Positions 1 through 64,000 are shown, numbered from the stretch's first letter. The stretch: 64,000 bases of DNA from Candidatus Zhuqueibacterota bacterium (GCA_030950365.1 JAUZRQ010000014.1:1-64000); one strand, 5' to 3'. A program made the numbers and translations. Notes: generated from the sequence alone by a model not told the origin.

Positions 1-1491
1 AAAGCAGCCATTGAATGGGGGTGGTGGGGTGGTTTATCTGCAGCCGGATATGCAGCCATTTATTTTCTGGGGAATATTCCCGTCAAAATCGATGCTTTCT
101 TTACCGTCCTGGCGCTGCTCGCCGGAGTGTATTTTATCTCGATCCGCCGCCTTGCAAAGCCGGTTCCGACGGATCGCCCGGACTCGTTCTGGCGAGCCCT
201 CAATCAAAACAAATCACCTTTGTTTTTCATCCTACTCTTTGCCGTTCTTTTTCGGCTCTGGCTGTTCTGGAGCCATCCCGCCACAACCGATGACCCATTC
301 CGCTACATCTGGGACGGCCGGCTCATGAATCAGGGCATCAACCCTTTTGCGTTTCAGCCGGACTCCGAGTTGTCAGTCCCGTGGCGGGATGACTACATTT
401 ATCCCCTGATCAACCACAAATCGGTGGTTTCGATTTATCCTCCACTTTTGCAGTACGGATTCCTGCTGAGCTACTGGATTGCACCGAATATTTACGCCTT
501 TAAAATCCTGCCGTTGTCGTTCGATCTTGGTAGCCTGTTGCTGTTGTTGTGGCTGCTGCATCATTACCGACGGCCTTTAACCTATATCCTCATTTACGCC
601 TGGAATCCGCTCATCATTTTGGAATTTGCCGGTAGCGCCCATGTGGATATCATCGGCGTGTTTTTCCTGCTCCTGTTTCTGGTTTTGATGATCTCCCACC
701 GGTGGCCGTGGGCCGCGTTAGCGCTGGCGGCCTCAATCCTGACCAAATTGATTCCCATCTTGCTGCTGCCGTTCGTCTGGCGGCGGCTGCCCCGGAGGCA
801 GGCACTGATTTTCACCGCAATTCTGGGCGGTGTGCTGCTTGTATTCTATCTCCCCTTTCTCGAGGCCGGCGGGAACCTCTTCCACGCCCTGAAAATCTTT
901 GCCAGCAAATGGCATTTCAATGCTTCGCTGTTTGATCTGGCCTTCCACAGCCTGAAAGCCATGATACCGGATGCCATGTTGCAGTGGTATACTGAGCTTC
1001 GGCATCTGCCCACTGGCCCGGATGCCTGGCCGAGCTACCGTGTCGATCTGGCACTGTTGCTGGCCAAACTGCTTTTCGCAGCCGTATTTTTGGCCATTTA
1101 CGCCGGACTCATGGTGTATGCCGACCGGTTTTCGGATGCAACCAATGGCGTTCTGCCACGGATCTGGTTTGCGGTATTCGCTGCACTCCTGATGCTGGCA
1201 ACCACCGTACATCCCTGGTATCTGGCCTGGATCATACCATTTGTGGCGCTGTATCCCATGCCGGCTTTCCTTTATCTGAGCGTGGCGATTTTGCTAAGCT
1301 ACCATGTACTGCACGATTACTCTTTGCAGGGGATATGGAAAGAACACCTGCTGATCAAGCTGATCATTTACGTGCCCTTTTATGCGCTGCTTTGTGTGGA
1401 ATGGCGACGGTGGGTGAAAAGCGGAGGTCGAAGCAAAAAAGGGAAAATCCCCCTGACACCGATGCCGGAAGCGCCGATCAATCTCCGATAA
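1..1491 (+). CDS. Polytopic GT-C glycosyltransferase (GT87/MptB-like), N-terminus cut off by window edge
   Basis: The frame is open from the first base, so the true start lies outside the window. The visible 496 codons encode a very hydrophobic protein with roughly ten membrane helices. An Asp-Asp pair followed by RYIWDGR and then GINPF appears in the first quarter, which is the layout of the first extracytoplasmic loop of polyprenol-phosphate-sugar-dependent mannosyl/glucosyltransferases of the GT-C fold. HPWYLAW occurs later, also typical of these proteins. The expected role is transfer of a sugar from a lipid carrier to an envelope glycan at the inner membrane; the substrate cannot be read from sequence. 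The C-terminus is basic. It overlaps the convergent small gene at 1478-1675 by 14 bases. Family assignment is fairly firm, the acceptor is unknown. Confidence 0.75.
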   Translation, partial: KAAIEWGWWGGLSAAGYAAIYFLGNIPVKIDAFFTVLALLAGVYFISIRRLAKPVPTDRPDSFWRALNQNKSPLFFILLFAVLFRLWLFWSHPATTDDPFRYIWDGRLMNQGINPFAFQPDSELSVPWRDDYIYPLINHKSVVSIYPPLLQYGFLLSYWIAPNIYAFKILPLSFDLGSLLLLLWLLHHYRRPLTYILIYAWNPLIILEFAGSAHVDIIGVFFLLLFLVLMISHRWPWAALALAASILTKLIPILLLPFVWRRLPRRQALIFTAILGGVLLVFYLPFLEAGGNLFHALKIFASKWHFNASLFDLAFHSLKAMIPDAMLQWYTELRHLPTGPDAWPSYRVDLALLLAKLLFAAVFLAIYAGLMVYADRFSDATNGVLPRIWFAVFAALLMLATTVHPWYLAWIIPFVALYPMPAFLYLSVAILLSYHVLHDYSLQGIWKEHLLIKLIIYVPFYALLCVEWRRWVKSGGRSKKGKIPLTPMPEAPINLR

Positions 1492-1675
1492 GGCCGCGGG
1501 CGATGAGAAAAGGAAGGATGATATAGAGGAAAGTGTCCCGGATGAGATAAAACACGATCACCGCCGCGATCACTTTCCAGCCTGCCTCTTTTAACACCGC
1601 TTTGAAGCCTTTTTCCTGTAACAAGGCCCGCCATTGTCGGATTTTGGCTGGCACCAGAAAATGGCTCAATTTCAT
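1478..1675 (-). CDS. Small single-pass membrane protein, function unknown
   Basis: A 65-residue protein with an amphipathic basic N-terminal half and one hydrophobic helix near residues 34-58 (the stretch starting AAVIVFYLIRD). I chose the ATG at 1675; a GTG four codons upstream would give 69 residues. The ATG is preceded by GTGAGAGCAGGC, a weak ribosome site. It is convergent with, and overlaps, the glycosyltransferase gene. The residue pattern is protein-like and the frame is intact, but I recognise no named family. Confidence 0.5.
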   Translation of the reverse strand: MKLSHFLVPAKIRQWRALLQEKGFKAVLKEAGWKVIAAVIVFYLIRDTFLYIILPFLIARGLIGD

Positions 1676-1715
1676 GCCTGCTCTCACGCTTGAGTTTCTA
1701 TGGATCGCAATGGTT

Positions 1716-1751
1716 CCGGCTCGCCTGGGCTGTGAGCCGGGATGATTTTTT
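1716..1751 (+). terminator. Probable rho-independent terminator
   Basis: CCGGCTC at 1716-1722 pairs with GAGCCGG at 1734-1740 around an 11-base loop, and a run of six T follows at 1746-1751. It could end transcription of the glycosyltransferase gene after reading through the convergent small gene. The T run starts five bases after the stem, which lowers confidence. Confidence 0.4.
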
Positions 1752-1874
1752 CAAAAAAGGTAAAATTGCAACGACTGGCGAAGGCATCGAGCCTGAGGTT
1801 ACCAGAACGTAACTATTTGGCTAAAAGCTCACTTTTGGCAAGCCGCCTTCGCTGGCGTGCTAATCCGTCGTCCA

Positions 1875-2531
1875 CTACTCTGCAGACGGGCACAAATCCT
1901 GAATCACGCAGTCGCCGCATTTGGGTTTGCGCGCCTGGCACACATAACGGCCGTGCCAGATCAGCAGATGCCCGAACAGGGTCCACTGCTCTTGCGGCAC
2001 CAGTCGCATCAAATCCTGTTCGATTTTATCCGGATTGCTATTGTCACTTAGCCCCAGACGCGAAGCCAGCCGCTTGACATGTGTATCGACCACGATGCCT
2101 TCATTTTTACAATAGGCATTTCCCAGGACCACGTTGGCGGTTTTGCGGCCCACGCCGGGCAACTTCACCAGCGCTTCCATAGTATCGGGCACTTTGCCGC
2201 CATGTTCTGTCACCAACATCTGGCCCAGTGCTTTGAGTGAACGCGCTTTGTTGCGGAAAAAGCCAGTCGGCCGGATATCCTCCTCCAGCTCGGCCAGCTC
2301 CACTCTGGCATAATCTTCTGCGGAACGGTATTTCTGAAACAGCTCCACCGTCACCTGGTTCACCCGCTCATCGGTACACTGCGCCGAAAGGATGGTGGCC
2401 ACCAGCAATTCAAGCGGATCGCTGAAGTTCAGCGCGCATTTGGCCTCCGGATACACCTGCCTGAGCCGCTCGATGATTTTCTGCACGCGCGCTTTTTTCT
2501 CCTCGAGCGTCTCTTTCGATCTATCTACCAT
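1875..2531 (-). CDS. nth: Endonuclease III (DNA glycosylase/AP lyase)
   Basis: A 218-residue protein of normal length for Nth, which removes oxidised pyrimidines from DNA and cleaves the abasic site in base excision repair. The helix-hairpin-helix motif LPGVGRKTANVVL is at 124-136 with the catalytic Lys at 130, the catalytic Asp is in VVDTHV at 149, and the C-terminal [4Fe-4S] ligands are all present with correct spacing (Cys198, 205, 208, 214; C-x6-C-x2-C-x5-C). The start overlaps the end of the upstream LiaF-like gene by seven bases, and GGAG lies ten bases before the ATG. Together with polX upstream this suggests one transcript polX, liaF-like, nth. Confidence 0.96.
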   Translation of the reverse strand: MVDRSKETLEEKKARVQKIIERLRQVYPEAKCALNFSDPLELLVATILSAQCTDERVNQVTVELFQKYRSAEDYARVELAELEEDIRPTGFFRNKARSLKALGQMLVTEHGGKVPDTMEALVKLPGVGRKTANVVLGNAYCKNEGIVVDTHVKRLASRLGLSDNSNPDKIEQDLMRLVPQEQWTLFGHLLIWHGRYVCQARKPKCGDCVIQDLCPSAE

Positions 2532-3139
2532 ATTTTGATATCTCCAAAAACGGTTGATGCCACGATGATCAGCCGCGTGGTGGCGCTATCAAAATCCGCC
2601 GATTTCAGAGTGCGCTGTATAAACAGCCCGCTGCCGCGTTCCGGGCCCACTTCCGCTTCACCCGCAGACACGCTGGCGCGCACCAGATACGGCACGCGCT
2701 CCGGCAACTGCAGCCGGATGTCCCCGAATACCACGCTCAAAAACAGGGTCCGCTGCCCGGGACTCAGAGTCATGTCCCGGCAATCGAGATCGATATCCCC
2801 GAACGTCACCGAATATTTCGCGCCGACGAAATTTTGCGACTGGATTTTGCGGCGAATCTCGCCCAGAATCCGCTGCTCGTCAATGTGCTCTTCGCTTTCG
2901 ACCTGCGCCACACGGGCCCTCGGCGGCCCGGCCACAACCCCCTCTTCCTGCACCGGCTTTTCTTTTGGGAAAAAAATCATCTTCAGGCCGATTAAAATCA
3001 GGATCAGCGGCCAGAATGTCTGCACGAAATCCTCAAAATCCATTACCCCCATCTGATCAAGCAAAAGCAGCACGCCCAGAACGATCAAAATGATGCCGAG
3101 GGTCGAAGGTCTGCCTCGAGTGTCATGGCGCCGTGCCAT
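2525..3139 (-). CDS. LiaF-like membrane protein (DUF5668 helices plus LiaF C-terminal domain)
   Basis: A 204-residue protein. Two hydrophobic helices lie at about 12-30 and 40-58, separated by a short acidic loop, as in the DUF5668/LiaF transmembrane domain. After a charged linker there is a beta-rich C-terminal domain with three FGDI repeats (TFGDI near 127, VFGDI near 151, VFGDI near 199), the hallmark of the LiaF-C/cell-wall-active-antibiotic-response fold. In Firmicutes LiaF inhibits the LiaRS envelope-stress system; in FCB bacteria such proteins are common without LiaRS and their job is unknown. It lies between two DNA repair genes, 51 bases after polX and overlapping nth by seven bases, so it is probably co-transcribed with them. 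Confidence 0.82.
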   Translation of the reverse strand: MARRHDTRGRPSTLGIILIVLGVLLLLDQMGVMDFEDFVQTFWPLILILIGLKMIFFPKEKPVQEEGVVAGPPRARVAQVESEEHIDEQRILGEIRRKIQSQNFVGAKYSVTFGDIDLDCRDMTLSPGQRTLFLSVVFGDIRLQLPERVPYLVRASVSAGEAEVGPERGSGLFIQRTLKSADFDSATTRLIIVASTVFGDIKIW

Positions 3140-3190
3140 TCATCATCTCCGCTTCGGTTCAACGGTGAACAGCCGATTCGCGTTCTTCTT

Positions 3191-4942
3191 TCATCGTACG
3201 CAAGAATGGCCCTTTTTCTTCACAAAAATTTGTTCGACTTCGTCAGCGGAGTGAGCATTGAGCACATCCTCCGCAGTGAGCCAGCCTTTGCGAGCAATGC
3301 CCACGCCGAGGAACGTATCCATGAGGCCGGCGGTGCTGTGCGCGTCCGGATTGACGCTGAGCATGATGCCCCGTTCTTTGGCCTCGCGCACGTAGCGCCA
3401 GTCCAAATCAAACCGGTGCGGATTGGCATTGATTTCGATAATCACCTCGTATTCCCGCGCCGCCGCAAACAGTTCCGCATAATTCAGCGGATAGCCCTCC
3501 CGGCTCAACAGCAATCGTCCGGTGGGATGGCCGAGGATGGTCACATGCGGATTGGCCATGGCCCTGACAATGCGCTCGGTGGCCTCTTTCTCGGACATCT
3601 TCAACTTCTGATGCACAGAAATGATCACGAAATCCAGCTCGGCCAGAACGTCATCGGGATAATCGAGAGAGCCATCGGAAAGGATGTCGCACTCGGTGCC
3701 GTGAAAGATGCGGAAATCGGGATACTTTGCATTCAACTCATCGATGCGGCGGCGCTGCTCCCGCAGCCGCTCCACCGACAGGCCATTGGCGTAATACACC
3801 GATTGACTGTGGTCCGAAATGCCCAGGTACTGCATGCCCAGATGGCGGCACGCTTCGACCATTTCTTCGAGACTGTTGGCGCCGTCGCTGTCGGTGGTGT
3901 GGGCATGAATGATTCCGCGAATATCCGATTTCTCCACCAGCCCGGGCAACCGGTGGTTCAACGCTGCCTCGATTTCGCCCATATCCTCGCGCAGCTCCGG
4001 CGGGATGTAGTCCATGCCAAGCACCGCGAAAATCTCCTCTTCGTTTGCACACGCTATCAACGATTCATCTTCGCGGAACAGGCCATACTCGTTCATTTTA
4101 ATGCCCAGCTTTTTGGCATGCGACCGCATGGCCGTGTTGTGCTCGCGCGAGCCGGTGAAATGATGCAAAGCATACGGAAACTGCATGTCGGACACGATTC
4201 GCAAATCGGCCTGGATACCTTCCTCGGTGATGATGCTGCTCTTGGTGCTTCCCCTGGCCACCACCGATTTCACCCCATCCAGGCCGGTGAAATGGTCCAT
4301 AATCGCGTCACGGTCTTTGTCCTCGGCGCTGGCCACGATATCGATGTCCTTCACCGTTTCCTTGCAGCGGCGCAGGCTGCCCGCGAGCTGCGCCCGAATC
4401 ACCGCCGGATGACCGGATACGGCTTCATAAAGCCGTTCGCCCACCGCAAGTGCCACATGATAATGATGCCGATCGCTGTACTGTTTAATGAACTGGATGC
4501 CTTCGAGAATTTTCTCTTCCGTCCTTGCGCCGAAGCCTTCCAACGAGGCCAGTTGGTGCTGCCGGCAGGCCACTTCCAGCTCCTCAATGGACTGGATGCC
4601 GAGCTCCTCATACAGCTTCTTGATTTTCCGCGGCCCCAGCCCGGGAATGCGCAGCAGCTCCAGCAGGCTATCCGGAAACTCCGCGCGCAAGTTCTCGTAA
4701 TACTCAAGCCGGCCAGTGGTCACCAGCTCGGTGATTTTCTCCGCCAGCGCCGAGCCAATGCCTTTGATGTTGCGGATTTCACCGGACTGCACCAGCTCCA
4801 GCAGGTCCGCGCTTAGCCCCTTAATGATACGCGCGGCATTGTGGTAGGCGCGGGTCTTAAACGGATTCTCGCCTTTGAGCTCCAGCAACACGCCGATCTC
4901 TTCGAGAATCGCCACGACATCTTCTTTTTTGATGGCGCTCAT
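3191..4942 (-). CDS. polX: DNA polymerase X with PHP domain
   Basis: A 583-residue protein, the usual length of bacterial PolX. The N-terminal third has HhH motifs (GIGSALAEKI near 61; IPGLGPRKIKKLYEELG near 98) and the palm domain carries GSLRRCKETVKDIDIV, with the Gly-Ser and Asp pair that bind nucleotide and metal. The C-terminal PHP domain has HAHTTDSDG, GISDHS, HGTECDI, SVHQ, GHPTG, INANPHR and NPDAHS, so the metal ligands appear complete and 3'-5' exonuclease/phosphoesterase activity is expected. Such enzymes fill small gaps in base excision repair, consistent with nth two genes downstream. It is the first gene of a probable three-gene minus-strand operon. Confidence 0.95.
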   Translation of the reverse strand: MSAIKKEDVVAILEEIGVLLELKGENPFKTRAYHNAARIIKGLSADLLELVQSGEIRNIKGIGSALAEKITELVTTGRLEYYENLRAEFPDSLLELLRIPGLGPRKIKKLYEELGIQSIEELEVACRQHQLASLEGFGARTEEKILEGIQFIKQYSDRHHYHVALAVGERLYEAVSGHPAVIRAQLAGSLRRCKETVKDIDIVASAEDKDRDAIMDHFTGLDGVKSVVARGSTKSSIITEEGIQADLRIVSDMQFPYALHHFTGSREHNTAMRSHAKKLGIKMNEYGLFREDESLIACANEEEIFAVLGMDYIPPELREDMGEIEAALNHRLPGLVEKSDIRGIIHAHTTDSDGANSLEEMVEACRHLGMQYLGISDHSQSVYYANGLSVERLREQRRRIDELNAKYPDFRIFHGTECDILSDGSLDYPDDVLAELDFVIISVHQKLKMSEKEATERIVRAMANPHVTILGHPTGRLLLSREGYPLNYAELFAAAREYEVIIEINANPHRFDLDWRYVREAKERGIMLSVNPDAHSTAGLMDTFLGVGIARKGWLTAEDVLNAHSADEVEQIFVKKKGHSCVR

Positions 4943-5080
4943 GGCCGATGGACCTGTGCGTAAGTATTACAATTCAGCATCCAACCCTTGCCCTGTCATT
5001 CCGGCTGTCGACGGTGCCAGACAGGGCGCCGAACCAATAGCCCGATAACATTCCGTAACAGATACTATGAGCTGTTTGCT

Positions 5081-6487
5081 CTATTCAAGATAAAACGCTG
5101 TGGGAATCCTGAGTTTGCCTTCGATTTTGTTGAGAAACTCATCCCGGTCCAGTGCAAACAGGGGACTGATCTCCAGACGCATGCCATCCACGTTTTCGGG
5201 CAGGGGGAAATCCGCCGCCCGCAACCACGAGGCGAACAGCCGGGTCATATCGCGCCGGGCCGTGGCCGGAGAGTCATCACCATCGGCGTTTTTCACCGGA
5301 CTGAACTCCTCGGCGCGATCCACTTCCAGCACCACCGCCCGCTCGGCATAATTCAGTGCATCGAAAATGAACCGTTCAAATTTGTAGCCATTCGGCCGGG
5401 CCGGTTGGATTGTTTGCCCCTGCGCATCGATGTACGGCACTTTTTTATGAGCGATGTGCCACGGCAGGTTGATATCATTGCCGCAAATCTTTTCGATGAA
5501 ATTCCGGCTCAACACATGAATGGCGATGCTGCCGGCATTGTAGAGCAGGTTGCCGTGCTCATCGCGCGCCAGCTTGTCGTCGTCGGACATATCGCTGTAT
5601 TCAATCACCCCCAGCTTGCCGTTGATGCGGCCAACCACGCCGACTTTCTCGAACGGATCGCGCTTGGACACCACTTTGGCGGACATGTCGGCCTGCTGAT
5701 GAATGTGATAGCCTAAAAACACCGGATCGCAAATTTTCACCAGCACATTGTCCACCTGAAAATAAAACAGATACTCGATGCCGCGGTTCCGCATGTCTTC
5801 CAGGGCGCCGCTGTTTTTCAGGGCGGCAAAAATTCCACCGTGGCCGTCGGGACTCATGAACACGTGGTCCGGCCGGTCCATGATCAGTTTGCCCTGTTCA
5901 TTCAGCGCCGGCATCATACCCTGGACGAAGAAAAACACATCCTCTTTCGGCAGGCTAAAGTAGTGATGATCCTCAAAGAAATTCACGGTAGCGGCATGGT
6001 TGCTTTCACTGGTCATGATGTACCACGGCACACGGGTTTCGTACCGCCGCCGGATGGCCAGCAATTTTTCAGCATGCAGCTGAAACAGCGACTTCTGGCT
6101 CACCGGACCGATGGGGAAGATGCCCTTGGGGCCGTCGAATCCCAGGCGCGTCCCCTGGCCGCCGGCCACCAGAATCGCGCCGATTTTGCCCTCGCGCAGG
6201 ATCTGCTCGCCCACGGCGGCCATTTCCTGCGCTTCCTGTTTCTGGGCCTCGGCGCGCGGCAGCGGAATGGGCTGCACCGGCTCAAAGGTCAGGTCTGCCG
6301 CCTTTTTGTTGGCCGCAATGGTTTGATACAGCTCATGCAACAAGTCAAAATCGATCTGCTGAATTTGCTGCAGCAACGCATCTTTTTGCTGCTCCGAAAG
6401 GCGATCCCAGTAAGCGAAGATATGCTCCTGCTCCCTTTCTCGGGCGCTTGCCAGAAGCTCGTCGTAAGGGGTGCGTGCGTCCTTCAT
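5081..6487 (-). CDS. UDP-N-acetylhexosamine/UDP-glucose pyrophosphorylase (UDPGP family)
   Basis: A 468-residue protein of the eukaryote-like UDPGP family, which makes UDP-GlcNAc, UDP-GalNAc or UDP-glucose from UTP and a sugar 1-phosphate. The nucleotide-binding signature GGQGTRLGFDGPKG is at 109-122. Further family signatures are MTSESNHAAT, the glycine-rich PDGHGGIF stretch (uridine/sugar contact), FQVDNVLVKICDP and the KVGVVGRINGKLGVIEYSD block. I start at the ATG at 6487, preceded by AGAGAGGA eight bases upstream, rather than at 6553. The LGFDGPKG form resembles AGX/UAP1 enzymes more than GalU, but the sugar specificity is not certain. It stands alone on the minus strand. Confidence 0.88.
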   Translation of the reverse strand: MKDARTPYDELLASAREREQEHIFAYWDRLSEQQKDALLQQIQQIDFDLLHELYQTIAANKKAADLTFEPVQPIPLPRAEAQKQEAQEMAAVGEQILREGKIGAILVAGGQGTRLGFDGPKGIFPIGPVSQKSLFQLHAEKLLAIRRRYETRVPWYIMTSESNHAATVNFFEDHHYFSLPKEDVFFFVQGMMPALNEQGKLIMDRPDHVFMSPDGHGGIFAALKNSGALEDMRNRGIEYLFYFQVDNVLVKICDPVFLGYHIHQQADMSAKVVSKRDPFEKVGVVGRINGKLGVIEYSDMSDDDKLARDEHGNLLYNAGSIAIHVLSRNFIEKICGNDINLPWHIAHKKVPYIDAQGQTIQPARPNGYKFERFIFDALNYAERAVVLEVDRAEEFSPVKNADGDDSPATARRDMTRLFASWLRAADFPLPENVDGMRLEISPLFALDRDEFLNKIEGKLRIPTAFYLE

Positions 6488-7152
6488 GGGTGAGGTCCTC
6501 TCTCGATACGCGTTTGCCGTAAACCGATTCGATCGATGTTTTATTAAAATCAAATGTAAATATAACGGCTTCTGAACGTTTTACCAAGAAAAAAGGTAAT
6601 AATTCGGCCGGTCACCAGAAATACATGAACCGCTCAACATAAACCACGCAGAGATTCTGGCAAAATCTGCTGACGGCAAAATGGGAAACATCGAACGGTG
6701 GGGAAAAACAGGCGGTAGGAATTTGTAACTATTCAGCATAAATCGGGCACTGCCATCTTGAATAGGAAAGAAACGCCTTGCCAATGAATTTGGATGTCGA
6801 CTCTAAAAAACCATAGATTGGCACTGATTTTCGGGGAGCCGCGGATGCACACGGATTGACGCGGATGGCCTCCCTAAAACCTTGAAAAGATGAATTCGCT
6901 ATTTCAAAATCCTCAAAATTAGACCTCAGCGACCTCAGCGCCACTGCGAGAGATTCGCTTTTCTTCCTAATGAGTCTTTCACCATTCGCTGAATAGTTAC
7001 AAGAATTTTGCGCAAACAGAATGCTATGATCCACGCCAAAACCATACAAACGAAAAATAGGCGGCGCAATTTTGAAAAACCCGCCCTGAATTTGCGGCAT
7101 TATTGTGGTGAGAGATGCCGGAATTGCTGCAGAGCGAGAGGCTGGCTTCAAG
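6488..7152. other. Non-coding gap with one MITE-like repeat
   Basis: 665 bases between the pyrophosphorylase start and the end of the lipoprotein gene. The middle is the repeat at 6725-7000. I see no protein with a ribosome site in the rest; short open frames here are shadows or are built from the repeat. Confidence 0.6.
6725..7000 (-). repeat. MITE-like repeat, copy A (276 bp, 13-bp terminal inverted repeats)
   Basis: Begins with GTAACTATTCAGC (6725-6737) and ends with its exact reverse complement GCTGAATAGTTAC (6988-7000). The interior matches, over almost its whole length and in reverse orientation, the element at 45792-46075: shared blocks include GGGCACTGCCA, AATGAATTTGGAT, GCACTGATTTT, GATGCACACGGATTG and CTCAGCGCCACT. 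It has no open frame of its own. No clear target duplication is visible beyond a similar AATTT in both flanks. Confidence 0.75.
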
Positions 7153-7827
7153 TCACCGCTCGGCCAGGAGCGAACCGCCGTTCGTGTCTTCCGTCCGGCT
7201 TTCGCGCTGTACCGGCTGCCTGTACTCGGCGCGGGTCACAGTGGTTTTTTGCTGCAGGCTCTGCTCAATAAGCTGCTTGACAAAGGCAAACTGCTGCTGC
7301 ACTTCCGGCGCTTCTTTCAAAATGGCCAGGTACTGTCTGGCACCGTAATACTCGCGGAACAATTTCAGCCGTTTGCGCAGGCCCTTCAGCCGAAATCGCA
7401 CAATGTCAAACCGGTTTTGATCGACATAGGTGAGACGGGGCATGGCCTTAAGATGTTCGAGACAGTATCGCAGGTCATCGGAAAACCGGGCAATCAGTTG
7501 CGATGATTCCTTTTCCGCGTTGGCCTTTCGTTCGCGAAACGTCTGCGAGGCCTGATAGATGAGCAGCAAACTTTTCTGAATTTCCTGTTCCGCCAGCATG
7601 AACTGGTTGGTGCGAATCCGCAATTCGGCATGTTGCAGTAAACTTCGGATGGCCTGAATGTCTTCCGGGACGTAATGAGCAGCTCCGGATTGTTCCAGAT
7701 CGGCAAATTGGGCTCTGGCTTTGGCCAGCTCCTCTTGCGGTGAATGCGCGCACGCTCCCCCCAAAACAACGAACAGCAAAACGACAGCCAATCCCCGCCA
7801 CGATAGTAGGGTTCTGGGCATCACCAT
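7153..7827 (-). CDS. Predicted lipoprotein, DUF4398-like helical protein
   Basis: A 224-residue protein with a signal peptide (residues 1-25) ending in LGGAC, a lipobox with Gly instead of Leu at -3. After the Cys the protein is almost all helical and charged: the stretch CAHSPQEELAKARAQFADLE followed by a block rich in Ala, Glu and Gln is like DUF4398 periplasmic lipoproteins, which often sit beside OmpA- or LysM-type envelope proteins. An internal ATG two codons in (7821) is an alternative start. It is monocistronic here and 425 bases downstream of the MinD-like gene. Function unknown. Confidence 0.65.
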   Translation of the reverse strand: MVMPRTLLSWRGLAVVLLFVVLGGACAHSPQEELAKARAQFADLEQSGAAHYVPEDIQAIRSLLQHAELRIRTNQFMLAEQEIQKSLLLIYQASQTFRERKANAEKESSQLIARFSDDLRYCLEHLKAMPRLTYVDQNRFDIVRFRLKGLRKRLKLFREYYGARQYLAILKEAPEVQQQFAFVKQLIEQSLQQKTTVTRAEYRQPVQRESRTEDTNGGSLLAER

Positions 7828-8252
7828 TGCTCGGCTTCCTTTGCGTTAAATCCCACACCTGCGCCCGACACGAGGGCAGCCACAAATTAAACCTTGTCAA
7901 ACAACAGCAACGAGAAACCTGGAGCGCGCGATGTTGGCTCTGAGGCAATAAGCGTAGAGTTGTGATCCGCAGAGTGTGGTGCGAGATGTCGATTAAAAGC
8001 AGATAACAAGGTAGGTTGAAACGTGTATAAATATAAATACAGGGGCGAGTTTATGCAAATGATTTTTTACAAATTTTTAAATTTTTTTTTTGGGGGGGTA
8101 AGAAATAGCGCTGCGCCCCGGCACTGGCTGGCACCGCGAACACAGACTTTATGGTCAGTGGCGATCTTTAGCAGGCTATGGCAATGTTCTTCGATACATT
8201 GATAAAGTATACTCGAACAGCTCTCTTCCGAAATGAATGGGAGTCTATAAGA
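7828..8252. other. Non-coding gap
   Basis: 425 bases between two minus-strand genes. It contains a run of ten T followed by seven G (8082-8098) in an AT-rich patch. I see no gene, tRNA or clear hairpin in it. Confidence 0.5.
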
Positions 8253-9542
8253 TTACGATTTGAAAATCGGTTCCAGATACCGCACCGGGCAGGGGTTACC
8301 GCCATCCTGATAATCGCAATCGCCCCAGTAGAAACAGCGTACCGAGCAGATTGGCGCTTTGTCCAGCAGCTTAATTTCGGGATACGCCTTCTTTTCTTCC
8401 TGCAGTTTCTTCTGCATTTTGCGTTTCTGCCACAGGCTGCGGAACATTGATTTGCCGAGCATCTTCACCGTCACCAGTTTGGCCAGGTCCTGCGAGGCTT
8501 TGGATTTCGGATCGTGCAGAATGAACGGCTTGAGATCCCGCACCGCCTCGCGCACGCTCTGGTCATAAGTGATGTAGCCGAGATAATCCACCTCGATGGC
8601 CAGGAGTTCCGCTGCGGCCGCCTGAATCGCCACGCCCTCTTTGACATCGTCGCTCTTGGTGACCATGTTCAAAATGAGCTGCGGTTTGAACGATTCCAAC
8701 ACCTGCTCGAAGAAATCGCCAGTGCGTTCGTCGTGCTCGCGCACTTTTTCCAACACCTGGTGCATGGACAATTGCATGCGGCCGGGCCGGGCGACTTCAT
8801 CGCGCTCCAGCAGTTCGATCACAAATGGATCGCCGTGGAAAGCCCGTTTGAGCTTGCGCATCAAGCAGATTTTGATGAAATTGAATGACTCCTGCAGGGC
8901 CATCGGTTCGGGGTTGGTAACCACAATCCCCTCATCCGCCGAAAGAAAAAAATCGATGACGTTGTAGGAGGAGCCTGCCCCAAGGTCGAGTAGCAAGAAC
9001 TCGGCATTCACCGTGCGCAACTGCCGGATGAATCGCAACTTCTGAGTGTATTTCGGATTGGCCAGCCCGAGCGTGCCGCAAGCGCCGCTGATCAATCGCA
9101 AATTTTCCACCGGCGTTTCCAGCGCGATCTCGTTCAGACTCTCCCGGTTGAGGGTATAGAAATCAAAAAATGTATGTTCCGGTTCCAGGATGCCCATCAC
9201 CGTATGCAGATTGGCGCCGCCGAGATCGGCATCCACCATCACTACTTGATGCTGCTGGCTGGCCAGCGCCACACCGATGGAAGCCGTGAGTACGGTTTTG
9301 CCAACTCCCCCTTTGCCGCCGCCCACCGCAATGATACGGCTATCGTGATCAGTCAGCGCATAATCGTCGGAAAAAATGGTCTTCAGTTCATCAATCTGTT
9401 CAGCGTACACCCAATCGTGATCATCCTCATCCCAGACCAGGTCGGCCGGGGTGAACTTGCCTTTGCGCGCCAGTCCGCGCAGTTCGTGATGGGTAAACGG
9501 CCCAAACTGCTTATTGTCAACCTTGACAAATACCGCATTCAT
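8253..9542 (-). CDS. MinD/FlhG-type P-loop ATPase with N-terminal GYF_2 domain and C-terminal Cys cluster
   Basis: A 429-residue protein. Residues 1-55 look like a GYF_2/DUF4339 domain (FGPFTHHELRGLARKGK, then VWDEDDHDWVYA), a putative peptide-binding module. From about 68 it is a SIMIBI ATPase: deviant Walker A KGGVGKT at 77-83, switch MVDADLGGANLHT, and DLGAGSSYNVIDF. The last 35 residues hold four Cys (399, 403, 409, 418; C-x3-C-x5-C-x8-C) that could bind zinc or an iron-sulfur cluster. MinD/FlhG relatives position membrane or polar complexes; no flagellar, pilus or min genes are nearby, so its partner is unknown. There is a 178-base gap to the amidase gene upstream. Confidence 0.85.
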   Translation of the reverse strand: MNAVFVKVDNKQFGPFTHHELRGLARKGKFTPADLVWDEDDHDWVYAEQIDELKTIFSDDYALTDHDSRIIAVGGGKGGVGKTVLTASIGVALASQQHQVVMVDADLGGANLHTVMGILEPEHTFFDFYTLNRESLNEIALETPVENLRLISGACGTLGLANPKYTQKLRFIRQLRTVNAEFLLLDLGAGSSYNVIDFFLSADEGIVVTNPEPMALQESFNFIKICLMRKLKRAFHGDPFVIELLERDEVARPGRMQLSMHQVLEKVREHDERTGDFFEQVLESFKPQLILNMVTKSDDVKEGVAIQAAAAELLAIEVDYLGYITYDQSVREAVRDLKPFILHDPKSKASQDLAKLVTVKMLGKSMFRSLWQKRKMQKKLQEEKKAYPEIKLLDKAPICSVRCFYWGDCDYQDGGNPCPVRYLEPIFKS

Positions 9543-9720
9543 GATGCCATCCTTGAGTTGAGTTTATGGCTTGCCTCTGAATTCGGCTTATCTAATTCTC
9601 TCGCATTAGTAAAAATATACCCACACCGCCATGTTTTGCAGAGACCGTGAACCATGGCGTTGCTTCAAGTTTACCATCGTCGAGGTGAGAATCGGCAAAT
9701 ACGCACTGAATCAAGCATGG

Positions 9721-10359
9721 TCACTCACCGAAATAGGCATAAATACCATCGCGAATGGCTGCCGCGATTCGATTCTGGTTTTGCTCTTCCAATAGAAACA
9801 AAAGACTTTCGCGATGGGTCAGAAATTCGGTTTCCACCAGGCATGCCGGCATATTGGTCCAGCGCAACACGGCAAAATTCTCGGCTTTCACACCGCGGTT
9901 GCGGTGATCGGGGAAGGCCTGAGTCAGTTGGCGCTGGATGTGATCGGCCAGCGCCCGGCCTTGTGTGCTGTTCGGGAAATGATACGTCTCGATGCCCGAA
10001 GCATCCGGATTCTCCGCCGAGTTGCAATGGATACTGACGAACACTTCGGCGCCCACCGTATTGGCCATATCCGCGCGCTGGCGCAAATCGCCGTTCAAAT
10101 CGTCCGCCAGATGGGCATCGCGGTCACGGGTGAGGACGACGTGATGGCCATCGCCGCGCAGCAACTGCGCCATCTTGAGCCCGATCTGCAGCGTGATGTC
10201 CTTCTCCAGAACCTTCTGACCAGGCTGCAACGGATGATCCACGGTGGCGCCGGAATATTTGCCCCCATGCCCCGGGTCCACCGCAATCACATACCGCCGC
10301 GACGGTCCGATTCTTCCACCTCCGAACAGCCGTCTCAACCACTCCCAGAAACCATTCAT
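9721..10359 (-). CDS. N-acetylmuramoyl-L-alanine amidase (Amidase_3)
   Basis: A 212-residue enzyme that cleaves the amide between MurNAc and L-Ala in peptidoglycan. The zinc ligands of the Amidase_3 fold are visible: DPGHGG (first His), Glu in EKDIT, SIHCNSAE (second His), and the catalytic Glu in CLVETEFLTH. I start at 10359: AGGAGG stands seven bases before this ATG, and the ATG overlaps the stop of the threonine dehydratase gene as ATGA, so the two are probably translationally coupled. The longer open frame to 10464 runs into the upstream gene. No signal peptide is obvious; the N-terminal WEWLRRLFGGG is only amphipathic, so export is unclear. Confidence 0.9.
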   Translation of the reverse strand: MNGFWEWLRRLFGGGRIGPSRRYVIAVDPGHGGKYSGATVDHPLQPGQKVLEKDITLQIGLKMAQLLRGDGHHVVLTRDRDAHLADDLNGDLRQRADMANTVGAEVFVSIHCNSAENPDASGIETYHFPNSTQGRALADHIQRQLTQAFPDHRNRGVKAENFAVLRWTNMPACLVETEFLTHRESLLFLLEEQNQNRIAAAIRDGIYAYFGE

Positions 10360-11330
10360 GAAGATGCCTCCTGTGTTGTCATTTCCCCTTCTCTGGCATA
10401 CTTTTGCAGCAGGCCGTCGATGACCGCTGTGGAAACATTGCCGCCGGTAAGAATCATCGCGCACGTCCCTGCCGAGGGGATGCTGCCCTCAAGCCACGCA
10501 GCGAGGCCCACGGCAGCGGAACCTTCCACCACCCACTTATGCCGTGCCAGGAGCAAATGCATGGCCTGCGCGATGCTTGCTTCACTCACCAGCACCACCT
10601 CATCGACGTACCTCTGCGTCAATGCCAGAGTGGTTTCGTGCACAAACCGGCCAGCAAGGCCGTCGGCCAGGGATGGCTGCACGGGCGTTTCCACCACCCG
10701 CCCGGCCTGCAGTGCCGCATGCATGGCCGGCGACGCCTCCGATTGCACCCCAATCACCCGGACTCCGGGCAGCAACGTCTTGATCGCCAGGGCCACCCCC
10801 GAAATCAGCCCGCCGCCGCCAATCGGTACCACCACGGCTTGCACCTCCGGCAGCACTTCGGCAATCTCCAGCCCCACCGTTCCCTGTCCGGCAATCACCT
10901 CCGGCGCAGCGAAGGCATGCACAAACGGATAGCCCTTCTGGGCGGCAAATTGCAGGGCCAGGGCTTCGGCCTCATCATAATCCCGGCCACCTAATTGCAC
11001 CTGAACCCCCATAGCCTGGAGCGCATTCAATTTGGCCGGAGACACACTTTTCGGCACAAAAATAATAACCCGGCGCCGCAACTTCTGGGCGGCAAAAGCC
11101 ACGCCCAGCCCATGATTGCCGGCCGAGGCCGCTACCAGTGGTCTCTTATCCTGCGGTGACAGCGCCAGTACGGCATTCAGCGCACCACGGATTTTGAACG
11201 ATCCCGTTTTTTGCCAGCATTCCATTTTAAAATGCAGCCCCGGCCAAAAGGCCGACGGCAGCAGCGGCGTCGCATGCACAAACGCGCGGATGCGGCGGTG
11301 CGCCTGCAGAATATCAGAAAAAGTCAACAT
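10356..11330 (-). CDS. PLP-dependent threonine/serine dehydratase
   Basis: A 324-residue fold-type II PLP enzyme expected to deaminate L-threonine or L-serine to the 2-oxo acid. The PLP lysine lies in KTGSFKIRGA near 43, the substrate loop is ASAGNHGLG, and the phosphate-binding loop is GGGGL. LTGGNVS near the C-terminus is typical. There is no C-terminal ACT domain, so it resembles the short catabolic/racemase-like enzymes rather than full-length biosynthetic IlvA. I start at the ATG at 11330 (MLTFSDIL), where the family homology begins; the frame remains open to 11462 but those residues look non-native. AAGG precedes it by eight bases. It is the first gene of a pair with the amidase. Confidence 0.88.
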   Translation of the reverse strand: MLTFSDILQAHRRIRAFVHATPLLPSAFWPGLHFKMECWQKTGSFKIRGALNAVLALSPQDKRPLVAASAGNHGLGVAFAAQKLRRRVIIFVPKSVSPAKLNALQAMGVQVQLGGRDYDEAEALALQFAAQKGYPFVHAFAAPEVIAGQGTVGLEIAEVLPEVQAVVVPIGGGGLISGVALAIKTLLPGVRVIGVQSEASPAMHAALQAGRVVETPVQPSLADGLAGRFVHETTLALTQRYVDEVVLVSEASIAQAMHLLLARHKWVVEGSAAVGLAAWLEGSIPSAGTCAMILTGGNVSTAVIDGLLQKYAREGEMTTQEASS

Positions 11331-11660
11331 GTCCTGAACCTTCGCTGCTATGCATTGAGAAGCTCCTCCGACGGATCCTTTTATCCCAAAATCCGTTTTG
11401 GTCATTATGGCTTTTGCCACCATCGTTCTATGGCTGCAGAAACACCGGAATTTCAAACCCAACCAGAATAGCTACCATCCAACGAACGAAACGTTATGAG
11501 AATTCCAAAATTACCATTGCATTTTTGATGAAAAAGAAATATATATTTTTTACATTGAAAACACAAACGGCGAAATTGCAACATTTTGAATTCGAACGGG
11601 GGCGTGTCGGCGCGCAAACAGATCAATCCAAATTCGATGCGGTAAAACAGGACAGGGGCT
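11331..11660. other. Divergent intergenic region
   Basis: 330 bases between divergently transcribed genes. It is AT-rich near 11500-11590 and must hold promoters for both sides, but I could not pick a convincing pair of boxes. No repeat or small gene seen. Confidence 0.4.
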
Positions 11661-12095
11661 ATGTTCAAACGAATCTTGATTATTTTTTGCATTGCGGCCG
11701 TTTCCCTTTCCCTGGGATGCCGGAAACAGGAAAACGATGAGTATGATACTTTTGACGAGTCGGCCGCGGTGGGGCAGGGCACGGATATCAGCGAGCCGAT
11801 AAGCGAACCATCGGTTAGCAAAACGCCGAGTTACCGAAATCTGCCCTACAGCTTTGGCAAGCCTAAACCGGGCAATTTCGCCATCATAGCCGGCAAATTC
11901 AACAACCTGGAAAAAGCCATCGAACTGTCGCGCAAGCTGCGCCGCCAGCGCATCAATAACTACATCTATCAGGAATCCGAAAAATCCTATCTCGTGCTAA
12001 TTGGCAATTTTGTCACCCGGGCTCAGACAGAAAAAAACCTCAAATACCTCAAACGCAAAGGCCTGGACCATCTCGAGATTTACGCCGCACAATAA
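11661..12095 (+). CDS. SPOR-domain lipoprotein
   Basis: A 144-residue protein with a signal peptide and lipobox (LSLGC, Cys20). An acidic, flexible linker follows (about 21-70), then a SPOR domain (about 71-143; [20 protein letters not shown] and [17 protein letters not shown]). SPOR domains bind peptidoglycan stripped of stem peptides at division sites, so the product probably sits in the periplasm, lipid-anchored, near the septum. AGGGG lies just before the ATG. dut follows 20 bases after the stop and is likely co-transcribed. Confidence 0.85.
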
Positions 12096-12115
12096 CTTGC
12101 AACCTGGACTCAATC

Positions 12116-12586
12116 ATGCATGCGCCCACAACCGAAGTCGTCATCCAGATCAAACGCCTCGAGCACGGCTCCGATCTGCCTTTACCACAATACATGACGC
12201 CCGATGCCGCCGGTATGGATTTGCTCGCCGCGGTGGACGATGCCGTTACGCTGCAACCCGGCGAGTATCGCCTCATTCCCACCGGCATCGCCATTGCCCT
12301 GCCGCGCGGCTACGAAGCCCAGGTTCGGCCGCGCAGTGGCCTGGCTCTGAAGCATGGCATATCCGTACTGAATGCACCGGGAACCATCGACGCCGATTAC
12401 CGGGGGGAAGTTGGTGTGATTTTGATCAATCATGGCAACGAGCCATTCGTCGTGCGTCGCGGGGATCGGATAGCGCAGCTGGTGATTGCCCCCTACAGCC
12501 GAGCGACCTGGGATCCGGTGGATCGTCTGCCGATGAGTGATCGTGGCGCGGGCGGTTTTGGTAGCACCGGCCATACGTCCGGATGA
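12116..12586 (+). CDS. dut: dUTP diphosphatase (dUTPase)
   Basis: A 156-residue trimeric-type dUTPase that hydrolyses dUTP to dUMP and PPi, keeping uracil out of DNA and feeding dTMP synthesis. All five motifs are present: AGMDLLA (I), [12 protein letters not shown] (II), [15 protein letters not shown] (III, with catalytic Asp and the uracil-sensing Tyr), [10 protein letters not shown] (IV), and the C-terminal [10 protein letters not shown] arm (V). Length and motif order are normal. It follows the SPOR lipoprotein gene and is followed by a foldback element. Confidence 0.96.
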
Positions 12587-12594
12587 AAACAAAG

Positions 12595-12717
12595 AGGGCT
12601 GCCGCAAAAGTCGCATCTCGTGCATCCGTCACGCCAAGCAAAGTAGAAGTATGGCAGCCCATTTCCATACTTCAGCTCCGCTTTGCGTGACACGAGGCGG
12701 ACTTTTGAGACAGCCCT
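12595..12717. repeat. 123-bp foldback (MITE-like) element
   Basis: Two imperfect complementary arms of about 55-59 bases (12595-12653 and 12664-12717) flank a 10-base spacer. The outer ends are AGGGCTGCCGCAAAAGTC on the left and the complement of AGGGCTGTCTCAAAAGTC on the right, which look like insertion-sequence ends. It lies nine bases after dut and before the convergent DUF5679 gene, so its transcript would also form a strong hairpin able to act as a two-way terminator. No target duplication is obvious. Confidence 0.7.
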
Positions 12718-12735
12718 TTATGCGAAGGTTTTAGC

Positions 12736-12885
12736 TTATTTGGACGGCAAAATTTTGTACATTCCCGTGCCACACTCTTTGCACTTGCCCTTCATGGCCG
12801 GCCGACCGTTCTTCATGGTGACTCGTTCCGCATTCACCATTTCGGTTTTCTTCTTGCACTTGACACAATATGCTGTTTCCGCCAT
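12736..12885 (-). CDS. Small zinc-ribbon-like protein, DUF5679
   Basis: A 49-residue protein starting MAETAYCVKCKKKTEM, with a second pair CKECG near residue 35, giving two Cys-x2-Cys knuckles. This is the DUF5679 family, short proteins thought to bind zinc and of unknown function. GGAGG lies five bases before the ATG, which strongly supports the start. It is monocistronic and convergent with dut. Confidence 0.88.
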   Translation of the reverse strand: MAETAYCVKCKKKTEMVNAERVTMKNGRPAMKGKCKECGTGMYKILPSK

Positions 12886-13020
12886 CAGGTCCTCCCGAGA
12901 TTAAAGTGAATAAAAAGTAACCATTGAAGCATGCTGAAATTAGGATTTTTTCACAAAAATGCAAGGGCATTTTTGCAAAACGTCTATTTTTCTCACTACA
13001 CTCCTCATACCACCTTTAGG

Positions 13021-13653
13021 CTAAAATAAAAACAACACCAGCCCAATGCCAAATAAAAAACCACCAACGCTGGTCCCTTCGAAACCGCTTTTACCCTTCG
13101 GACCGGCCGAGGTGAGCTCAACATCGAAATTGACGGCCATGCGAGGCGATAGCGGATAGTGTAAGCCAAAGTCGATGAAAAAGCCGCTGGCCGTGGTTTT
13201 CTTTTCATCTCCTGAGACCAGCACTCCCGAAAACACACTGACACCACCGGTTTCGACGATATCAAAAAAGGCGAAGCCAAAACTGAAGTAGTTAGACATC
13301 GTCTCCCGATCAATACCCATGTAGCGCACGCCCACGTTGATCCAGCGCTGCCGCCAGTTCAAGTCGTAAGTCTGGCGCCGGTCTTGAAACGTCGTGCTCT
13401 TGCTGAACTGACGATACTTCACCACGAGATGATACGGCGCCTTCACCCGCAGGTTCACATGCCCGCCGTAAACAAATCCAGTGCGGCCCTTGTAGTAGTT
13501 GTCGAAATCATCATAGGAAATTCGGAAAAAACCACCGCTTGCCCCAATGGACAGTCGTCCCGGCGCCGGTGCCATCTCGAATTGACCGTAGGTCGCTGCC
13601 GGCGCCAGCAGCCCCACGAACAGCCCCATCAGCCAGAACTTCTGTGTGCGCAC
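13021..13653 (-). CDS. Outer-membrane beta-barrel protein
   Basis: A 210-residue protein with a signal peptide (1-23, cleavage after TYG). The rest is a series of alternating hydrophobic/polar strands rich in Gly, Tyr and Phe (LSIGASGGFFRISYDDF, GFVYGGHVNLRV, LVVKYRQFSK, RWINVGVRYMG) and it ends in FGIGLVLFLF. This fits a small eight- or ten-stranded barrel in the outer membrane. No specific family recognised; transport or structural role unknown. Confidence 0.75.
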   Translation of the reverse strand: MRTQKFWLMGLFVGLLAPAATYGQFEMAPAPGRLSIGASGGFFRISYDDFDNYYKGRTGFVYGGHVNLRVKAPYHLVVKYRQFSKSTTFQDRRQTYDLNWRQRWINVGVRYMGIDRETMSNYFSFGFAFFDIVETGGVSVFSGVLVSGDEKKTTASGFFIDFGLHYPLSPRMAVNFDVELTSAGPKGKSGFEGTSVGGFLFGIGLVLFLF

Positions 13654-14071
13654 CGTTTCAACCCTCCGTTAGATTTGTCTGTCACCAATTGGCTGCACTG
13701 TTTCTTGAATTTTCCGTCCCGTGAGGTTCTGCATCTTCAAGCAATAACAGCTGACGCAGATTCAGCAATCTGCACAGTATTTTCAATGACGCCTTGCTGG
13801 CAACACTTACTCTGACATTCTCAGCGGCTTTGTTGAACGAACTGAAAAAGCCTATCCAATCTGCGTGGTAAATCAAAGACAATTCAGCACGGCAATGGAC
13901 CCTCGATTCGTAAAATAAACATTGCGCTTCCTTTTCAAAAGGCTTTTCATCCCGATGCACCCGGCATCTTCTTCATGCCTTCATTTGTGCCGGGCGGGGC
14001 TGGCAACGCCGGTTCGATCTCATAATCGAGATGCGGATGCTGCTGACACCTTAATCACGCCGGCTGTGGGC
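13654..14071. other. Non-coding gap
   Basis: 418 bases between two minus-strand genes. A 92-codon minus-strand frame (13682-13960, GTG start) exists but has no ribosome site and no recognisable pattern; I do not call it. Nothing else clear. Confidence 0.4.
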
Positions 14072-15112
14072 TTATTCCACCGGTTCACCCAGTAACAGCC
14101 GATGCAGCTTTTCGACCCGCTCCACTTCGCCGAGGACGATGAGCTGATCGCCGCCTTCCACCATGGTGGACGATTGCGGATTGTAAATGAACTGGGGCCG
14201 GCCGTTAACCTGCTTGATGATGGCGATCACGATCAGGCCAGTGCGTTGTGGAATTTCCAGCTCGCGCAGGCTCTTTTTGTGAAACGCCGACTCTGGCGGC
14301 ACTGTGACCTCCTCCAGCCGCAGGGCAATCTCCTGATCGCGGGTGACCACATCCAGGAAATTAACCACATTCGGCCGCAGCACCACGGCTGCCATGCGAA
14401 TGCCCTCGGTCAGATTCGGCGAAACCACGTGCGTGGCGCCGGCCTTGTACATTTTGCCAGCGGTGTGTGGATCCACGGCGCGCGCAATCACCTTCAGGTC
14501 CGGATTGAGCGAACGCGCGGAAATGACCACAAACAGATTGGCCGTATCTTCCGACAGCGCCGTGATCAGCGCGGACGCCTGCTTGATATTGGCCTCTTCA
14601 AGCACCTCGTCCTTGGTGGCATCGCCGGACAGCACCAGCAGATTCGGATACTGCTCCGTCAGATAGTCGATGACTTCTTCATCTTCCTCAATCACCACCA
14701 GTTCTTTCTTTGCCTGTTGAAATTCATCGATGACGGTTTTGCCGGTTTCACCGGCGCCACACAGAATGGTATGTCCGCGCAGTTTCTGGATTTCTTTTTT
14801 CATCCGTTTTCTTCTGAAATTGGTTAACAATTCCTGCTTTACAAAAAGGCTGGTCACCGTGGCGGATAGCATGGCCAGGATGATCACCCCGAACAGAATC
14901 AACAGAATTGTGAACACCCGGCCCGGCACCCCCAGCGGACGCACCTCGCCAAAGCCAACCGTAGAAAAAGTGATAAATGTCATGTAAACGGCATCCAGCC
15001 AGGCATAGCCTTCGATGATAATATATCCGATAGTGCCTAACAGCAGCAACAAGATCAGGCCGATCCCCACCGTGATGAAATTTCTCAGAGTGATATTGCT
15101 CCTGCCATCCAT
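14072..15112 (-). CDS. Two-TM potassium channel with RCK (TrkA-N/TrkA-C) domains
   Basis: A 346-residue protein. Helix 1 is at about 11-32, a pore loop with the selectivity filter TVGFGE is at 51-56, and helix 2 is at about 64-92. The cytoplasmic part has an RCK-N Rossmann domain (ILCGAGETGKTVIDEF, then an acidic end to strand 2 VVIEEDEE) and an RCK-C domain from about 262. This is the Kch/MthK architecture: a K+ channel gated by ligand binding to the RCK ring. The ligand is unknown. It begins 35 bases before the vanZ-like gene end (minus strand), so it may be separate from that group. Confidence 0.93.
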   Translation of the reverse strand: MDGRSNITLRNFITVGIGLILLLLLGTIGYIIIEGYAWLDAVYMTFITFSTVGFGEVRPLGVPGRVFTILLILFGVIILAMLSATVTSLFVKQELLTNFRRKRMKKEIQKLRGHTILCGAGETGKTVIDEFQQAKKELVVIEEDEEVIDYLTEQYPNLLVLSGDATKDEVLEEANIKQASALITALSEDTANLFVVISARSLNPDLKVIARAVDPHTAGKMYKAGATHVVSPNLTEGIRMAAVVLRPNVVNFLDVVTRDQEIALRLEEVTVPPESAFHKKSLRELEIPQRTGLIVIAIIKQVNGRPQFIYNPQSSTMVEGGDQLIVLGEVERVEKLHRLLLGEPVE

Positions 15113-15147
15113 TCGATTGCTTAGTTCCTTTTCGGGTCAGGTCTGCC

Positions 15148-15519
15148 TTATTTTCGTCGATTCTTCGAAGCGAACCGTTGTTGCCACAAAGCGCCGAAAA
15201 CGACTCCGATCCCATCCGCCAGCCAGTCGAACGGGTCCATGGTTCGTCCGGGCACGAACGCCTGGTGGATTTCGTCCGAAAGCCCATAAAGTACGCCAAA
15301 AATCACCGCCCACAGCAATGGGTGATGTTGCATCGGCCCCGGATGCAGGGATGTGGCGCGCATCAAAAAATAGCCCAGCGGTGCATACAGCACAAAATGG
15401 GCCATTTTATCGCTGTATGGAAACAGCTCCACATCTGGAGTGAGATCGGGCATTGATGAGAGTACGAAAATCATCGCGGCCCAGAACACTGCCGGCAGCC
15501 AGATGCGTAGCCCAGTCAT
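15148..15519 (-). CDS. VanZ-like membrane protein
   Basis: A 123-residue protein with four predicted helices. VanZ family marks are FVLSSMP in helix 1, DKMAHFVLYAPLGYF in helix 2, SDEIHQAFVPGRTMDPFDW between helices 3 and 4, and ADGIGVVFGAL in helix 4. VanZ relatives confer low-level teicoplanin resistance in one case; most have no assigned function. The start ATG overlaps the nnr stop as ATGA, so it is translationally coupled to nnr and acpS. Confidence 0.88.
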   Translation of the reverse strand: MTGLRIWLPAVFWAAMIFVLSSMPDLTPDVELFPYSDKMAHFVLYAPLGYFLMRATSLHPGPMQHHPLLWAVIFGVLYGLSDEIHQAFVPGRTMDPFDWLADGIGVVFGALWQQRFASKNRRK

Positions 15520-17087
15520 GACATGCGGCCCCGTTTGCTTTCAATTCGTGAAAATACTACGGCCAGACGTTCAAGCACATCCCCAGCATTGAGGGCCAGT
15601 TCGCCGAGATCGTCGCGCGCCACATCACCGGCGCGGCTGTGGGCGAACATGCCCAAAATCAGGGCGCTTCGGGCGTCTCGGGTCTGGCCGGCAAGTCCGG
15701 CGATGGTGCCGGTGAGCACATCGCCCATGCCGGCGCTGGCCATGCCAGCGTTGCCCGCCGCGTTAACGAACACCTCGCCTTCCGCCGTGGCGGCCACCGA
15801 TGGCGCACCTTTGAGCAACAAATGCAGGCCATACTTACCGGCAAATTCCCGCGCCACTTCGATGGGATCGTTCAAAATATCCTGCTTGGTTATACCGGTC
15901 AGCCGCGAAAACTCGCCGGGATGCGGTGTGAGAATGATGTCGCCCTTTTTGCGGGCAAACACATCCGCTTCTCCTGCCAGAGCATTGATGCCATCGGCAT
16001 CGAGCACCAGGGTGCCCTCGTACTCAGCGATTAGCCGGCGAACCAACGCGGCCACGCTGCTTCCGGTACCCAGGCCAGGACCGGCCGCGATGGCATCCGC
16101 CCACGCTAGTCGCTTTGCAATGACCGGCCAGGCTGACTCGGCCAATTGGCCACTTTTCTCGGCCAGCGGCTCCTTGATCACTTCGATCAGTCGGCCTTCG
16201 AGCTGTTCCGCCAGGCTGCGGGTACACCCCAGTATCACCAGTCCGGCTCCAGCCCGCAGCGCCGCGCGGCTGCACAAATACGCCGCGCCGCCCATGCCCG
16301 TGCTGCCGGCGATGATGTAAATCTGGCCGCAGCGGTTTTTGAACGCCGTGCGCTCGCGTTCCGGTAGAAACCGACTGGCGAGCTGTTCGTCCAGAAAATA
16401 GGTGCGCGGATGCACCGCCTCGAACGCCGCGGCCGGGAAACCAATATCGGCGACCACAATGTGGCCGGCATGCTCGTGGCCCGGCGAGAAAATCAGCCCG
16501 GGTTTCAGCGCGCCGAAGGTTACGGTGGCATCGGCGCGGATGGCGTCCGGATCACAGGCGCCGGTATTGGCATCGACGCCGGTGGGCAGGTCTACCGCCA
16601 CCACATGCGCCGGGCTGGCATTGATCCGCCGGGCCACCGTGCGGTATGGCTCACGCAGGCCGCCGCGTGCGCCGGTGCCCAGCATGGCATCCACGATCAA
16701 ATCGGCCCGGGCCAGCAGCGCCTCGGTTTGCTCGCTCAGCGGCTCAACCTGGTGTCTCAGCCGCTGCCAGATTTGCAGATTCAGCAGTGCATCGCCTTTG
16801 ACCTGCTCCACATCGGCCAGCAACACGACATGCACCTCGCGGACGGTATCGGCGAGGCGCCGCGCCACCACGAAGCCATCGCCGCCATTGTTGCCCCGGC
16901 CACATACCACCACCACAGTGGCCGCGGCCGGTTCGGGCAACCGCTGCAGGCAAACATCGGCCACGGAGCGCCCGGCCTGTTCCATGAGGACTGCTCCGGG
17001 AATGCCGAGCCGCTCAATCGCGTGGCGATCCACATTCGCCATTTCTTCGGCCCGGAGCACGAATTTATGCTTCACCTGAAGATCCAT
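15516..17087 (-). CDS. nnr: Bifunctional NAD(P)H-hydrate epimerase / ADP-dependent dehydratase
   Basis: A 523-residue fusion that repairs hydrated NAD(P)H. Residues about 1-215 are the YjeF_N epimerase (GRGNNGGDGFVVARRL, VVDAMLGTG, DLPTGVDANTG). Residues about 225-510 are the ribokinase-like dehydratase (GSTGMGGAAYL, GPGLGTGSS, LDADGINAL, LTPHPGEFSRL, and NAGMASAGMGDVLTG with the catalytic Asp). Length matches the E. coli fusion. It overlaps acpS by 23 bases upstream, as in many bacteria where acpS and nnr are adjacent, and vanZ by four bases downstream. Confidence 0.95.
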   Translation of the reverse strand: MDLQVKHKFVLRAEEMANVDRHAIERLGIPGAVLMEQAGRSVADVCLQRLPEPAAATVVVVCGRGNNGGDGFVVARRLADTVREVHVVLLADVEQVKGDALLNLQIWQRLRHQVEPLSEQTEALLARADLIVDAMLGTGARGGLREPYRTVARRINASPAHVVAVDLPTGVDANTGACDPDAIRADATVTFGALKPGLIFSPGHEHAGHIVVADIGFPAAAFEAVHPRTYFLDEQLASRFLPERERTAFKNRCGQIYIIAGSTGMGGAAYLCSRAALRAGAGLVILGCTRSLAEQLEGRLIEVIKEPLAEKSGQLAESAWPVIAKRLAWADAIAAGPGLGTGSSVAALVRRLIAEYEGTLVLDADGINALAGEADVFARKKGDIILTPHPGEFSRLTGITKQDILNDPIEVAREFAGKYGLHLLLKGAPSVAATAEGEVFVNAAGNAGMASAGMGDVLTGTIAGLAGQTRDARSALILGMFAHSRAGDVARDDLGELALNAGDVLERLAVVFSRIESKRGRMS

Positions 17088-17454
17088 CTTCGATCACCAC
17101 CATTGCAATGGCCATGGATTGTGTGTGAGATAGGCTGAGAAACACCCGACGGCCGGAAAGCCGCTCGCGCAGCCGCCCGGACAGGCCAATTTCCGGGCTG
17201 CCGGCGGCGTTGACCCGGACGAAGACATCCTTCCAGCCACAGGCTTCGCCAATGCCGGTTCCCAGCGCCTTGGCAAAGGCTTCCTTGGCTGCGAATCGGG
17301 CGGCAAACGAAAAATAGGGCCGCGAGCGTGACTGGCAATAGGCGATCTCCTCCGCCGTAAACACTTTCTGATAGAAACGCTCGCCCCATTTTTCCAGCAT
17401 GAAACGCATGCGCTGGATCTCCACCAGATCCACGCCGATACCCGATACGGCCAT
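17065..17454 (-). CDS. acpS: Holo-[acyl-carrier-protein] synthase
   Basis: A 129-residue 4'-phosphopantetheinyl transferase that activates ACP for fatty acid synthesis. GIGVDLVEI carries the first Mg2+-binding Asp (residue 9), and RFAAKEAFAKALGTG the second acidic ligand (Glu58) plus the CoA-binding Lys. LSLSHT near the end is typical. I begin at the ATG at 17454 (MAVSGIG), where family homology starts; the frame extends 16 codons upstream. It heads the acpS-nnr-vanZ group. Confidence 0.94.
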   Translation of the reverse strand: MAVSGIGVDLVEIQRMRFMLEKWGERFYQKVFTAEEIAYCQSRSRPYFSFAARFAAKEAFAKALGTGIGEACGWKDVFVRVNAAGSPEIGLSGRLRERLSGRRVFLSLSHTQSMAIAMVVIEDGSSGEA

Positions 17455-17624
17455 GCCCTCTTTCTCTCGGTTCGTCTGTCGTTTATCGGTCCGGGGCCCC
17501 ACAAGCGGCCTGAAAAGGCACTCAGTGCTGCTGAACCGCGTTCATGTCGGGTGGCCACGGAATTTGCTCTCTAAATGATATTAAATATTAACCTTAAATC
17601 CGATCAATTGCAACGATTTTCTCC

Positions 17625-17654
17625 TTGCTTGTTTTTTAAATTTCTTTTACTTTG
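17625..17654 (+). promoter_or_regulatory. Possible promoter of the ECF sigma gene (TTG-N19-TTACTTTG)
   Basis: TTG at 17625-17627 and TTACTTTG at 17647-17654 resemble the -33/-7 boxes of FCB primary promoters (TTG and TAnnTTTG, seven of eight bases). The start codon is 29 bases downstream. By-eye match only. Confidence 0.35.
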
Positions 17655-17682
17655 ACATTTTGATACAGAAGGTCCAGGCGAT

Positions 17683-18270
17683 ATGTCTACGATTGAGAAG
17701 AAACGAGAAGAAGCAGAACTCATCGAGCGAGCCTTGCAGGGCGATCAGTCGGCCTACACTGAAATTTTGAACCGATACCGCGGCCAGCTCTATCACGTCA
17801 TGTACAAAATGGTGCGCAATCGGGAAGAGGCCGAAGATCTGGTGCAGGAAGCCTTCATGAAGGCTTTCAATGCGCTCAGTACATTCAACGAAAACTTCGC
17901 ATTCTCGACCTGGCTGTATAAAATCGCCGTCAACAATTGCATTGATTATTTGCGCAAAAAGCGGTTGCAAACGTATTCGTACGACCGGCCGATGTCGGTC
18001 AAAGATGGGGAGATCAAACGCGATTATGCCGACCCTGATGAAAGTCCGGACAAGGAACTGTTATCGAGTGAAAAGACCCGCCTGATCAACGAAGCCATTG
18101 ATGCGCTCCCCCCAAACTATCATACGGTGATTGTCCTGCGGCACCGTGAGGAGTTGTCGTATGAGGAAATTGCGGAAAGACTCAACTTGCCCCTGGGCAC
18201 GGTGAAGGCGAGAATTTTCCGTGCCCGTGAGATGTTGAAAAAAAGTTTGAAAGGCAAGCTCTTTCTCTGA
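17683..18270 (+). CDS. ECF-type RNA polymerase sigma factor
   Basis: A 195-residue sigma-70 family protein of the ECF (RpoE) type. Region 2 covers about 25-95 (YHVMYKMVRNREEAEDLVQE, then FSTWLYKIAVNNCIDYLRKK) and region 4 covers about 130-190 (LPPNYHTVIVLRHREELSYE, then LPLGTVKARIFRAREMLKK). The two are joined by an acidic linker. No anti-sigma gene follows; the next gene is convergent, so control must come from elsewhere. A possible promoter lies at 17625-17654. Its regulon is unknown. Confidence 0.93.
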   Translation: MSTIEKKREEAELIERALQGDQSAYTEILNRYRGQLYHVMYKMVRNREEAEDLVQEAFMKAFNALSTFNENFAFSTWLYKIAVNNCIDYLRKKRLQTYSYDRPMSVKDGEIKRDYADPDESPDKELLSSEKTRLINEAIDALPPNYHTVIVLRHREELSYEEIAERLNLPLGTVKARIFRAREMLKKSLKGKLFL

Positions 18271-18294
18271 TTGGCACGCCGCACAGTTTATGGT

Positions 18295-18663
18295 TCAGGC
18301 CGCATGGTCGGGGATGTATTTTTCGAGCTTTTTCAGCAGATTGTTGATCTTCGCTTTTTCTTCCTTCAGGCCCGTCCGCCATTCCACCGATTGCGAGTGC
18401 CGAATTTCGCCTGGCAGTTCGTGCAGGATTTCGTGCAACAGCTCGGTGAGCGTCTGCACCTGCTCTTCATTGAACTCGATTTCCGTTCCCGGGGCGTTTT
18501 TAAGCAGCTCGCGAATGGCGATGAGCCGAATTTTCTTTTTGCGCAGGTCGTCTTTGAATGGCGACAGCACGGCATGCCGGATTTGCACGAAGTATTGGGC
18601 GACCCGCTGTTCGATCAGCGGCATTAGCGCTTCGTACTCTTTTTGAGTCAACGACACTTTCAT
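18295..18663 (-). CDS. Hypothetical helical protein
   Basis: A 122-residue, highly charged, mainly helical protein without signal peptide or membrane segment. It begins MKVSLTQKEYEALMPLIEQR and ends with a Lys/Glu-rich helix. I do not recognise a family. It is convergent with the sigma factor gene, with 24 bases between the stops. GAGAA lies just upstream of the start. The regular heptad-like pattern and the clean frame make it likely to be real. Confidence 0.6.
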   Translation of the reverse strand: MKVSLTQKEYEALMPLIEQRVAQYFVQIRHAVLSPFKDDLRKKKIRLIAIRELLKNAPGTEIEFNEEQVQTLTELLHEILHELPGEIRHSQSVEWRTGLKEEKAKINNLLKKLEKYIPDHAA

Positions 18664-18730
18664 GGCCGGTTCTCCCGAATTCTCTTCTCCACATGATTAA
18701 ACCGCTGAATTTCGAGGAAGGTTCGAAATG

Positions 18731-18764
18731 AAAAAGCCGGTAATCCTGAACATGGATTACCGGC
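18731..18764 (-). terminator. Rho-independent terminator
   Basis: On the minus strand GCCGGTAATCC pairs perfectly over 11 bases with GGATTACCGGC around a 7-base loop, followed by five T. It lies 31 bases beyond the stop of the DUF2892 gene. Confidence 0.8.
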
Positions 18765-18795
18765 CGTTCGCTGTCAAATCCAGATGCAGGGGATA

Positions 18796-19020
18796 CTATG
18801 TGGTAGCCGCTTTGCCCTCCGCTTCTTTTTTCGCTGTATTGATTTTAAGCAGCGACCAAATTGGGCAGAACGAAACTAACGCGGTGATAAGCAAGATGGC
18901 GCCGATCACAATAGCCACCCATTGCAACACGTTATGAAACACCCAGATACCCAGAGCAAGGAGGACGATACCAAGGATGGCGCGGATAACTCTGTCCATT
19001 CCACCAACATTTGCTTTCAT
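18796..19020 (-). CDS. DUF2892 (YgaP-like) two-helix membrane protein
   Basis: A 74-residue protein. MKANVGGMDRVIRAILGIVL is the standard DUF2892 N-terminus, followed by two hydrophobic helices at about 14-30 and 33-51 and the motif FCPIWSLL. Proteins with this domain are inner-membrane and often linked to rhodanese or sulfur metabolism, but this one is alone. A good terminator follows. The ribosome site GGAGG is ten bases before the ATG. Confidence 0.85.
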   Translation of the reverse strand: MKANVGGMDRVIRAILGIVLLALGIWVFHNVLQWVAIVIGAILLITALVSFCPIWSLLKINTAKKEAEGKAATT

Positions 19021-19331
19021 GGGACACCCTCCTCATGGTTTGTGTATCCCTATGTGTTGAATTTGTAAAAATTTATGTTGTTCTTGCAAATATTGCAAAC
19101 AATTTTTAATATTTTTACAAAATCTCAGCGATAAAATTTATCCTTGCACCTCATGAAAAAATCTGATTTTTATGGATAAACTTCTCATTTTATCCCGAAA
19201 TGGTTGGTGATGCTGAATAATGACCCAGATTTCAGGCTAACTTTCTATTTTTGAGAAGTTTCTGCAATTTTTATTACCCAAACATGAACTCATCCGATAA
19301 AAATTCGTAGCATGAATAAAATAGGACATTT
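19021..19331. other. AT-rich divergent intergenic region
   Basis: About 310 very AT-rich bases between divergent genes. A perfect TAnnTTTG box (TATTTTTG) is at 19246-19253 on the plus strand, about 80-100 bases before the downstream start, but no well-placed TTG goes with it. No gene seen. Confidence 0.4.
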
Positions 19332-19352
19332 ATGCACAAAAAGAGGGAAACC

Positions 19353-20597
19353 ATGATCAAAAGGAATTGTCTTGGCTTATTTGTGTTGTTCGCGTTCATT
19401 TTTGTGGCCGGAGGCATTCGTGCACAGAGTTTGAAAGGGAGCATCGGATTTGGTGTTGAAGGAGGGCAGCAACAGTTGATCACCAGCGATATTCCCACGG
19501 TGCAACCCGAATTCGGCGGTGAGGCCATCCTGAGCTATCGGCTCAGCGATCGCATCAGTCTCAATCTGGCGGCCGGCTATTCGCTCCTCAGCTATAAACG
19601 CACTGGAAATCCCACGCTGTTTACGACCAATCTCATCACGGGCAATCTCTTTCTGGATGCTGAGCTGTTGAAGCTCGGGCCCATGCGCCCGTTTATCCGG
19701 CTGGGGATCGGCGGCTTCAATTTTGAGGCCACCAGCGGAAAACGGTTCAACGATGGTGAGGCCATAGGCGGTGGCGGACTTCGGCTGTTTCTGTCGCGGC
19801 GGTTGGCTCTCACCTTGGCCGGCTATGGCAAATACACCACCGGAGACGACCTGGATGGCGTGCGGGGCGGCGACAAAGACATCTACTGGGGCGTCCGCGG
19901 CGGATTGATGCTGTATTCGGGTGGCAAGAAAGAGGAAATCACCCGCGAGCCGATGATGACTGAAGAGCCCACGGAATTGCCGCCAAGCACGGAAATGACC
20001 GGCGAACCCACCGGAACCGAGGCCGACTCGGCGCAAATGGTGGATATTCGCGAGCTGCAGCAATTGCAAGAGCGCAAAGACGCCCTGCAACGGCAGCTTT
20101 CGGATAAAGAGCAGGAAATCGAGGCGCTGCGACAGGCGGTGGCGCGACGCGAAACAGAGATCGAAAGTTTGCAGGGCGAAATCGAGGCACTCAAACAGCG
20201 CACATCCACATCCGCGGCTGCAACCGGCAATTTTCGTGCAGCCTACCGACAGGCACTGGAACTGTTCGGGAACCGGCAGTACGGCGAGGCCATTCGGGCA
20301 TTTCAGGAGCTGCTGGCCAGGTATCCGCAACACCGGCTGGCGAGCAACTGCTGGTACTGGATCGGCGAGTCCTATTTTGCGCTCGGCGATTTGAACAATG
20401 CGCTGCAAGCCTTCAATGAGGTGCTGAACTATCGCAATTCGTTCAAGACCGACGATGCGCTGCTGATGCTGGGGCGCATTTACATGCGGCAGGGCAACGC
20501 CGAAATGGCCCGGCAAATGTTCAACCGCCTGCAGCAGGATTACCCGGACAGCGAATACGTGCCGCGCGCCCAGCGGTATTTAAACCAGTTGCGTTAG
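19353..20597 (+). CDS. Outer-membrane beta-barrel protein with coiled coil and YbgF-like TPR domain
   Basis: A 414-residue exported protein. A signal peptide (about 1-25, ending IRAQ) is followed by an OmpA-like barrel of about 160 residues with repeated aromatic-ended strands, a Thr/Pro/Glu-rich linker, a coiled coil (LQQLQERKDALQRQLSDKEQ onward, 235-285), and TPR repeats to the end (YRQALELFGNRQYGEAIRAF, WYWIGESYFALGDLNNALQA, LMLGRIYMRQGNAEMARQMF). The C-terminal part is like YbgF/CpoB of the Tol-Pal system. The ATG at 19332 is an alternative start with its own AGGA; I prefer 19353, preceded by AGAGGGA. No tol genes are adjacent. Confidence 0.8.
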   Translation: MIKRNCLGLFVLFAFIFVAGGIRAQSLKGSIGFGVEGGQQQLITSDIPTVQPEFGGEAILSYRLSDRISLNLAAGYSLLSYKRTGNPTLFTTNLITGNLFLDAELLKLGPMRPFIRLGIGGFNFEATSGKRFNDGEAIGGGGLRLFLSRRLALTLAGYGKYTTGDDLDGVRGGDKDIYWGVRGGLMLYSGGKKEEITREPMMTEEPTELPPSTEMTGEPTGTEADSAQMVDIRELQQLQERKDALQRQLSDKEQEIEALRQAVARRETEIESLQGEIEALKQRTSTSAAATGNFRAAYRQALELFGNRQYGEAIRAFQELLARYPQHRLASNCWYWIGESYFALGDLNNALQAFNEVLNYRNSFKTDDALLMLGRIYMRQGNAEMARQMFNRLQQDYPDSEYVPRAQRYLNQLR

Positions 20598-20695
20598 CCG
20601 GCTCCTGCTCCCGCACTCAGTAGGAATTTGACAGATACCGCGCTCGAGGGCGATCAGCCGCCCCGGCCGCCGCTACAGGTTTACAAACGCTCCAA

Positions 20696-23275
<2,580 letters not shown>

Positions 23276-23651
23276 GATCATGCTCCTCAACACAAATGCA
23301 GTCAAGGCCCGTGCTATTATCGAACATCCAGCCAAACTAAAAATAGTTTAACAAAGGCGCGGGGATCGCAGAGGCCGTTTTTTTATCACGATTCAGGCAC
23401 ATTAAACCCTACCTGGCTTTCCGGCATTTCAGTGGCTTTTGCTCTCTCCTTCCCAAGTTAAACTTTTGAAGGAGAGAGCAAATCCGTGCTCATCTTTAAA
23501 ATCAGTGGTTCCCATCGGGCTCATAAATCTCTATAAACATTCATCAATCGTCCGGAAAACACACCGGTGCACAATGTAAAACCACACGGGAAGGAATAAA
23601 AGCAAAATCAACCTAACGAGGAGGACCGGGGGAGAGGCATGTTGCGGGACG
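23276..23651. other. Non-coding gap with hairpin repeat and repeat debris
   Basis: 376 bases. Contains the hairpin at 23438-23482 and fragments of two other intergenic repeats: TTCCGGCATTTCAG just before it, and AATCCGTG...ATCAGTGGTTCC just after it, which resemble pieces of the 'bacterial HERE GATGCACACGGAT' type repeat also seen at 6850 and 45940. No gene seen. Confidence 0.5.
23438..23482. repeat. Hairpin repeat with AAGTTAAAC loop (copy 1)
   Basis: TTTGCTCTCTCCTTC and GAAGGAGAGAGCAAA form a perfect 15-bp stem around CCAAGTTAAACTTTT. The loop core is shared with hairpins at 55521-55560 and 55733-55770. Confidence 0.75.
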
Positions 23652-26600
23652 TCAGGACTTGAGTTTTTCGGTGAAAATCTCAATTTTGTGACGGATGTCG
23701 TCGCGCTGTGGATCAATCTCCAGCAGCTTTTGCCATTCCAGTAGCGCTTCTTCGTACTGTCCCTGTTTGGTATAAACAATGCCCATATTTTCATAGGCAA
23801 ACGTATCGGACGGGTCCAGCGTTTTGATATACTCGTACGTCTCGGCGGCTTTGTCGAAATCTCCGCGGCGGAAGTAGGCATTGGCCAGAATCCGGTACGC
23901 CTCTTTGTAATCCGGATATAAATCGATGATGCGCTTGAAGGCCACAATGGCTTCATCATATTGTTTCTTCTTATACAGCCGGAATCCTTCAATCAGCATC
24001 TGTTCTTTGGCATCCAACTGCGTCTCGTCATCCTGCTCAAAACCGAGCACGGCCTGCCGCAAGGTGGATGAGGACGCACCACCGGCTTCCACCCCTTCTC
24101 CTTCCTCGTCCGAGGTCAGGTGGCTGACCTGGAAGCCGTCCTTCTGCAACAATTCGTCAATATCGGCAATGGGCATGGCGGCCCGGGGCTCGGCATCTGT
24201 GGCCATTGCAGTTTCATCGGTGGCATCCTCGGCATGGGTGGCTTCGGTAATCAGCGAACTCGCCGAATCGGCGCCAAAAGCATCCACGATATCCTGTGCG
24301 CCGAACTCTTCATGCTCCTCCAACCCTTTAGCGCTCGCCGCGGACTCGTCTTTTTCGGGCTCCGGCGCCGCGTCTTCCTCAAGAATGGCATTAGACTCGC
24401 CAATCATATCCGCAAACGCGGTTTCCAGCTCGGTATGCTCCGGAGGCCCGCTCTCCTCTGCAGCATCGGCCGGACTGAGGTCGGCCGCTTCCGCTACTGG
24501 CTCCTCCCCGACCGGGGTTTCGGCAACATCGGACTGCGTCTCTTCCGTCACCGGCTGCGGTTCGGAAGTGACCGGCTGCGGTCGCTGTTCCGGTTCCGGC
24601 TCATGCCGTGCTTCGGCAGTCGCCGGCGTTTCTTCGGCTTCAGCCGCCGGCTTATCCGTGCGGATTTTGCCGGCATCCAAATCAAAGGTGATCGGCGCCG
24701 GTTTAGTGAGGTGCACATCCTGATCCAGAATCACGCGACCATCGAGCGTGAGCATGGGCGTGCCCGGTGGCTTAATGGGCCGGTTGGCCCGCCGCGCCCC
24801 GCGAGCCACAAACGCTTCACGCAACTGGCGCGTATTCAGCCGCAACCGCACCAGTTCCTCATAAATCTTGCTCTCACTGATTTGGGTGTAGCCGTATTTT
24901 TCGGTGTTCAGCTCGTCACTGATGCGTTTGGCGCCGTACTCCGGATGATTCTTGATGATGTCAAAAATCTTGGCCTTGTCTTCGATGGCAATATGCTTGG
25001 CTTCCACCGACACCGAGGGCTCGATCGCAAAATTATCGATGCCGACTTCTTCAAATTCGCGCTTGTATTTATTGTAATACACAAACGTGCTGATGCCCGC
25101 TGTTTCGCATGCCTGCCGGATGCTGGTCCCGGCCATGATCATGCGGTAGGCCTCGCAAGCGCGGCGGAATTCTTCTTTCTGCGCCGTGGTTTTCTCGCGG
25201 ATCACCACAAAGGTGATATCATCGGACTGTGGGCATTCTTCGGTGAACGCCAGAATTTCATTGCGCAGCGCCTCCACGAACGGCTGCGCCCGCAGGTGTC
25301 CGAGCTGCCGGATGGCCTGCAACAACCGCTCCTCGCCGAAAATCTGCCGCCGGCTGTTCATCGCCTCGGTGATGCCATCGGTGTACAGCAGCAGCAAATC
25401 ATCCTCGGCGAGCTGCAAGGTGTCGCTCTCGATGGACTTGCGGAACAGATCGGGCTCGGTGAGCTGAATGCCGATGGGGAAGCCGCGCGGATTCAGATAA
25501 TAGGTTTTTTGCGTGGAAGCGCGGTACAAAATCATGGGATTGTGACCGGCGCTGGCGTAATTGAGGCGGCGGCGTTTGCTGTCGATGATCACATAAAACA
25601 TGGTGACGAACATGCCCTTTTTCATGTCGCCGAGAATGAGCTCGTTGAGGCGGGCCAGCACCTCGGCCGCATCCTTAACGCCGCGCGCTTCGGTGCGCAA
25701 CGCCTGCCGGATCATGGTCATCACCATGCTGCCCGGAACGCCCTTGCCAGACACGTCCGCCACCACGATGCCGAGGGTGTCGCGGTCCACTTCGACGAAA
25801 TCGTAATAATCGCCGCCGATGAGCTGAGCGGCTTCATAATGACCGGCGATCTCGTAGCCCTCGATGTCCGGAAACTCATGCGGCAGCAGGGTCTGCTGAA
25901 TTTCCTGCGCCACCTGCATTTCCTTTTGCAGCCGCTCCTGCTCGGCCAGGTTTTTCTGCGATTCCCGGAATTTGCTGGTGATTTCGGTAAACGCTTTGGC
26001 GATCTCGCCGACTTCTGTGGACGGATCGATATCGATCTCGTCCTCGATTTCGCCACTGCCGGCGCTGCGCACCCATTCGGCCAACTTGCGCAGCGGATTA
26101 AGAATGAGGTAAATCAGTAAAAACAGTCCCGCCGAACTGGTGAGCATTGCCAGGATGGCCAGCCGGGTGTATTCCCAGCGCCGCGCCGCAATCATCTCAT
26201 CGATGTAACTCTTGTAAATACGCAGGTGTAGTTCGCCAATGGGGCGCTCGCTATCGCGCAGGCGGATATCCACTTTGTAATCGTAAATTTGCGTGGTCAG
26301 ACCGGTTTCTTCTATCAAAAGATCATAGTAAGTCAGGTTATGCATATCCGGTTCTTCATATACCGTGCGCGGCATTTCGTATTGCGAGAACGTCTTTTCC
26401 CATACGCTGTGGCCGATGATCAGCCCGGCGGTATCCAGCACGGCGATTTCATACAGCTCCGACGACCGGTCGGTGATGTACGAGTTCAGCAGCACATGAA
26501 GGCTGGCCTGACTGGTTCCGGTAAGGTCCTGAAAAATCTGCGGCTGATCCACCACATTGCGGATGATTTGCGAAGCGATGGTGTCCCAGGCATCGAGTTT

Positions 26601-27194
26601 TTGCTGCAGCACCTGTTTGCGCACTGGCAGGACCAGATAAAGATAAGCGACTAAAATGGCGGCGGAAATCATCAACGAGGTCCGCGCCCAGAAACGAATC
26701 TTGAGCCCGAACGGCACCGAGCGCAGCGGTTTCGGGATCAGCGACAGCCAGCGCTTTTCCTCCTGCACCGACCGTTTTTTGGTAAGCCGCAGCTCGTTGC
26801 CTTCCTCGGTTTTGCGATAGTCGATTTCATCCATCAATCGACGCATGATGAAGATGCCCAATCCCCCTTTCTTTCCTATGGCCACATAACGGTTCAAATC
26901 CGGTTCGGTCACGCGGGTGGGGTCAAAGTATTTCCCCTGATCGATGAGCGAAAAGGTAACGCTGGTTTTGCGCACCACCGCGCGCAGCGTGATGTATCCC
27001 TGCTGCTTGGTGCCACGGTAAGCGTGCCGGATGATGTTAGTGGCGGCTTCGTCAATGGCCAGTTTGAAATTTTTAACCAGCTTTTCGGACAGGTGATATT
27101 TGCGACCGATTTTGGTCACAAATTCGCGCAAGTCCGCCAGGTAATCGATATGCGCAGGAACGCGTAACTGCTCTTTGTCTACCTTATAAATCAC
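23652..27194 (-). CDS. Multidomain SpoIIE phosphatase: HATPase, two TM, HAMP, PP2C, transposase-like HTH, acidic linker, TPR
   Basis: 1180 residues. 1-140: RsbW-type anti-sigma kinase/HATPase (DEAATNIIRHAY 48-59, DQGK 85-88, GKKGGLGIFIMRRL 107-120). TM helices near 171-190 and 345-365 enclose a ~150-residue extracytoplasmic sensor. HAMP 365-418 and a short coiled coil. 440-668: SpoIIE PP2C phosphatase with metal residues in GGDYYDF, VADVSGKG, YTDGITEA and SDDIT. 672-715 is a helix-turn-helix like those of resolvase/transposase proteins (TSIRQACETAGIS), and 735-800 resembles the winged IS3-type HTH (HPEYGAKRISDEL). 830-1060 is acidic and disordered; 1064-1175 is three TPRs. It should set a partner-switch (STAS/anti-sigma) module in response to an outside signal. 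It starts 24 bases after the PorV-TPR gene, so the two form an operon. Confidence 0.88.
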   Translation of the reverse strand: MIYKVDKEQLRVPAHIDYLADLREFVTKIGRKYHLSEKLVKNFKLAIDEAATNIIRHAYRGTKQQGYITLRAVVRKTSVTFSLIDQGKYFDPTRVTEPDLNRYVAIGKKGGLGIFIMRRLMDEIDYRKTEEGNELRLTKKRSVQEEKRWLSLIPKPLRSVPFGLKIRFWARTSLMISAAILVAYLYLVLPVRKQVLQQKLDAWDTIASQIIRNVVDQPQIFQDLTGTSQASLHVLLNSYITDRSSELYEIAVLDTAGLIIGHSVWEKTFSQYEMPRTVYEEPDMHNLTYYDLLIEETGLTTQIYDYKVDIRLRDSERPIGELHLRIYKSYIDEMIAARRWEYTRLAILAMLTSSAGLFLLIYLILNPLRKLAEWVRSAGSGEIEDEIDIDPSTEVGEIAKAFTEITSKFRESQKNLAEQERLQKEMQVAQEIQQTLLPHEFPDIEGYEIAGHYEAAQLIGGDYYDFVEVDRDTLGIVVADVSGKGVPGSMVMTMIRQALRTEARGVKDAAEVLARLNELILGDMKKGMFVTMFYVIIDSKRRRLNYASAGHNPMILYRASTQKTYYLNPRGFPIGIQLTEPDLFRKSIESDTLQLAEDDLLLLYTDGITEAMNSRRQIFGEERLLQAIRQLGHLRAQPFVEALRNEILAFTEECPQSDDITFVVIREKTTAQKEEFRRACEAYRMIMAGTSIRQACETAGISTFVYYNKYKREFEEVGIDNFAIEPSVSVEAKHIAIEDKAKIFDIIKNHPEYGAKRISDELNTEKYGYTQISESKIYEELVRLRLNTRQLREAFVARGARRANRPIKPPGTPMLTLDGRVILDQDVHLTKPAPITFDLDAGKIRTDKPAAEAEETPATAEARHEPEPEQRPQPVTSEPQPVTEETQSDVAETPVGEEPVAEAADLSPADAAEESGPPEHTELETAFADMIGESNAILEEDAAPEPEKDESAASAKGLEEHEEFGAQDIVDAFGADSASSLITEATHAEDATDETAMATDAEPRAAMPIADIDELLQKDGFQVSHLTSDEEGEGVEAGGASSSTLRQAVLGFEQDDETQLDAKEQMLIEGFRLYKKKQYDEAIVAFKRIIDLYPDYKEAYRILANAYFRRGDFDKAAETYEYIKTLDPSDTFAYENMGIVYTKQGQYEEALLEWQKLLEIDPQRDDIRHKIEIFTEKLKS

Positions 27195-27218
27195 CGGGCC
27201 AAACTCCTGAATGGGAAT

Positions 27219-29162
27219 TCATCGCCGCTGCAGCCGTTCGCGTGCCAGATCAATCGCGTCGAGAATACGTTTATTATAACGTTGTTGTTTTTGCAATTCA
27301 AGCAAGATTTGTAGAGCGGTTTCATAGTTTTCCTGCTGTATGTAACGCACCGCTTCCAGGAAACGGCGGCGAATGGTTTCCGAGGCAAAATCTTCCACCC
27401 GGGCGTTGGCGCGCGCTTCCGCGTCGTCCAGATACTGCTTCACCTTCGGATCGTCGGGCCGGATTTTCAGCGCCTCTTTGAAGCTCTTCATGGCTTCCCG
27501 ATAATTCTTGCTGATGTAATCCGTCAGGCCCTTGCGGAACAGGTCGTTGAAGGTCAACTGGCGGCGCAACTGTGCAATGCGCGCTTCAATGCGCTTGCGC
27601 TCGGCCTCATCCTCGCCGTAGCTCTGTTTTAGAATGCGGTCATACAAATCCAGCGCCACCGTGATGCGGTTTTGCTTTTCGGCCTGCCGCGCCCTCGCCA
27701 GCAGCTCGCGGTTGATCTGGCGGATTTCCGTCATGGTTTTGGCGATCCATTCCTTCAGCAACTGGTTTTCAGGATCGCGCTCGAGACCGCGCTGCCATTC
27801 GGCGATAGCCTCGCGGTACTGTTTGGTTTCGAGGTTGCGCATGCCCTTTTCAAACTGTACCTTGATAAATTCCTGCAGACTCTCGCGCTCGGCAGCCAGA
27901 CGCTCGCGTTCGGCCACCATTTGCAGCTCTTTCTGGCGTTCCTCGGCGATCTTCTGCTCGGCCCGCTTCATCCACTGGTTGGCCTCGGCGTTTTCGGGAA
28001 ACAGGTCGCGGGCGGCGGAGAATTTCAGCAACGCCGGGAAGTACTCACCCTGATTGAAATACGCCTTGCCACGGGTGAGCAGGTTTTCGAATTCTATCTG
28101 CCGCTGCCAGGCCAGCTTGCGCGCGGTTTCTTCTTCGATGCGCTTCAGCTCTTCCTGCTGCGCCAGCTCGATGAGCTGGGTTTTGCTCTTGCCGAATTCC
28201 ACTGTCAGGCTCAACCGGTGCTGCGGGCCGAAATCGCTGGCCGCATCGGAATAGCGGCCAAAGGCGTAATCGAGGCGGTAATTTTGATACAGCACACCGG
28301 CGCCAAAATTCAATGACTGCCCGTTGTAGCCCACACGCAGGAAGGCCCGGTTTTGAAAAATGTACTCGGTGCCGAAATTGAGCCGGGTCGGCTCGTCGCG
28401 GGCAATCAATGCGCCCAGCAAAATATTGATGCCGTCCGCGCCTTCGCCCTTGAAACCGATGGGTTTGGCGAGCCCCATCCGGAAGCGCCAGGGCTGCACC
28501 TCCTGCTCCGAAACCAGTTTTAGCCGCGGGGCGACGGCATTTTGCAGATTAAACCCAATGGTTAAATTTTGCAGCAACGATACTTCAAAATCCGGGTGGT
28601 ACAGAAGACCGATATCCAGCCCGACGCCAGTGGCGTTGTTCTCCAGCAATTGCAGCCGCTCGATTTTCAGGGTCGCGCCGACGGTGATCGGCAGCGGCAA
28701 TTGTTTGGCGTAGGAGAGCAAGAACTGGCTGCGATTGGCACTGCCCTTGCCCAGCTTTACGCCGTCCGGGCTGGTATTGAGCACATCGCCCACAGACAGA
28801 TTTATGATGCCAAAGCCCAGGGTGCCGGTTTGCACCGTGGGATGCGCATAGCCGATGAAGCTGTAGCCGGCGCCTTCCAGCAGACGGGTGTGGAACACCA
28901 CCAGGTTTTTGCGCTGCAGATGGTCCAGCGCGGCGGCGTTCCAGTAAATGGCGGTGGCATCGCTGGCGTAGGCCACGAAGGCATTACCCAGTCCGATGGC
29001 CCGCGCGCCCACGCCGAGCTTGAACACCGGCTGCATGCCGGCCGTTTGCCCAAACGCCAGCGCCGGCAGGCCAAGCAACAATCCGGCCAGCCAGAGCCGC
29101 CAGCTCTGAGGCCTGCGCTGTTTGTCCGCCGGCTGCGCGGATGTTCGTTGCACGAGTCTCAT
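27219..29162 (-). CDS. PorV/PorQ-like outer-membrane barrel fused to C-terminal TPR/coiled-coil region
   Basis: About 647 residues. A signal peptide (ending LALAFGQ-like, near 30) leads into a PorV/PorQ/UPF0164-type barrel: LGVGARAIGLGNAFVAYASD followed by IYWNAAAL is the family signature, and strands continue to about 330. The second half is charged and helical with TPR-like repeats (GKAYFNQGEYFPALLKFSAA, GMRNLETKQYREAIAEWQRG, GLTDYISKNYREAMKSFKEA). PorV is the shuttle/attachment protein of type IX secretion; here the barrel has its own periplasmic or cytosol-facing TPR scaffold. The start is uncertain (ATG at 29162 or 29189). It precedes the SpoIIE gene by 24 bases and follows the giant surface protein gene, which hints at a shared role. 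Confidence 0.8.
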   Translation of the reverse strand: MRLVQRTSAQPADKQRRPQSWRLWLAGLLLGLPALAFGQTAGMQPVFKLGVGARAIGLGNAFVAYASDATAIYWNAAALDHLQRKNLVVFHTRLLEGAGYSFIGYAHPTVQTGTLGFGIINLSVGDVLNTSPDGVKLGKGSANRSQFLLSYAKQLPLPITVGATLKIERLQLLENNATGVGLDIGLLYHPDFEVSLLQNLTIGFNLQNAVAPRLKLVSEQEVQPWRFRMGLAKPIGFKGEGADGINILLGALIARDEPTRLNFGTEYIFQNRAFLRVGYNGQSLNFGAGVLYQNYRLDYAFGRYSDAASDFGPQHRLSLTVEFGKSKTQLIELAQQEELKRIEEETARKLAWQRQIEFENLLTRGKAYFNQGEYFPALLKFSAARDLFPENAEANQWMKRAEQKIAEERQKELQMVAERERLAAERESLQEFIKVQFEKGMRNLETKQYREAIAEWQRGLERDPENQLLKEWIAKTMTEIRQINRELLARARQAEKQNRITVALDLYDRILKQSYGEDEAERKRIEARIAQLRRQLTFNDLFRKGLTDYISKNYREAMKSFKEALKIRPDDPKVKQYLDDAEARANARVEDFASETIRRRFLEAVRYIQQENYETALQILLELQKQQRYNKRILDAIDLARERLQRR

Positions 29163-29280
29163 GGTATCGTCGCCCTGATATGGTTGCACTCGCAGAATCC
29201 TGTCTTACCTGCGTGTTGTGTCCAAATATGGGATATTATTTAGCCGCACCCGCAATTTCGAGATTTACCTTGTCATTCCG

Positions 29281-29410
29281 TTTTTTTCGCCGTTCCGCAA
29301 AGACGGAATGATGAAAAATACCGGAATCTCTTTCCACGCAACAAGCCGGTTATGAGATTCCGGCATTTCAGCGCCTCCTTTTCGGTCGCCGCTGAAAGCC
29401 GGCATGACAA
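29281..29410. repeat. Cluster of three hairpins with GAGATTCCGGC/GCCGGCATGACA ends
   Basis: Reading along the plus strand, CATTCCG...CGGAATG, then CCGGAATCTC...GAGATTCCGG, then CCGGCATTTCAGCG...CGCTGAAAGCCGG form successive hairpins. The last one, from TATGAGATTCCGGCATTT to AGCCGGCATGACAA, is shared with 55573-55633. Confidence 0.6.
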
Positions 29411-29473
29411 GTACCTTTACAGGCTGAATAGTACCAAATTGGCATCTTTCTCATGAAGCCACTGCTTGAACAT

Positions 29474-29544
29474 CCTCTCGCTGAGGCGCGGAGCCCGCTG
29501 AGGGCTTGCTAAAATCCTCCGCGCTCCCGGCGCCTCTAGGAGAG
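29474..29544 (-). repeat. 71-bp inverted-arm repeat, copy 1
   Basis: On the minus strand it reads CTCTCCTAGAGGCGCCGGG, then AGCGCGGAGGATTTTAGCAAG, then the arm CCCTCAGCGGGCTCCGCG. The plus-strand element at 49157-49226 has the same order of blocks, so the two are inverted copies. Just upstream (29423-29434) GCTGAATAGTAC matches the end of the MITE-like family. Confidence 0.6.
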
Positions 29545-29578
29545 ATTATCATTTTTAAACCAATCAGCAACTGCGGCG

Positions 29579-32500
29579 CTACTTTGCCACGGCCACTTTG
29601 GTGGTGACCACACCGAAATCCGTCTTCAGCACGGCGATGTAAATGCCATTGAGAACCACTTTGCCTTCGCCGTTGCGGCCGTCCCAGAAGATGTCGTTGT
29701 AACCCGGGATGCGGCTGCCTTTCTGACCCTGCGGCGAATTCGCCTCGTACGTCTTCTGATACACCAGCTCACCTAGTAGCGTCAAAATCTTGAATTCCAC
29801 CCGCGAGTTGCTCGGGAGGTAGTACCAGAAACGGGTGCCGCGGTCCGGCGGATCGCCCGGCTGGAACGGATTGGGATAGTTGTAGAAATTCTTGAAATCG
29901 GCTTCGGTAATGACCGAGGCTTTGGATGCCACCGCAAACTCCTGTCCGGAGGCGCCGCTTTCATCCACCACCTGCACCGGCTCGCCAGAATCCAGGTCGA
30001 TCACGTCAATGTCGGCGCTGGAGGCAAAGCGGAGCTGCATGCCGGTTACATCGGATTGACCGGCCAGATCCACCAGCACATCCAGCGTATCGGGCACGCC
30101 CGGCAGCAGGGTATCGCCCGGCGTCAGTTGCACCTGCACCGGATTCTCCGCCGGGATTTGCATTCGTTCGCCGAACATCATTTCCGGCTGGCCGTGCCGC
30201 ACCACCCGGATCGCCTGGATCACCCGGTTCGGCGCCACCGGCTCGCCCTGCAAATCAAACACCAACAGGGTGAGCCCGCGCAGCAACATGGCGCTGGAAA
30301 GTTCGCGGCCCTGATTCTCAAAAATCAAACTCATCATCGGCACATCTTGCTCGCCGGTGCCGGTGGGGCCGGAAGGTCGCGCCTGGTTTTTGCTCACCCG
30401 CAACAGCCGCGGCTCGGTTTGAATGGAAATCTCCACTTCACCCACCACCACATCGGCATCCAGGCCGGAGTTGCCGTCCTTGGGCAGTTTCTCCAGCACC
30501 AGCCGGATCTGCTCGATGCCGGTCGAGGGCACGTTCTTCGCTTTGACCCGCCAGGTGGCCACGCCGTTTTCGGTGCGCTTGACGAGCGTATCCTCGGTGC
30601 TGTATCCGACCGGCAGCACAATGCGCACCTCGGATTCTCCCACCACCGGCGCCTGACCTTCGTTCAGCACCATGGCGGTGATTTCAAACGGCTGATTGAC
30701 GCTCACAATGCCATCGGTGGCGGTGACCGGACGGGTGATGGCCCCGGACAGCCGCAACGACGCCCGCTCGACCACCTCCACCTGCAGCGGTTCGGAAACG
30801 GTTTCAAAGGTCAGCGAGTCGTTATTGGCATCGATGGCCTGCACGCGGATGGTCAGCAACTGCGCCGCGGCCGCATCCTCCGGCGCGCGCACGATCCAGC
30901 TCGGCGTGGCGCGCGTATCCGAATCGGCGAAATTGCGGCGGGCTTCTTCGGTAAAAAAGCCCGTGGGCAGTTCCAGCACCGCGGACACCTGCCGCAGATG
31001 CCGCCATTCCAGATTGGCCTGCACCGTGAACGGCTGGCCGGTGCTCAAAATGTTGTCCAGCGCGCCGTCCGGCCCGGTGATCACCGGCGCCGACACGGTC
31101 AGGCTGCCCACAGTATCGGTGCGCACGAAGAAGCGGGAAATTTCGGAAACCACATCCACATCCTGACCGGAGTTTTCATCCAACGGCCGCTGGATGAGCC
31201 GCACGGTAATGGCGCCCTCGGCCGGCGATTCCGGCGCCCGCGCCTGCCATTCCACAAAGCCATTGACGTCGATCGGTTTCTCGAGCGTGTCGGTCACCGT
31301 AATGCCGGTCTGCCCCAGCTCCAGCCGCACCCTGGCCGTGTCGATGGTGCCGGCGGTGCCCAGATTGTTCAAGTTCGCCCGGATGGTAAAACGCTGCCCC
31401 ACGGTCAGCGAGTTGTCGCGCGCGCCCTCCGGCTCGCTGATAAACGCCTGCAATTCCAGCAGGGCCCGGCTCACCAGCACCACACGCAGGCTGTCCGTCG
31501 AGCGCACGCGTTCGCTGGTGCCGGTGGTGCCCTCGGCCTCGAATCGGAACCAGCGCGGTCCGTGCGGCTGCGATGGCGCGATCAGAGCCCAGGTTTCTTC
31601 GTTGCTGAAGTCCTGAATAACCGCAGGAGACAGCAGGGTGTATCCCGGCGGCGGAATCAGCCGGATGCTGCGCGGCCGGCCGGCCAGGTCTTCACTGAAG
31701 GCAATGCGCGCACGCATCTTGAAATTCTGCCCGGTGGACAGGGTATCGTCCTGCGCGCCGTCCGGCTCGCTGATGAACACGCGCGTGATGGACAGATCGA
31801 ACTGCACCACTTTGACCGCCAGCCGCACCGAATCGATTTCGGTCAGCGCCAGTTTGCCGCTGTTTCTGTCGAGCGGCAACTGGCTGAATTTGATCACAAA
31901 CAGCGCCTGCGGCACCTCGGTGGCCGGCGCTTTCACTTTCCACACCACCGGCTCATCGATGCGGAACAGTTGCACGAAAGTGGCCGGGGACTGCAACTGG
32001 AAACTCGGCGGCATCACGAGCTGCAGCCGGCCGCGCATGTCGATTTCCGCCTGACCGAGGTTCTGCACCGTGGCGCGTACTTCAAAAATCTGGTTGGTAC
32101 TCAGGATTTGATCCTCATCATCCAGCCGCGCCACCATGGTGAGTCGGGCAGGCAACTGGATGCGCACTTGCGCGATGGAATCGGCAGCCAAAAACACCGC
32201 GGCCGGTTCTTTACTCTGCGCCGCGATGGCCCGCAAAATCCGCGCGGTGAACGTTTCGTTGAACCCGTCCGGCGTCGGCAGCGAATCGGCCTGTACCTGG
32301 AACACAGCCTGCGCCACACTCCGCGCCTGGATGCTGGCGATGTTCACCGTATCAATCGGGATGAGCGACCGGCCGCCGGTGCGGAGCTGCACCTGCACAT
32401 TTTCGACATCTTCGAAACCGGTGTTTTCCACCAGCACGCGCACGTTGAAGGTCCGCGACACGTTCACTAGGCCGATCTCGGTGCCGGGCACCCGGTTGAG

Positions 32501-35500
32501 CACCAGCGGCTCGGTTTTGAAAATCCGCACCGCCGCGGTGGTTTCAACGGTCACCGAGCCCGCATTGCTGGTGGTGATTTCTTGCAGTGAGTTTTGATCC
32601 ACGCCGTGCACTTGCGCCAGCAGCGTGGCCCGGCCGCCCAGTCGTCCGGTGACCACCACCCGGAACTTGAGCGTATCTACCGCGCCGCCAGGCAGGGTCC
32701 AGTCCGGATGGATGGTCAGGCCTGTCGGCGGCTCGATCACGTAATCGCGCTGCACCACCCCATCAAGGCTGATCTGGATATCCTCTTTCACCGGCGGCTT
32801 GAGGGTCACGGCCGCGACGCCGCTATTGCGCACCACCACCCAAATTTCCCACGGAATGTTCTGTTCGGCAGCCACCTGTGGAACGGATGGCAGCACCTCA
32901 GTAATGTCCAGCACCGCGGGCAGTTGCACAGCCACGGTGGCCGTGTCATCGACCGCCGGATCCACCGGCGCGGTCAAGCCGGTGTTGTGCGCAATGGCCG
33001 AGGTGATGGCCGCCCGGAAGACTTCGGCCGGATTTTCCTGATTGCCGGCGGTCACCGTGAACAGCACGCTATCCACCTGGCCGCCCTCGAGGCCGCTGGC
33101 CATCAGGTATTCGGACTGGCTGATGATCGAGTTGCCCGAGGTGCTCAGGCTCACGCGCACGCTGTCGGCTTTTTCCTGGCCAAAGTTCTCCACCACCGCC
33201 AGCACTGTGAACGGCTGGCTGATGTTGACATACGGCGGATTGGGAATATGGAACACATCCACCTGCCGCACCCGCAATCGCGCTGGCGTTTCCACGCGCA
33301 CCGTATCCAGGCCACCGTCGGCGGTGTCATCGGTCAGGGCGCGGCCGCTGTTGATCTCCACCCCGGCCACGAAACCGCTGATCACGTTGTCGCCAATGGT
33401 GTTGCCGGTTTTGGTCACAATGTAGCGCAGCGTGGCCGAACCGTTGCCCGGCAGCACGGAATCGCCGTTCACGAAAGCGGTAGGCAGGGTCAGGGTGTAG
33501 TCGTCACTTTGCATGAGGCTGAACAGGAGCCCGGTCTGGCCGGGACGGAAATCGATCTGCACTGCGCTTTCGCCCGGGTTGGCCACGGTCATGTCCACGG
33601 TCCACGGCTGCGTCTGACCGCGCGTCACCCGCGGCTGCGAGGCTTCGATGGATACGATCTGCAACAACGCCGGCTGCTGTACCACAAAACTGCCGCCCCC
33701 GGAATCGGTCTGGATGAAAATCGGCTCCTGGGTGGATACATCGTGCACCCACAACCGGCCCTGAATGGTGGTGGCGCCGAGTTTGACGCCGGTCTTTAGT
33801 ACATCGAACCGCAGCGAATCGATCTGCCCGGCGGCCAGGGTCGTGCTGCCCGATCCCAGAAACGCCGTCGGTTTGACGATGGTGTATTCCTGCGTCACCG
33901 CGCCGCCGTTAAACAGCGCCACATTCACGCTATCCAGCTCGATGTTGGTGCCACCATTGTTGGCCACGACCATGGAGATGAACCAGGGCCTGGCCATCTG
34001 GCTGGTCACAGTGGGCTGGCTGGGCCGCAGCGAAACCACTTGCACGCTGGCTGGCGCGCTGACCTGCAGTTCGTTCGAATCTACCAGGAAACTGCGCGCG
34101 AAGCCGTTGCCGTTTTCCGTACCGCGCAGCTCGATGGACGGCGTGTACGCGCCGTGCTGCATGTTGGCCGGAATCGGCCGCTGCTGGAAAGTCAGGGTGG
34201 TGTCGCCCGGAGCAATCACCGTCACTTTGTTGGCATCCAGCGGCGCCGTGAAGGTGTTGTTGCCATCGGTAAACGTGAACGTGGTGATGGCCGGCTCCAG
34301 CTCGACGGTGGATTGCCCGGCATTGTTGACACGAACTTTAAAAGCGTAAAATCCATTATTATTCACCACATCTGGCACCATGCTACCGGAAATGTAGGTA
34401 ATGAGCGGCGGCGACTGCACTTCCACCAGCGGATTGCTGGTCACATTCAGGGTCAGCGTCGTATCGCTGTTGGTCTCGACCACGGAAACCTGCACCAGAA
34501 ACCGCAGGAATCCGGTGGCGGCGCCGGTTTTGGTAACCGCGAATTTCAAACTATCGACCTGATTGCCGGCCAGAATGGAAGTGCCGCTGGCCAGCCAGCG
34601 CGGCGGCTGCAGCTCGGATTGATAATCGCTTTGCACCTGCGTGCCGAGGCGGAACCGTACCGTGGTGGTCGTATCGGTCTGCAACTGTACCTGGCTTTCG
34701 CCGGTATTGGACACCACCACCGTGATGGTCCACGGATTGGTCTGCCCGGCCGTCACCGTGGTGCGTGAAGGCAGCACATCCACAATTTGCAACTGCGCCG
34801 GACTTTGCACCTGCACCGAGCTGGCACCCTGATTGGACACCACCGCCCGGCCGCTGTTGATCTCAATGCCGCTCAGAGTCATGAGAATCGGCTGTGTGCC
34901 GGTACTGGTGCCGGCCTGATCCACCGTCACCACGATCTGCTTGGTCTCGTTGGCATCGATGATGGAATCGCCATCGGCGAAGAGAGTGGGCAGAATGTAC
35001 TGATAGCCGGCATTATCGCCCACGGAAAACGTGACCGGATTGGCGGCCAATTGTATCGCGCTGCCGCCCGGATTGCGCACCGTGGCTGTGACGGTCCAGT
35101 CGCGAGTGCGGCCGGCAGTGACCGTGGTTTGCGAAGGCTGCAACAAATCGATATTCAGCAAGCCTGGCGACTGCACCACCACTTCGCCGGTGCCAGAATC
35201 GTTAGTATTGTCGCTCACTTCCTGCCCGGTGGCCAGATCCACGCCCCGCGCCACGCCGCTAATGGTGACGATGCCGGTGGATTGGCCGGTTTTGGTGACC
35301 CGGAAGGTCAGGTGACCGGTGGAATTGGCCGCGAGAATGACACCGCCCTCATCCATCGCCGTCGGTGGCACAATGGTGTACTGAGCCGTCACATCGGTGC
35401 TGCCCAGCCGGAGCTGCAGCGCCGTTCGGCCGGTGGTCAAATCCAGCTCGATGGCCGAACTGCCGCTGTTGCGCACCTGCATCACGATCTGCCATTCTTT

Positions 35501-38500
35501 GAGCATGCCCTGCGTTACCTGCGGCTGCGATGACGTGATAGAAACGATGGAGAAGGCATTGCCTTCTACCACGGTCCACTGGTGCGGCGTATCGGCACCG
35601 GTGTCCTGCGTTTGCTGATTGGAGTTGGCGTCGCGGGCATAAATGATGGCATCGATGGTAGTGAGGCCGAGCGTCGCGGCAATGCCCACGTTCACCGTGA
35701 AGGTCAAATCGACAAAGCCGTTGCCGGGCACGACGGTGGGATTGCCCTGATTAGCGGCCACCACATAATCGCCGCTGACATCCACCGGGCCCTGTTTGAA
35801 CACCAGCCGCACGCTGTCAATCAGCGCATCGGCCACCTGGCCGGCGCCGAGCCGGTTGGCCACGCGCACGGATACAGTCAAATTCGTCTGGCCCTGCGAT
35901 ACCGTGTCTGCGGTGCCGGTCACGGTTTGGATGCTCACCTGCGCCGGCCGCTGTACAGTCCAGGAATCCGGCGTTTGCGCGCCGGTGGCGCTCACCGGCG
36001 TGCCGTTGACCTGGCCGGAAACCGTGCCATCAATGGTTACCGTTTCCAGCGAAGCCGCCGCCGACACATCCACGAGATAGGTCAGTGTCACCGTGGCATT
36101 GCCTGGCAGGGTGGTGGGATTGGACGCGCTAGCCGTCACGGTGTATTCGGCGGTGCGATCGGCCGTGCCGGTGAAACTCAAATTGCCCAGCAAATTGCCG
36201 ATCGGGCTGGAGCCCAGATTTTGCACCGACATACTCACGGTGATGCCGGTCTGCCCCTGCGTCACCGTGGTCGGGGCTGTGGTAATGGCAAGAATAGACA
36301 GACTGCCCAGGGTGATCTGCGTCTGGCCGCTGGCGGCCAGCCCGCTGCTGACGTTGATGGTCACCACGCCGCCGGTGGTTCCAGCGCGGTAGGTCAAATT
36401 GAGCTGGCTCGCCGCGTTGGTGGCGATCTGATGGCCGGGCGTGATCGCATCGGCATCCGGGGTGACGATCGTCCCGAGATTGGCCGGGGTCGCGCTAACC
36501 GTGAACAGGCGGCCGCTGCCCACCGGATTGTTTTCAGCGTCCTGAATCACCGAACTGGTGATGACCGAGGTGGCCGTACCATTGGCCGGCAGGGTCGCCG
36601 GATCGGGCGTCAGGGTGACGTCGCCCACCGGTGCCCCAGGCAGCACGGTAATCACGCCCGTGGTATCTTTGATGGTGGCATCGAAACTGGCGATGATAGT
36701 ACCGTTCACCGAGCCGTCGGCGGCAGCGGAAATGGGCGAAAACGTGAACGACGACCCGGTGCCCGAGGCCGCCGGCGTCAAATTACCGGTGCTCGACCAG
36801 GTGACGTTCACATCGCCGAAGTAGTTGTCGCCGGCGTCATATCCGGCTGCATACAGGGTGATCTCTTCATCAGCGGTCAGGGTATAATCGCCGAACGGCA
36901 CGCCGCCATTGCCGGGCGCGGTGCGGATGATGATTTTGGCCACACTGCCGGTGCTTACGGTGATGGTCCCGGAGCTGGCATCGAGAACATCGCCGCTGGC
37001 ATCGGCGCGGATGGTGCCCGTGCCCACGGTTTGCGCGGTGAAAGTGGCCGAAATGCCTGAAGCAGGCGAAATGCTGCCGATCGGGCCAACCACGGACCAG
37101 TTCACCACTACATCAGAAATGTAGTTGTTGTCGGCATCAAAACCACCGGCGTGCACCAGCAAAGTCTGGCCTGGATTCATGGTGGTCGGGCCGAGCGGAC
37201 TGGTCTCGCCCGAACCGCCAGTCAGCACCTCCACGTGGTGCAATTTGCCCGGCGTGACGCTGATGGTGCCGGTTTCATCGCTGCCAGCGGTGGCATGCGT
37301 CGCCCGGATGGTGCCGCTCGCCGGCGCGGTGTTGGGCTCAAACGTGGTCCGGGTGCCGGTGCCGGTGATCGCCGGGGCGAGTGTGCCGGTGCTGCTCCAG
37401 TCCACACTCTGCTCGCCCACATAGTTGCTGTCGGCGTCGAACCCGGCGGCGTGCAGCGTCAGGGTCTGGTCGGTGGTGAGCGAGCGGTCTAACAGCTCCG
37501 GGCCATCGCCGGCCGGCCCTTCGATGATTTTGATGTACGCCAGCGCGCCCGGATTGATGGTCAAAATACCGCTCTGTCCGTCGATGGCTGTGGCGTGATC
37601 GGCGGTAATCTGGCCGTTGCCCACGCGCTGCGGATCGAAGGTCGTGAAGACGCCAGCGCTCGGGCTCACCACGCCAATCCCGCCGGAAACGCCCCAGTTC
37701 ACCGACACATCACCGATGTAGTTGTCATCCACATCGAAGCCGCCCGCGTGCACCACCAGGGTTTCGTCGGTGGTGAGGGTTTGCGCGCCCACCTCCGGCG
37801 CTTCGCCCGAACTCCCCACCAGCACCTTCACGCGGTACAGGCTCCCCGTGTTCACGGTGAGCAGGCCGGTGGAATCGTCCTGCGCCGTGGCGTGGTCGGC
37901 CAGAATGCGGCCGGTGCCCGGCGTGGTCAGCGTCAGAGTGGTCGAGGTGCCGATCACGGGATCGACCGTGCCGATGCCGCCGCTCACCGACCAGGTCACC
38001 GATTGATCGCCTAGATAATTGCCCTGGGCATCGTAGCCCGCGGCGTGCACTACCAGCACATCATCGGTGGTCAGGGTTCTCGCGCCCAGTTCCGGGCCAT
38101 CACCGGACGGCCCTTCCACGATTTTGACGTAACTCAACGCCCCGGCGGTGACGGTAATGGTGCCGGTGGCGTCATCGATCAGCGTGGCATGATCGGCAGT
38201 AATCACGGCAGAACCCGCCGTGCTGGCCGTGAACAGCGTCGAAACGCCGGTGGTCGGATTCAGGGTGCCGATCGCCTGGCTGATCAGCCAGTTCACCGAC
38301 ACATCCGCGACATAATTGTTGTCCGCATCGAAGCTCGCCGCGTGCATGCGCAGGGTGTCGCCGGTGACCAGATTGGCGTTGCCCACTTCGCCGGTCAGAC
38401 CGGAGGCACCAGACAGAATTTTGACATAGCGCTCGGTGCCCACGGCCACGTTGATGGTGCCGGTTTCGTCGCCGGTCGCCGTGGCGTGCGTGGCCACGAT

Positions 38501-41500
38501 GGTACCGCTGGCCGGAGCTGTGGTTGGACTGAACGTGATGCTGGTGCCGCTGGCGTTGATCACCGGCGCCAGGGTGCCGGTGCTGCTCCAGGTCACGGTC
38601 TGGTCGCCGAGATAATTGCCCTGGGCATCATAACCGGCGGCGTGCAGGGTCAGCACGTCGTCCGCCGTCATGTTGCGGCTGCCAAACTCGGCGCCGTCGC
38701 CCGAGGGGCCTTCCACAATTTTAATGTAGGCCAGAGTGCCCGAATTCACCGTGATGGTGCCGGTGGCGTCGTCGATCAGCGTGGCGTGATCGGCGGTGAT
38801 CTGGCCGGTGCCGGGCGAGGTGGCGGTCAGGGTGGTGGACACGCCCTGCAGCGGGTTCAGGGTGCCGATGCCGCCGCTCACGCTCCAGTTTACCGACACA
38901 TCCTGAATGTAATTGTCATCCGCGTCGAAGCTGGCCGCGTGCACCACGAGCTGGTCACCGGTGGTCAGGCCGGTGGTGCCGACTTCCGGGGTGTTGCCGG
39001 CAGCGTCCGACAATACTTTGACGTGATGCTCGACGCCGACCGCCACCTGAATCAGGCCGGTGGAATCGCTGCCGGCGGTGGCGTGCGTGGCATGGATGCG
39101 TCCGCTGGCCGGAGCCGTGGTCGGATTGAACGTGATGCTGGTGCCGCTGCCGGAAATGACCGGCGCCAGCGTGCCCGTGCTGCTCCATGTAACGGTTTGA
39201 TCACCGAGATAATTGTCCTGGGCATCGTAGCCCGCGGCATGCACGGTCAGCGCGTCATCCGCGGTCAGATTCTTAGCGTCCAGTTCCGGGCCGTCGCCCG
39301 AGGGGCCTTCCACAATTTTAATGTAAGCCAGATTGCCGGCATTCACGGTGATCGTGCCGGTGGCATCGTCGATCAGGCTGGCATGCGAAGCGGTAATCTG
39401 GCCGGAGCCCGGGGTGGTGGCCGTGAGTGTGGTGGACACGCCCTGCAGCGGATTCAGCGTGCCGATCCCGCCGCTCACGCTCCAGCTCACCGAAACGTCT
39501 TCGATATAATTTTCATCCGCATCGAAACTGGCGGCATGCAACGTGAGCTGATCACCGGTGGTCAGACCGGCGGTGACGACTTCATTGCTGTTGCCCGCGG
39601 CATCGCTCAGCACTTTCAAATGGTGCGCCTGGCCCACACTTACGCTGATAGTACCGGTCTGATCGCCGGTGGCCGTGGCGTGGCTGGCGGTGATGGTGCC
39701 GCTGGCTGGGGCGGTGGTCGGGCTGAAGGTAAACGACGTACCGGTGGTGTTGGCCGCCGGGGCCAGGGTGCCGATGGTTTGCCAGGTCACTGTCACGTCG
39801 CCGAGATAGTTGCCCTGAGCGTCGTACCCGGCGGCATGCACGATGAGCACATCGTCTGCGGTGAGCGATTTCGCGCCCAGCTCCGGCCCGTCGCCCGACG
39901 GCCCTTCGACGATTTTCACGTAACTCAAACTGCCGGAATTAACGGTAATCGTGCCGGTGGCGTCATCGATCAGCGTGGCATGATCGGCGGTGATCTGACC
40001 GGTGCCGGGCGATGTGGCCGTGAGGGTGGTGGAAATGCCCTGCAGCGGATTCAGCGTACCAATGCCACCACTGACGCTCCAGCTCACCGAAACGTCCTGA
40101 ATGTAGTTGTCATCGGCATCAAAGCTGGCCGCATGCACGATGAGCTGATCGCCGGTGGTGAGATTGGCCGTGTTCATTTCCGGTGTGTTGCCGCTGGCGT
40201 CGGTCAGCACCTTCACGTGGTGCTCGGCGCCCACGCTCACTGAAATCGTGCCGGTTTCGTCGCCTGTGGCCGTGGCATGCGAAATGCGAAGCGTGCCGCT
40301 GGCCGGTGCCGTGGTTGGACTAAACGAAATGAAAATGGCGGTTTCATTGACGGCCGGCGCCAGGGTGCCGGTGCTGGTCCAGTCCACGGTAACATCGCCG
40401 AGGTAGTTGCCCTGGGCATCGTATCCGGCGGCGTGCACGATGAGCACGTCGTCCGCGGTGAGCGATTTCGCGCCCAGTTCTGGCCCATCACCGGACGGCC
40501 CTTCCACGATTTTCACGTAACTCAAACTGCCCGAATTGACGGTAATCGTGCCGGTGGCGTCGTCAAACAACGTGGCATGGTCGGCGGTGATCTGACCGGT
40601 GCCCGGGGTCGTGGCCGTCAGGGTGGTGGAGATGCCCTGCGTCGGTGACAGGGTCCCGATGCTGCCGCTCACCGTCCAGTTCACCGACACATCCTGAATG
40701 TAATTGTCGTCGGCGTCGAAGCTGGCCGCATGCACCACGAACGTCTCACCGGTGGTCAGGCCCACGTTGCCGACCTCGGTGGTGTTGCCGGACACTCCGT
40801 TGAGCACCTTCACGTGGTGCTCCGCACCCACCGATACGGAGATGGTGCCGGTCTCATCGCCCTGGGCGGAGGCATGGGTCGCCACAATGGTGCCGCTGGC
40901 CGGAGCCGCTTTCGGGCTGAACGTCAGCGAGGTGCCGGTGGAATTGATCGCCGGTTCGAGATTGCCGGTGCTGCTCCAAGTCACGGTCTGGTCGCCAATG
41001 TAATTGCCCTGCGCGTCGTATCCCGCCGCATGCACGGTGAGCACGTCATCCGCGGTCAAATTTTTCGTATTCAGTTCCGGGCCGTCACCGCTGGGCCCTT
41101 CGACGATTTTCACAAACGCCAGGGTGCCGGAATTCACGGTGATCGTGCCGGTGGCATCGTCAATCAGGGTGGCGTGATCCGCCGTGATCTGGCCGGTGCC
41201 CGGCGCGGTGGCCGTTAACGTGGTGGAAATGCCGGTGGCGGCGCTCAGCGTGCCAATGCCACCGCTCACGCTCCAGTTCACCGACACATCGCCGATGTAG
41301 TTATCATCCGCGTCAAAACTGCCGGCGTGCACGGTGAGCTGATCGCCGGTAGTGAGACCGGCCGCCTGTACCTCGTTGGTTTCGCCGCTGGCGCCGGAAA
41401 GCACCTTCACGCGGTGCGCCTGCCCGACGGACACGCTGATGATGCCGGTGGTATCACCAGTAGCGGAAGCATGGCTGGCAATGATCAGTCCGGACGCCGG

Positions 41501-44500
41501 CGCTTTGTCCGGACTGAAGGTAATGCTCGGGCCGCTGCCCACCACCGTTGGGCTGAGCGTGCCGGTGCTGCTCCAGGTCACGGTCTGATCGCCGAGATAG
41601 TTGCCCTGCGCATCATAACCGGCGGCATGCAAAATCAGCACATCGTCTGTCGTCAAACTCCGGGCCCCCAGCTCGGTACCGTCGCCCTCCGGGCCCTCGA
41701 TGATTTTGATGTAGGCCAGATCGCCGAGCCCCACCGTGATGGTTCCAGTGGCATCGTCCAGCAAAGTGGCATGGTCGGCCGTGATCTGGCCGGTGCCGGC
41801 CGTGGTGGCCGTGAAGGTAGTGCTGATGCCGGTGCCCGGGAACAGGCTTCCGATGCCGCCGCTGACACTCCAGTTTACGCTCACGTCATCGATGTAGTTG
41901 TCGTCGGCATCGAAACTCGACGCATGCACGGTGATGGCATCGCCAGTGGTGAGGCCGATGGCGCCCACTTCGGTGGTACTGCCGGCGGCACCGCTCATCA
42001 CTTTCACGTGGTGTGGCGCGCCCACGGTGACGGAGATGGTACCGGTTTCATCACCGGTGGCCGTGGCGTGCACCGCCTGAATGGTGCCGCTGGCCGGGGC
42101 CAGGGTGGGACTGAACGTCACGGACGTTGATGTGCCGCTCACCGAAGGCGTCAGGTTGCCGGTACTGGACCAGGTTACGGCCACATCACCGATGTAGTTG
42201 CCCGAGGCGTCGTAGCCGGCCGCGTGCACCACCAGTTGCTCATCGGCGGTGAGGCTGCGCGCGCCCAGTTCCGGGCCATCGCCGCTGGGCCCTTCGACGA
42301 TTTTCACAAACGCCAGGCTACCCTCATTCACGGTGATGGTGCCGGTGGCGTCGTCAATCAGCGTGGCGTGATCGGCGGTAATCTGGCCGGTGCCCGGAGT
42401 GGTTGCCGTGAGCGTGGTGGACACGCCCTGCAACGGATTCAGCGTGCCGATGCCGCCGCTGACGTCCCAGTCCACCGACACATCCTGAATGTAATTGCCA
42501 TCGGCATCGAAACTCGATGCGTGCACGGTGATGGCATCGCCGGTGGTCATGGTGGCGGTGCCCATTTCCGACGTATTGCCGCCGGCGCCGGTCATCACTT
42601 TCACGAGATATTCGGCACCGGGATTAACGGTAATCGTGCCGGTGGCATCCCCGCCGGCGGTGGCGTGCGTGGCCACGATGGTACCACTGGCCGGGGCCGT
42701 GGTCGGGCTGAATGTGATGGAAACGGAGGTTCCGCTCACGGCCGGGGCCAGGGTTCCCGTGCTGCTCCAATCAACGGACACGTCGCCGATGTAGTTGCCC
42801 GCGGCGTCGAATCCGGCAGCGTGCACGGTGAGAATCTCATCGGCGGTCATGGTGCGGTTGGCCAGCTCCGGCCCATCGCCGAACGGACCCTCGATAATGC
42901 GAATGGAGGCGATGGAGCCGACGCTCACGGTTATGGTGCCAGTGGCGTCGTCCAATAGCGTGGCGTGATCGGCGGTGATCTGCCCGGTGCCCGGGGTGGT
43001 GGCGGTCAGGGTGGTGGAAATGCCGGTGGCCGCGCTCAGCGTGCCAATGCCACCGCTCACGCTCCAGTTCACCGACACATCCTGAATGTAGTTGTCGTCG
43101 GCATCAAAACTGGCGGCATGCACGGTCAATTGTTGATTGGTGGTGAGGCCGGCGGTTTGCACTTCGCTGGTTTCGCCGCTAACGCCGTTTAAAATTTTCA
43201 CGTGGTGCGCGGTGCCCTGGGTGACCGAGATCGTGCCGGTGGTGTCGTCGGTCGCTGTGGCATGGTCGGCAATGATAGACCCGCTGGCCGGGGCCGTCGT
43301 GGGCCGAAAGGTCGCGCTCGTTCCTGTCCCGCTGACGGTCGGCGCCAGGGTGCCGGTGCTGCTCCACGTTACGCTCACATCGCCGAGATAATTGCCGGCG
43401 GCATCGTAGCCGGCCGCGTGCACCTGCAGCACGTCATCGGCGGTGAGACTACGCGCCCCCAGTTCGGGGCCATCTCCCTCCGGGCCTTCCACAATTTTCA
43501 CATACGCCAGCGCCCCGGCATTCACCGTAATAATGCCGGTGGCGTCATCGATGAGCGTGGCGTGGTCGGCGGTGATCTGGCCGGTGCCCACGGTGATTGC
43601 GGTCAGGGTGGTGCTGGTGCCCTGGGTCGGGCTCAGCGTACCGATGCCGCCGCTCACGCTCCAGTTCACCGACACATCGCCAATGTAATTGTCGTCGGCG
43701 TCAAAACTGGCCGCATGCACGATGAGCTGTTCGTTGGCAGAGAGGCCGGCCGTAGTCACTTCGGCCGTGTTGCCGGCCGCGTCGGTCAGCACTTTCACGT
43801 GATGCGCCGCGCCGACGGTGACCGTGAGCAGGCCGGTGGTGCCATCCTGCGCCGTCGGATGCACCGCCGTAATGGTGCCCGAACCAATGGTGTTGGCGAA
43901 AAACGTGGTCGTGGCCGTGTTGGTGGCATTACTGAAACTGCCGATGCCGCCGGTCACCTGCCAGTCCGCCGCTTCATCGGCGATGTAATTTTCCCAGGCA
44001 TCGTAGCCGGCCGCATGCAAATTCAGCGACTGGTCGGTGGTAATGGATTGCGCGGGCAAGTTATCGCCCGGGCCGCTGGTACCTTCCACCACGTGCAAAT
44101 GGTGCAGCGGTCCCGGATTGATGGTAAAGGTGTTGGAATTGCTGCTGATGCCGCTGCCGGTAGCGGTCAAAAACACGCCGCTTTGCGCTTTGGTGATCGT
44201 CGCATCGGTAATCGTCTGGCTGGTTTGATTGCTGAATACCAGATTGGAGGCTGTCAGGGTGCCGGTGTTGTCGCTCAGGGTCACCGTGCCGGTATGCGAC
44301 ACGTCGTTTTCATACGCGTCGCGCGCCGTCACCGTGACCGAGAACGCCTGCCCGGCGGTTTGATTGGCGATGGTATTAAACACAAAGTGATCCAGCGACG
44401 CCGCCGTGATGGCAAACGCCGCCGAGGTCGTGGGACCGTCGATGGTGGTGCCCGCGCCGGTGCGGGTTTCCACCTGCACGGTGTAGCTGCCGGCGGTGGT

Positions 44501-44893
44501 GATGTTGCCCACGCTGGCGATTTTGATCGTGGCCGAGGCGCCGGCGGCCAGCGCCGTGCCGGTATTATCGCGCACCAGGGTCACACTCTGCCCGGACACC
44601 GTGATGCTGCTGTAACCGCCATCCAGGCCGGATACGTTGGAAGCGATTTCCACATTGGCGACCGAGAACCCTGCAGGGAACGTGATGACGATTTGCCCAT
44701 CGGCAGGCAAACCGCTGTCCACGCCGTTGCCGGTGGCGCTGGGTTGAAAGGAAATGGCATACACCGTAAAAGCACCAGCCTGGGCGTTGGAAGGCGTGGC
44801 GGTAACATTGGTGAGTTGCCCCTGCGCATAAACGTGGGTGAAAAACAACAGAAAAAGTCCTGTGAAGCGCAAAAGCCCCAAAGCAGATCTCAT
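29579..44893 (-). CDS. Giant (5104-residue) repetitive surface protein with Ig-like/CARDB modules and C-terminal sorting-type domain
   Basis: Signal peptide 1-23 (ending HVYA). About 25-262: two non-repeated Ig-like domains. About 263-2752: 25 consecutive ~99-residue invasin/Big-like units, one leading unit then twelve A/B pairs. A units contain SFDADDNYIQDVSVNWSVSG; B units contain AAGYDAQGNYLGDVTVTWSS and APASG. About 2862-4830: roughly 16 looser CARDB-like modules (VTxGQTxxW starts, VTKTG middle, VQxPAxL ends). The last ~105 residues hold YPNPF, VEFKILTLLGELV, IFWDGRNGEGK and GIYIAVLK, an FlgD-Ig-like/type IX sorting-type C-terminus. It has no catalytic domain; a very long adhesin or surface-layer fibre is expected. 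Several repeat units are nearly identical, which implies recent duplication or homogenisation. It follows the small exported gene by 24 bases and precedes PorV-TPR. Confidence 0.92.
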   Translation of the reverse strand: MRSALGLLRFTGLFLLFFTHVYAQGQLTNVTATPSNAQAGAFTVYAISFQPSATGNGVDSGLPADGQIVITFPAGFSVANVEIASNVSGLDGGYSSITVSGQSVTLVRDNTGTALAAGASATIKIASVGNITTAGSYTVQVETRTGAGTTIDGPTTSAAFAITAASLDHFVFNTIANQTAGQAFSVTVTARDAYENDVSHTGTVTLSDNTGTLTASNLVFSNQTSQTITDATITKAQSGVFLTATGSGISSNSNTFTINPGPLHHLHVVEGTSGPGDNLPAQSITTDQSLNLHAAGYDAWENYIADEAADWQVTGGIGSFSNATNTATTTFFANTIGSGTITAVHPTAQDGTTGLLTVTVGAAHHVKVLTDAAGNTAEVTTAGLSANEQLIVHAASFDADDNYIGDVSVNWSVSGGIGTLSPTQGTSTTLTAITVGTGQITADHATLIDDATGIITVNAGALAYVKIVEGPEGDGPELGARSLTADDVLQVHAAGYDAAGNYLGDVSVTWSSTGTLAPTVSGTGTSATFRPTTAPASGSIIADHATATDDTTGTISVTQGTAHHVKILNGVSGETSEVQTAGLTTNQQLTVHAASFDADDNYIQDVSVNWSVSGGIGTLSAATGISTTLTATTPGTGQITADHATLLDDATGTITVSVGSIASIRIIEGPFGDGPELANRTMTADEILTVHAAGFDAAGNYIGDVSVDWSSTGTLAPAVSGTSVSITFSPTTAPASGTIVATHATAGGDATGTITVNPGAEYLVKVMTGAGGNTSEMGTATMTTGDAITVHASSFDADGNYIQDVSVDWDVSGGIGTLNPLQGVSTTLTATTPGTGQITADHATLIDDATGTITVNEGSLAFVKIVEGPSGDGPELGARSLTADEQLVVHAAGYDASGNYIGDVAVTWSSTGNLTPSVSGTSTSVTFSPTLAPASGTIQAVHATATGDETGTISVTVGAPHHVKVMSGAAGSTTEVGAIGLTTGDAITVHASSFDADDNYIDDVSVNWSVSGGIGSLFPGTGISTTFTATTAGTGQITADHATLLDDATGTITVGLGDLAYIKIIEGPEGDGTELGARSLTTDDVLILHAAGYDAQGNYLGDQTVTWSSTGTLSPTVVGSGPSITFSPDKAPASGLIIASHASATGDTTGIISVSVGQAHRVKVLSGASGETNEVQAAGLTTGDQLTVHAGSFDADDNYIGDVSVNWSVSGGIGTLSAATGISTTLTATAPGTGQITADHATLIDDATGTITVNSGTLAFVKIVEGPSGDGPELNTKNLTADDVLTVHAAGYDAQGNYIGDQTVTWSSTGNLEPAINSTGTSLTFSPKAAPASGTIVATHASAQGDETGTISVSVGAEHHVKVLNGVSGNTTEVGNVGLTTGETFVVHAASFDADDNYIQDVSVNWTVSGSIGTLSPTQGISTTLTATTPGTGQITADHATLFDDATGTITVNSGSLSYVKIVEGPSGDGPELGAKSLTADDVLIVHAAGYDAQGNYLGDVTVDWTSTGTLAPAVNETAIFISFSPTTAPASGTLRISHATATGDETGTISVSVGAEHHVKVLTDASGNTPEMNTANLTTGDQLIVHAASFDADDNYIQDVSVSWSVSGGIGTLNPLQGISTTLTATSPGTGQITADHATLIDDATGTITVNSGSLSYVKIVEGPSGDGPELGAKSLTADDVLIVHAAGYDAQGNYLGDVTVTWQTIGTLAPAANTTGTSFTFSPTTAPASGTITASHATATGDQTGTISVSVGQAHHLKVLSDAAGNSNEVVTAGLTTGDQLTLHAASFDADENYIEDVSVSWSVSGGIGTLNPLQGVSTTLTATTPGSGQITASHASLIDDATGTITVNAGNLAYIKIVEGPSGDGPELDAKNLTADDALTVHAAGYDAQDNYLGDQTVTWSSTGTLAPVISGSGTSITFNPTTAPASGRIHATHATAGSDSTGLIQVAVGVEHHVKVLSDAAGNTPEVGTTGLTTGDQLVVHAASFDADDNYIQDVSVNWSVSGGIGTLNPLQGVSTTLTATSPGTGQITADHATLIDDATGTITVNSGTLAYIKIVEGPSGDGAEFGSRNMTADDVLTLHAAGYDAQGNYLGDQTVTWSSTGTLAPVINASGTSITFSPTTAPASGTIVATHATATGDETGTINVAVGTERYVKILSGASGLTGEVGNANLVTGDTLRMHAASFDADNNYVADVSVNWLISQAIGTLNPTTGVSTLFTASTAGSAVITADHATLIDDATGTITVTAGALSYVKIVEGPSGDGPELGARTLTTDDVLVVHAAGYDAQGNYLGDQSVTWSVSGGIGTVDPVIGTSTTLTLTTPGTGRILADHATAQDDSTGLLTVNTGSLYRVKVLVGSSGEAPEVGAQTLTTDETLVVHAGGFDVDDNYIGDVSVNWGVSGGIGVVSPSAGVFTTFDPQRVGNGQITADHATAIDGQSGILTINPGALAYIKIIEGPAGDGPELLDRSLTTDQTLTLHAAGFDADSNYVGEQSVDWSSTGTLAPAITGTGTRTTFEPNTAPASGTIRATHATAGSDETGTISVTPGKLHHVEVLTGGSGETSPLGPTTMNPGQTLLVHAGGFDADNNYISDVVVNWSVVGPIGSISPASGISATFTAQTVGTGTIRADASGDVLDASSGTITVSTGSVAKIIIRTAPGNGGVPFGDYTLTADEEITLYAAGYDAGDNYFGDVNVTWSSTGNLTPAASGTGSSFTFSPISAAADGSVNGTIIASFDATIKDTTGVITVLPGAPVGDVTLTPDPATLPANGTATSVITSSVIQDAENNPVGSGRLFTVSATPANLGTIVTPDADAITPGHQIATNAASQLNLTYRAGTTGGVVTINVSSGLAASGQTQITLGSLSILAITTAPTTVTQGQTGITVSMSVQNLGSSPIGNLLGNLSFTGTADRTAEYTVTASASNPTTLPGNATVTLTYLVDVSAAASLETVTIDGTVSGQVNGTPVSATGAQTPDSWTVQRPAQVSIQTVTGTADTVSQGQTNLTVSVRVANRLGAGQVADALIDSVRLVFKQGPVDVSGDYVVAANQGNPTVVPGNGFVDLTFTVNVGIAATLGLTTIDAIIYARDANSNQQTQDTGADTPHQWTVVEGNAFSIVSITSSQPQVTQGMLKEWQIVMQVRNSGSSAIELDLTTGRTALQLRLGSTDVTAQYTIVPPTAMDEGGVILAANSTGHLTFRVTKTGQSTGIVTISGVARGVDLATGQEVSDNTNDSGTGEVVVQSPGLLNIDLLQPSQTTVTAGRTRDWTVTATVRNPGGSAIQLAANPVTFSVGDNAGYQYILPTLFADGDSIIDANETKQIVVTVDQAGTSTGTQPILMTLSGIEINSGRAVVSNQGASSVQVQSPAQLQIVDVLPSRTTVTAGQTNPWTITVVVSNTGESQVQLQTDTTTTVRFRLGTQVQSDYQSELQPPRWLASGTSILAGNQVDSLKFAVTKTGAATGFLRFLVQVSVVETNSDTTLTLNVTSNPLVEVQSPPLITYISGSMVPDVVNNNGFYAFKVRVNNAGQSTVELEPAITTFTFTDGNNTFTAPLDANKVTVIAPGDTTLTFQQRPIPANMQHGAYTPSIELRGTENGNGFARSFLVDSNELQVSAPASVQVVSLRPSQPTVTSQMARPWFISMVVANNGGTNIELDSVNVALFNGGAVTQEYTIVKPTAFLGSGSTTLAAGQIDSLRFDVLKTGVKLGATTIQGRLWVHDVSTQEPIFIQTDSGGGSFVVQQPALLQIVSIEASQPRVTRGQTQPWTVDMTVANPGESAVQIDFRPGQTGLLFSLMQSDDYTLTLPTAFVNGDSVLPGNGSATLRYIVTKTGNTIGDNVISGFVAGVEINSGRALTDDTADGGLDTVRVETPARLRVRQVDVFHIPNPPYVNISQPFTVLAVVENFGQEKADSVRVSLSTSGNSIISQSEYLMASGLEGGQVDSVLFTVTAGNQENPAEVFRAAITSAIAHNTGLTAPVDPAVDDTATVAVQLPAVLDITEVLPSVPQVAAEQNIPWEIWVVVRNSGVAAVTLKPPVKEDIQISLDGVVQRDYVIEPPTGLTIHPDWTLPGGAVDTLKFRVVVTGRLGGRATLLAQVHGVDQNSLQEITTSNAGSVTVETTAAVRIFKTEPLVLNRVPGTEIGLVNVSRTFNVRVLVENTGFEDVENVQVQLRTGGRSLIPIDTVNIASIQARSVAQAVFQVQADSLPTPDGFNETFTARILRAIAAQSKEPAAVFLAADSIAQVRIQLPARLTMVARLDDEDQILSTNQIFEVRATVQNLGQAEIDMRGRLQLVMPPSFQLQSPATFVQLFRIDEPVVWKVKAPATEVPQALFVIKFSQLPLDRNSGKLALTEIDSVRLAVKVVQFDLSITRVFISEPDGAQDDTLSTGQNFKMRARIAFSEDLAGRPRSIRLIPPPGYTLLSPAVIQDFSNEETWALIAPSQPHGPRWFRFEAEGTTGTSERVRSTDSLRVVLVSRALLELQAFISEPEGARDNSLTVGQRFTIRANLNNLGTAGTIDTARVRLELGQTGITVTDTLEKPIDVNGFVEWQARAPESPAEGAITVRLIQRPLDENSGQDVDVVSEISRFFVRTDTVGSLTVSAPVITGPDGALDNILSTGQPFTVQANLEWRHLRQVSAVLELPTGFFTEEARRNFADSDTRATPSWIVRAPEDAAAAQLLTIRVQAIDANNDSLTFETVSEPLQVEVVERASLRLSGAITRPVTATDGIVSVNQPFEITAMVLNEGQAPVVGESEVRIVLPVGYSTEDTLVKRTENGVATWRVKAKNVPSTGIEQIRLVLEKLPKDGNSGLDADVVVGEVEISIQTEPRLLRVSKNQARPSGPTGTGEQDVPMMSLIFENQGRELSSAMLLRGLTLLVFDLQGEPVAPNRVIQAIRVVRHGQPEMMFGERMQIPAENPVQVQLTPGDTLLPGVPDTLDVLVDLAGQSDVTGMQLRFASSADIDVIDLDSGEPVQVVDESGASGQEFAVASKASVITEADFKNFYNYPNPFQPGDPPDRGTRFWYYLPSNSRVEFKILTLLGELVYQKTYEANSPQGQKGSRIPGYNDIFWDGRNGEGKVVLNGIYIAVLKTDFGVVTTKVAVAK
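36640..44106 (-). repeat. Tandem 597-bp dimeric (A/B) repeat array inside the giant gene
   Basis: The same protein segment recurs every ~597 bases: the codons for the A-unit VNW motif fall near 37697, 38297, 38891, 39488, 40085, 40680, 41277, 41876, 42471, 43070 and 43669. Each period is one A and one B unit of about 298 bases. Neighbouring pairs are the most alike. The two outermost pairs (36640-37230 and the leading unit near 43800-44106) are the most diverged, as expected if the array grows and is homogenised from the middle. Confidence 0.9.
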
Positions 44894-44917
44894 AGTTGCA
44901 TCCCTGCAGCAATTGGA

Positions 44918-45409
44918 TTACTGTAACTGAAAATGCACGCGTACCAGTTTATCTATGATGATTCTTGATGTATCCGGATTGCGAAGGACGACTTTAACCG
45001 CATAGACGGAGTCCAGAATTGCCGGATTGCGAATCAGACCAAGCTTGAGGATCGCAGTTTTTCCCGGAGGAACCGGATTCCCCAGCCCCGTGCGTTGCAG
45101 AACAACGGTCCGGTTCTTTTTTTGCAAACGCAAGCCCCCGGTGATGTCCCTCGATCCCGCCACTTCCAGCGGTTCTAAGCCAAAGTCCGGTGGGAACGTC
45201 AGTTCGAATACAGCATTACGAGGCAGGCTGTCCGATGAAACGAGAATCAGGTGGTAAATCCCCGGTTGATTGGGTTTGGCTTTCATCGCAACGAGCTGCA
45301 GCGAATCTTGCTTGACAGCACTCTGGGATGCATTTCCTTGTTGCCCCAGGATGGGGTGGGCCGAAAACGCGACCAGCCCCAATGCGATGACCAGCCGTGT
45401 CCGCATCAT
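44918..45409 (-). CDS. Small exported protein with the Ig-like fold of the giant's N-terminus
   Basis: About 163 residues. Start at 45409 (MMRTRLVIALGLVAF) gives a signal peptide ending ILGQ; the longer frame to 45547 has non-protein-like residues. The mature part ELTFPPDFGLEPLEV, then VVLQRTGLGNPVPPG, then YAVKVVLRNP lines up with ITFPAGFSVANVEI, VTLVRDNTGTALAAG and YTVQVETR in residues ~50-130 of the giant protein, so both carry the same Ig-like domain. Only 24 bases separate it from the giant, which suggests one transcript and possibly a chaperone, capping or anchoring partner. No closer family is recognised. Confidence 0.65.
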   Translation of the reverse strand: MMRTRLVIALGLVAFSAHPILGQQGNASQSAVKQDSLQLVAMKAKPNQPGIYHLILVSSDSLPRNAVFELTFPPDFGLEPLEVAGSRDITGGLRLQKKNRTVVLQRTGLGNPVPPGKTAILKLGLIRNPAILDSVYAVKVVLRNPDTSRIIIDKLVRVHFQLQ

Positions 45410-45534
45410 ACTTTTTCGGAAAAAACGATCAAAAAAGGTTGGTTGCGAGAAAAAGTGATGCCATTCGAATATCGCGATGAGATGGGTCATTTTCTTCATT
45501 TGCAATAAAAAAATGTGATAATTTTGATGACGCC

Positions 45535-45566
45535 TAAAAATATACAAAATTCCTGTAAAAAATCAA
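45535..45566 (-). promoter_or_regulatory. Possible promoter of the giant surface-protein operon
   Basis: On the minus strand TTGA (45563-45566) is followed after 18 bases by TATATTTTTA (45535-45544), close to the TTG/TAnnTTTG pattern used in FCB bacteria. By-eye match, last base of the -7 box is off. Confidence 0.3.
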
Positions 45567-45664
45567 TTGGAATTTCGAAAATAATTTCGAGGGCAATCGC
45601 TTGATTTACAAGAATATATTAAAAATTAAGGGTAACTATGACTACTTCAGTAAATTGGGATTTT

Positions 45665-45768
45665 GTACGATTCAGCCCACTGCCCGTCATTGCGAGGATC
45701 CGCCAGCCGGCAGAGGCTCGCGATGGCGGAACCATCTATTTTCTATTCCATTAGTGCTGAATAGGTAC
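45665..45768. repeat. Short MITE-like element with related ends (104 bp)
   Basis: Starts GTACGATTCAGC and ends GCTGAATAGGTAC, so the ends are near-complementary and related to those of the longer family. The inside is different: CCCGTCATTGCGAGG, a GC-rich core, and GCGATGGCGGAACCATCT, a pattern known from other intergenic repeats. Confidence 0.6.
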
Positions 45769-45791
45769 GATTTTTCTAATTTACCGAAGTC

Positions 45792-46075
45792 GTACTATTC
45801 AGCGAATAGTGAAAAACTCACAAGGGAGAAAAGCGAACCTCTCGTAGTGGCGCTGAGGTTTAATTTTAAGGATTAAGGATTTCCGAATAGCAAATTTATC
45901 ATTTCAAGGCTTTAGGGAGACCATCCGCGTTCAATCCGTGTGCATCTGTGGCTCCCACAAAAATCAGTGCGAATCTGTGAAATCTGTGGTTCTATAGAGT
46001 CGATATCCAAATTCATTAGCTTGGCGTTTCATTACTATTCCGATTGGCAGTGCCCAATTTATGCTGAATAGTTGC
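45792..46075 (+). repeat. MITE-like repeat, copy B (284 bp)
   Basis: From GTACTATTCAGC (45792-45803) to GCTGAATAGTTGC (46063-46075). Inverted relative of copy A at 6725-7000, with matching blocks in the same order along nearly its full length and small indels. Confidence 0.75.
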
Positions 46076-46188
46076 CATTGAGAATTATTGTGGCAAAACA
46101 GGCGGGGCAGTTCCGAGGAGGGAAATGCAGCGAAGAAAAGAGGAAAGTTGGCCGGCGATCGAGGAACTTCGCTGCATTCTCGGAAAAA

Positions 46189-46365
46189 TCAGTCGTAATC
46201 CTCATCCAGATTTTTTTCGTCGTACTCAGTAATCCCTTCCCAGCCCCCCATGGGGTCTTCTACTTCACCCGGAGAGCCATCAAAATCATTGCGACAATCA
46301 TCCGTATTATTCTCAATGAAGTCATAATAAGCGTCAATCACCTGAGTCAAAAAATTCAATTTCAT
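46189..46365 (-). CDS. Very acidic 58-residue protein, function unknown
   Basis: Starts MKLNFLTQVIDAYYDFIENN and ends DEKNLDEDYD. It has one Cys (residue 24), a Gly-Gly-Trp in the middle and a strong excess of Asp and Glu. AAGGAGAG stands four to six bases before the ATG, which makes translation likely. No signal peptide, no membrane helix, no family I recognise. Its acidic tail is loosely reminiscent of the LysW tail, but it lacks the zinc knuckles and the terminal WGE. Could be a small regulator or a peptide precursor; neither is supported beyond size and charge. Confidence 0.6.
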   Translation of the reverse strand: MKLNFLTQVIDAYYDFIENNTDDCRNDFDGSPGEVEDPMGGWEGITEYDEKNLDEDYD

Positions 46366-46722
46366 GGTTCTCTCCTTTCACAGTTGCACGTCCTGAGATG
46401 TTGTTTGGAGAATTTTGAACTTTGGAGAAAAATACCAAAAAACGTAGAGAATGCGGAATATTCCCCGATCGCAAGCGCAAAAATATATCGGCGCTTATGC
46501 TCGATTTTCAAATAAAATTATTGCAATAGAAGTTAAGCAATATCCAAAAGTTTAATTAAATTTTCTGCAATCCTTCAGTATGTACCGTGATTGGTCGTTT
46601 CGGCTTTCAGCGTTGACTGGCAGGAGTCCGCTGTAAGGTCGGGATCTCAATCCCGGGTGCGTTCCAAGGTAAGAAATTACCCGGCTGAGCCATCTGGAAA
46701 TGTTCGCTTTTTCAAAAAAATC

Positions 46723-46753
46723 TTGACTGCTCCGCAATCTTTTCTTATCTTTG
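46723..46753 (+). promoter_or_regulatory. Promoter, TTG-N20-TATCTTTG
   Basis: TTGACT at 46723-46728 and TATCTTTG at 46746-46753. The second box matches TAnnTTTG exactly and the first also matches the sigma-70 -35 box with 17-base spacing to TATCTT. Transcription would begin near 46760 and run into the leader and terminator ahead of lysW. Confidence 0.65.
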
Positions 46754-46803
46754 CGCCAATTCTTTAGCAACAAACCATGAACGCAGGGAAATTTTAGACG
46801 TCA

Positions 46804-46926
46804 ATGGCATCCTATCACCTCGACAAACACGTTACCGAAGTCAAGCGCTTGAAGCGAAAGCAAAGCAAGGGCCACAAGCGCATTGGCACCGGTACGTGCT
46901 CTACAGGAGGTGAATGGTATGGCTGA
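46804..46926 (+). CDS. Putative Lys/Arg-rich leader peptide (40 residues)
   Basis: A 40-codon frame with 12 Lys/Arg, dense around residues 8-26 (VKRLKRKQSKGHKR). It lies between the promoter and a terminator directly ahead of lysine/arginine biosynthetic genes, the arrangement of transcription attenuators. Its own ribosome site is poor (AGGGA 15 bases upstream). Its stop overlaps an ATG at 46919 that has a near-perfect AGGAGGTG and encodes only eight residues (MADLANIR). Either frame, both, or only the RNA may matter. Confidence 0.4.
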   Translation: MASYHLDKHVTEVKRLKRKQSKGHKRIGTGTCSTGGEWYG

Positions 46927-46945
46927 TCTGGCGAACATTCGATAA
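46919..46945 (+). other. Eight-codon mini-ORF with strong ribosome site
   Basis: AGGAGGTG six bases before ATG, then GCTGATCTGGCGAACATTCGA and a TAA stop. The ribosome site is the best in the window yet serves only eight codons. The stop lies 25 bases before the terminator stem. Confidence 0.45.
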
Positions 46946-46969
46946 AACCCGACTCGGTTGAAAATTCCT

Positions 46970-47015
46970 AAAGGCCTTCTTGGAGCACCTGCTCCGGGAA
47001 GGCCTTTTTTGTTTT
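46970..47015 (+). terminator. Rho-independent terminator/attenuator before lysW
   Basis: AAAGGCCTTC (46970-46979) pairs with GAAGGCCTTT (46998-47007); a smaller GGAGC/GCTCC hairpin extends the stem, and a T-rich tract runs to 47015. It stands between the promoter at 46723 and lysW, 60 bases before the lysW start. Confidence 0.85.
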
Positions 47016-47074
47016 AAATCCATCCGGTTTTGCCGGAAATCCATAACGATTACAACTGCAAAGGAGGATGTATC

Positions 47075-47248
47075 ATGAATTTGACCGCTAACTGTCCCAT
47101 CTGTGATGCGGCACTCAATCTGGCCGCCGACACGGTTCAGGGAGAACTGCTGGAATGCGCCGAATGCGGCACCGAACTCGAAGTGATGTCCACGGAGCCC
47201 ATCCAATTGCAGGAAGCCCCGCAGGAAGAAGAGGACTGGGGAGAATAA
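47075..47248 (+). CDS. lysW: Amino-group carrier protein LysW
   Basis: 57 residues. Two zinc-binding CxxC pairs (Cys7/10 and Cys28/31), an acidic C-terminal half and the diagnostic C-terminal EDWGE. The gamma-carboxyl of the last Glu carries alpha-aminoadipate (lysine route) or glutamate (arginine route) while it is reduced and aminated. AAAGGAGG lies seven bases before the ATG; the frame open from 47030 upstream is not used. lysX starts two bases after the stop. Confidence 0.95.
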
Positions 47249-47250
47249 TC

Positions 47251-48102
47251 ATGCGAATCGGACTTTTGCACTCCCTCATTCGCAAGGAGGAAAAATTGCT
47301 GATTGCCGCGTTCCGCGCCTGTGGCATTGATCTGGTGATGATTGACGATCGCCGGCTCGTTTTCACCCCGGGCAGCGATGTGTTTCAACTCGACGCTCTG
47401 CTGGAGCGCAGCATCCACCACTCACGCGCCCTGCACGCGCTGCGGTTGTTCGAAAGCGCCGGGGTGCGCTGCATCAATACACCGCAGGTGGCGCTGGTGT
47501 GCGGCGACAAGCTGCTCACCACCGATGCGCTGGCTCGTCACGGTGTGCCGCAGCCGCGGGTCAAAATCGCTTTCACCGAGGCCTCGGCACTGGCCGCCAT
47601 CGACGAGCTGGGCTATCCGGTGGTGCTCAAGCCGGCGGTGGGCTCCTGGGGCCGGCTGCTGGCCAAAGTCAACGACCGCGACGCCGCCGAAGCCATTCTG
47701 GAGCACAAGACCATTCTCGGTTCGTATCACCATTCGATTTTTTATATCCAGGAATACATCGAAAAGCGCGGCCGGGATATCCGCAGCTTCGTCGTCGGCG
47801 ATGCGTGCGTGGCGGCCATTTACCGCACCTCAGCACACTGGATCACCAACACAGCTCGGGGAGGGGTGGCCGAGAACTGTCCGCTGACCGATGAGCTACG
47901 CGACATTTCACTGCGGGCCGCACGGGCCGTGGGCGGCGGCATCGTCGCCATCGATCTGTTTGAAACCGATACCGGCTATCTGGTGAACGAGGTGAATTAC
48001 ACCATGGAGTTCAAAAACAGCATCGAAACCACAGGGGTGGACATTCCCGCGCGCATTGTCGATTACGTCATCCGCGTTGCGGAAGGAGGCGGCCATGTCT
48101 GA
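47251..48102 (+). CDS. lysX: LysW-alpha-aminoadipate (or glutamate) ligase
   Basis: 283-residue ATP-grasp ligase of the RimK/LysX group, joining the alpha-amino group of the substrate to the gamma-carboxyl of the LysW C-terminus. ATP-grasp marks: [11 protein letters not shown] (P-loop-like lysine), [13 protein letters not shown] (adenine hinge and metal), and [13 protein letters not shown] (metal-binding Glu/Asn). [14 protein letters not shown] near the end is typical of LysX. Whether it uses aminoadipate, glutamate or both cannot be settled here. GGAG is eight bases upstream; it overlaps lysY by eight bases. Confidence 0.93.
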
Positions 48103-49141
48103 GGTTCGCGTGTCGATTGTCGGCGGCTCCGGGTACACCGGCGGCGAGCTGCTACGCCTGCTGCTGTTTCATCCACAGGTGCGGATTCAGCAGGTGACGT
48201 CCGAACGGTTCGTTGGCAAATTCACGCACAAGGTGCATCCGAATCTGCGCAAGGCAACAGACCTGCGGTTCGTGCAGCTTGCACAACTGGAACCGTGCGA
48301 CGTCTTGTTTCTCTGTTTGCCGCACGGCCGCGCCATGCATTTGCTGCCGGAACTGCAGCGGAAAGCGGAACGCATCATCGATCTGAGCGCGGATTTCCGT
48401 CTCAACGACCCGGCGCAATACGCCGCTTGGTACGGCCGCGAGCACACGCATCCGGAATGGCTGCCGCAGTTTGTGTACGGCATTCCGGAGCTCCACCGCG
48501 AGGCCATGCGCGGCGCGCGGTTTATATCCAGCGCGGGGTGCAACGCCACCGCCACCATTCTGGCGCTGTTTCCGCTGTTCAAAAACGATCTGGTGGTTGT
48601 CGATCGTTCCGTGGTGGAAGTAAAGGGCGGCTCCAGCGAGGGCGGCAACGCGCCATCCGAGGCCACGCACCATCCGGAACGCAGCAATGTGGTACGCTCG
48701 TACCGCCCGACGCAGCACCGCCACACGGCCGAAGTGGAGCAGGAGCTGTGCATACACGGCCCGGTGCGCGTGCATCTGTCGGCCACGGCGCTCGATCTGG
48801 TGCGCGGCGTGCTGTCCACCTGCCACGTGTTTCTTAAGGACGATTTGGATGAGAAGACTATATGGAAGGTGTACCGCGAAACCTATGCCGATGAGCCGTT
48901 CATCCGCATCGTGAAGGAGAAAACGGGCATTTACCGCTATCCGGAGCCCAAACTGCTCATCGGTTCCAATTTCTGCGATATCGGTTTCGAAAAGGATGCC
49001 CGCTCGCGCCGGCTGGTGGTCATCAGCGCCATCGACAACCTGATGAAGGGCGCTGCCGGGCAGGCGGTGCAGGCGTTCAATCTCATGCACGGCTTTGCCG
49101 AAACCACCGCGCTGGAATTTCCGGGGTTGCATCCTGTTTAG
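48095..49141 (+). CDS. lysY: LysW-gamma-acyl-phosphate reductase (ArgC/LysY)
   Basis: 348-residue NADPH-dependent reductase turning the LysW-bound acyl phosphate into the semialdehyde. [14 protein letters not shown] is the nucleotide-binding loop; the catalytic Cys is Cys149 in [18 protein letters not shown] and the His in [10 protein letters not shown] belong to the ArgC catalytic domain. AAGGAGG is five bases before the ATG at 48095. After its stop the operon is interrupted by a 442-base repeat-filled gap. Confidence 0.93.
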
Positions 49142-49156
49142 GAAGATGAATTGAAT

Positions 49157-49226
49157 CTCTCGCAGAGGCGCCGGGAGCACAGAGGGTTTTAACAAGTCCT
49201 CTGCGAGCTCCGCGGCTCTGCGATAG
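49157..49226 (+). repeat. 70-bp inverted-arm repeat, copy 2
   Basis: CTCTCGCAGAGGCGCCGGG, AGCACAGAGGGTTTTAACAAG, then CCTCTGCGAGCTCCGCGG. The two arms are partly complementary. Same order of blocks as the minus-strand copy at 29474-29544. Confidence 0.6.
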
Positions 49227-49310
49227 AATAATAAAAAAAAACAGCATCAAAAGAAAAATCCAAATTTGAAACGATTCAGCAGGTTTAGTTCTTTGTCGGA
49301 TTCCGGCTTT

Positions 49311-49475
49311 CCCAGCTCCCCTCCTGGAAGGGGCCGGGGGTGGGTCAAAAAATGAGCCTCTGGCACAGATTGATTTTTGGCTGGCTCACGAACGTTTGCT
49401 AAAAATTAAAAAATTATGCTGCGGCGGCAAGCCGGCTGATTTGCCCCACCCCTAAATCCCCTCCCGGGAGGGAAT
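49311..49475. repeat. Inverted pair of CCCCTCCxGGAxGGGG/CCCACCCC repeats
   Basis: CCCCTCCTGGAAGGGGCC plus GGGGGTGGG at 49318-49344 is the complement-like partner of CCCCACCCC plus CCCCTCCCGGGAGGG at 49444-49473. Transcribed, the two arms could pair across about 100 bases. Confidence 0.6.
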
Positions 49476-49583
49476 TTTGAAAAACGCCCGGCGGGCTCTG
49501 CGCCTTGGCGAGAGAATGATTTTCATTGGTAGTTTCCCAACCATCCAACAAATCGAAATCAATCAATCAGGAGAGCCAATCCG

Positions 49584-50225
49584 GTGTGCCGATTGCTTCT
49601 GATCCGCGATACACACGAATTCGCCATTGCCGACCACCTGCGGCCATTCGCCGACATCGCGCGTCATAGCAAGGAATACCAGGGCCACGGCTGGGGCTGT
49701 GGCTACTTGCGCAACGGCCAATGGCACCTGTACAAAACTGTGAGGCCTATCTGGGAGGACGATCTGGCGCGGTTCGGGAACACCCGCTTGCTGATCGCCC
49801 ATGCCCGTAGCGCGTTTCAAAACCGCGGCATTGTGGTGGATAACAACATGCCGTTTTTCGACGGCCAGTGGATGTTCGCTTTCAACGGCGAATTGCGCGG
49901 CGTGAAAATCCGCGAAAACGGCCGCACTGGCGCCGAAAAAATCTTTCATCTCTTCCGACGGCTGGACCGCGGCGATCCGCAGGCGTCACTGCAAAAGGCG
50001 GCCACCCTCCTCGAACGCCGCACGCGCTACATTCGCGCCATGAATCTGATCATGACCGACGGCCGGCAGACGCTGGTGATGTGCCATTACAACGAAGACC
50101 CGGATTATTTCACCCTGCGCTACCGGCAAACCGGCGAACAACGCATCGTGTGCTCCGAACCCTATCCGGGCGAAATGGACTGGCAACCGATGAAAAACAA
50201 ACACATCGAGGTGATTTCATGCTGA
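49584..50225 (+). CDS. Class II glutamine-amidotransferase-like Ntn hydrolase
   Basis: 213 residues starting GTG-TGC, so Cys2 becomes the N-terminal nucleophile after Met removal. Class II marks: HGWGCGY, AHAR (Arg75, carboxylate-binding position), and FNGELRG (Asn101-Gly102, oxyanion hole). The usual TDSE block, whose Asp binds the alpha-amino group of glutamine, reads TGAE (115-118), so that Asp is missing by my alignment. There is no synthetase domain, as in YafJ/EgtC-like proteins. AGGAG lies upstream of the GTG. It overlaps lysZ by seven bases and sits between lysY and lysZ, so a role in the LysW pathway is likely; see findings for the idea that it releases the product from LysW. Confidence 0.85.
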   Translation: MCRLLLIRDTHEFAIADHLRPFADIARHSKEYQGHGWGCGYLRNGQWHLYKTVRPIWEDDLARFGNTRLLIAHARSAFQNRGIVVDNNMPFFDGQWMFAFNGELRGVKIRENGRTGAEKIFHLFRRLDRGDPQASLQKAATLLERRTRYIRAMNLIMTDGRQTLVMCHYNEDPDYFTLRYRQTGEQRIVCSEPYPGEMDWQPMKNKHIEVISC

Positions 50226-51010
50226 TCATCAAAATCGGCGGAGGCGAGCAGATCAATCTGCGTGGCATCGTGGCAGACCTGGCCGAACTCGACGAGCCGG
50301 TGGTTCTGGTTCACGGCGCCAACGCCCTGCGCGACCGCCTGGCCGAAGCACTGGGTCGCCCTCGAAAAATGCTGACTTCGGTTTCCGGCTACACCAGCGT
50401 GTACTCCGATGAATCCGCGCTGGATTTGCTGATGCTGGCCTACGCCGGCCTGCGCAACAAGCGGCTGGTGGAACTGTGCCAGCAGCACGGCATCAATGCC
50501 ATCGGTCTGTCCGGCATCGACGGGCAGGTGATCCGCGGCCGGCGCAACCGCGGCATCCGCGTGCTCGAAAACGGCAAACTGCGGCTGGTGCGGGATCTTT
50601 CCGGCAAGCCGCAGGCGGTCAACGAGCCGCTGCTGCGCTGGCTTCTGGAGCAGGGCTACACGCCGGTGCTCACCGTGCCCATTGTGGATGAGCGCGGGAC
50701 GGCGATCAACTCTGAAAACGATGACATCGTCGTGGTATTGCAAGCGGCCTTGCAGGCGAGGATGGTTATTCAGCTCATCGAAGCGTCGGGCTTCCTTGAA
50801 GATCCGCGGGATCCCGCATCGGTGGTCGCGGCGCTGTCGCGAAACGAGCTGGAACAGCGAGAAGCGCAGGTATCGGGCCGCATGAAACGCAAAATGCTGG
50901 CCCTGCGGCGGCTGTTCGACAACGGCGCCCAGCGGGTGGTTATGGCCGATGGCAGAACCGAGCATCCGATCCGCGCCGCGCTGGCCGGAGAAGGGACGGT
51001 GATTCAATGA
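50219..51010 (+). CDS. lysZ: LysW-aminoadipate (or glutamate) kinase
   Basis: 263-residue amino-acid kinase (ArgB/LysZ family) that phosphorylates the side-chain carboxyl of the LysW-bound substrate. IIKIGGGEQINLRG is the N-terminal phosphate loop, VLVHGAN the substrate loop, GLSGIDGQVI and VPIVDERG the central block, and INSENDDIV the nucleotide-binding end. GAGGTG is five bases before the ATG at 50219. Seven-base overlap with the Ntn hydrolase and four-base overlap (ATGA) with lysJ indicate coupled translation. Confidence 0.93.
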   Translation: MLIIKIGGGEQINLRGIVADLAELDEPVVLVHGANALRDRLAEALGRPRKMLTSVSGYTSVYSDESALDLLMLAYAGLRNKRLVELCQQHGINAIGLSGIDGQVIRGRRNRGIRVLENGKLRLVRDLSGKPQAVNEPLLRWLLEQGYTPVLTVPIVDERGTAINSENDDIVVVLQAALQARMVIQLIEASGFLEDPRDPASVVAALSRNELEQREAQVSGRMKRKMLALRRLFDNGAQRVVMADGRTEHPIRAALAGEGTVIQ

Positions 51011-52170
51011 ATGCGTTGAAATTGCTGGAAGACCATTACAGCATGAACGTGTATCCCAAACGGGATGTGGTGCTGGTGCGCGGCCAGGGCGCGCGGGTGT
51101 GGGATACCGACGGCCGCGAGTACATCGATTGCGTATCCGGCAACGGTGTGGCCAATGTGGGCCATGCCAACGAGGCCGTGGCGCAGGCCATTGTCCACCA
51201 AGCGCAGCGATTGATCACCTGTCCGGGCATTTTTTACAACGACGTTCGTGCGCAACTGCTGGAACGGCTGATCCAGATCGCTCCGGCCCGCCTGCAAAAG
51301 GCGTTTTTATGCAACAGTGGTGCCGAGTCTATCGAAGCGGCCATCAAATTTGCGCGGCTGGCCACGAAAAAATCCGATATTCTCTGCGCCACCCGCGGCT
51401 TTCACGGGCGTACATTAGGCGCGCTCAGCGCCACGCACAACCCCAAATACCGCCGCGATTTTGAGCCCCTGGTGCCCGGCTTCCGGCACGTGCCGTTCAA
51501 TGATTTTGATAAACTTGATCGGGCGGTCGGCGAGGAGACCGCCGCCGTGCTGCTGGAAATCGTGCAGGGTGAGGGCGGCGTGCATGTGGTGGATGCCGAC
51601 TACCTGAACCGCGTGCAGCAGGTATGCCGCGAGCGCGGCGTGCTGCTGATTTTCGACGAAGTGCAGACCGGTTTTGGCCGCACCGGCCGCCCGTTTGCCT
51701 GTCAACATTTCGGCATCGAGCCGGACATGATGTGCGTGGCCAAGGCCATGGCCGGCGGCGTGCCCATGGGCGCCGTGTTGTGCAGCGCCGCGGTCGCCAT
51801 CCCGGTGGGCAAGCATGGCAGCACGTTTGGCGGCAATCCCCTGGCCTGTGCCGCCGCGCTTGCCGCCATCGATTTCATGGAAGCGCACCGGCTGGACGAG
51901 CAGGCGCGCGAAAAGGGCGATTACCTGGTTTCTCAACTGCGGCAACCCACCGTGCCCCTGATCCGCGAGATTCGCCACCTGGGATTGATGATCGGCATTG
52001 AATTACGCACGCGGGTGAAACCGTACCTCCTCAAGCTGCTGGAGCGCGGCGTGCTGGCCCTGCCTGCCGGCAGCACCGTGCTGCGCCTTTTGCCGCCGCT
52101 GGTGATTTCATACCCCGAGCTGGACCGTGTTGCCGAGGCGGTGGTGGGGGTGTTGCGGGGAGAGGATTAA
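51007..52170 (+). CDS. lysJ: LysW-aminoadipate/glutamate semialdehyde aminotransferase
   Basis: 387-residue class III PLP aminotransferase (ArgD/LysJ). NSGAESIEAAIKFAR is the phosphate-binding block, FDEVQTGFGRTG carries the PLP-ring Asp217, and the Schiff-base Lys is Lys246 in CVAKAMAGG; STFGGNPLACAAA follows. It would aminate the LysW-bound semialdehyde to lysine or ornithine. No lysK follows; the next features are tRNA-Asn and a convergent gene. Where the final release step is encoded is open. Confidence 0.93.
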   Translation: MNALKLLEDHYSMNVYPKRDVVLVRGQGARVWDTDGREYIDCVSGNGVANVGHANEAVAQAIVHQAQRLITCPGIFYNDVRAQLLERLIQIAPARLQKAFLCNSGAESIEAAIKFARLATKKSDILCATRGFHGRTLGALSATHNPKYRRDFEPLVPGFRHVPFNDFDKLDRAVGEETAAVLLEIVQGEGGVHVVDADYLNRVQQVCRERGVLLIFDEVQTGFGRTGRPFACQHFGIEPDMMCVAKAMAGGVPMGAVLCSAAVAIPVGKHGSTFGGNPLACAAALAAIDFMEAHRLDEQAREKGDYLVSQLRQPTVPLIREIRHLGLMIGIELRTRVKPYLLKLLERGVLALPAGSTVLRLLPPLVISYPELDRVAEAVVGVLRGED

Positions 52171-52196
52171 TCGGCAGAGAGCAATTGCTTGGGGGG

Positions 52197-52219
52197 CCTG
52201 GAGCCTTGAAGGTGCCAGG
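52197..52219. repeat. Short palindrome, related to 62493-62535
   Basis: CCTGGAGCCTTGAAGGTGCC followed by AGG. The GCCTTGAAGGTGCC centre matches the core of the long palindrome after the rlpA-like gene. It lies 26 bases after lysJ and could help end its transcript. Confidence 0.5.
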
Positions 52220-52248
52220 TATATTTGTCTTTTGCATGGCCCAAAATC

Positions 52249-52275
52249 AAAAAAGCCCGACCGATTGGCCGGGCT
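52249..52275 (-). terminator. Rho-independent terminator of tRNA-Asn
   Basis: On the minus strand AGCCCG and CGGGCT pair around a short internal stem, followed by six T. It starts six bases after the tRNA 3' end. Confidence 0.75.
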
Positions 52276-52280
52276 CTCTG

Positions 52281-52353
52281 CTCCCGAGGCAGGACTCGAA
52301 CCTGCAACCTAGTGGTTAACAGCCACCCGCTCTGCCGATTGAGCTACTCGGGA
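52281..52353 (-). tRNA. tRNA-Asn (anticodon GTT)
   Basis: 73 nucleotides with full cloverleaf: acceptor TCCCGAG/CTCGGGA plus discriminator G, D stem GCTC/GAGC, anticodon stem GGTGG/CCACT around CTGTTAA, variable AGGTT, and T arm GCAGG-TTCGAGT-CCTGC. CCA is not encoded. A terminator follows directly. Confidence 0.97.
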
Positions 52354-52381
52354 ATTTAGACTAACAAAGTTCTATTGTCAA

Positions 52382-52461
52382 TGGAGCATGTGGACTCGCA
52401 CCTGCATCCGCCAGTCGGCGGATAACAGCCACTCCCTTTTCCGATTGAGATACTCTCGGGA
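52382..52461 (-). pseudogene. Decayed tRNA-Asn copy
   Basis: Reads TCCCGAG, CTCAATCGG, GGGAGTGGCTGTTA, GCAGGTGCGAGTCC in the same order as the intact tRNA-Asn, with the GTT anticodon kept. A perfect hairpin ATCCGCC-GACT-GGCGGAT replaces the 3' anticodon arm and variable loop, the T stem is broken and the 3' acceptor strand no longer pairs. It lies 28 bases upstream of the real tRNA. A tRNA detector should score it as a pseudogene. Confidence 0.75.
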
Positions 52462-52545
52462 GTGTTGAAAATCATCCTTTTTCGAGACAAATAATATAAA
52501 AAATAAATCTCAAAAGTCAATACTTTGTTCGTCCAAAATCGCAAT

Positions 52546-53760
52546 TTATTCAACGATTTTTTGCTCCCGGAGCTCCTGAATCGCCAGCGCATCGAGCTGC
52601 AGAAGGCGCTGCAGCACCTCATCGGTATGCTGGCCGAGCAGCGGCGGCGGCGCGGGAGAGGCCGTCGGCGAGTGCGAAAATTTCGGCACCGGTCCGATGA
52701 GGTTCAGTATGCCCGCCGTCGGATGATCCACCTGCGTTTTCATGCCCCTCGCCTGAACCACCGGATCCTCAAACACCTCCTTCACATTTTGAATCGGTGA
52801 ACTTGCGATATTCGCTTTTTTCAGCAATTGGTGCCACTCGCGGCTGGACTTTTGCGAAAAGGCCTTTTGCAGAACAGGGATCAGCCGATCGCGGTTTTGC
52901 ACCCGCACGGCGTTGGTGGCAAATTCGGGCCGGTCGGCCAGGCCATCGAGCCGCAACACCTCGCACAGCCGCCGGAACTGCGCATCGTTGGCCGCGGCCA
53001 CCGCCAGATAGCCATCCGCAGTCGGGAACACTTCATACGGCACGATGTTCGGATGCGCATTGCCATAGCGCCGCGGAATCTGGCCCGATACCAGATAGTT
53101 CATGCCCACGTTGGCCAGCCACGACACCTGCGCGTCCAGCAGCGAGATATCGATGACCTGTCCCACTCCTGTGCGCTCGCGGTGGTGCAGCGCTGCCAGA
53201 ATACTGCCGGCGGCATACAGTCCTGCCGTGATATCCGTGATCGCCACGCCCACTTTGTACGGCGGGCCTTCTTCCGGCCCGGTGATACTCATAATGCCGC
53301 CGCGTGCCTGGATGATGAAATCGTATCCGGGCTCGCGGGCATCGGGACTGTTCTGGCCATAGGACGAGATGCTGCAGTAAATCAGTCTCGGATTGTGCTC
53401 GCGCAGCCGTTCGTAATCCAGCCCCCAGCGCTGCATGCTGCCGACCTTGAAATTCTCAACCAGAATATCACAACGCTGCGCCAGCCGCCGCACCAGCTCG
53501 CGGCCTTTCTCGCGCGCAAGATCGATGGCGATGCTTTTTTTGTTGCGGTTACAGGACAGGAAGTAGGCCGACTCTCCTCCCGCGAAAGGCGGCCCCCAAC
53601 TGCGCGTGTCGTCGCCACAGCCCGGCCGCTCCACTTTGATAACTTCCGCCCCAAGATCGGCCAGGAACTGAGTGCAATACGGGCCAGCGAGAATCCGCGA
53701 CAGATCCAGCACCCGGATGCCGGCCAGTGGCGGGGATGTTTGTGCATTTTTTCTATTCAT
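52546..53760 (-). CDS. Family III CoA-transferase (CaiB/BaiF)
   Basis: 404 residues, normal for this family, which moves CoA between acyl-CoA donors and carboxylates (formyl-, carnitinyl-, succinyl-CoA types). GIRVLDLSRILAGPYCTQFL and the EVIKVERPGCGDDTRSW block are the N-terminal CoA-binding part; the catalytic Asp is in EPGYDF followed by QARGGIMS; IVPYEVFPTADGY belongs to the second Rossmann-like domain. No CoA ligase, dehydrogenase or decarboxylase is nearby, so the substrate cannot be guessed. Monocistronic, convergent with lysJ/tRNA side. Confidence 0.92.
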   Translation of the reverse strand: MNRKNAQTSPPLAGIRVLDLSRILAGPYCTQFLADLGAEVIKVERPGCGDDTRSWGPPFAGGESAYFLSCNRNKKSIAIDLAREKGRELVRRLAQRCDILVENFKVGSMQRWGLDYERLREHNPRLIYCSISSYGQNSPDAREPGYDFIIQARGGIMSITGPEEGPPYKVGVAITDITAGLYAAGSILAALHHRERTGVGQVIDISLLDAQVSWLANVGMNYLVSGQIPRRYGNAHPNIVPYEVFPTADGYLAVAAANDAQFRRLCEVLRLDGLADRPEFATNAVRVQNRDRLIPVLQKAFSQKSSREWHQLLKKANIASSPIQNVKEVFEDPVVQARGMKTQVDHPTAGILNLIGPVPKFSHSPTASPAPPPLLGQHTDEVLQRLLQLDALAIQELREQKIVE

Positions 53761-53950
53761 CGTAAGCTCATATTCGCAGGTACGTTAGCCCAAATGTTAC
53801 TCTGATTTAACCAAAATCGGCGAAAATTTCGCCGAATATCCAATTAGCCTTTACACTGGCATACAGCCGTCACGTTCTCATCGCACGGTCCGAAACAACC
53901 TTATTTCAATTCATTCGGTTATTCGCGTCGTTTGTTGAGTGGAAGAAGCC

Positions 53951-55501
53951 ATGTTCAATAGCTACATCCGAGGCGCTGTGCACAAACTCATCATCGCCGG
54001 TTTCGGATTGATGTCCGTCCTCTCCTTGTCGGCCTGCGAAAAACGCAAACCCTACGACATCGTTATCCGCAACGGCCGGGTGCTGGATGGCACCGGCCTG
54101 CCGGCGCAGCGCATAGATATCGCCATCGCTGGCGATAAAATCGTGGCCATGGGCCGCATTGCAGGCAACCTGGCACCCAAAACCATCGATGCCGCCGGAC
54201 GAATTGTGGCTCCAGGATTCATCGATTTGCGCAACCACTCGGCGAAAAATCTGGCGCGCAGCCACAACGCCCGCATGCTGCTCAGCCAGGGCATCACCAC
54301 GGTCATGCTCAACGCCGATGGCGGCCCGCGGCAGGACATCTGGCCCCTGGCGGCGTTTCTGTTCCAGTTTGAAAAAGACCGGCCGGCGGTCAACGTGGCA
54401 GCGATGGTATCGCACAACACCCTGCGCCATCTGGCCATGCGAGATGGCGATTACGAGCGGCCGGCCACCAACGCGGAAATTGAGCTCATGGAAGAGCTAC
54501 TGCACAAGGCATTCCGCGATGGCGCTTATGGCCTATCCACCGATCTCGGCTACAGCTCCTCGGCCTACGCCGACGGCTTCGAGCTGGAGCGGCTGATCCG
54601 CCATGTGCGCGATCACAGCGGACTGGTCAGCGCCGCCCCGCGCGATCCGGTGCGAAAATTCTGGGCTTCGCTGGAAGAGCTCTATCAGCTCAGCCGCAAA
54701 ACTCTGCAACCGATTCTGGTGGGCCAGTTGCAGCGCGCTCCACGTTGGGTGTGGAAATTGCGGCAGCGCTGGCAAAAATACCTGGCCGACGACTCGCCGC
54801 TACTGTTGACCCTATTTCCGCAAACCCGCTGGTACGGCGAGATTTTAAATTTAGTGCCGCAAAATGAATTTTTCAACTGGCGTGAAGTGAGTTTGTCGCT
54901 GTATCGCCTCGGCGGCGCGCATCGCATCCGCATCGAAAGCATGCCAACGCGGCCCGATGCGGTTGGCAAAACCCTGCTCAGCTTTGCCAAACAGATCGAG
55001 CTGTCACCGCAGCGCGCATTCATGGAAATTGTCAAGGCGCACGGCGCGGTGGTGTCCATGCAAGCCATCCGCCGTGATCAACTGGCGTGGATTCTTCTCC
55101 AGCGCAATGTCATCCCCGTCACCGATGGCGGCCTGGATGTCACCATCCCCAATAGTAGTGCCGGCTTTGGCTATTTATTAGAAATGGTTGAAAAACAGTC
55201 GCTTTCTTTGCCTCGAATGGTGCACAAGCTCACCGGTTTTGCCGCCGGGCTGCTGCAACTCAAAAATCGTGGCCTACTGCGCCCCGGCTATCACGCCGAT
55301 ATCCTCATTTTCGATCCCACCGCCGTCACGGTGGATCACTCCGAAAACACACTGCTGCCGCCTGTTCGCGGCATGGAATGGATTCTGGTTAACGGCGAGA
55401 TCGTTCTCGAGCAGGGCCGCTGGACCCCGGCCCGACCCGGGCAGGTGCTCCGCTACAGCCACACCAGCGTTCGCGAACAGCGCGATATTGTGCCGAACTG
55501 A
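53951..55501 (+). CDS. Amidohydrolase-fold lipoprotein of the D-aminoacylase group, metal site altered
   Basis: 516 residues. The signal peptide ends LSAC (Cys29), so it is a lipoprotein. DIVIRNGRVLDGTG and the following GDKIVAMG are the N-terminal beta-sandwich of N-acyl-D-amino-acid deacylases, and HADILIFDP near the end closes it. The HxH metal motif after APGFID reads RNH (94-96), losing the first His, and the family HxR segment after the DLGY block reads SAAPRD. TDGG with the catalytic-position Asp is kept. Hydrolytic activity is doubtful; a binding role is possible. I start at the ATG at 53951 (GGAAG five bases before) rather than GTG 53939. Confidence 0.8.
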   Translation: MFNSYIRGAVHKLIIAGFGLMSVLSLSACEKRKPYDIVIRNGRVLDGTGLPAQRIDIAIAGDKIVAMGRIAGNLAPKTIDAAGRIVAPGFIDLRNHSAKNLARSHNARMLLSQGITTVMLNADGGPRQDIWPLAAFLFQFEKDRPAVNVAAMVSHNTLRHLAMRDGDYERPATNAEIELMEELLHKAFRDGAYGLSTDLGYSSSAYADGFELERLIRHVRDHSGLVSAAPRDPVRKFWASLEELYQLSRKTLQPILVGQLQRAPRWVWKLRQRWQKYLADDSPLLLTLFPQTRWYGEILNLVPQNEFFNWREVSLSLYRLGGAHRIRIESMPTRPDAVGKTLLSFAKQIELSPQRAFMEIVKAHGAVVSMQAIRRDQLAWILLQRNVIPVTDGGLDVTIPNSSAGFGYLLEMVEKQSLSLPRMVHKLTGFAAGLLQLKNRGLLRPGYHADILIFDPTAVTVDHSENTLLPPVRGMEWILVNGEIVLEQGRWTPARPGQVLRYSHTSVREQRDIVPN

Positions 55502-55520
55502 GGTGTCCTCTTTTCCTCCT

Positions 55521-55560
55521 TACTCTCCTCCTTCCCAAGTTAAACTTGGGGGGAGGAAGG
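55521..55560. repeat. AAGTTAAAC hairpin (copy 2)
   Basis: CCCAAGT/ACTTGGG with a TAA loop and an imperfect CCTCC/GGAGG extension. Same loop core as 23438-23482. Confidence 0.65.
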
Positions 55561-55565
55561 AACGT

Positions 55566-55633
55566 GCCGGATATGAGATTCCGGCATTTTTCATCCTTTC
55601 GCTTTCGCAAAAGGATGAAAAAGCCGGCATGAC
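55566..55633. repeat. GAGATTCCGGC hairpin repeat (copy 2)
   Basis: TATGAGATTCCGGCATTT, a stem CATCCTTT/AAAGGATG, then AAGCCGGCATGACAA. The outer blocks match 29350-29410 while the stem sequence differs. Confidence 0.65.
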
Positions 55634-55732
55634 AAAAAAGTAGTTAAATCATGTGTTTGTTTTGCTATCACGCGAAGGCCAAAATAGCGCGACGAAGGTA
55701 TGTACCCTCACCCACCTCCTCCTGATTTTTCA

Positions 55733-55770
55733 TATTCTCGTTCCAAAGTTAAACCTGGGAATGAGAAAAT
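55733..55770. repeat. AAGTTAAAC hairpin (copy 3)
   Basis: TTCTCGTTCC and GGGAATGAGAA pair around AAAGTTAAACC with one wobble. Third member of the family. Confidence 0.65.
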
Positions 55771-55850
55771 AGCGTCCACCGCTTTTTCTGCATCCGTGTT
55801 CCATACGCGTGCATCCGTGGCTAACACACCCTCATCAACCGACCTGCCCG

Positions 55851-57941
55851 TCACCACGTTTCCTGCGTCTGTAGCCGGGCCATACTGGGTTTCTTTTTCG
55901 CCAGTTCGAGCGACTCCCGGTAAAGCGCGTTCAAATCGCCCAGATCGACGCCGCTGCCCTCGCGGAAAAAAATGGGGATTTTGTGCAGTGGCGTATCCAG
56001 CCGGAGAAACGTATCGCCGTCGTACACATCCTCCGGGTTCCAGGCATCGCACCAGCGCGCACCCGGCGGCAAGTATAGCAAGCGCGACTTCTGCCCCTTT
56101 TGCCAGATCGCCGCCACAAGAATATCCTCCCCGTACAGATACGTGGCCCAGTCGAACCACGCCTCATTTTTCTCCGGATACAGCAGCAGCAGCGGCCGCA
56201 CCACCGGCACGCCCTCCTCATGCGCCTGTTTCGCCGCACGGTAGCTGTAATCGGCCAGCCGGTCGTGCAATTTGGCATACAGTCGCCATATGGCAATCAG
56301 CTCCGCGTCGTAATGCGGCTTTTTCGGCATATCCCAGAACGCCCGGTTTTCGGTCGGTCCGACTTCCATGATGGGCGTAAAGCAACTGAACGCCAGCCAG
56401 CGGGCGGTCACCTCGCGGTCGAAACCGCCCCAGTAGCCGCCGGTATCCGAGCCCCAGATGGGGAAGCCGATGAGCGAGGAACGCAGCGCCGCGATGATGG
56501 CCGCGCGCAGGCCCCACTCGCTGCCGCCGATGTCGCCGCCCCAGAACACGCCATAGCGTGAGCTGCCGAAATAACCGGCTCTCGGCATCAGCACGAAATC
56601 TTGCCCGCGCGCCCGGGCGAAGGCCTCGTAGGCGGCTTTTACATACAGCCGCGGATAATCGTTGCGCACCTCGCGCATGGTTTTGCCGTTGTACACCAGA
56701 AACCGCCGGTCCGCCGGCACCAGCTCTTCCGAGCGGTCCAGTTTGCAGCCATCCACACCAGCTTCGATGATTTTCTGCAGGCCAGTTTCCTGCCACCAGC
56801 GTGTAGCCTGCGGATTGGTGAAATCGATTAAAATGCGATCGGTGTGGTGCGCATTTTGACGGGAGTAATTAAAGCCTCGTTTCCGCGCTTCGGCGGCCAT
56901 ATCGCCCTGCACCCACGGCGCAATCCACAACAAAAACCGGATGTTTTTGCCATGCAGCCAGTCGATCATTTTTTTCGGCGCGGGTAGCCGCTGCGTGTCG
57001 AACTCAAAATCATCATAGCCGTAGCTGCCTTTCGCCCAGGGCCGATCCACCCAGTACACGCCGCACGGAATATCCAGCGCCTGCATCATCAAAATATCTT
57101 CAACCACCTGGCTGTTGTACGGTGCTTTGACCGGCGTGCCGTCGAAATACCTGGGCAAATGCTTGTGTTCATCACGCCAGCGCCACGGCCGGAAGGCCCA
57201 ATTTGGCGGCAGAAACGGCGGGCCGGACAGCAGATTGTATTTCTTCACCACATCCACCAGGGTTTCGCCGAATAGAAACCGGGCACGCAGAGCCGGCCCT
57301 TGGGCTACAATCGTCACGCGCTCGGAATCGGCGCGGCAGAAATCGATGGCCACGGGCCAGGTGCTCTCGATCCACAGCCCGTACGCTGCGGTGGACAGAA
57401 AAAACGGCGAATATAACGAAAGCGTCGGCTTCACCAGGGTGGTCACCTTCTGACCTCGCAAATCCATCGCGACGTCGATCCCCGGTTTCCAGCTCCGCTT
57501 CTGCGGACCGTCCACCACGCGCTCCATCACGCCGGTGAATTTTTCGGAAGTGTCTGCCACGATTTCAAAGCCCCACTGCAGAATGTCCGCATCCGGGGCG
57601 GCGCGCAACGACAGCGCCACATCCGCGTCATCGCGTAGCAGGCGCAGTTCTACCTGCCGGCCGCCGAGGTTTTGCCAGCGCGCGAACAGCACGCTTTTTT
57701 CGCGCACCAGTTCATCCGGCGCACCGGACAGATACACTTTGCCGTTGTCAGTTTCGTAAAAAAACGTGGCGCCGTTTTGGCTGCGCAGCTTGAGGGTTTT
57801 GCCGGTGAACGGATGCGAAATCTCCACGCTGACCGATTTTTCCGGACCGGACAGTTTAAGATCGAACTGAGCGGTTGCCGGCAACGCCGTCAGCCCCAGA
57901 GCCAGCATCATCCATGCCCACGTACCGCCTTTGCGTCGCAT
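55851..57941 (-). CDS. Glycoside hydrolase family 31 (alpha-glucosidase/xylosidase-like), exported
   Basis: 696 residues with a signal peptide ending PATAQ. The barrel has YDDFEFD, LLWIAPWVQGD, the nucleophile Asp402 in DGCKLDRSEEL, WGGDIGGSEWG with the acid/base Asp470, and WGSDTGGYWGG. These are GH31 blocks, so retaining alpha-glucosidase, alpha-xylosidase or related activity is expected, in the periplasm. The nucleophile segment KLDRSE differs from the common DMNE form, so specificity is uncertain. I start at the ATG at 57941, with GGAGG four bases before it; the frame continues to 58010. It follows mlaD by 83 bases on the same strand and may be read with the mla operon. Confidence 0.88.
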   Translation of the reverse strand: MRRKGGTWAWMMLALGLTALPATAQFDLKLSGPEKSVSVEISHPFTGKTLKLRSQNGATFFYETDNGKVYLSGAPDELVREKSVLFARWQNLGGRQVELRLLRDDADVALSLRAAPDADILQWGFEIVADTSEKFTGVMERVVDGPQKRSWKPGIDVAMDLRGQKVTTLVKPTLSLYSPFFLSTAAYGLWIESTWPVAIDFCRADSERVTIVAQGPALRARFLFGETLVDVVKKYNLLSGPPFLPPNWAFRPWRWRDEHKHLPRYFDGTPVKAPYNSQVVEDILMMQALDIPCGVYWVDRPWAKGSYGYDDFEFDTQRLPAPKKMIDWLHGKNIRFLLWIAPWVQGDMAAEARKRGFNYSRQNAHHTDRILIDFTNPQATRWWQETGLQKIIEAGVDGCKLDRSEELVPADRRFLVYNGKTMREVRNDYPRLYVKAAYEAFARARGQDFVLMPRAGYFGSSRYGVFWGGDIGGSEWGLRAAIIAALRSSLIGFPIWGSDTGGYWGGFDREVTARWLAFSCFTPIMEVGPTENRAFWDMPKKPHYDAELIAIWRLYAKLHDRLADYSYRAAKQAHEEGVPVVRPLLLLYPEKNEAWFDWATYLYGEDILVAAIWQKGQKSRLLYLPPGARWCDAWNPEDVYDGDTFLRLDTPLHKIPIFFREGSGVDLGDLNALYRESLELAKKKPSMARLQTQETW

Positions 57942-58024
57942 GTTCCCTCCCATGTTTGGATTCACTGAATATGCATTCATCGCGCGGTATGTCGTGAGGT
58001 GCCCGTCCACGGATGTCGCAGCGA

Positions 58025-59206
58025 CTAGCCTTGCTGCTTTTCCTGTTCCTGAAGCTGCTTCATCTGTTCGTCTATTCGCCTGCGCATTTCCTGCAGTTGC
58101 CGGGCCTGCCGGCGGAGCTCCTTTTCCTGCGCCTTCAGCCGCTTTTCGTACTCGCGCAGCTCGGCCTTGCGCTTTTCGTAATATTCCTCAAATTCGGTGC
58201 GGCTCCAGAATCCGCGACGCTCGAAATAGCCGCGAAACAGCCAGTTGTGTTTGAGCGCTTCCATGTTCTCGGCAAAACTCAGCATCCCCAGCCGGGTCAG
58301 CTTGCTGATGTCCACCAGCTCGTCGCTGAGCCGGGTCAGGGTCCAGATGACCGAATCCATCGCCGTAGGCCAGGTCGTATCGCTGATGGCGCGTCCTAGT
58401 AGCCCCTCGCCCGCGCTGATTTTGCGGAACAGGGCGTTCAGCGAATCGCGCGCCGCGGCGATGGCATCCACAGTGATATTGTGCAAGTCATCCCGGTAAA
58501 TCAGTGCGCCGAGGGTGCCCTGCCCGGATTGAATGCGCCGAATGATGGAATCGGTGGAGGCGGCCACGTGCTGCACCACCTGCCCCAGCCGGATGGTCTC
58601 GCGAAACATGGCCACGAACACGGAATCGCCCTTTTCGGTCATGTCGAGCATACGGTTGTAGAACGAATCGTCGTACACCAGCTTGCCAATGGTGCCGCGG
58701 CCGCTGTGAATCTGCGCGGTGATGCCGTCCAGGCTGCGGGTGACGGCGCGCATGTACTGCGCGGTCTCATCGAAACTTTCCAGAATGGCGCCGAGGGCGA
58801 TCGGGCTGCGGCTCTGAATGGTGTCGGCATCGGCGACCGACGGTGCCTGCAGCGAGCCGCCGGTGATGGCTAGAATTTTATCCCCGACCAGCCCCTCGGT
58901 CTGGATCACCGCCAGCGCGTCTTTTTTGATGAGCTTCTGCACATCCTTATCCAGCTTCAGCACCACTTCGACGCGGCCGCCGGGCTGCGCTGGCAAATGG
59001 ATCGATTCCACCACGCCGATGTCGATGCCGGACAGTCGCACGGGCGCGCCGCTGCGCAGGCCGGCCACATCGTCGAAATAGGTGTGCAGCACAAACGTTT
59101 CTTCGAAAATTTTTTCCTTCTGGCCGAGCAGAAAAATGCCGATGACGAAAATCAAAAATCCGCCCACGACAAACATGCCCAGCCAGAACAAATATCCGCG
59201 CTTCAT
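58025..59206 (-). CDS. mlaD: MlaD-family substrate-binding protein (MCE domain)
   Basis: 393 residues. One N-terminal anchor helix (about 8-28), then an MCE domain (DVAGLRSGAPVRLSGIDIGV onward, about 45-120). A long helical part follows and the last 55 residues are a Glu/Arg/Gln-rich coiled coil. It is much longer than E. coli MlaD (~180 residues), so it may span more of the periplasm, like PqiB/LetB-type or mycobacterial MCE proteins. It should carry phospholipid between membranes with MlaE/MlaF. Six bases after mlaF. Confidence 0.9.
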   Translation of the reverse strand: MKRGYLFWLGMFVVGGFLIFVIGIFLLGQKEKIFEETFVLHTYFDDVAGLRSGAPVRLSGIDIGVVESIHLPAQPGGRVEVVLKLDKDVQKLIKKDALAVIQTEGLVGDKILAITGGSLQAPSVADADTIQSRSPIALGAILESFDETAQYMRAVTRSLDGITAQIHSGRGTIGKLVYDDSFYNRMLDMTEKGDSVFVAMFRETIRLGQVVQHVAASTDSIIRRIQSGQGTLGALIYRDDLHNITVDAIAAARDSLNALFRKISAGEGLLGRAISDTTWPTAMDSVIWTLTRLSDELVDISKLTRLGMLSFAENMEALKHNWLFRGYFERRGFWSRTEFEEYYEKRKAELREYEKRLKAQEKELRRQARQLQEMRRRIDEQMKQLQEQEKQQG

Positions 59207-59212
59207 ATTCAG

Positions 59213-59947
59213 TTATCCCTCCAGATTCACCGCTGCGAGGTATTCCTGCACAAACGGGTGCTCAGTCTGTGCCACTTCGTCAAAGCGGCCGAACGCCACA
59301 ATCCGCCCCTGATACAGCACGGCGATACGGTCGCTGATGCGACGCGCGCTTTGCAAGCTGTGCGTGATCACTAGCGAAGTCACGCCCATGCGTTTTTTCA
59401 GTTCCATCATCAAATCTTCAATTTCCCGCGACGTGATCGGATCCAGGCCGCTGGTAGGCTCGTCGTACAGGATGATTTTCGGCTCCAGCACCAGAGCGCG
59501 CGCAATGCCCACGCGCTTTTGCATCCCGCCAGACAGCTCGGATGGATATTTGTGCAGCGCGGCCTCCACGCCCACGGTCTGCAATTTTTCATAAATAATC
59601 TGCCGCAGCCGGTCCGGCGCCACGCGCTGGTGGCGGGTGAGATGAAAAGCCAGGTTTTCTTCCACGGTCATGGAATCGTACAGCGCAGCGTTCTGGAACA
59701 CATAGCCGATTCGCCGCCGAAGCTGGTCCAGTTGCGCGGCCGACAGCGCCGTCACCTCCTGCCCGTCGAGGCGAATGGACCCGCGATCGGGCCGCAGAAG
59801 CCCGACCAGACATTTCAGCAGCACGCTTTTTCCCGAGCCGCTGCGGCCGAGAATGGCCACGGTTTCGCCGGCTTCCACCTGCAGCGAGACGCCGTTCAGC
59901 ACCGTTTGCGCGCCAAAGGCCTTGTACACCTGGTCGATGTCGATCAT
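59213..59947 (-). CDS. mlaF: Mla ABC transporter ATP-binding protein
   Basis: 244 residues. Walker A GRSGSGKSVLLK, Q-loop FQNAALYDSMTVEEN, signature LSGGMQKRVGIARAL, Walker B ILYDEPTSGLDP, and the switch His in VITHS. The DSMTVEEN Q-loop is typical of MlaF/Ttg2A. It powers MlaE. Its ATG shares one base with the mlaE stop. Confidence 0.95.
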   Translation of the reverse strand: MIDIDQVYKAFGAQTVLNGVSLQVEAGETVAILGRSGSGKSVLLKCLVGLLRPDRGSIRLDGQEVTALSAAQLDQLRRRIGYVFQNAALYDSMTVEENLAFHLTRHQRVAPDRLRQIIYEKLQTVGVEAALHKYPSELSGGMQKRVGIARALVLEPKIILYDEPTSGLDPITSREIEDLMMELKKRMGVTSLVITHSLQSARRISDRIAVLYQGRIVAFGRFDEVAQTEHPFVQEYLAAVNLEG

Positions 59948-60696
59948 CAGCCAAACAGAATCAGGGTTAATTTCACCAGCAGCACATCCGCTACGATGAC
60001 AAACAGTGACGACAACACCACCGCGATCATGGCGCTTTGGCCGACCCCGTGGGTGCCGTGCCGGGTGTAATAGCCGGTAAACGTGGCGATCGATCCGATG
60101 ATGAAACCGAAAACCGCCGTTTTGGCCACCGCCGGTAGCACTGTCTGAAGATCGATAAACCGGATGGCGGAATCGAAGTACAGTTTCAACGAAATATTTT
60201 GCTGGAAAAACATAATCACATAGCCGCCCATGAGAGCGAGAAAATCGGCGTAAATGGTCAGAATCGGCACCGCGATGAGGCAGGCCAGGATGCGCGTGCG
60301 CACCAGATAGCCGAACGGATACAGCGCCGCCACCTCCATGGCATCGATCTGCTCAGTGACGCGCATGGAGCCGAGCTGCGCCGCAATGCCGGCACCCACC
60401 CGGCCGGATACCACCAGCGCGGTAATGATCGGCCCGATTTCCCGCAGAACGGCCACGGCGATCATGCTAGGCAGTAGGCCGCGCCCGCCGAAGCGCGCCA
60501 GAGTGCTACTGGTCTGCATCGCCAGCACCATGCCAATGCTGAGTCCGGCTACCCCCACCAGCAGCAGCGATTTGCTGCCGATTTCGTGCGTCTGGCGCAG
60601 AGTTTCCAGGCCGTCCAGCGGCCGGCGCAGCAGCGAGCGAAAAAACTGCCTCACAAACAGCATGTACCGGCCCACCTGTTCGAACACGTCGTGCAT
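59947..60696 (-). CDS. mlaE: Mla ABC transporter permease
   Basis: 249 residues, five to six helices. Family marks: FFRSLLRRPLDGLETLRQTHEIG at the start (amphipathic), LREIGPIITALVVSGRVGAG and IAAQLGSMRVTEQIDAMEV in the middle, and FTGYYTRHGTHGVGQS near the end. Inner-membrane permease for phospholipid transport; first gene of mlaE-mlaF-mlaD. Confidence 0.95.
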   Translation of the reverse strand: MHDVFEQVGRYMLFVRQFFRSLLRRPLDGLETLRQTHEIGSKSLLLVGVAGLSIGMVLAMQTSSTLARFGGRGLLPSMIAVAVLREIGPIITALVVSGRVGAGIAAQLGSMRVTEQIDAMEVAALYPFGYLVRTRILACLIAVPILTIYADFLALMGGYVIMFFQQNISLKLYFDSAIRFIDLQTVLPAVAKTAVFGFIIGSIATFTGYYTRHGTHGVGQSAMIAVVLSSLFVIVADVLLVKLTLILFG

Positions 60697-61140
60697 ATTT
60701 TTTAATTGTGTGTTTATGGTATCAAATCAGAAAATGGGTAAACATTCAGTATATACAGCCATTTATCGCTCTGACTTTCAGCGGCCAAGAATCCGGTGTG
60801 TTTAGGCTATTTATCAATTCCCTTTCAGCAAAAGAATGTTCAATGGGCTTTTTCGGATCTACGGCTGCGTAAAAAAAGATTAAACAAAGCCTTCAAAAAC
60901 CTCGTCTCAGATTCTAGCATTTTGCAACCCCTACATCAAATTAATAAAATCAACCAGGCTTTGCAAATTACATCCTCCCAATGCTTTTACGAGGACAAAA
61001 GATTTTAAGAGTTTGCAATCCTTTTCAAAGTCCTTGCTTCTTTATTGAGAATTTTATATTTATTTTTGCCATGGAAATGCTTCCGAAAAGGTACACACTT
61101 AACCCAGGACAAACTGCTTTGCAGCATTGATATCGCAACG
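60697..61140. other. Divergent intergenic region
   Basis: 444 bases between mlaE and the response regulator. A 70-codon plus-strand frame at 60796-61008 lacks a ribosome site and is not called. TATTTTTG at 61061-61068 matches TAnnTTTG exactly. Confidence 0.45.
61061..61068 (+). promoter_or_regulatory. Possible -7 box (TATTTTTG) for the response regulator
   Basis: Exact TAnnTTTG, about 73 bases before the start codon. The nearest TTG upstream is at 24 bases, longer than the usual spacing, so the call is tentative. Confidence 0.3.
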
Positions 61141-61530
61141 ATGAAAAAACGCATCATGCTCATAGAGGATGAGGAGCTCTTTCAAGACCTTTTTAAGGAA
61201 ATTTTTACGCGGGAAAATTTCGAGATTATCTGCGTCTCTCAGGGGAAAGAAGCTCTGAACTATCCGAAACAGGATCTGTATATTGTGGATCTGGGGCTAC
61301 CCGGTATGAACGGCATGGAAACGCTGGCTGCGCTCAAAGCGCGGTTCGGGGAAAAGGTGCATGCCATCCTAATTACCGGCTATAACCCGGATACCGATGA
61401 ACGCATTCTGCGCGAGCATGGCATTTTTCAGGTGTTGCAAAAGCCCTTCAACATCGATGTGCTGAAAAAAGAAATTGCCGCGTTTTTCGAATCCCAGCCC
61501 CCAGCCGATCCAATTGTTAACAAATCTTGA
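61141..61530 (+). CDS. Receiver-only response regulator (CheY-like)
   Basis: 129 residues, one receiver domain. Acidic pair ED at 9-10 (MLIEDEE), phosphate-accepting Asp50 (LYIVDLGLPG), Thr in ITG, and Lys101 in QKPF. There is no output domain, so it acts by protein contact. No histidine kinase is nearby. I begin at the ATG at 61141 where the domain begins; no clear ribosome site. The frame is open upstream to 61045. Confidence 0.9.
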   Translation: MKKRIMLIEDEELFQDLFKEIFTRENFEIICVSQGKEALNYPKQDLYIVDLGLPGMNGMETLAALKARFGEKVHAILITGYNPDTDERILREHGIFQVLQKPFNIDVLKKEIAAFFESQPPADPIVNKS

Positions 61531-61698
61531 TTCGCTTTGCAGCCACAGCTCTCCGCAATTTTATCCCTCTGCAGATAAAACTTAAGAAACCGCTCAATAA
61601 GTTGAAATGGTTGCCGTATTTATTTATGGAGGTTCAATATTTTTAAAATTTTGTAAATTTTTGATTATCGCAACGGAATGCAACCCTGGAGAGCATCT

Positions 61699-62487
61699 AT
61701 GGAAGGACTGCTTCGCTTGATTATTGACTACCTCACAGACACCTTAAAATTTCTCGCCAAAACCACCTTCGCTCTGGCCCTGAGCCTGGTGGTGTTACAT
61801 CAATTGCCGCAAATTCACCGCACAGAATCTACCATCATCCTTGCTACCCAAAAAGGATCGGCCCTTTCAGAAGCGTTGCACTTATCATCCGACCGGCCCG
61901 TGCGTATCCAGCCCGCCGGTTTTGCGCCCGGAGAAGAGCCTGCCGAGTGGCTGAAAAAATTCATGCAGCGCGTCAAAAAAGCGCGCGAAGAGGTGCGGCG
62001 CAAGGCCATGGAACATTTGCGTGGCCGTTCGAAAACGACGCTGCAAGAAATCGGCTTTTTAAATATCCAGGTTTCCCCCAAAAGACGCCAGGAGCCACGG
62101 CAACCGACCGTACGCCGGTCATCGCACGACCAGCCGCAGGCACGCCGGCCACGGCGGCAGTCCATCGAAGAAGGCATTGCCTCGTTTTACGGTAAACGAT
62201 GGAACGGGCGCAAAACCGCCAATGGCGAAATTTTTAACGATGAAAAATACACCGCCGCACACAAAACTTTGCCCTTTGGCACGTTTGTGCGCGTGGTTCG
62301 GAAGGACAACGGCCGGTCAGTAGTGGTACGGATCAACGATCGAGGGCCGTTCAAGCCGGGCCGAATCATCGATCTCTCCACCGCCGGTGCCCGACGGCTC
62401 GGCATGCTCGAGGAAGGACTGGTCGAGGTGGCGATCTATCCGGCCACACTGGTTGATTTTCTCAAGCAATTTGAAAGACAGAATTAA
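61699..62487 (+). CDS. RlpA-like double-psi beta-barrel protein, membrane-anchored
   Basis: 262 residues. One N-terminal hydrophobic segment (about 22-38), a basic, disordered middle (about 90-155), and an RlpA-type double-psi barrel: GIASFYGKRWNGRKTANGE, AAHKTLPFG, VRINDRGPF with the catalytic-position Asp, and IIDLSTAGARRLGM. RlpA proteins are septal/pole lytic transglycosylases or peptidoglycan binders. There is no lipobox and no SPOR domain, unlike typical RlpA. GGAG is seven bases before the ATG at 61699. A 43-bp palindrome follows. Confidence 0.85.
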   Translation: MEGLLRLIIDYLTDTLKFLAKTTFALALSLVVLHQLPQIHRTESTIILATQKGSALSEALHLSSDRPVRIQPAGFAPGEEPAEWLKKFMQRVKKAREEVRRKAMEHLRGRSKTTLQEIGFLNIQVSPKRRQEPRQPTVRRSSHDQPQARRPRRQSIEEGIASFYGKRWNGRKTANGEIFNDEKYTAAHKTLPFGTFVRVVRKDNGRSVVVRINDRGPFKPGRIIDLSTAGARRLGMLEEGLVEVAIYPATLVDFLKQFERQN

Positions 62488-62492
62488 GCGAT

Positions 62493-62535
62493 ACAAGAGA
62501 CGCCAGGCACCTTGAAGGTGCCTGGCGTCTCTTGT
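62493..62535. repeat. 43-bp near-perfect palindrome between convergent genes
   Basis: Two 21-bp perfectly complementary arms (ACAAGAGACGCCAGGCACCTT and its complement) share a single central G. It starts six bases after the rlpA-like stop and ends 17 bases before the mrp stop, so it could act as a terminator for both. No T tract. Core shared with 52197-52219. Confidence 0.8.
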
Positions 62536-62552
62536 TAGTACTCGCTGACTGC

Positions 62553-63641
62553 TCAAAGCTTGAAATGCTTCGGCGCGGCGTGGGTTTCCGCCGGCACCTG
62601 CTCAACGATCTGGCGCGCGATATCCATAAACGCGCGGGTGGCCGGTGAATCTGGATGGTGCAGCACCACCGGTTTTCCAGAATCCCCAGCCAGACGCAGC
62701 TCGGGCGTGAGCGGAATTTCGCCCAGAAACGGCACCCCTTCCTTCTTCGCCGCTTTTTTCACGCCACCTTTGCCGAAAATATCGTGGTCCTTGCCGCACT
62801 CATCGCAAATAAACGAACTCATGTTCTCGATGATGCCCAGCACCGGTACGTTCACCTTTTGGAACATGCGCAGACCTTTCAGCGCGTCCGAGAGCGCCAC
62901 AGGCTGCGGCGTGGATACCATCACGGCGCCGGTCAGTTCCAACCGTTGCGTGAGGGTGAGCTGCGCATCGCCGGTGCCCGGCGGCAAATCGATGATGAAG
63001 AAATCCAGATCGCCCCAGGCCACATCGCGCAGCATTTGTTCGATGGCCCGGCCCACCAGCGGTCCGCGCCAGATGATGGCGGTATCTGACGGCGCCAGAA
63101 ATCCCAGCGACATTACCTGAATACCGTCCCGCTCCAGCGGCAATACTTTGTTGCCAACCACCTTCGGCCGTTTGCCTTCAAGCCCCAGCATCATCGGAAC
63201 GTTCGGCCCGTAGATATCCGCATCCAGAATGCCGACATTCTTGCCCAGTTTGTGCAGCGCGCAGGCCAGATTCACCGAAACCGTGGATTTGCCCACACCG
63301 CCTTTGCCACTGGCCACGGCGATGGTGTATTTCACATTGTGGAGCATCTTTTCAATTTGCTGCTCCTGCTCTACTTTCAGTTGCGCTTTGGCCGCGCCAA
63401 CGGTTTTCTCGTCGATTTGCAGTTCGATTCTGGCGACGCCGAGCTGCTTCAGCGCTTCCCGCACTTCCGGTTCCAGTTGCTCTTTCACGTTGCCCGATTG
63501 GCTCGCAAACTCGATGCGCACGTAAACCGAATCCTGATCGGTACGGACTTCTTTAACCAGTCCGAATGTCACGATATCGCGGGAAAAGCCCGGATATTTC
63601 ACCGAGCGAAGGGCTTCCAAAACCTGTTCTTTATCTGGCAT
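62553..63641 (-). CDS. mrp: Mrp/ApbC family iron-sulfur cluster carrier ATPase
   Basis: 362 residues. N-terminal MIP18/DUF59-type domain (1-90), then a SIMIBI ATPase: Walker A SGKGGVGKST, DADIYGPNVPMMLG, DLPPGTGDAQLTL, and CxxC (ICDEC) that holds a bridging [4Fe-4S] cluster. It delivers clusters to apo-proteins. AGAGGA is six bases before the ATG. Confidence 0.95.
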   Translation of the reverse strand: MPDKEQVLEALRSVKYPGFSRDIVTFGLVKEVRTDQDSVYVRIEFASQSGNVKEQLEPEVREALKQLGVARIELQIDEKTVGAAKAQLKVEQEQQIEKMLHNVKYTIAVASGKGGVGKSTVSVNLACALHKLGKNVGILDADIYGPNVPMMLGLEGKRPKVVGNKVLPLERDGIQVMSLGFLAPSDTAIIWRGPLVGRAIEQMLRDVAWGDLDFFIIDLPPGTGDAQLTLTQRLELTGAVMVSTPQPVALSDALKGLRMFQKVNVPVLGIIENMSSFICDECGKDHDIFGKGGVKKAAKKEGVPFLGEIPLTPELRLAGDSGKPVVLHHPDSPATRAFMDIARQIVEQVPAETHAAPKHFKL

Positions 63642-63813
63642 GATCTATCCTCTCAGTGTATCGATTGCAAATTCAGCCACGCCGTTGGTTTGGGGCGCGT
63701 GGCGGCGGACGATGTGGGCAATAATATAAGCCGCTGGACGATCGGGTTCAAGCTCTTTTCTTTGCCATTCATGCCGCTGTTGGCTGCCGGTTTCTATCGC
63801 CCGCTCAAAACCA

Positions 63814-64000
63814 TCAGCGCTTGAATTTACCCATTAGATGCGCTTCGGCCAGAATATGGCCTTCCATGGCTTTGAGCAGCTCACTTTTTGTGGCTCCGGG
63901 CCGCAGCTCCAGCTTGTTATCCAGCGCGTAGAGCTTGAAAAAGTACCGGTGGGCCGGACCGGGGGGCGGACATGGACCGCCATAACCGATGCGGCGAAAA
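63814..64000 (-). CDS. YbhB/YbcL family PEBP protein, N-terminus beyond window
   Basis: The last 62 codons run off the right edge. They read [13 protein letters not shown], then [42 protein letters not shown] and stop. GYGGPCPP-x-G-x-AHRY is the ligand-binding signature of Raf-kinase-inhibitor-like PEBP proteins. Function in bacteria is unclear. Confidence 0.9.

Follow-up and report, generated by a model that had tools for sequence, protein, structure and literature searches.

A predicted membrane-bound kinase/phosphatase with a transposase-type helix-turn-helix pair and its candidate STAS-HTH partners in Calditrichota/KSB1

The analysed DNA is a stretch of 64,000 nucleotides from a Candidatus Zhuqueibacterota bacterium (GCA_030950365.1 JAUZRQ010000014.1:1-64000), called the window below. 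One of its genes probably encodes the membrane-bound bifunctional receptor of a partner-switching system whose substrates are STAS proteins that share a helix-turn-helix (HTH) domain with the receptor. The N-terminal RsbW-type ATPase would phosphorylate the serine in the SSAG motif of the STAS proteins, and the SpoIIE/PP2C domain would dephosphorylate the same serine. The balance between kinase and phosphatase would be set by a periplasmic sensor through a HAMP domain and a helical coil. The proposed substrates are two STAS-HTH proteins, one whose gene directly follows that of the receptor in nearly all relatives, another encoded at the start of an exopolysaccharide (EPS) export cluster, and the transposase-type HTH pair would be an old built-in module common to receptor and substrates.

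Domain architecture of the receptor

The features of the locus are as follows.

23652..27194, minus strand: whole receptor gene (HATPase-TM-sensor-TM-HAMP-PP2C-HTH1-HTH2-acidic linker-TPR), 1180 aa, GTG start, from the ORF call and orthologues
26775..27179, minus strand: RsbW-type HATPase/serine kinase domain, residues 6-140, with intact N-box E49/N53/H57 and G boxes
26631..26711, minus strand: TM helix 1, residues 162-188, from the AlphaFold helix and hydrophobic sequence
26169..26630, minus strand: predicted periplasmic sensor, residues 189-342, conservation 0.30, the lowest among the folded parts (AlphaFold, alignment)
26094..26168, minus strand: TM helix 2, residues about 343-367 (AlphaFold)
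25884..26120, minus strand: HAMP (359-403) and helical coil (404-437) running into the phosphatase (Pfam, AlphaFold, alignment)
25194..25874, minus strand: SpoIIE/PP2C phosphatase domain, residues 441-667 (Pfam, alignment)
25044..25184, minus strand: HTH1, residues 671-717, resembling the first HTH of IS3/IS481 transposases (family models, AlphaFold, profile comparison)
24792..24986, minus strand: HTH2, residues 737-801, HTH_21-like and common to the STAS-HTH partner (family models, AlphaFold, profile comparison)
24738..24791, minus strand: conserved basic tail with a K-P-P-G-T-P motif, residues 802-819; K808, G811 and P813 in 65/65
24015..24719, minus strand: acidic linker, poorly conserved, residues 826-1060 (composition, alignment)
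23685..24002, minus strand: three TPRs, residues 1065-1170 (Pfam, alignment)
27219..29189, minus strand: PorV/PorQ-family protein with TPRs, the adjoining upstream gene after a 24 bp gap (NF033709, 131.6 bits against a cut-off of 90)
29579..44893, minus strand: likely giant surface protein (5104 aa) that has CARDB-like repeats and ends in a tail of T9SS type, the tail scoring just under the family cut-off

A sequence-only reading of this DNA had placed an RsbW-like HATPase, a PP2C phosphatase, an outside sensor, HAMP, two HTHs, an acidic linker and TPRs on one chain. This description was borne out by an intact ORF of 1180 aa, by Pfam and by AlphaFold. Pfam assigned HATPase_c_2 (PF13581) to residues 13-139 (E 5e-29), HAMP to 359-403 (E 1e-6), SpoIIE (PF07228) to 471-666 (E 7e-53) and TPRs to 1070-1170, and the RsbW model matched the receptor at 2e-19. 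The AlphaFold model of the whole receptor (pLDDT 74) placed TM helices at about 162-188 and within 343-377, with an alpha/beta sensor between them. The linker contains 62 D/E against 11 K/R over 235 residues. No curated model names the whole architecture, and all full-length names scored far below their cut-offs. An ORF on the opposite strand (24120-26120, 666 aa) was rejected as antisense to a conserved gene and without support.

The catalytic residues, which had been singled out for checking, were compared in 65 full-length homologues. Residues E49/N53/H57, D85/G87 and G110-G113 of the HATPase and the aspartates of PP2C were kept in 62-65 of the 65, and the metal-binding aspartates D462, D480, D606, D658 and D659 were invariant (65/65). 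The HATPase_c_2 domain with intact N and G boxes assigns the N-terminus, on sequence, to the RsbW/HPK type, and the SpoIIE domain with its metal-binding aspartates belongs to the SpoIIE/PP2C (PPM) phosphatases. With N/G-box residues of the kinase and aspartates of PP2C that are essentially invariant, both domains should be enzymatically active. Mean conservation was 0.74, 0.76 and 0.82 for HATPase, HAMP plus coil and PP2C, respectively, and 0.61, 0.77, 0.76, 0.24 and 0.56 for HTH1, HTH2, tail, linker and TPR, respectively. The sensor is the variable part, as expected in a receptor. Judged from the alignment, the receptor HTH is not decoration.

Identity and age of the HTH pair

Structure prediction of residues 670-800 had been proposed as a check on the HTH pair. 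AlphaFold gave HTH helices within 671-801, at 671-687, 692-699 and 703-717 for HTH1 and at 737-749, 755-762, 774-783 and 789-801 for HTH2. These form two helical bundles with HTH spacing and agree with the family matches and the profile comparison. The resemblance to the start of IS3-type transposases, also suggested earlier, was confirmed. Single-sequence Pfam HTH scores of the receptor were below the cut-offs; the IS3 and IS481 transposase models matched the single receptor sequence at 6e-8 and 3e-7, respectively. Among 12 homologous HTH segments, the IS481 model matched 12, IS3 10, HTH_32 11, HTH_21 11 and HTH_28 9. When the HTH profile was compared by hhalign with IS481-type transposases from the relatives' own genomes, the match reached a probability of 92.5% (E 5e-7) and was colinear across both HTHs, with reversed controls at or below 1%. 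Chance similarity was rejected on the IS481/IS3 family matches and on hhalign with its reversed controls. A PDB sequence search with the HTH profile returned nothing meaningful.

The likeness to IS481/IS3 transposases thus covers two HTHs in the same order, and it ends there. The family cut-offs were not reached (32 bits against 160 and 30 bits against 224), as only the N-terminal HTH stretch matches, and Pfam found no rve/DDE catalytic domain in the receptor. Unlike in transposases, the HTH is fused to a signalling protein and is vertically conserved. By its sequence, the receptor is not a transposase.

All 40 relatives sampled matched the receptor, 39 of them with long homologues and one (G031) with part matches only, so that the search for the same domain order elsewhere was answered within the host phylum and also in a second one. 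The HTH profile was found in 77 of the 82 genomes of the phylum, including all 49 of high quality; the match in G031 is a STAS-HTH protein, leaving 76 receptor genomes. Named records among the homologues are candidate division KSB1 and Calditrichaeota MAGs. Outside the phylum, an FCPU426 MAG (L050) and 19 other genomes of its phylum matched, most with a receptor-sized ORF. In the genomes searched, the HTH occurs all across the host phylum (Calditrichota/KSB1) and extends to part of the FCPU426-type phylum. Genomes of family f7 (L096, G024:C248, G028:C39 and G034:C32) encode receptor paralogues of 1860-1990 aa that retain HATPase and PP2C. In these paralogues, the HTH region is altered and the C-terminus extends much further.

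The earlier idea of a captured transposase segment stands in part. Relatedness to IS481/IS3 N-termini was upheld and an ancient capture is likely; a recent or peculiar event was not upheld. A recent, functionless capture by this one gene would account for the similarity to IS3/IS481 N-termini. It is nevertheless highly improbable, since the HTH sits at the same position across the whole phylum, is as conserved as the catalytic domains and also occurs in a second phylum; the phylum-wide conservation of the segment refutes recent or neutral capture. On these comparisons, the tandem HTH is an integral domain of ancient origin, and it is related to the N-termini of IS481/IS3 transposases.

Candidate STAS-HTH partner proteins

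A separate ORF, about 225-265 aa in length, was likewise matched by the second half of the HTH profile. Its product is a STAS protein matching TIGR00377 (anti-sigma factor antagonist family) at E 9e-18, with PF01740 in 13 of 13. In it, a variable linker connects the STAS domain, whose SSAG motif is invariant, to an HTH at the C-terminus. STAS-HTH proteins were present in 82/82 genomes of the phylum, usually two per genome. In 68 of the 76 receptor genomes, a STAS-HTH gene lies downstream of the receptor gene, on the same strand and within 320 bp; these loci were chosen for both genes sharing one contig. The remaining eight comprise six at contig ends, one ambiguous case and G067 with broken frames. 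At the last locus (L186), the receptor and STAS frames are split into several ORFs, which are pseudogenes or long-read indel errors.

The STAS-HTH model matched receptor HTH2 (iE 1e-11 to 1e-13) and, in reverse, the HTH model matched the STAS C-termini (up to 4e-11). Comparison of the STAS HTH with receptor HTH2 by hhalign gave 98.5% (E 2e-15) against 1% or less for reversed controls, and a sigma region-4 control reached 33% against the STAS HTH, which is generic HTH likeness. At the level of sequence, the homology of STAS HTH and receptor HTH2 is firm in both directions.

A near-consensus housekeeping-type promoter (TTGAC[AT]TT-N12-16-TATATT) was found for the operon STAS gene in 39 of 69 cases (shuffle maximum 0), about 70 nt upstream of the gene in many operons. 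A promoter of its own would allow more substrate than receptor. No operator-like palindrome was conserved beside the STAS genes, where the motifs recovered were promoters. In the second phylum, the gene order is PorV, receptor-HTH, and STAS or STAS-HTH: the HTH-bearing receptor stands beside an HTH-less STAS in L050, L258, L259 and L262 (FCPU426-type), and a STAS-HTH is present in L256, L257, L260, L261 and L265. With a genetically linked candidate STAS substrate that has a putatively phosphorylatable serine at 68 loci, the operon has the testable features of a partner switch. As for the kinase, the HATPase may instead sequester some other partner rather than phosphorylate the STAS protein.

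The genome of the window (G000) encodes two receptors that are 57% identical. The complete operon belongs to the other copy (G000:C77, L093), and the copy in the window is followed by an M1 peptidase gene in place of STAS. The same two-copy state was found in G001, the sole other genome of the genus, and the second STAS-HTH gene of the window's genome lies at G000:C82 (L083). The window copy is a paralogue at the level of the genus and has no STAS gene of its own beside it; it would therefore have to act on STAS-HTH proteins encoded elsewhere in the genome.

Possible roles of the shared HTH

Net charge per approximately 59 aa was -0.1, +6.1 and +9.2 for receptor HTH2, the operon STAS HTH and the EPS STAS HTH, respectively. 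On this difference, the STAS proteins are the more plausible DNA binders, and docking is the more plausible role of the HTH in the receptor. The STAS HTH, which is basic and aromatic, is most likely the output domain and would bind DNA; the neutral receptor HTH2 would pair with it, so holding or selecting the substrate. As for the direct connection between envelope sensing and DNA that the sequence-only reading had put forward, the STAS partner is a more probable route to DNA, if there is one, than the receptor.

ToxR- and CadC-type membrane regulators bind chromosomal DNA directly, and the receptor HTH pair could itself do the same, with PP2C/kinase activity tuned by the binding or tuning it. 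The pair is of the transposase DNA-binding type, HTH1 is slightly basic (+1.6), a conserved basic tail follows HTH2, and the HTH is kept where the adjacent STAS has none. The best structural neighbours of the HTH model in Foldseek form a weak, non-significant list rich in bipartite DNA-binding domains (MuA, TnsB, Pax5/6 and PadR). We consider direct binding by the receptor unlikely, as HTH2 is neutral and has invariant acidic residues in its third helix (SESKIYEELVR), unlike the STAS HTHs, and no Foldseek match fell below E 0.4. That the adjacent STAS protein has this HTH too also favours a role internal to the system.

It is rather unlikely that the HTH serves purely for protein-protein contact or dimerisation, with DNA binding lost in both receptor and STAS proteins, acting as a homotypic adaptor through which the substrate reaches the enzyme. 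The strong positive charge of the STAS HTHs (+6 to +9) speaks against it, as do the receptors that keep the HTH although the adjacent STAS has none. Consistent with such an adaptor, homologous domains are found on the enzyme and on the protein encoded next door, and every match of the receptor-HTH profile in G000 with E <=1e-5 is a protein of this system. In helix 3, in addition, W/F/L residues occupy variable positions of the STAS HTH, and the receptor helix shows very high conservation. Within the partner-switching reading that we prefer, the HTH-less adjacent STAS in part of the second phylum means that the receptor HTH must have some role besides HTH-HTH docking.

Neighbouring genes and the exopolysaccharide link

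The second STAS-HTH gene heads an exopolysaccharide-export cluster in 20 of 20 sampled genomes, and in all 20 it is directly followed by a Poly_export/SLBB gene and a Wzc-like tyrosine kinase gene. A sigma-54-like site (TGGCA/TTTGC) precedes 16 of 20 of these EPS STAS-HTH genes (L083, L192-L210; shuffle maximum 2), and 11 of the 13 genomes searched for RpoN encode it. Longer STAS-x-HTH proteins of 537 and 762 aa are encoded at L268:1923-3536 and L269:1023-3311, respectively; their STAS domain is N-terminal, the same HTH lies far off at the C-terminus, and sugar-epimerase and Wzz-like genes are nearby.

In both phyla, the PorV/PorQ gene is conserved as the upstream neighbour of the receptor gene. 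At L090/L187 (G040:C19:1-5361), PorV/TPR protein and receptor form one chain, encoded by a single ORF of about 1784 aa; this is either a natural fusion, which would tie PorV and receptor functionally, or a sequencing or assembly artefact. The gene of the 5104-aa protein, which has highly similar repeats in its N-terminal half and is likely surface cargo, is probably in the same operon or block as the receptor gene. SprA, a core protein of T9SS, is encoded in 13 of 13 genomes searched. The PorV gene and the giant T9SS-type cargo upstream suggest that the signal would be the state of the envelope or of secretion; the output would be surface polysaccharide.

Comparison with known systems

The opposing kinase and phosphatase activities predicted for one chain, which the sequence-only reading had pointed out, are indeed both represented in the receptor, and the combination has precedents in SypE and Rv1364c. 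In Vibrio fischeri, the kinase/phosphatase SypE acts on the STAS protein SypA, which controls an EPS locus (PMC3610818, PMC4517449). SypE likewise joins, in one chain, an RsbW/HPK-like serine kinase at the N-terminus to a PP2C at the C-terminus (PMC3610818, PMC4517449), but it has a central receiver domain, and its described architecture has no membrane sensor, HAMP, HTH or TPR. The kinase-REC-PP2C order was not found in the receptor, which has no receiver domain and has TM-sensor-TM-HAMP instead. SypA is a single STAS domain, whereas the system described here has an HTH on both partners and a receptor gene linked to that of PorV. By analogy, the receptor may work like SypE, but we do not file it as SypE.

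Rv1364c of Mycobacterium tuberculosis combines PP2C and an RsbW-type kinase in one partner-switch polypeptide (PMC9138534), and PDB 3ke6 was recovered as a sequence match. It differs in its PAS-PP2C-kinase-STAS order, with STAS on the same chain and neither TM segments nor HTH. In the scheme described for RsbU, an N-terminal regulatory region feeds the PPM phosphatase via a helical linker, and the scheme has been extended to HAMP-linked members (PMC12143880). RsbU/RsbP/SpoIIE-type PPM phosphatases have the same catalytic domain and helical-linker input as the receptor, in which HAMP and coil would control PP2C by such linker dimerisation. The receptor differs from them by an additional N-terminal kinase before the membrane segments and a C-terminal HTH-linker-TPR part. 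Among open-licence PMC papers, none was found describing STAS-HTH or PP2C-HTH receptors, or such a system in Calditrichota/KSB1, pointing to an undescribed bacterial signalling system.

Significance

A one-step membrane-to-DNA pathway parallel to two-component systems can be put forward tentatively, with odds somewhat against it. In this pathway, a kinase/phosphatase would act on a DNA-binding STAS-HTH protein with HTH docking, coupling the T9SS/PorV state of the envelope to EPS output across the phylum. The partner-switching STAS proteins known so far are anti-anti-sigma factors or, as SypA, proteins with targets still to be named. A phylum-wide HTH shared by a STAS substrate and a membrane kinase/phosphatase offers a testable candidate site of STAS action, namely DNA. 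With one STAS-HTH copy heading an EPS-export cluster and the other beside PorV, the system is a possible regulator of surface polysaccharide in Calditrichota/KSB1.
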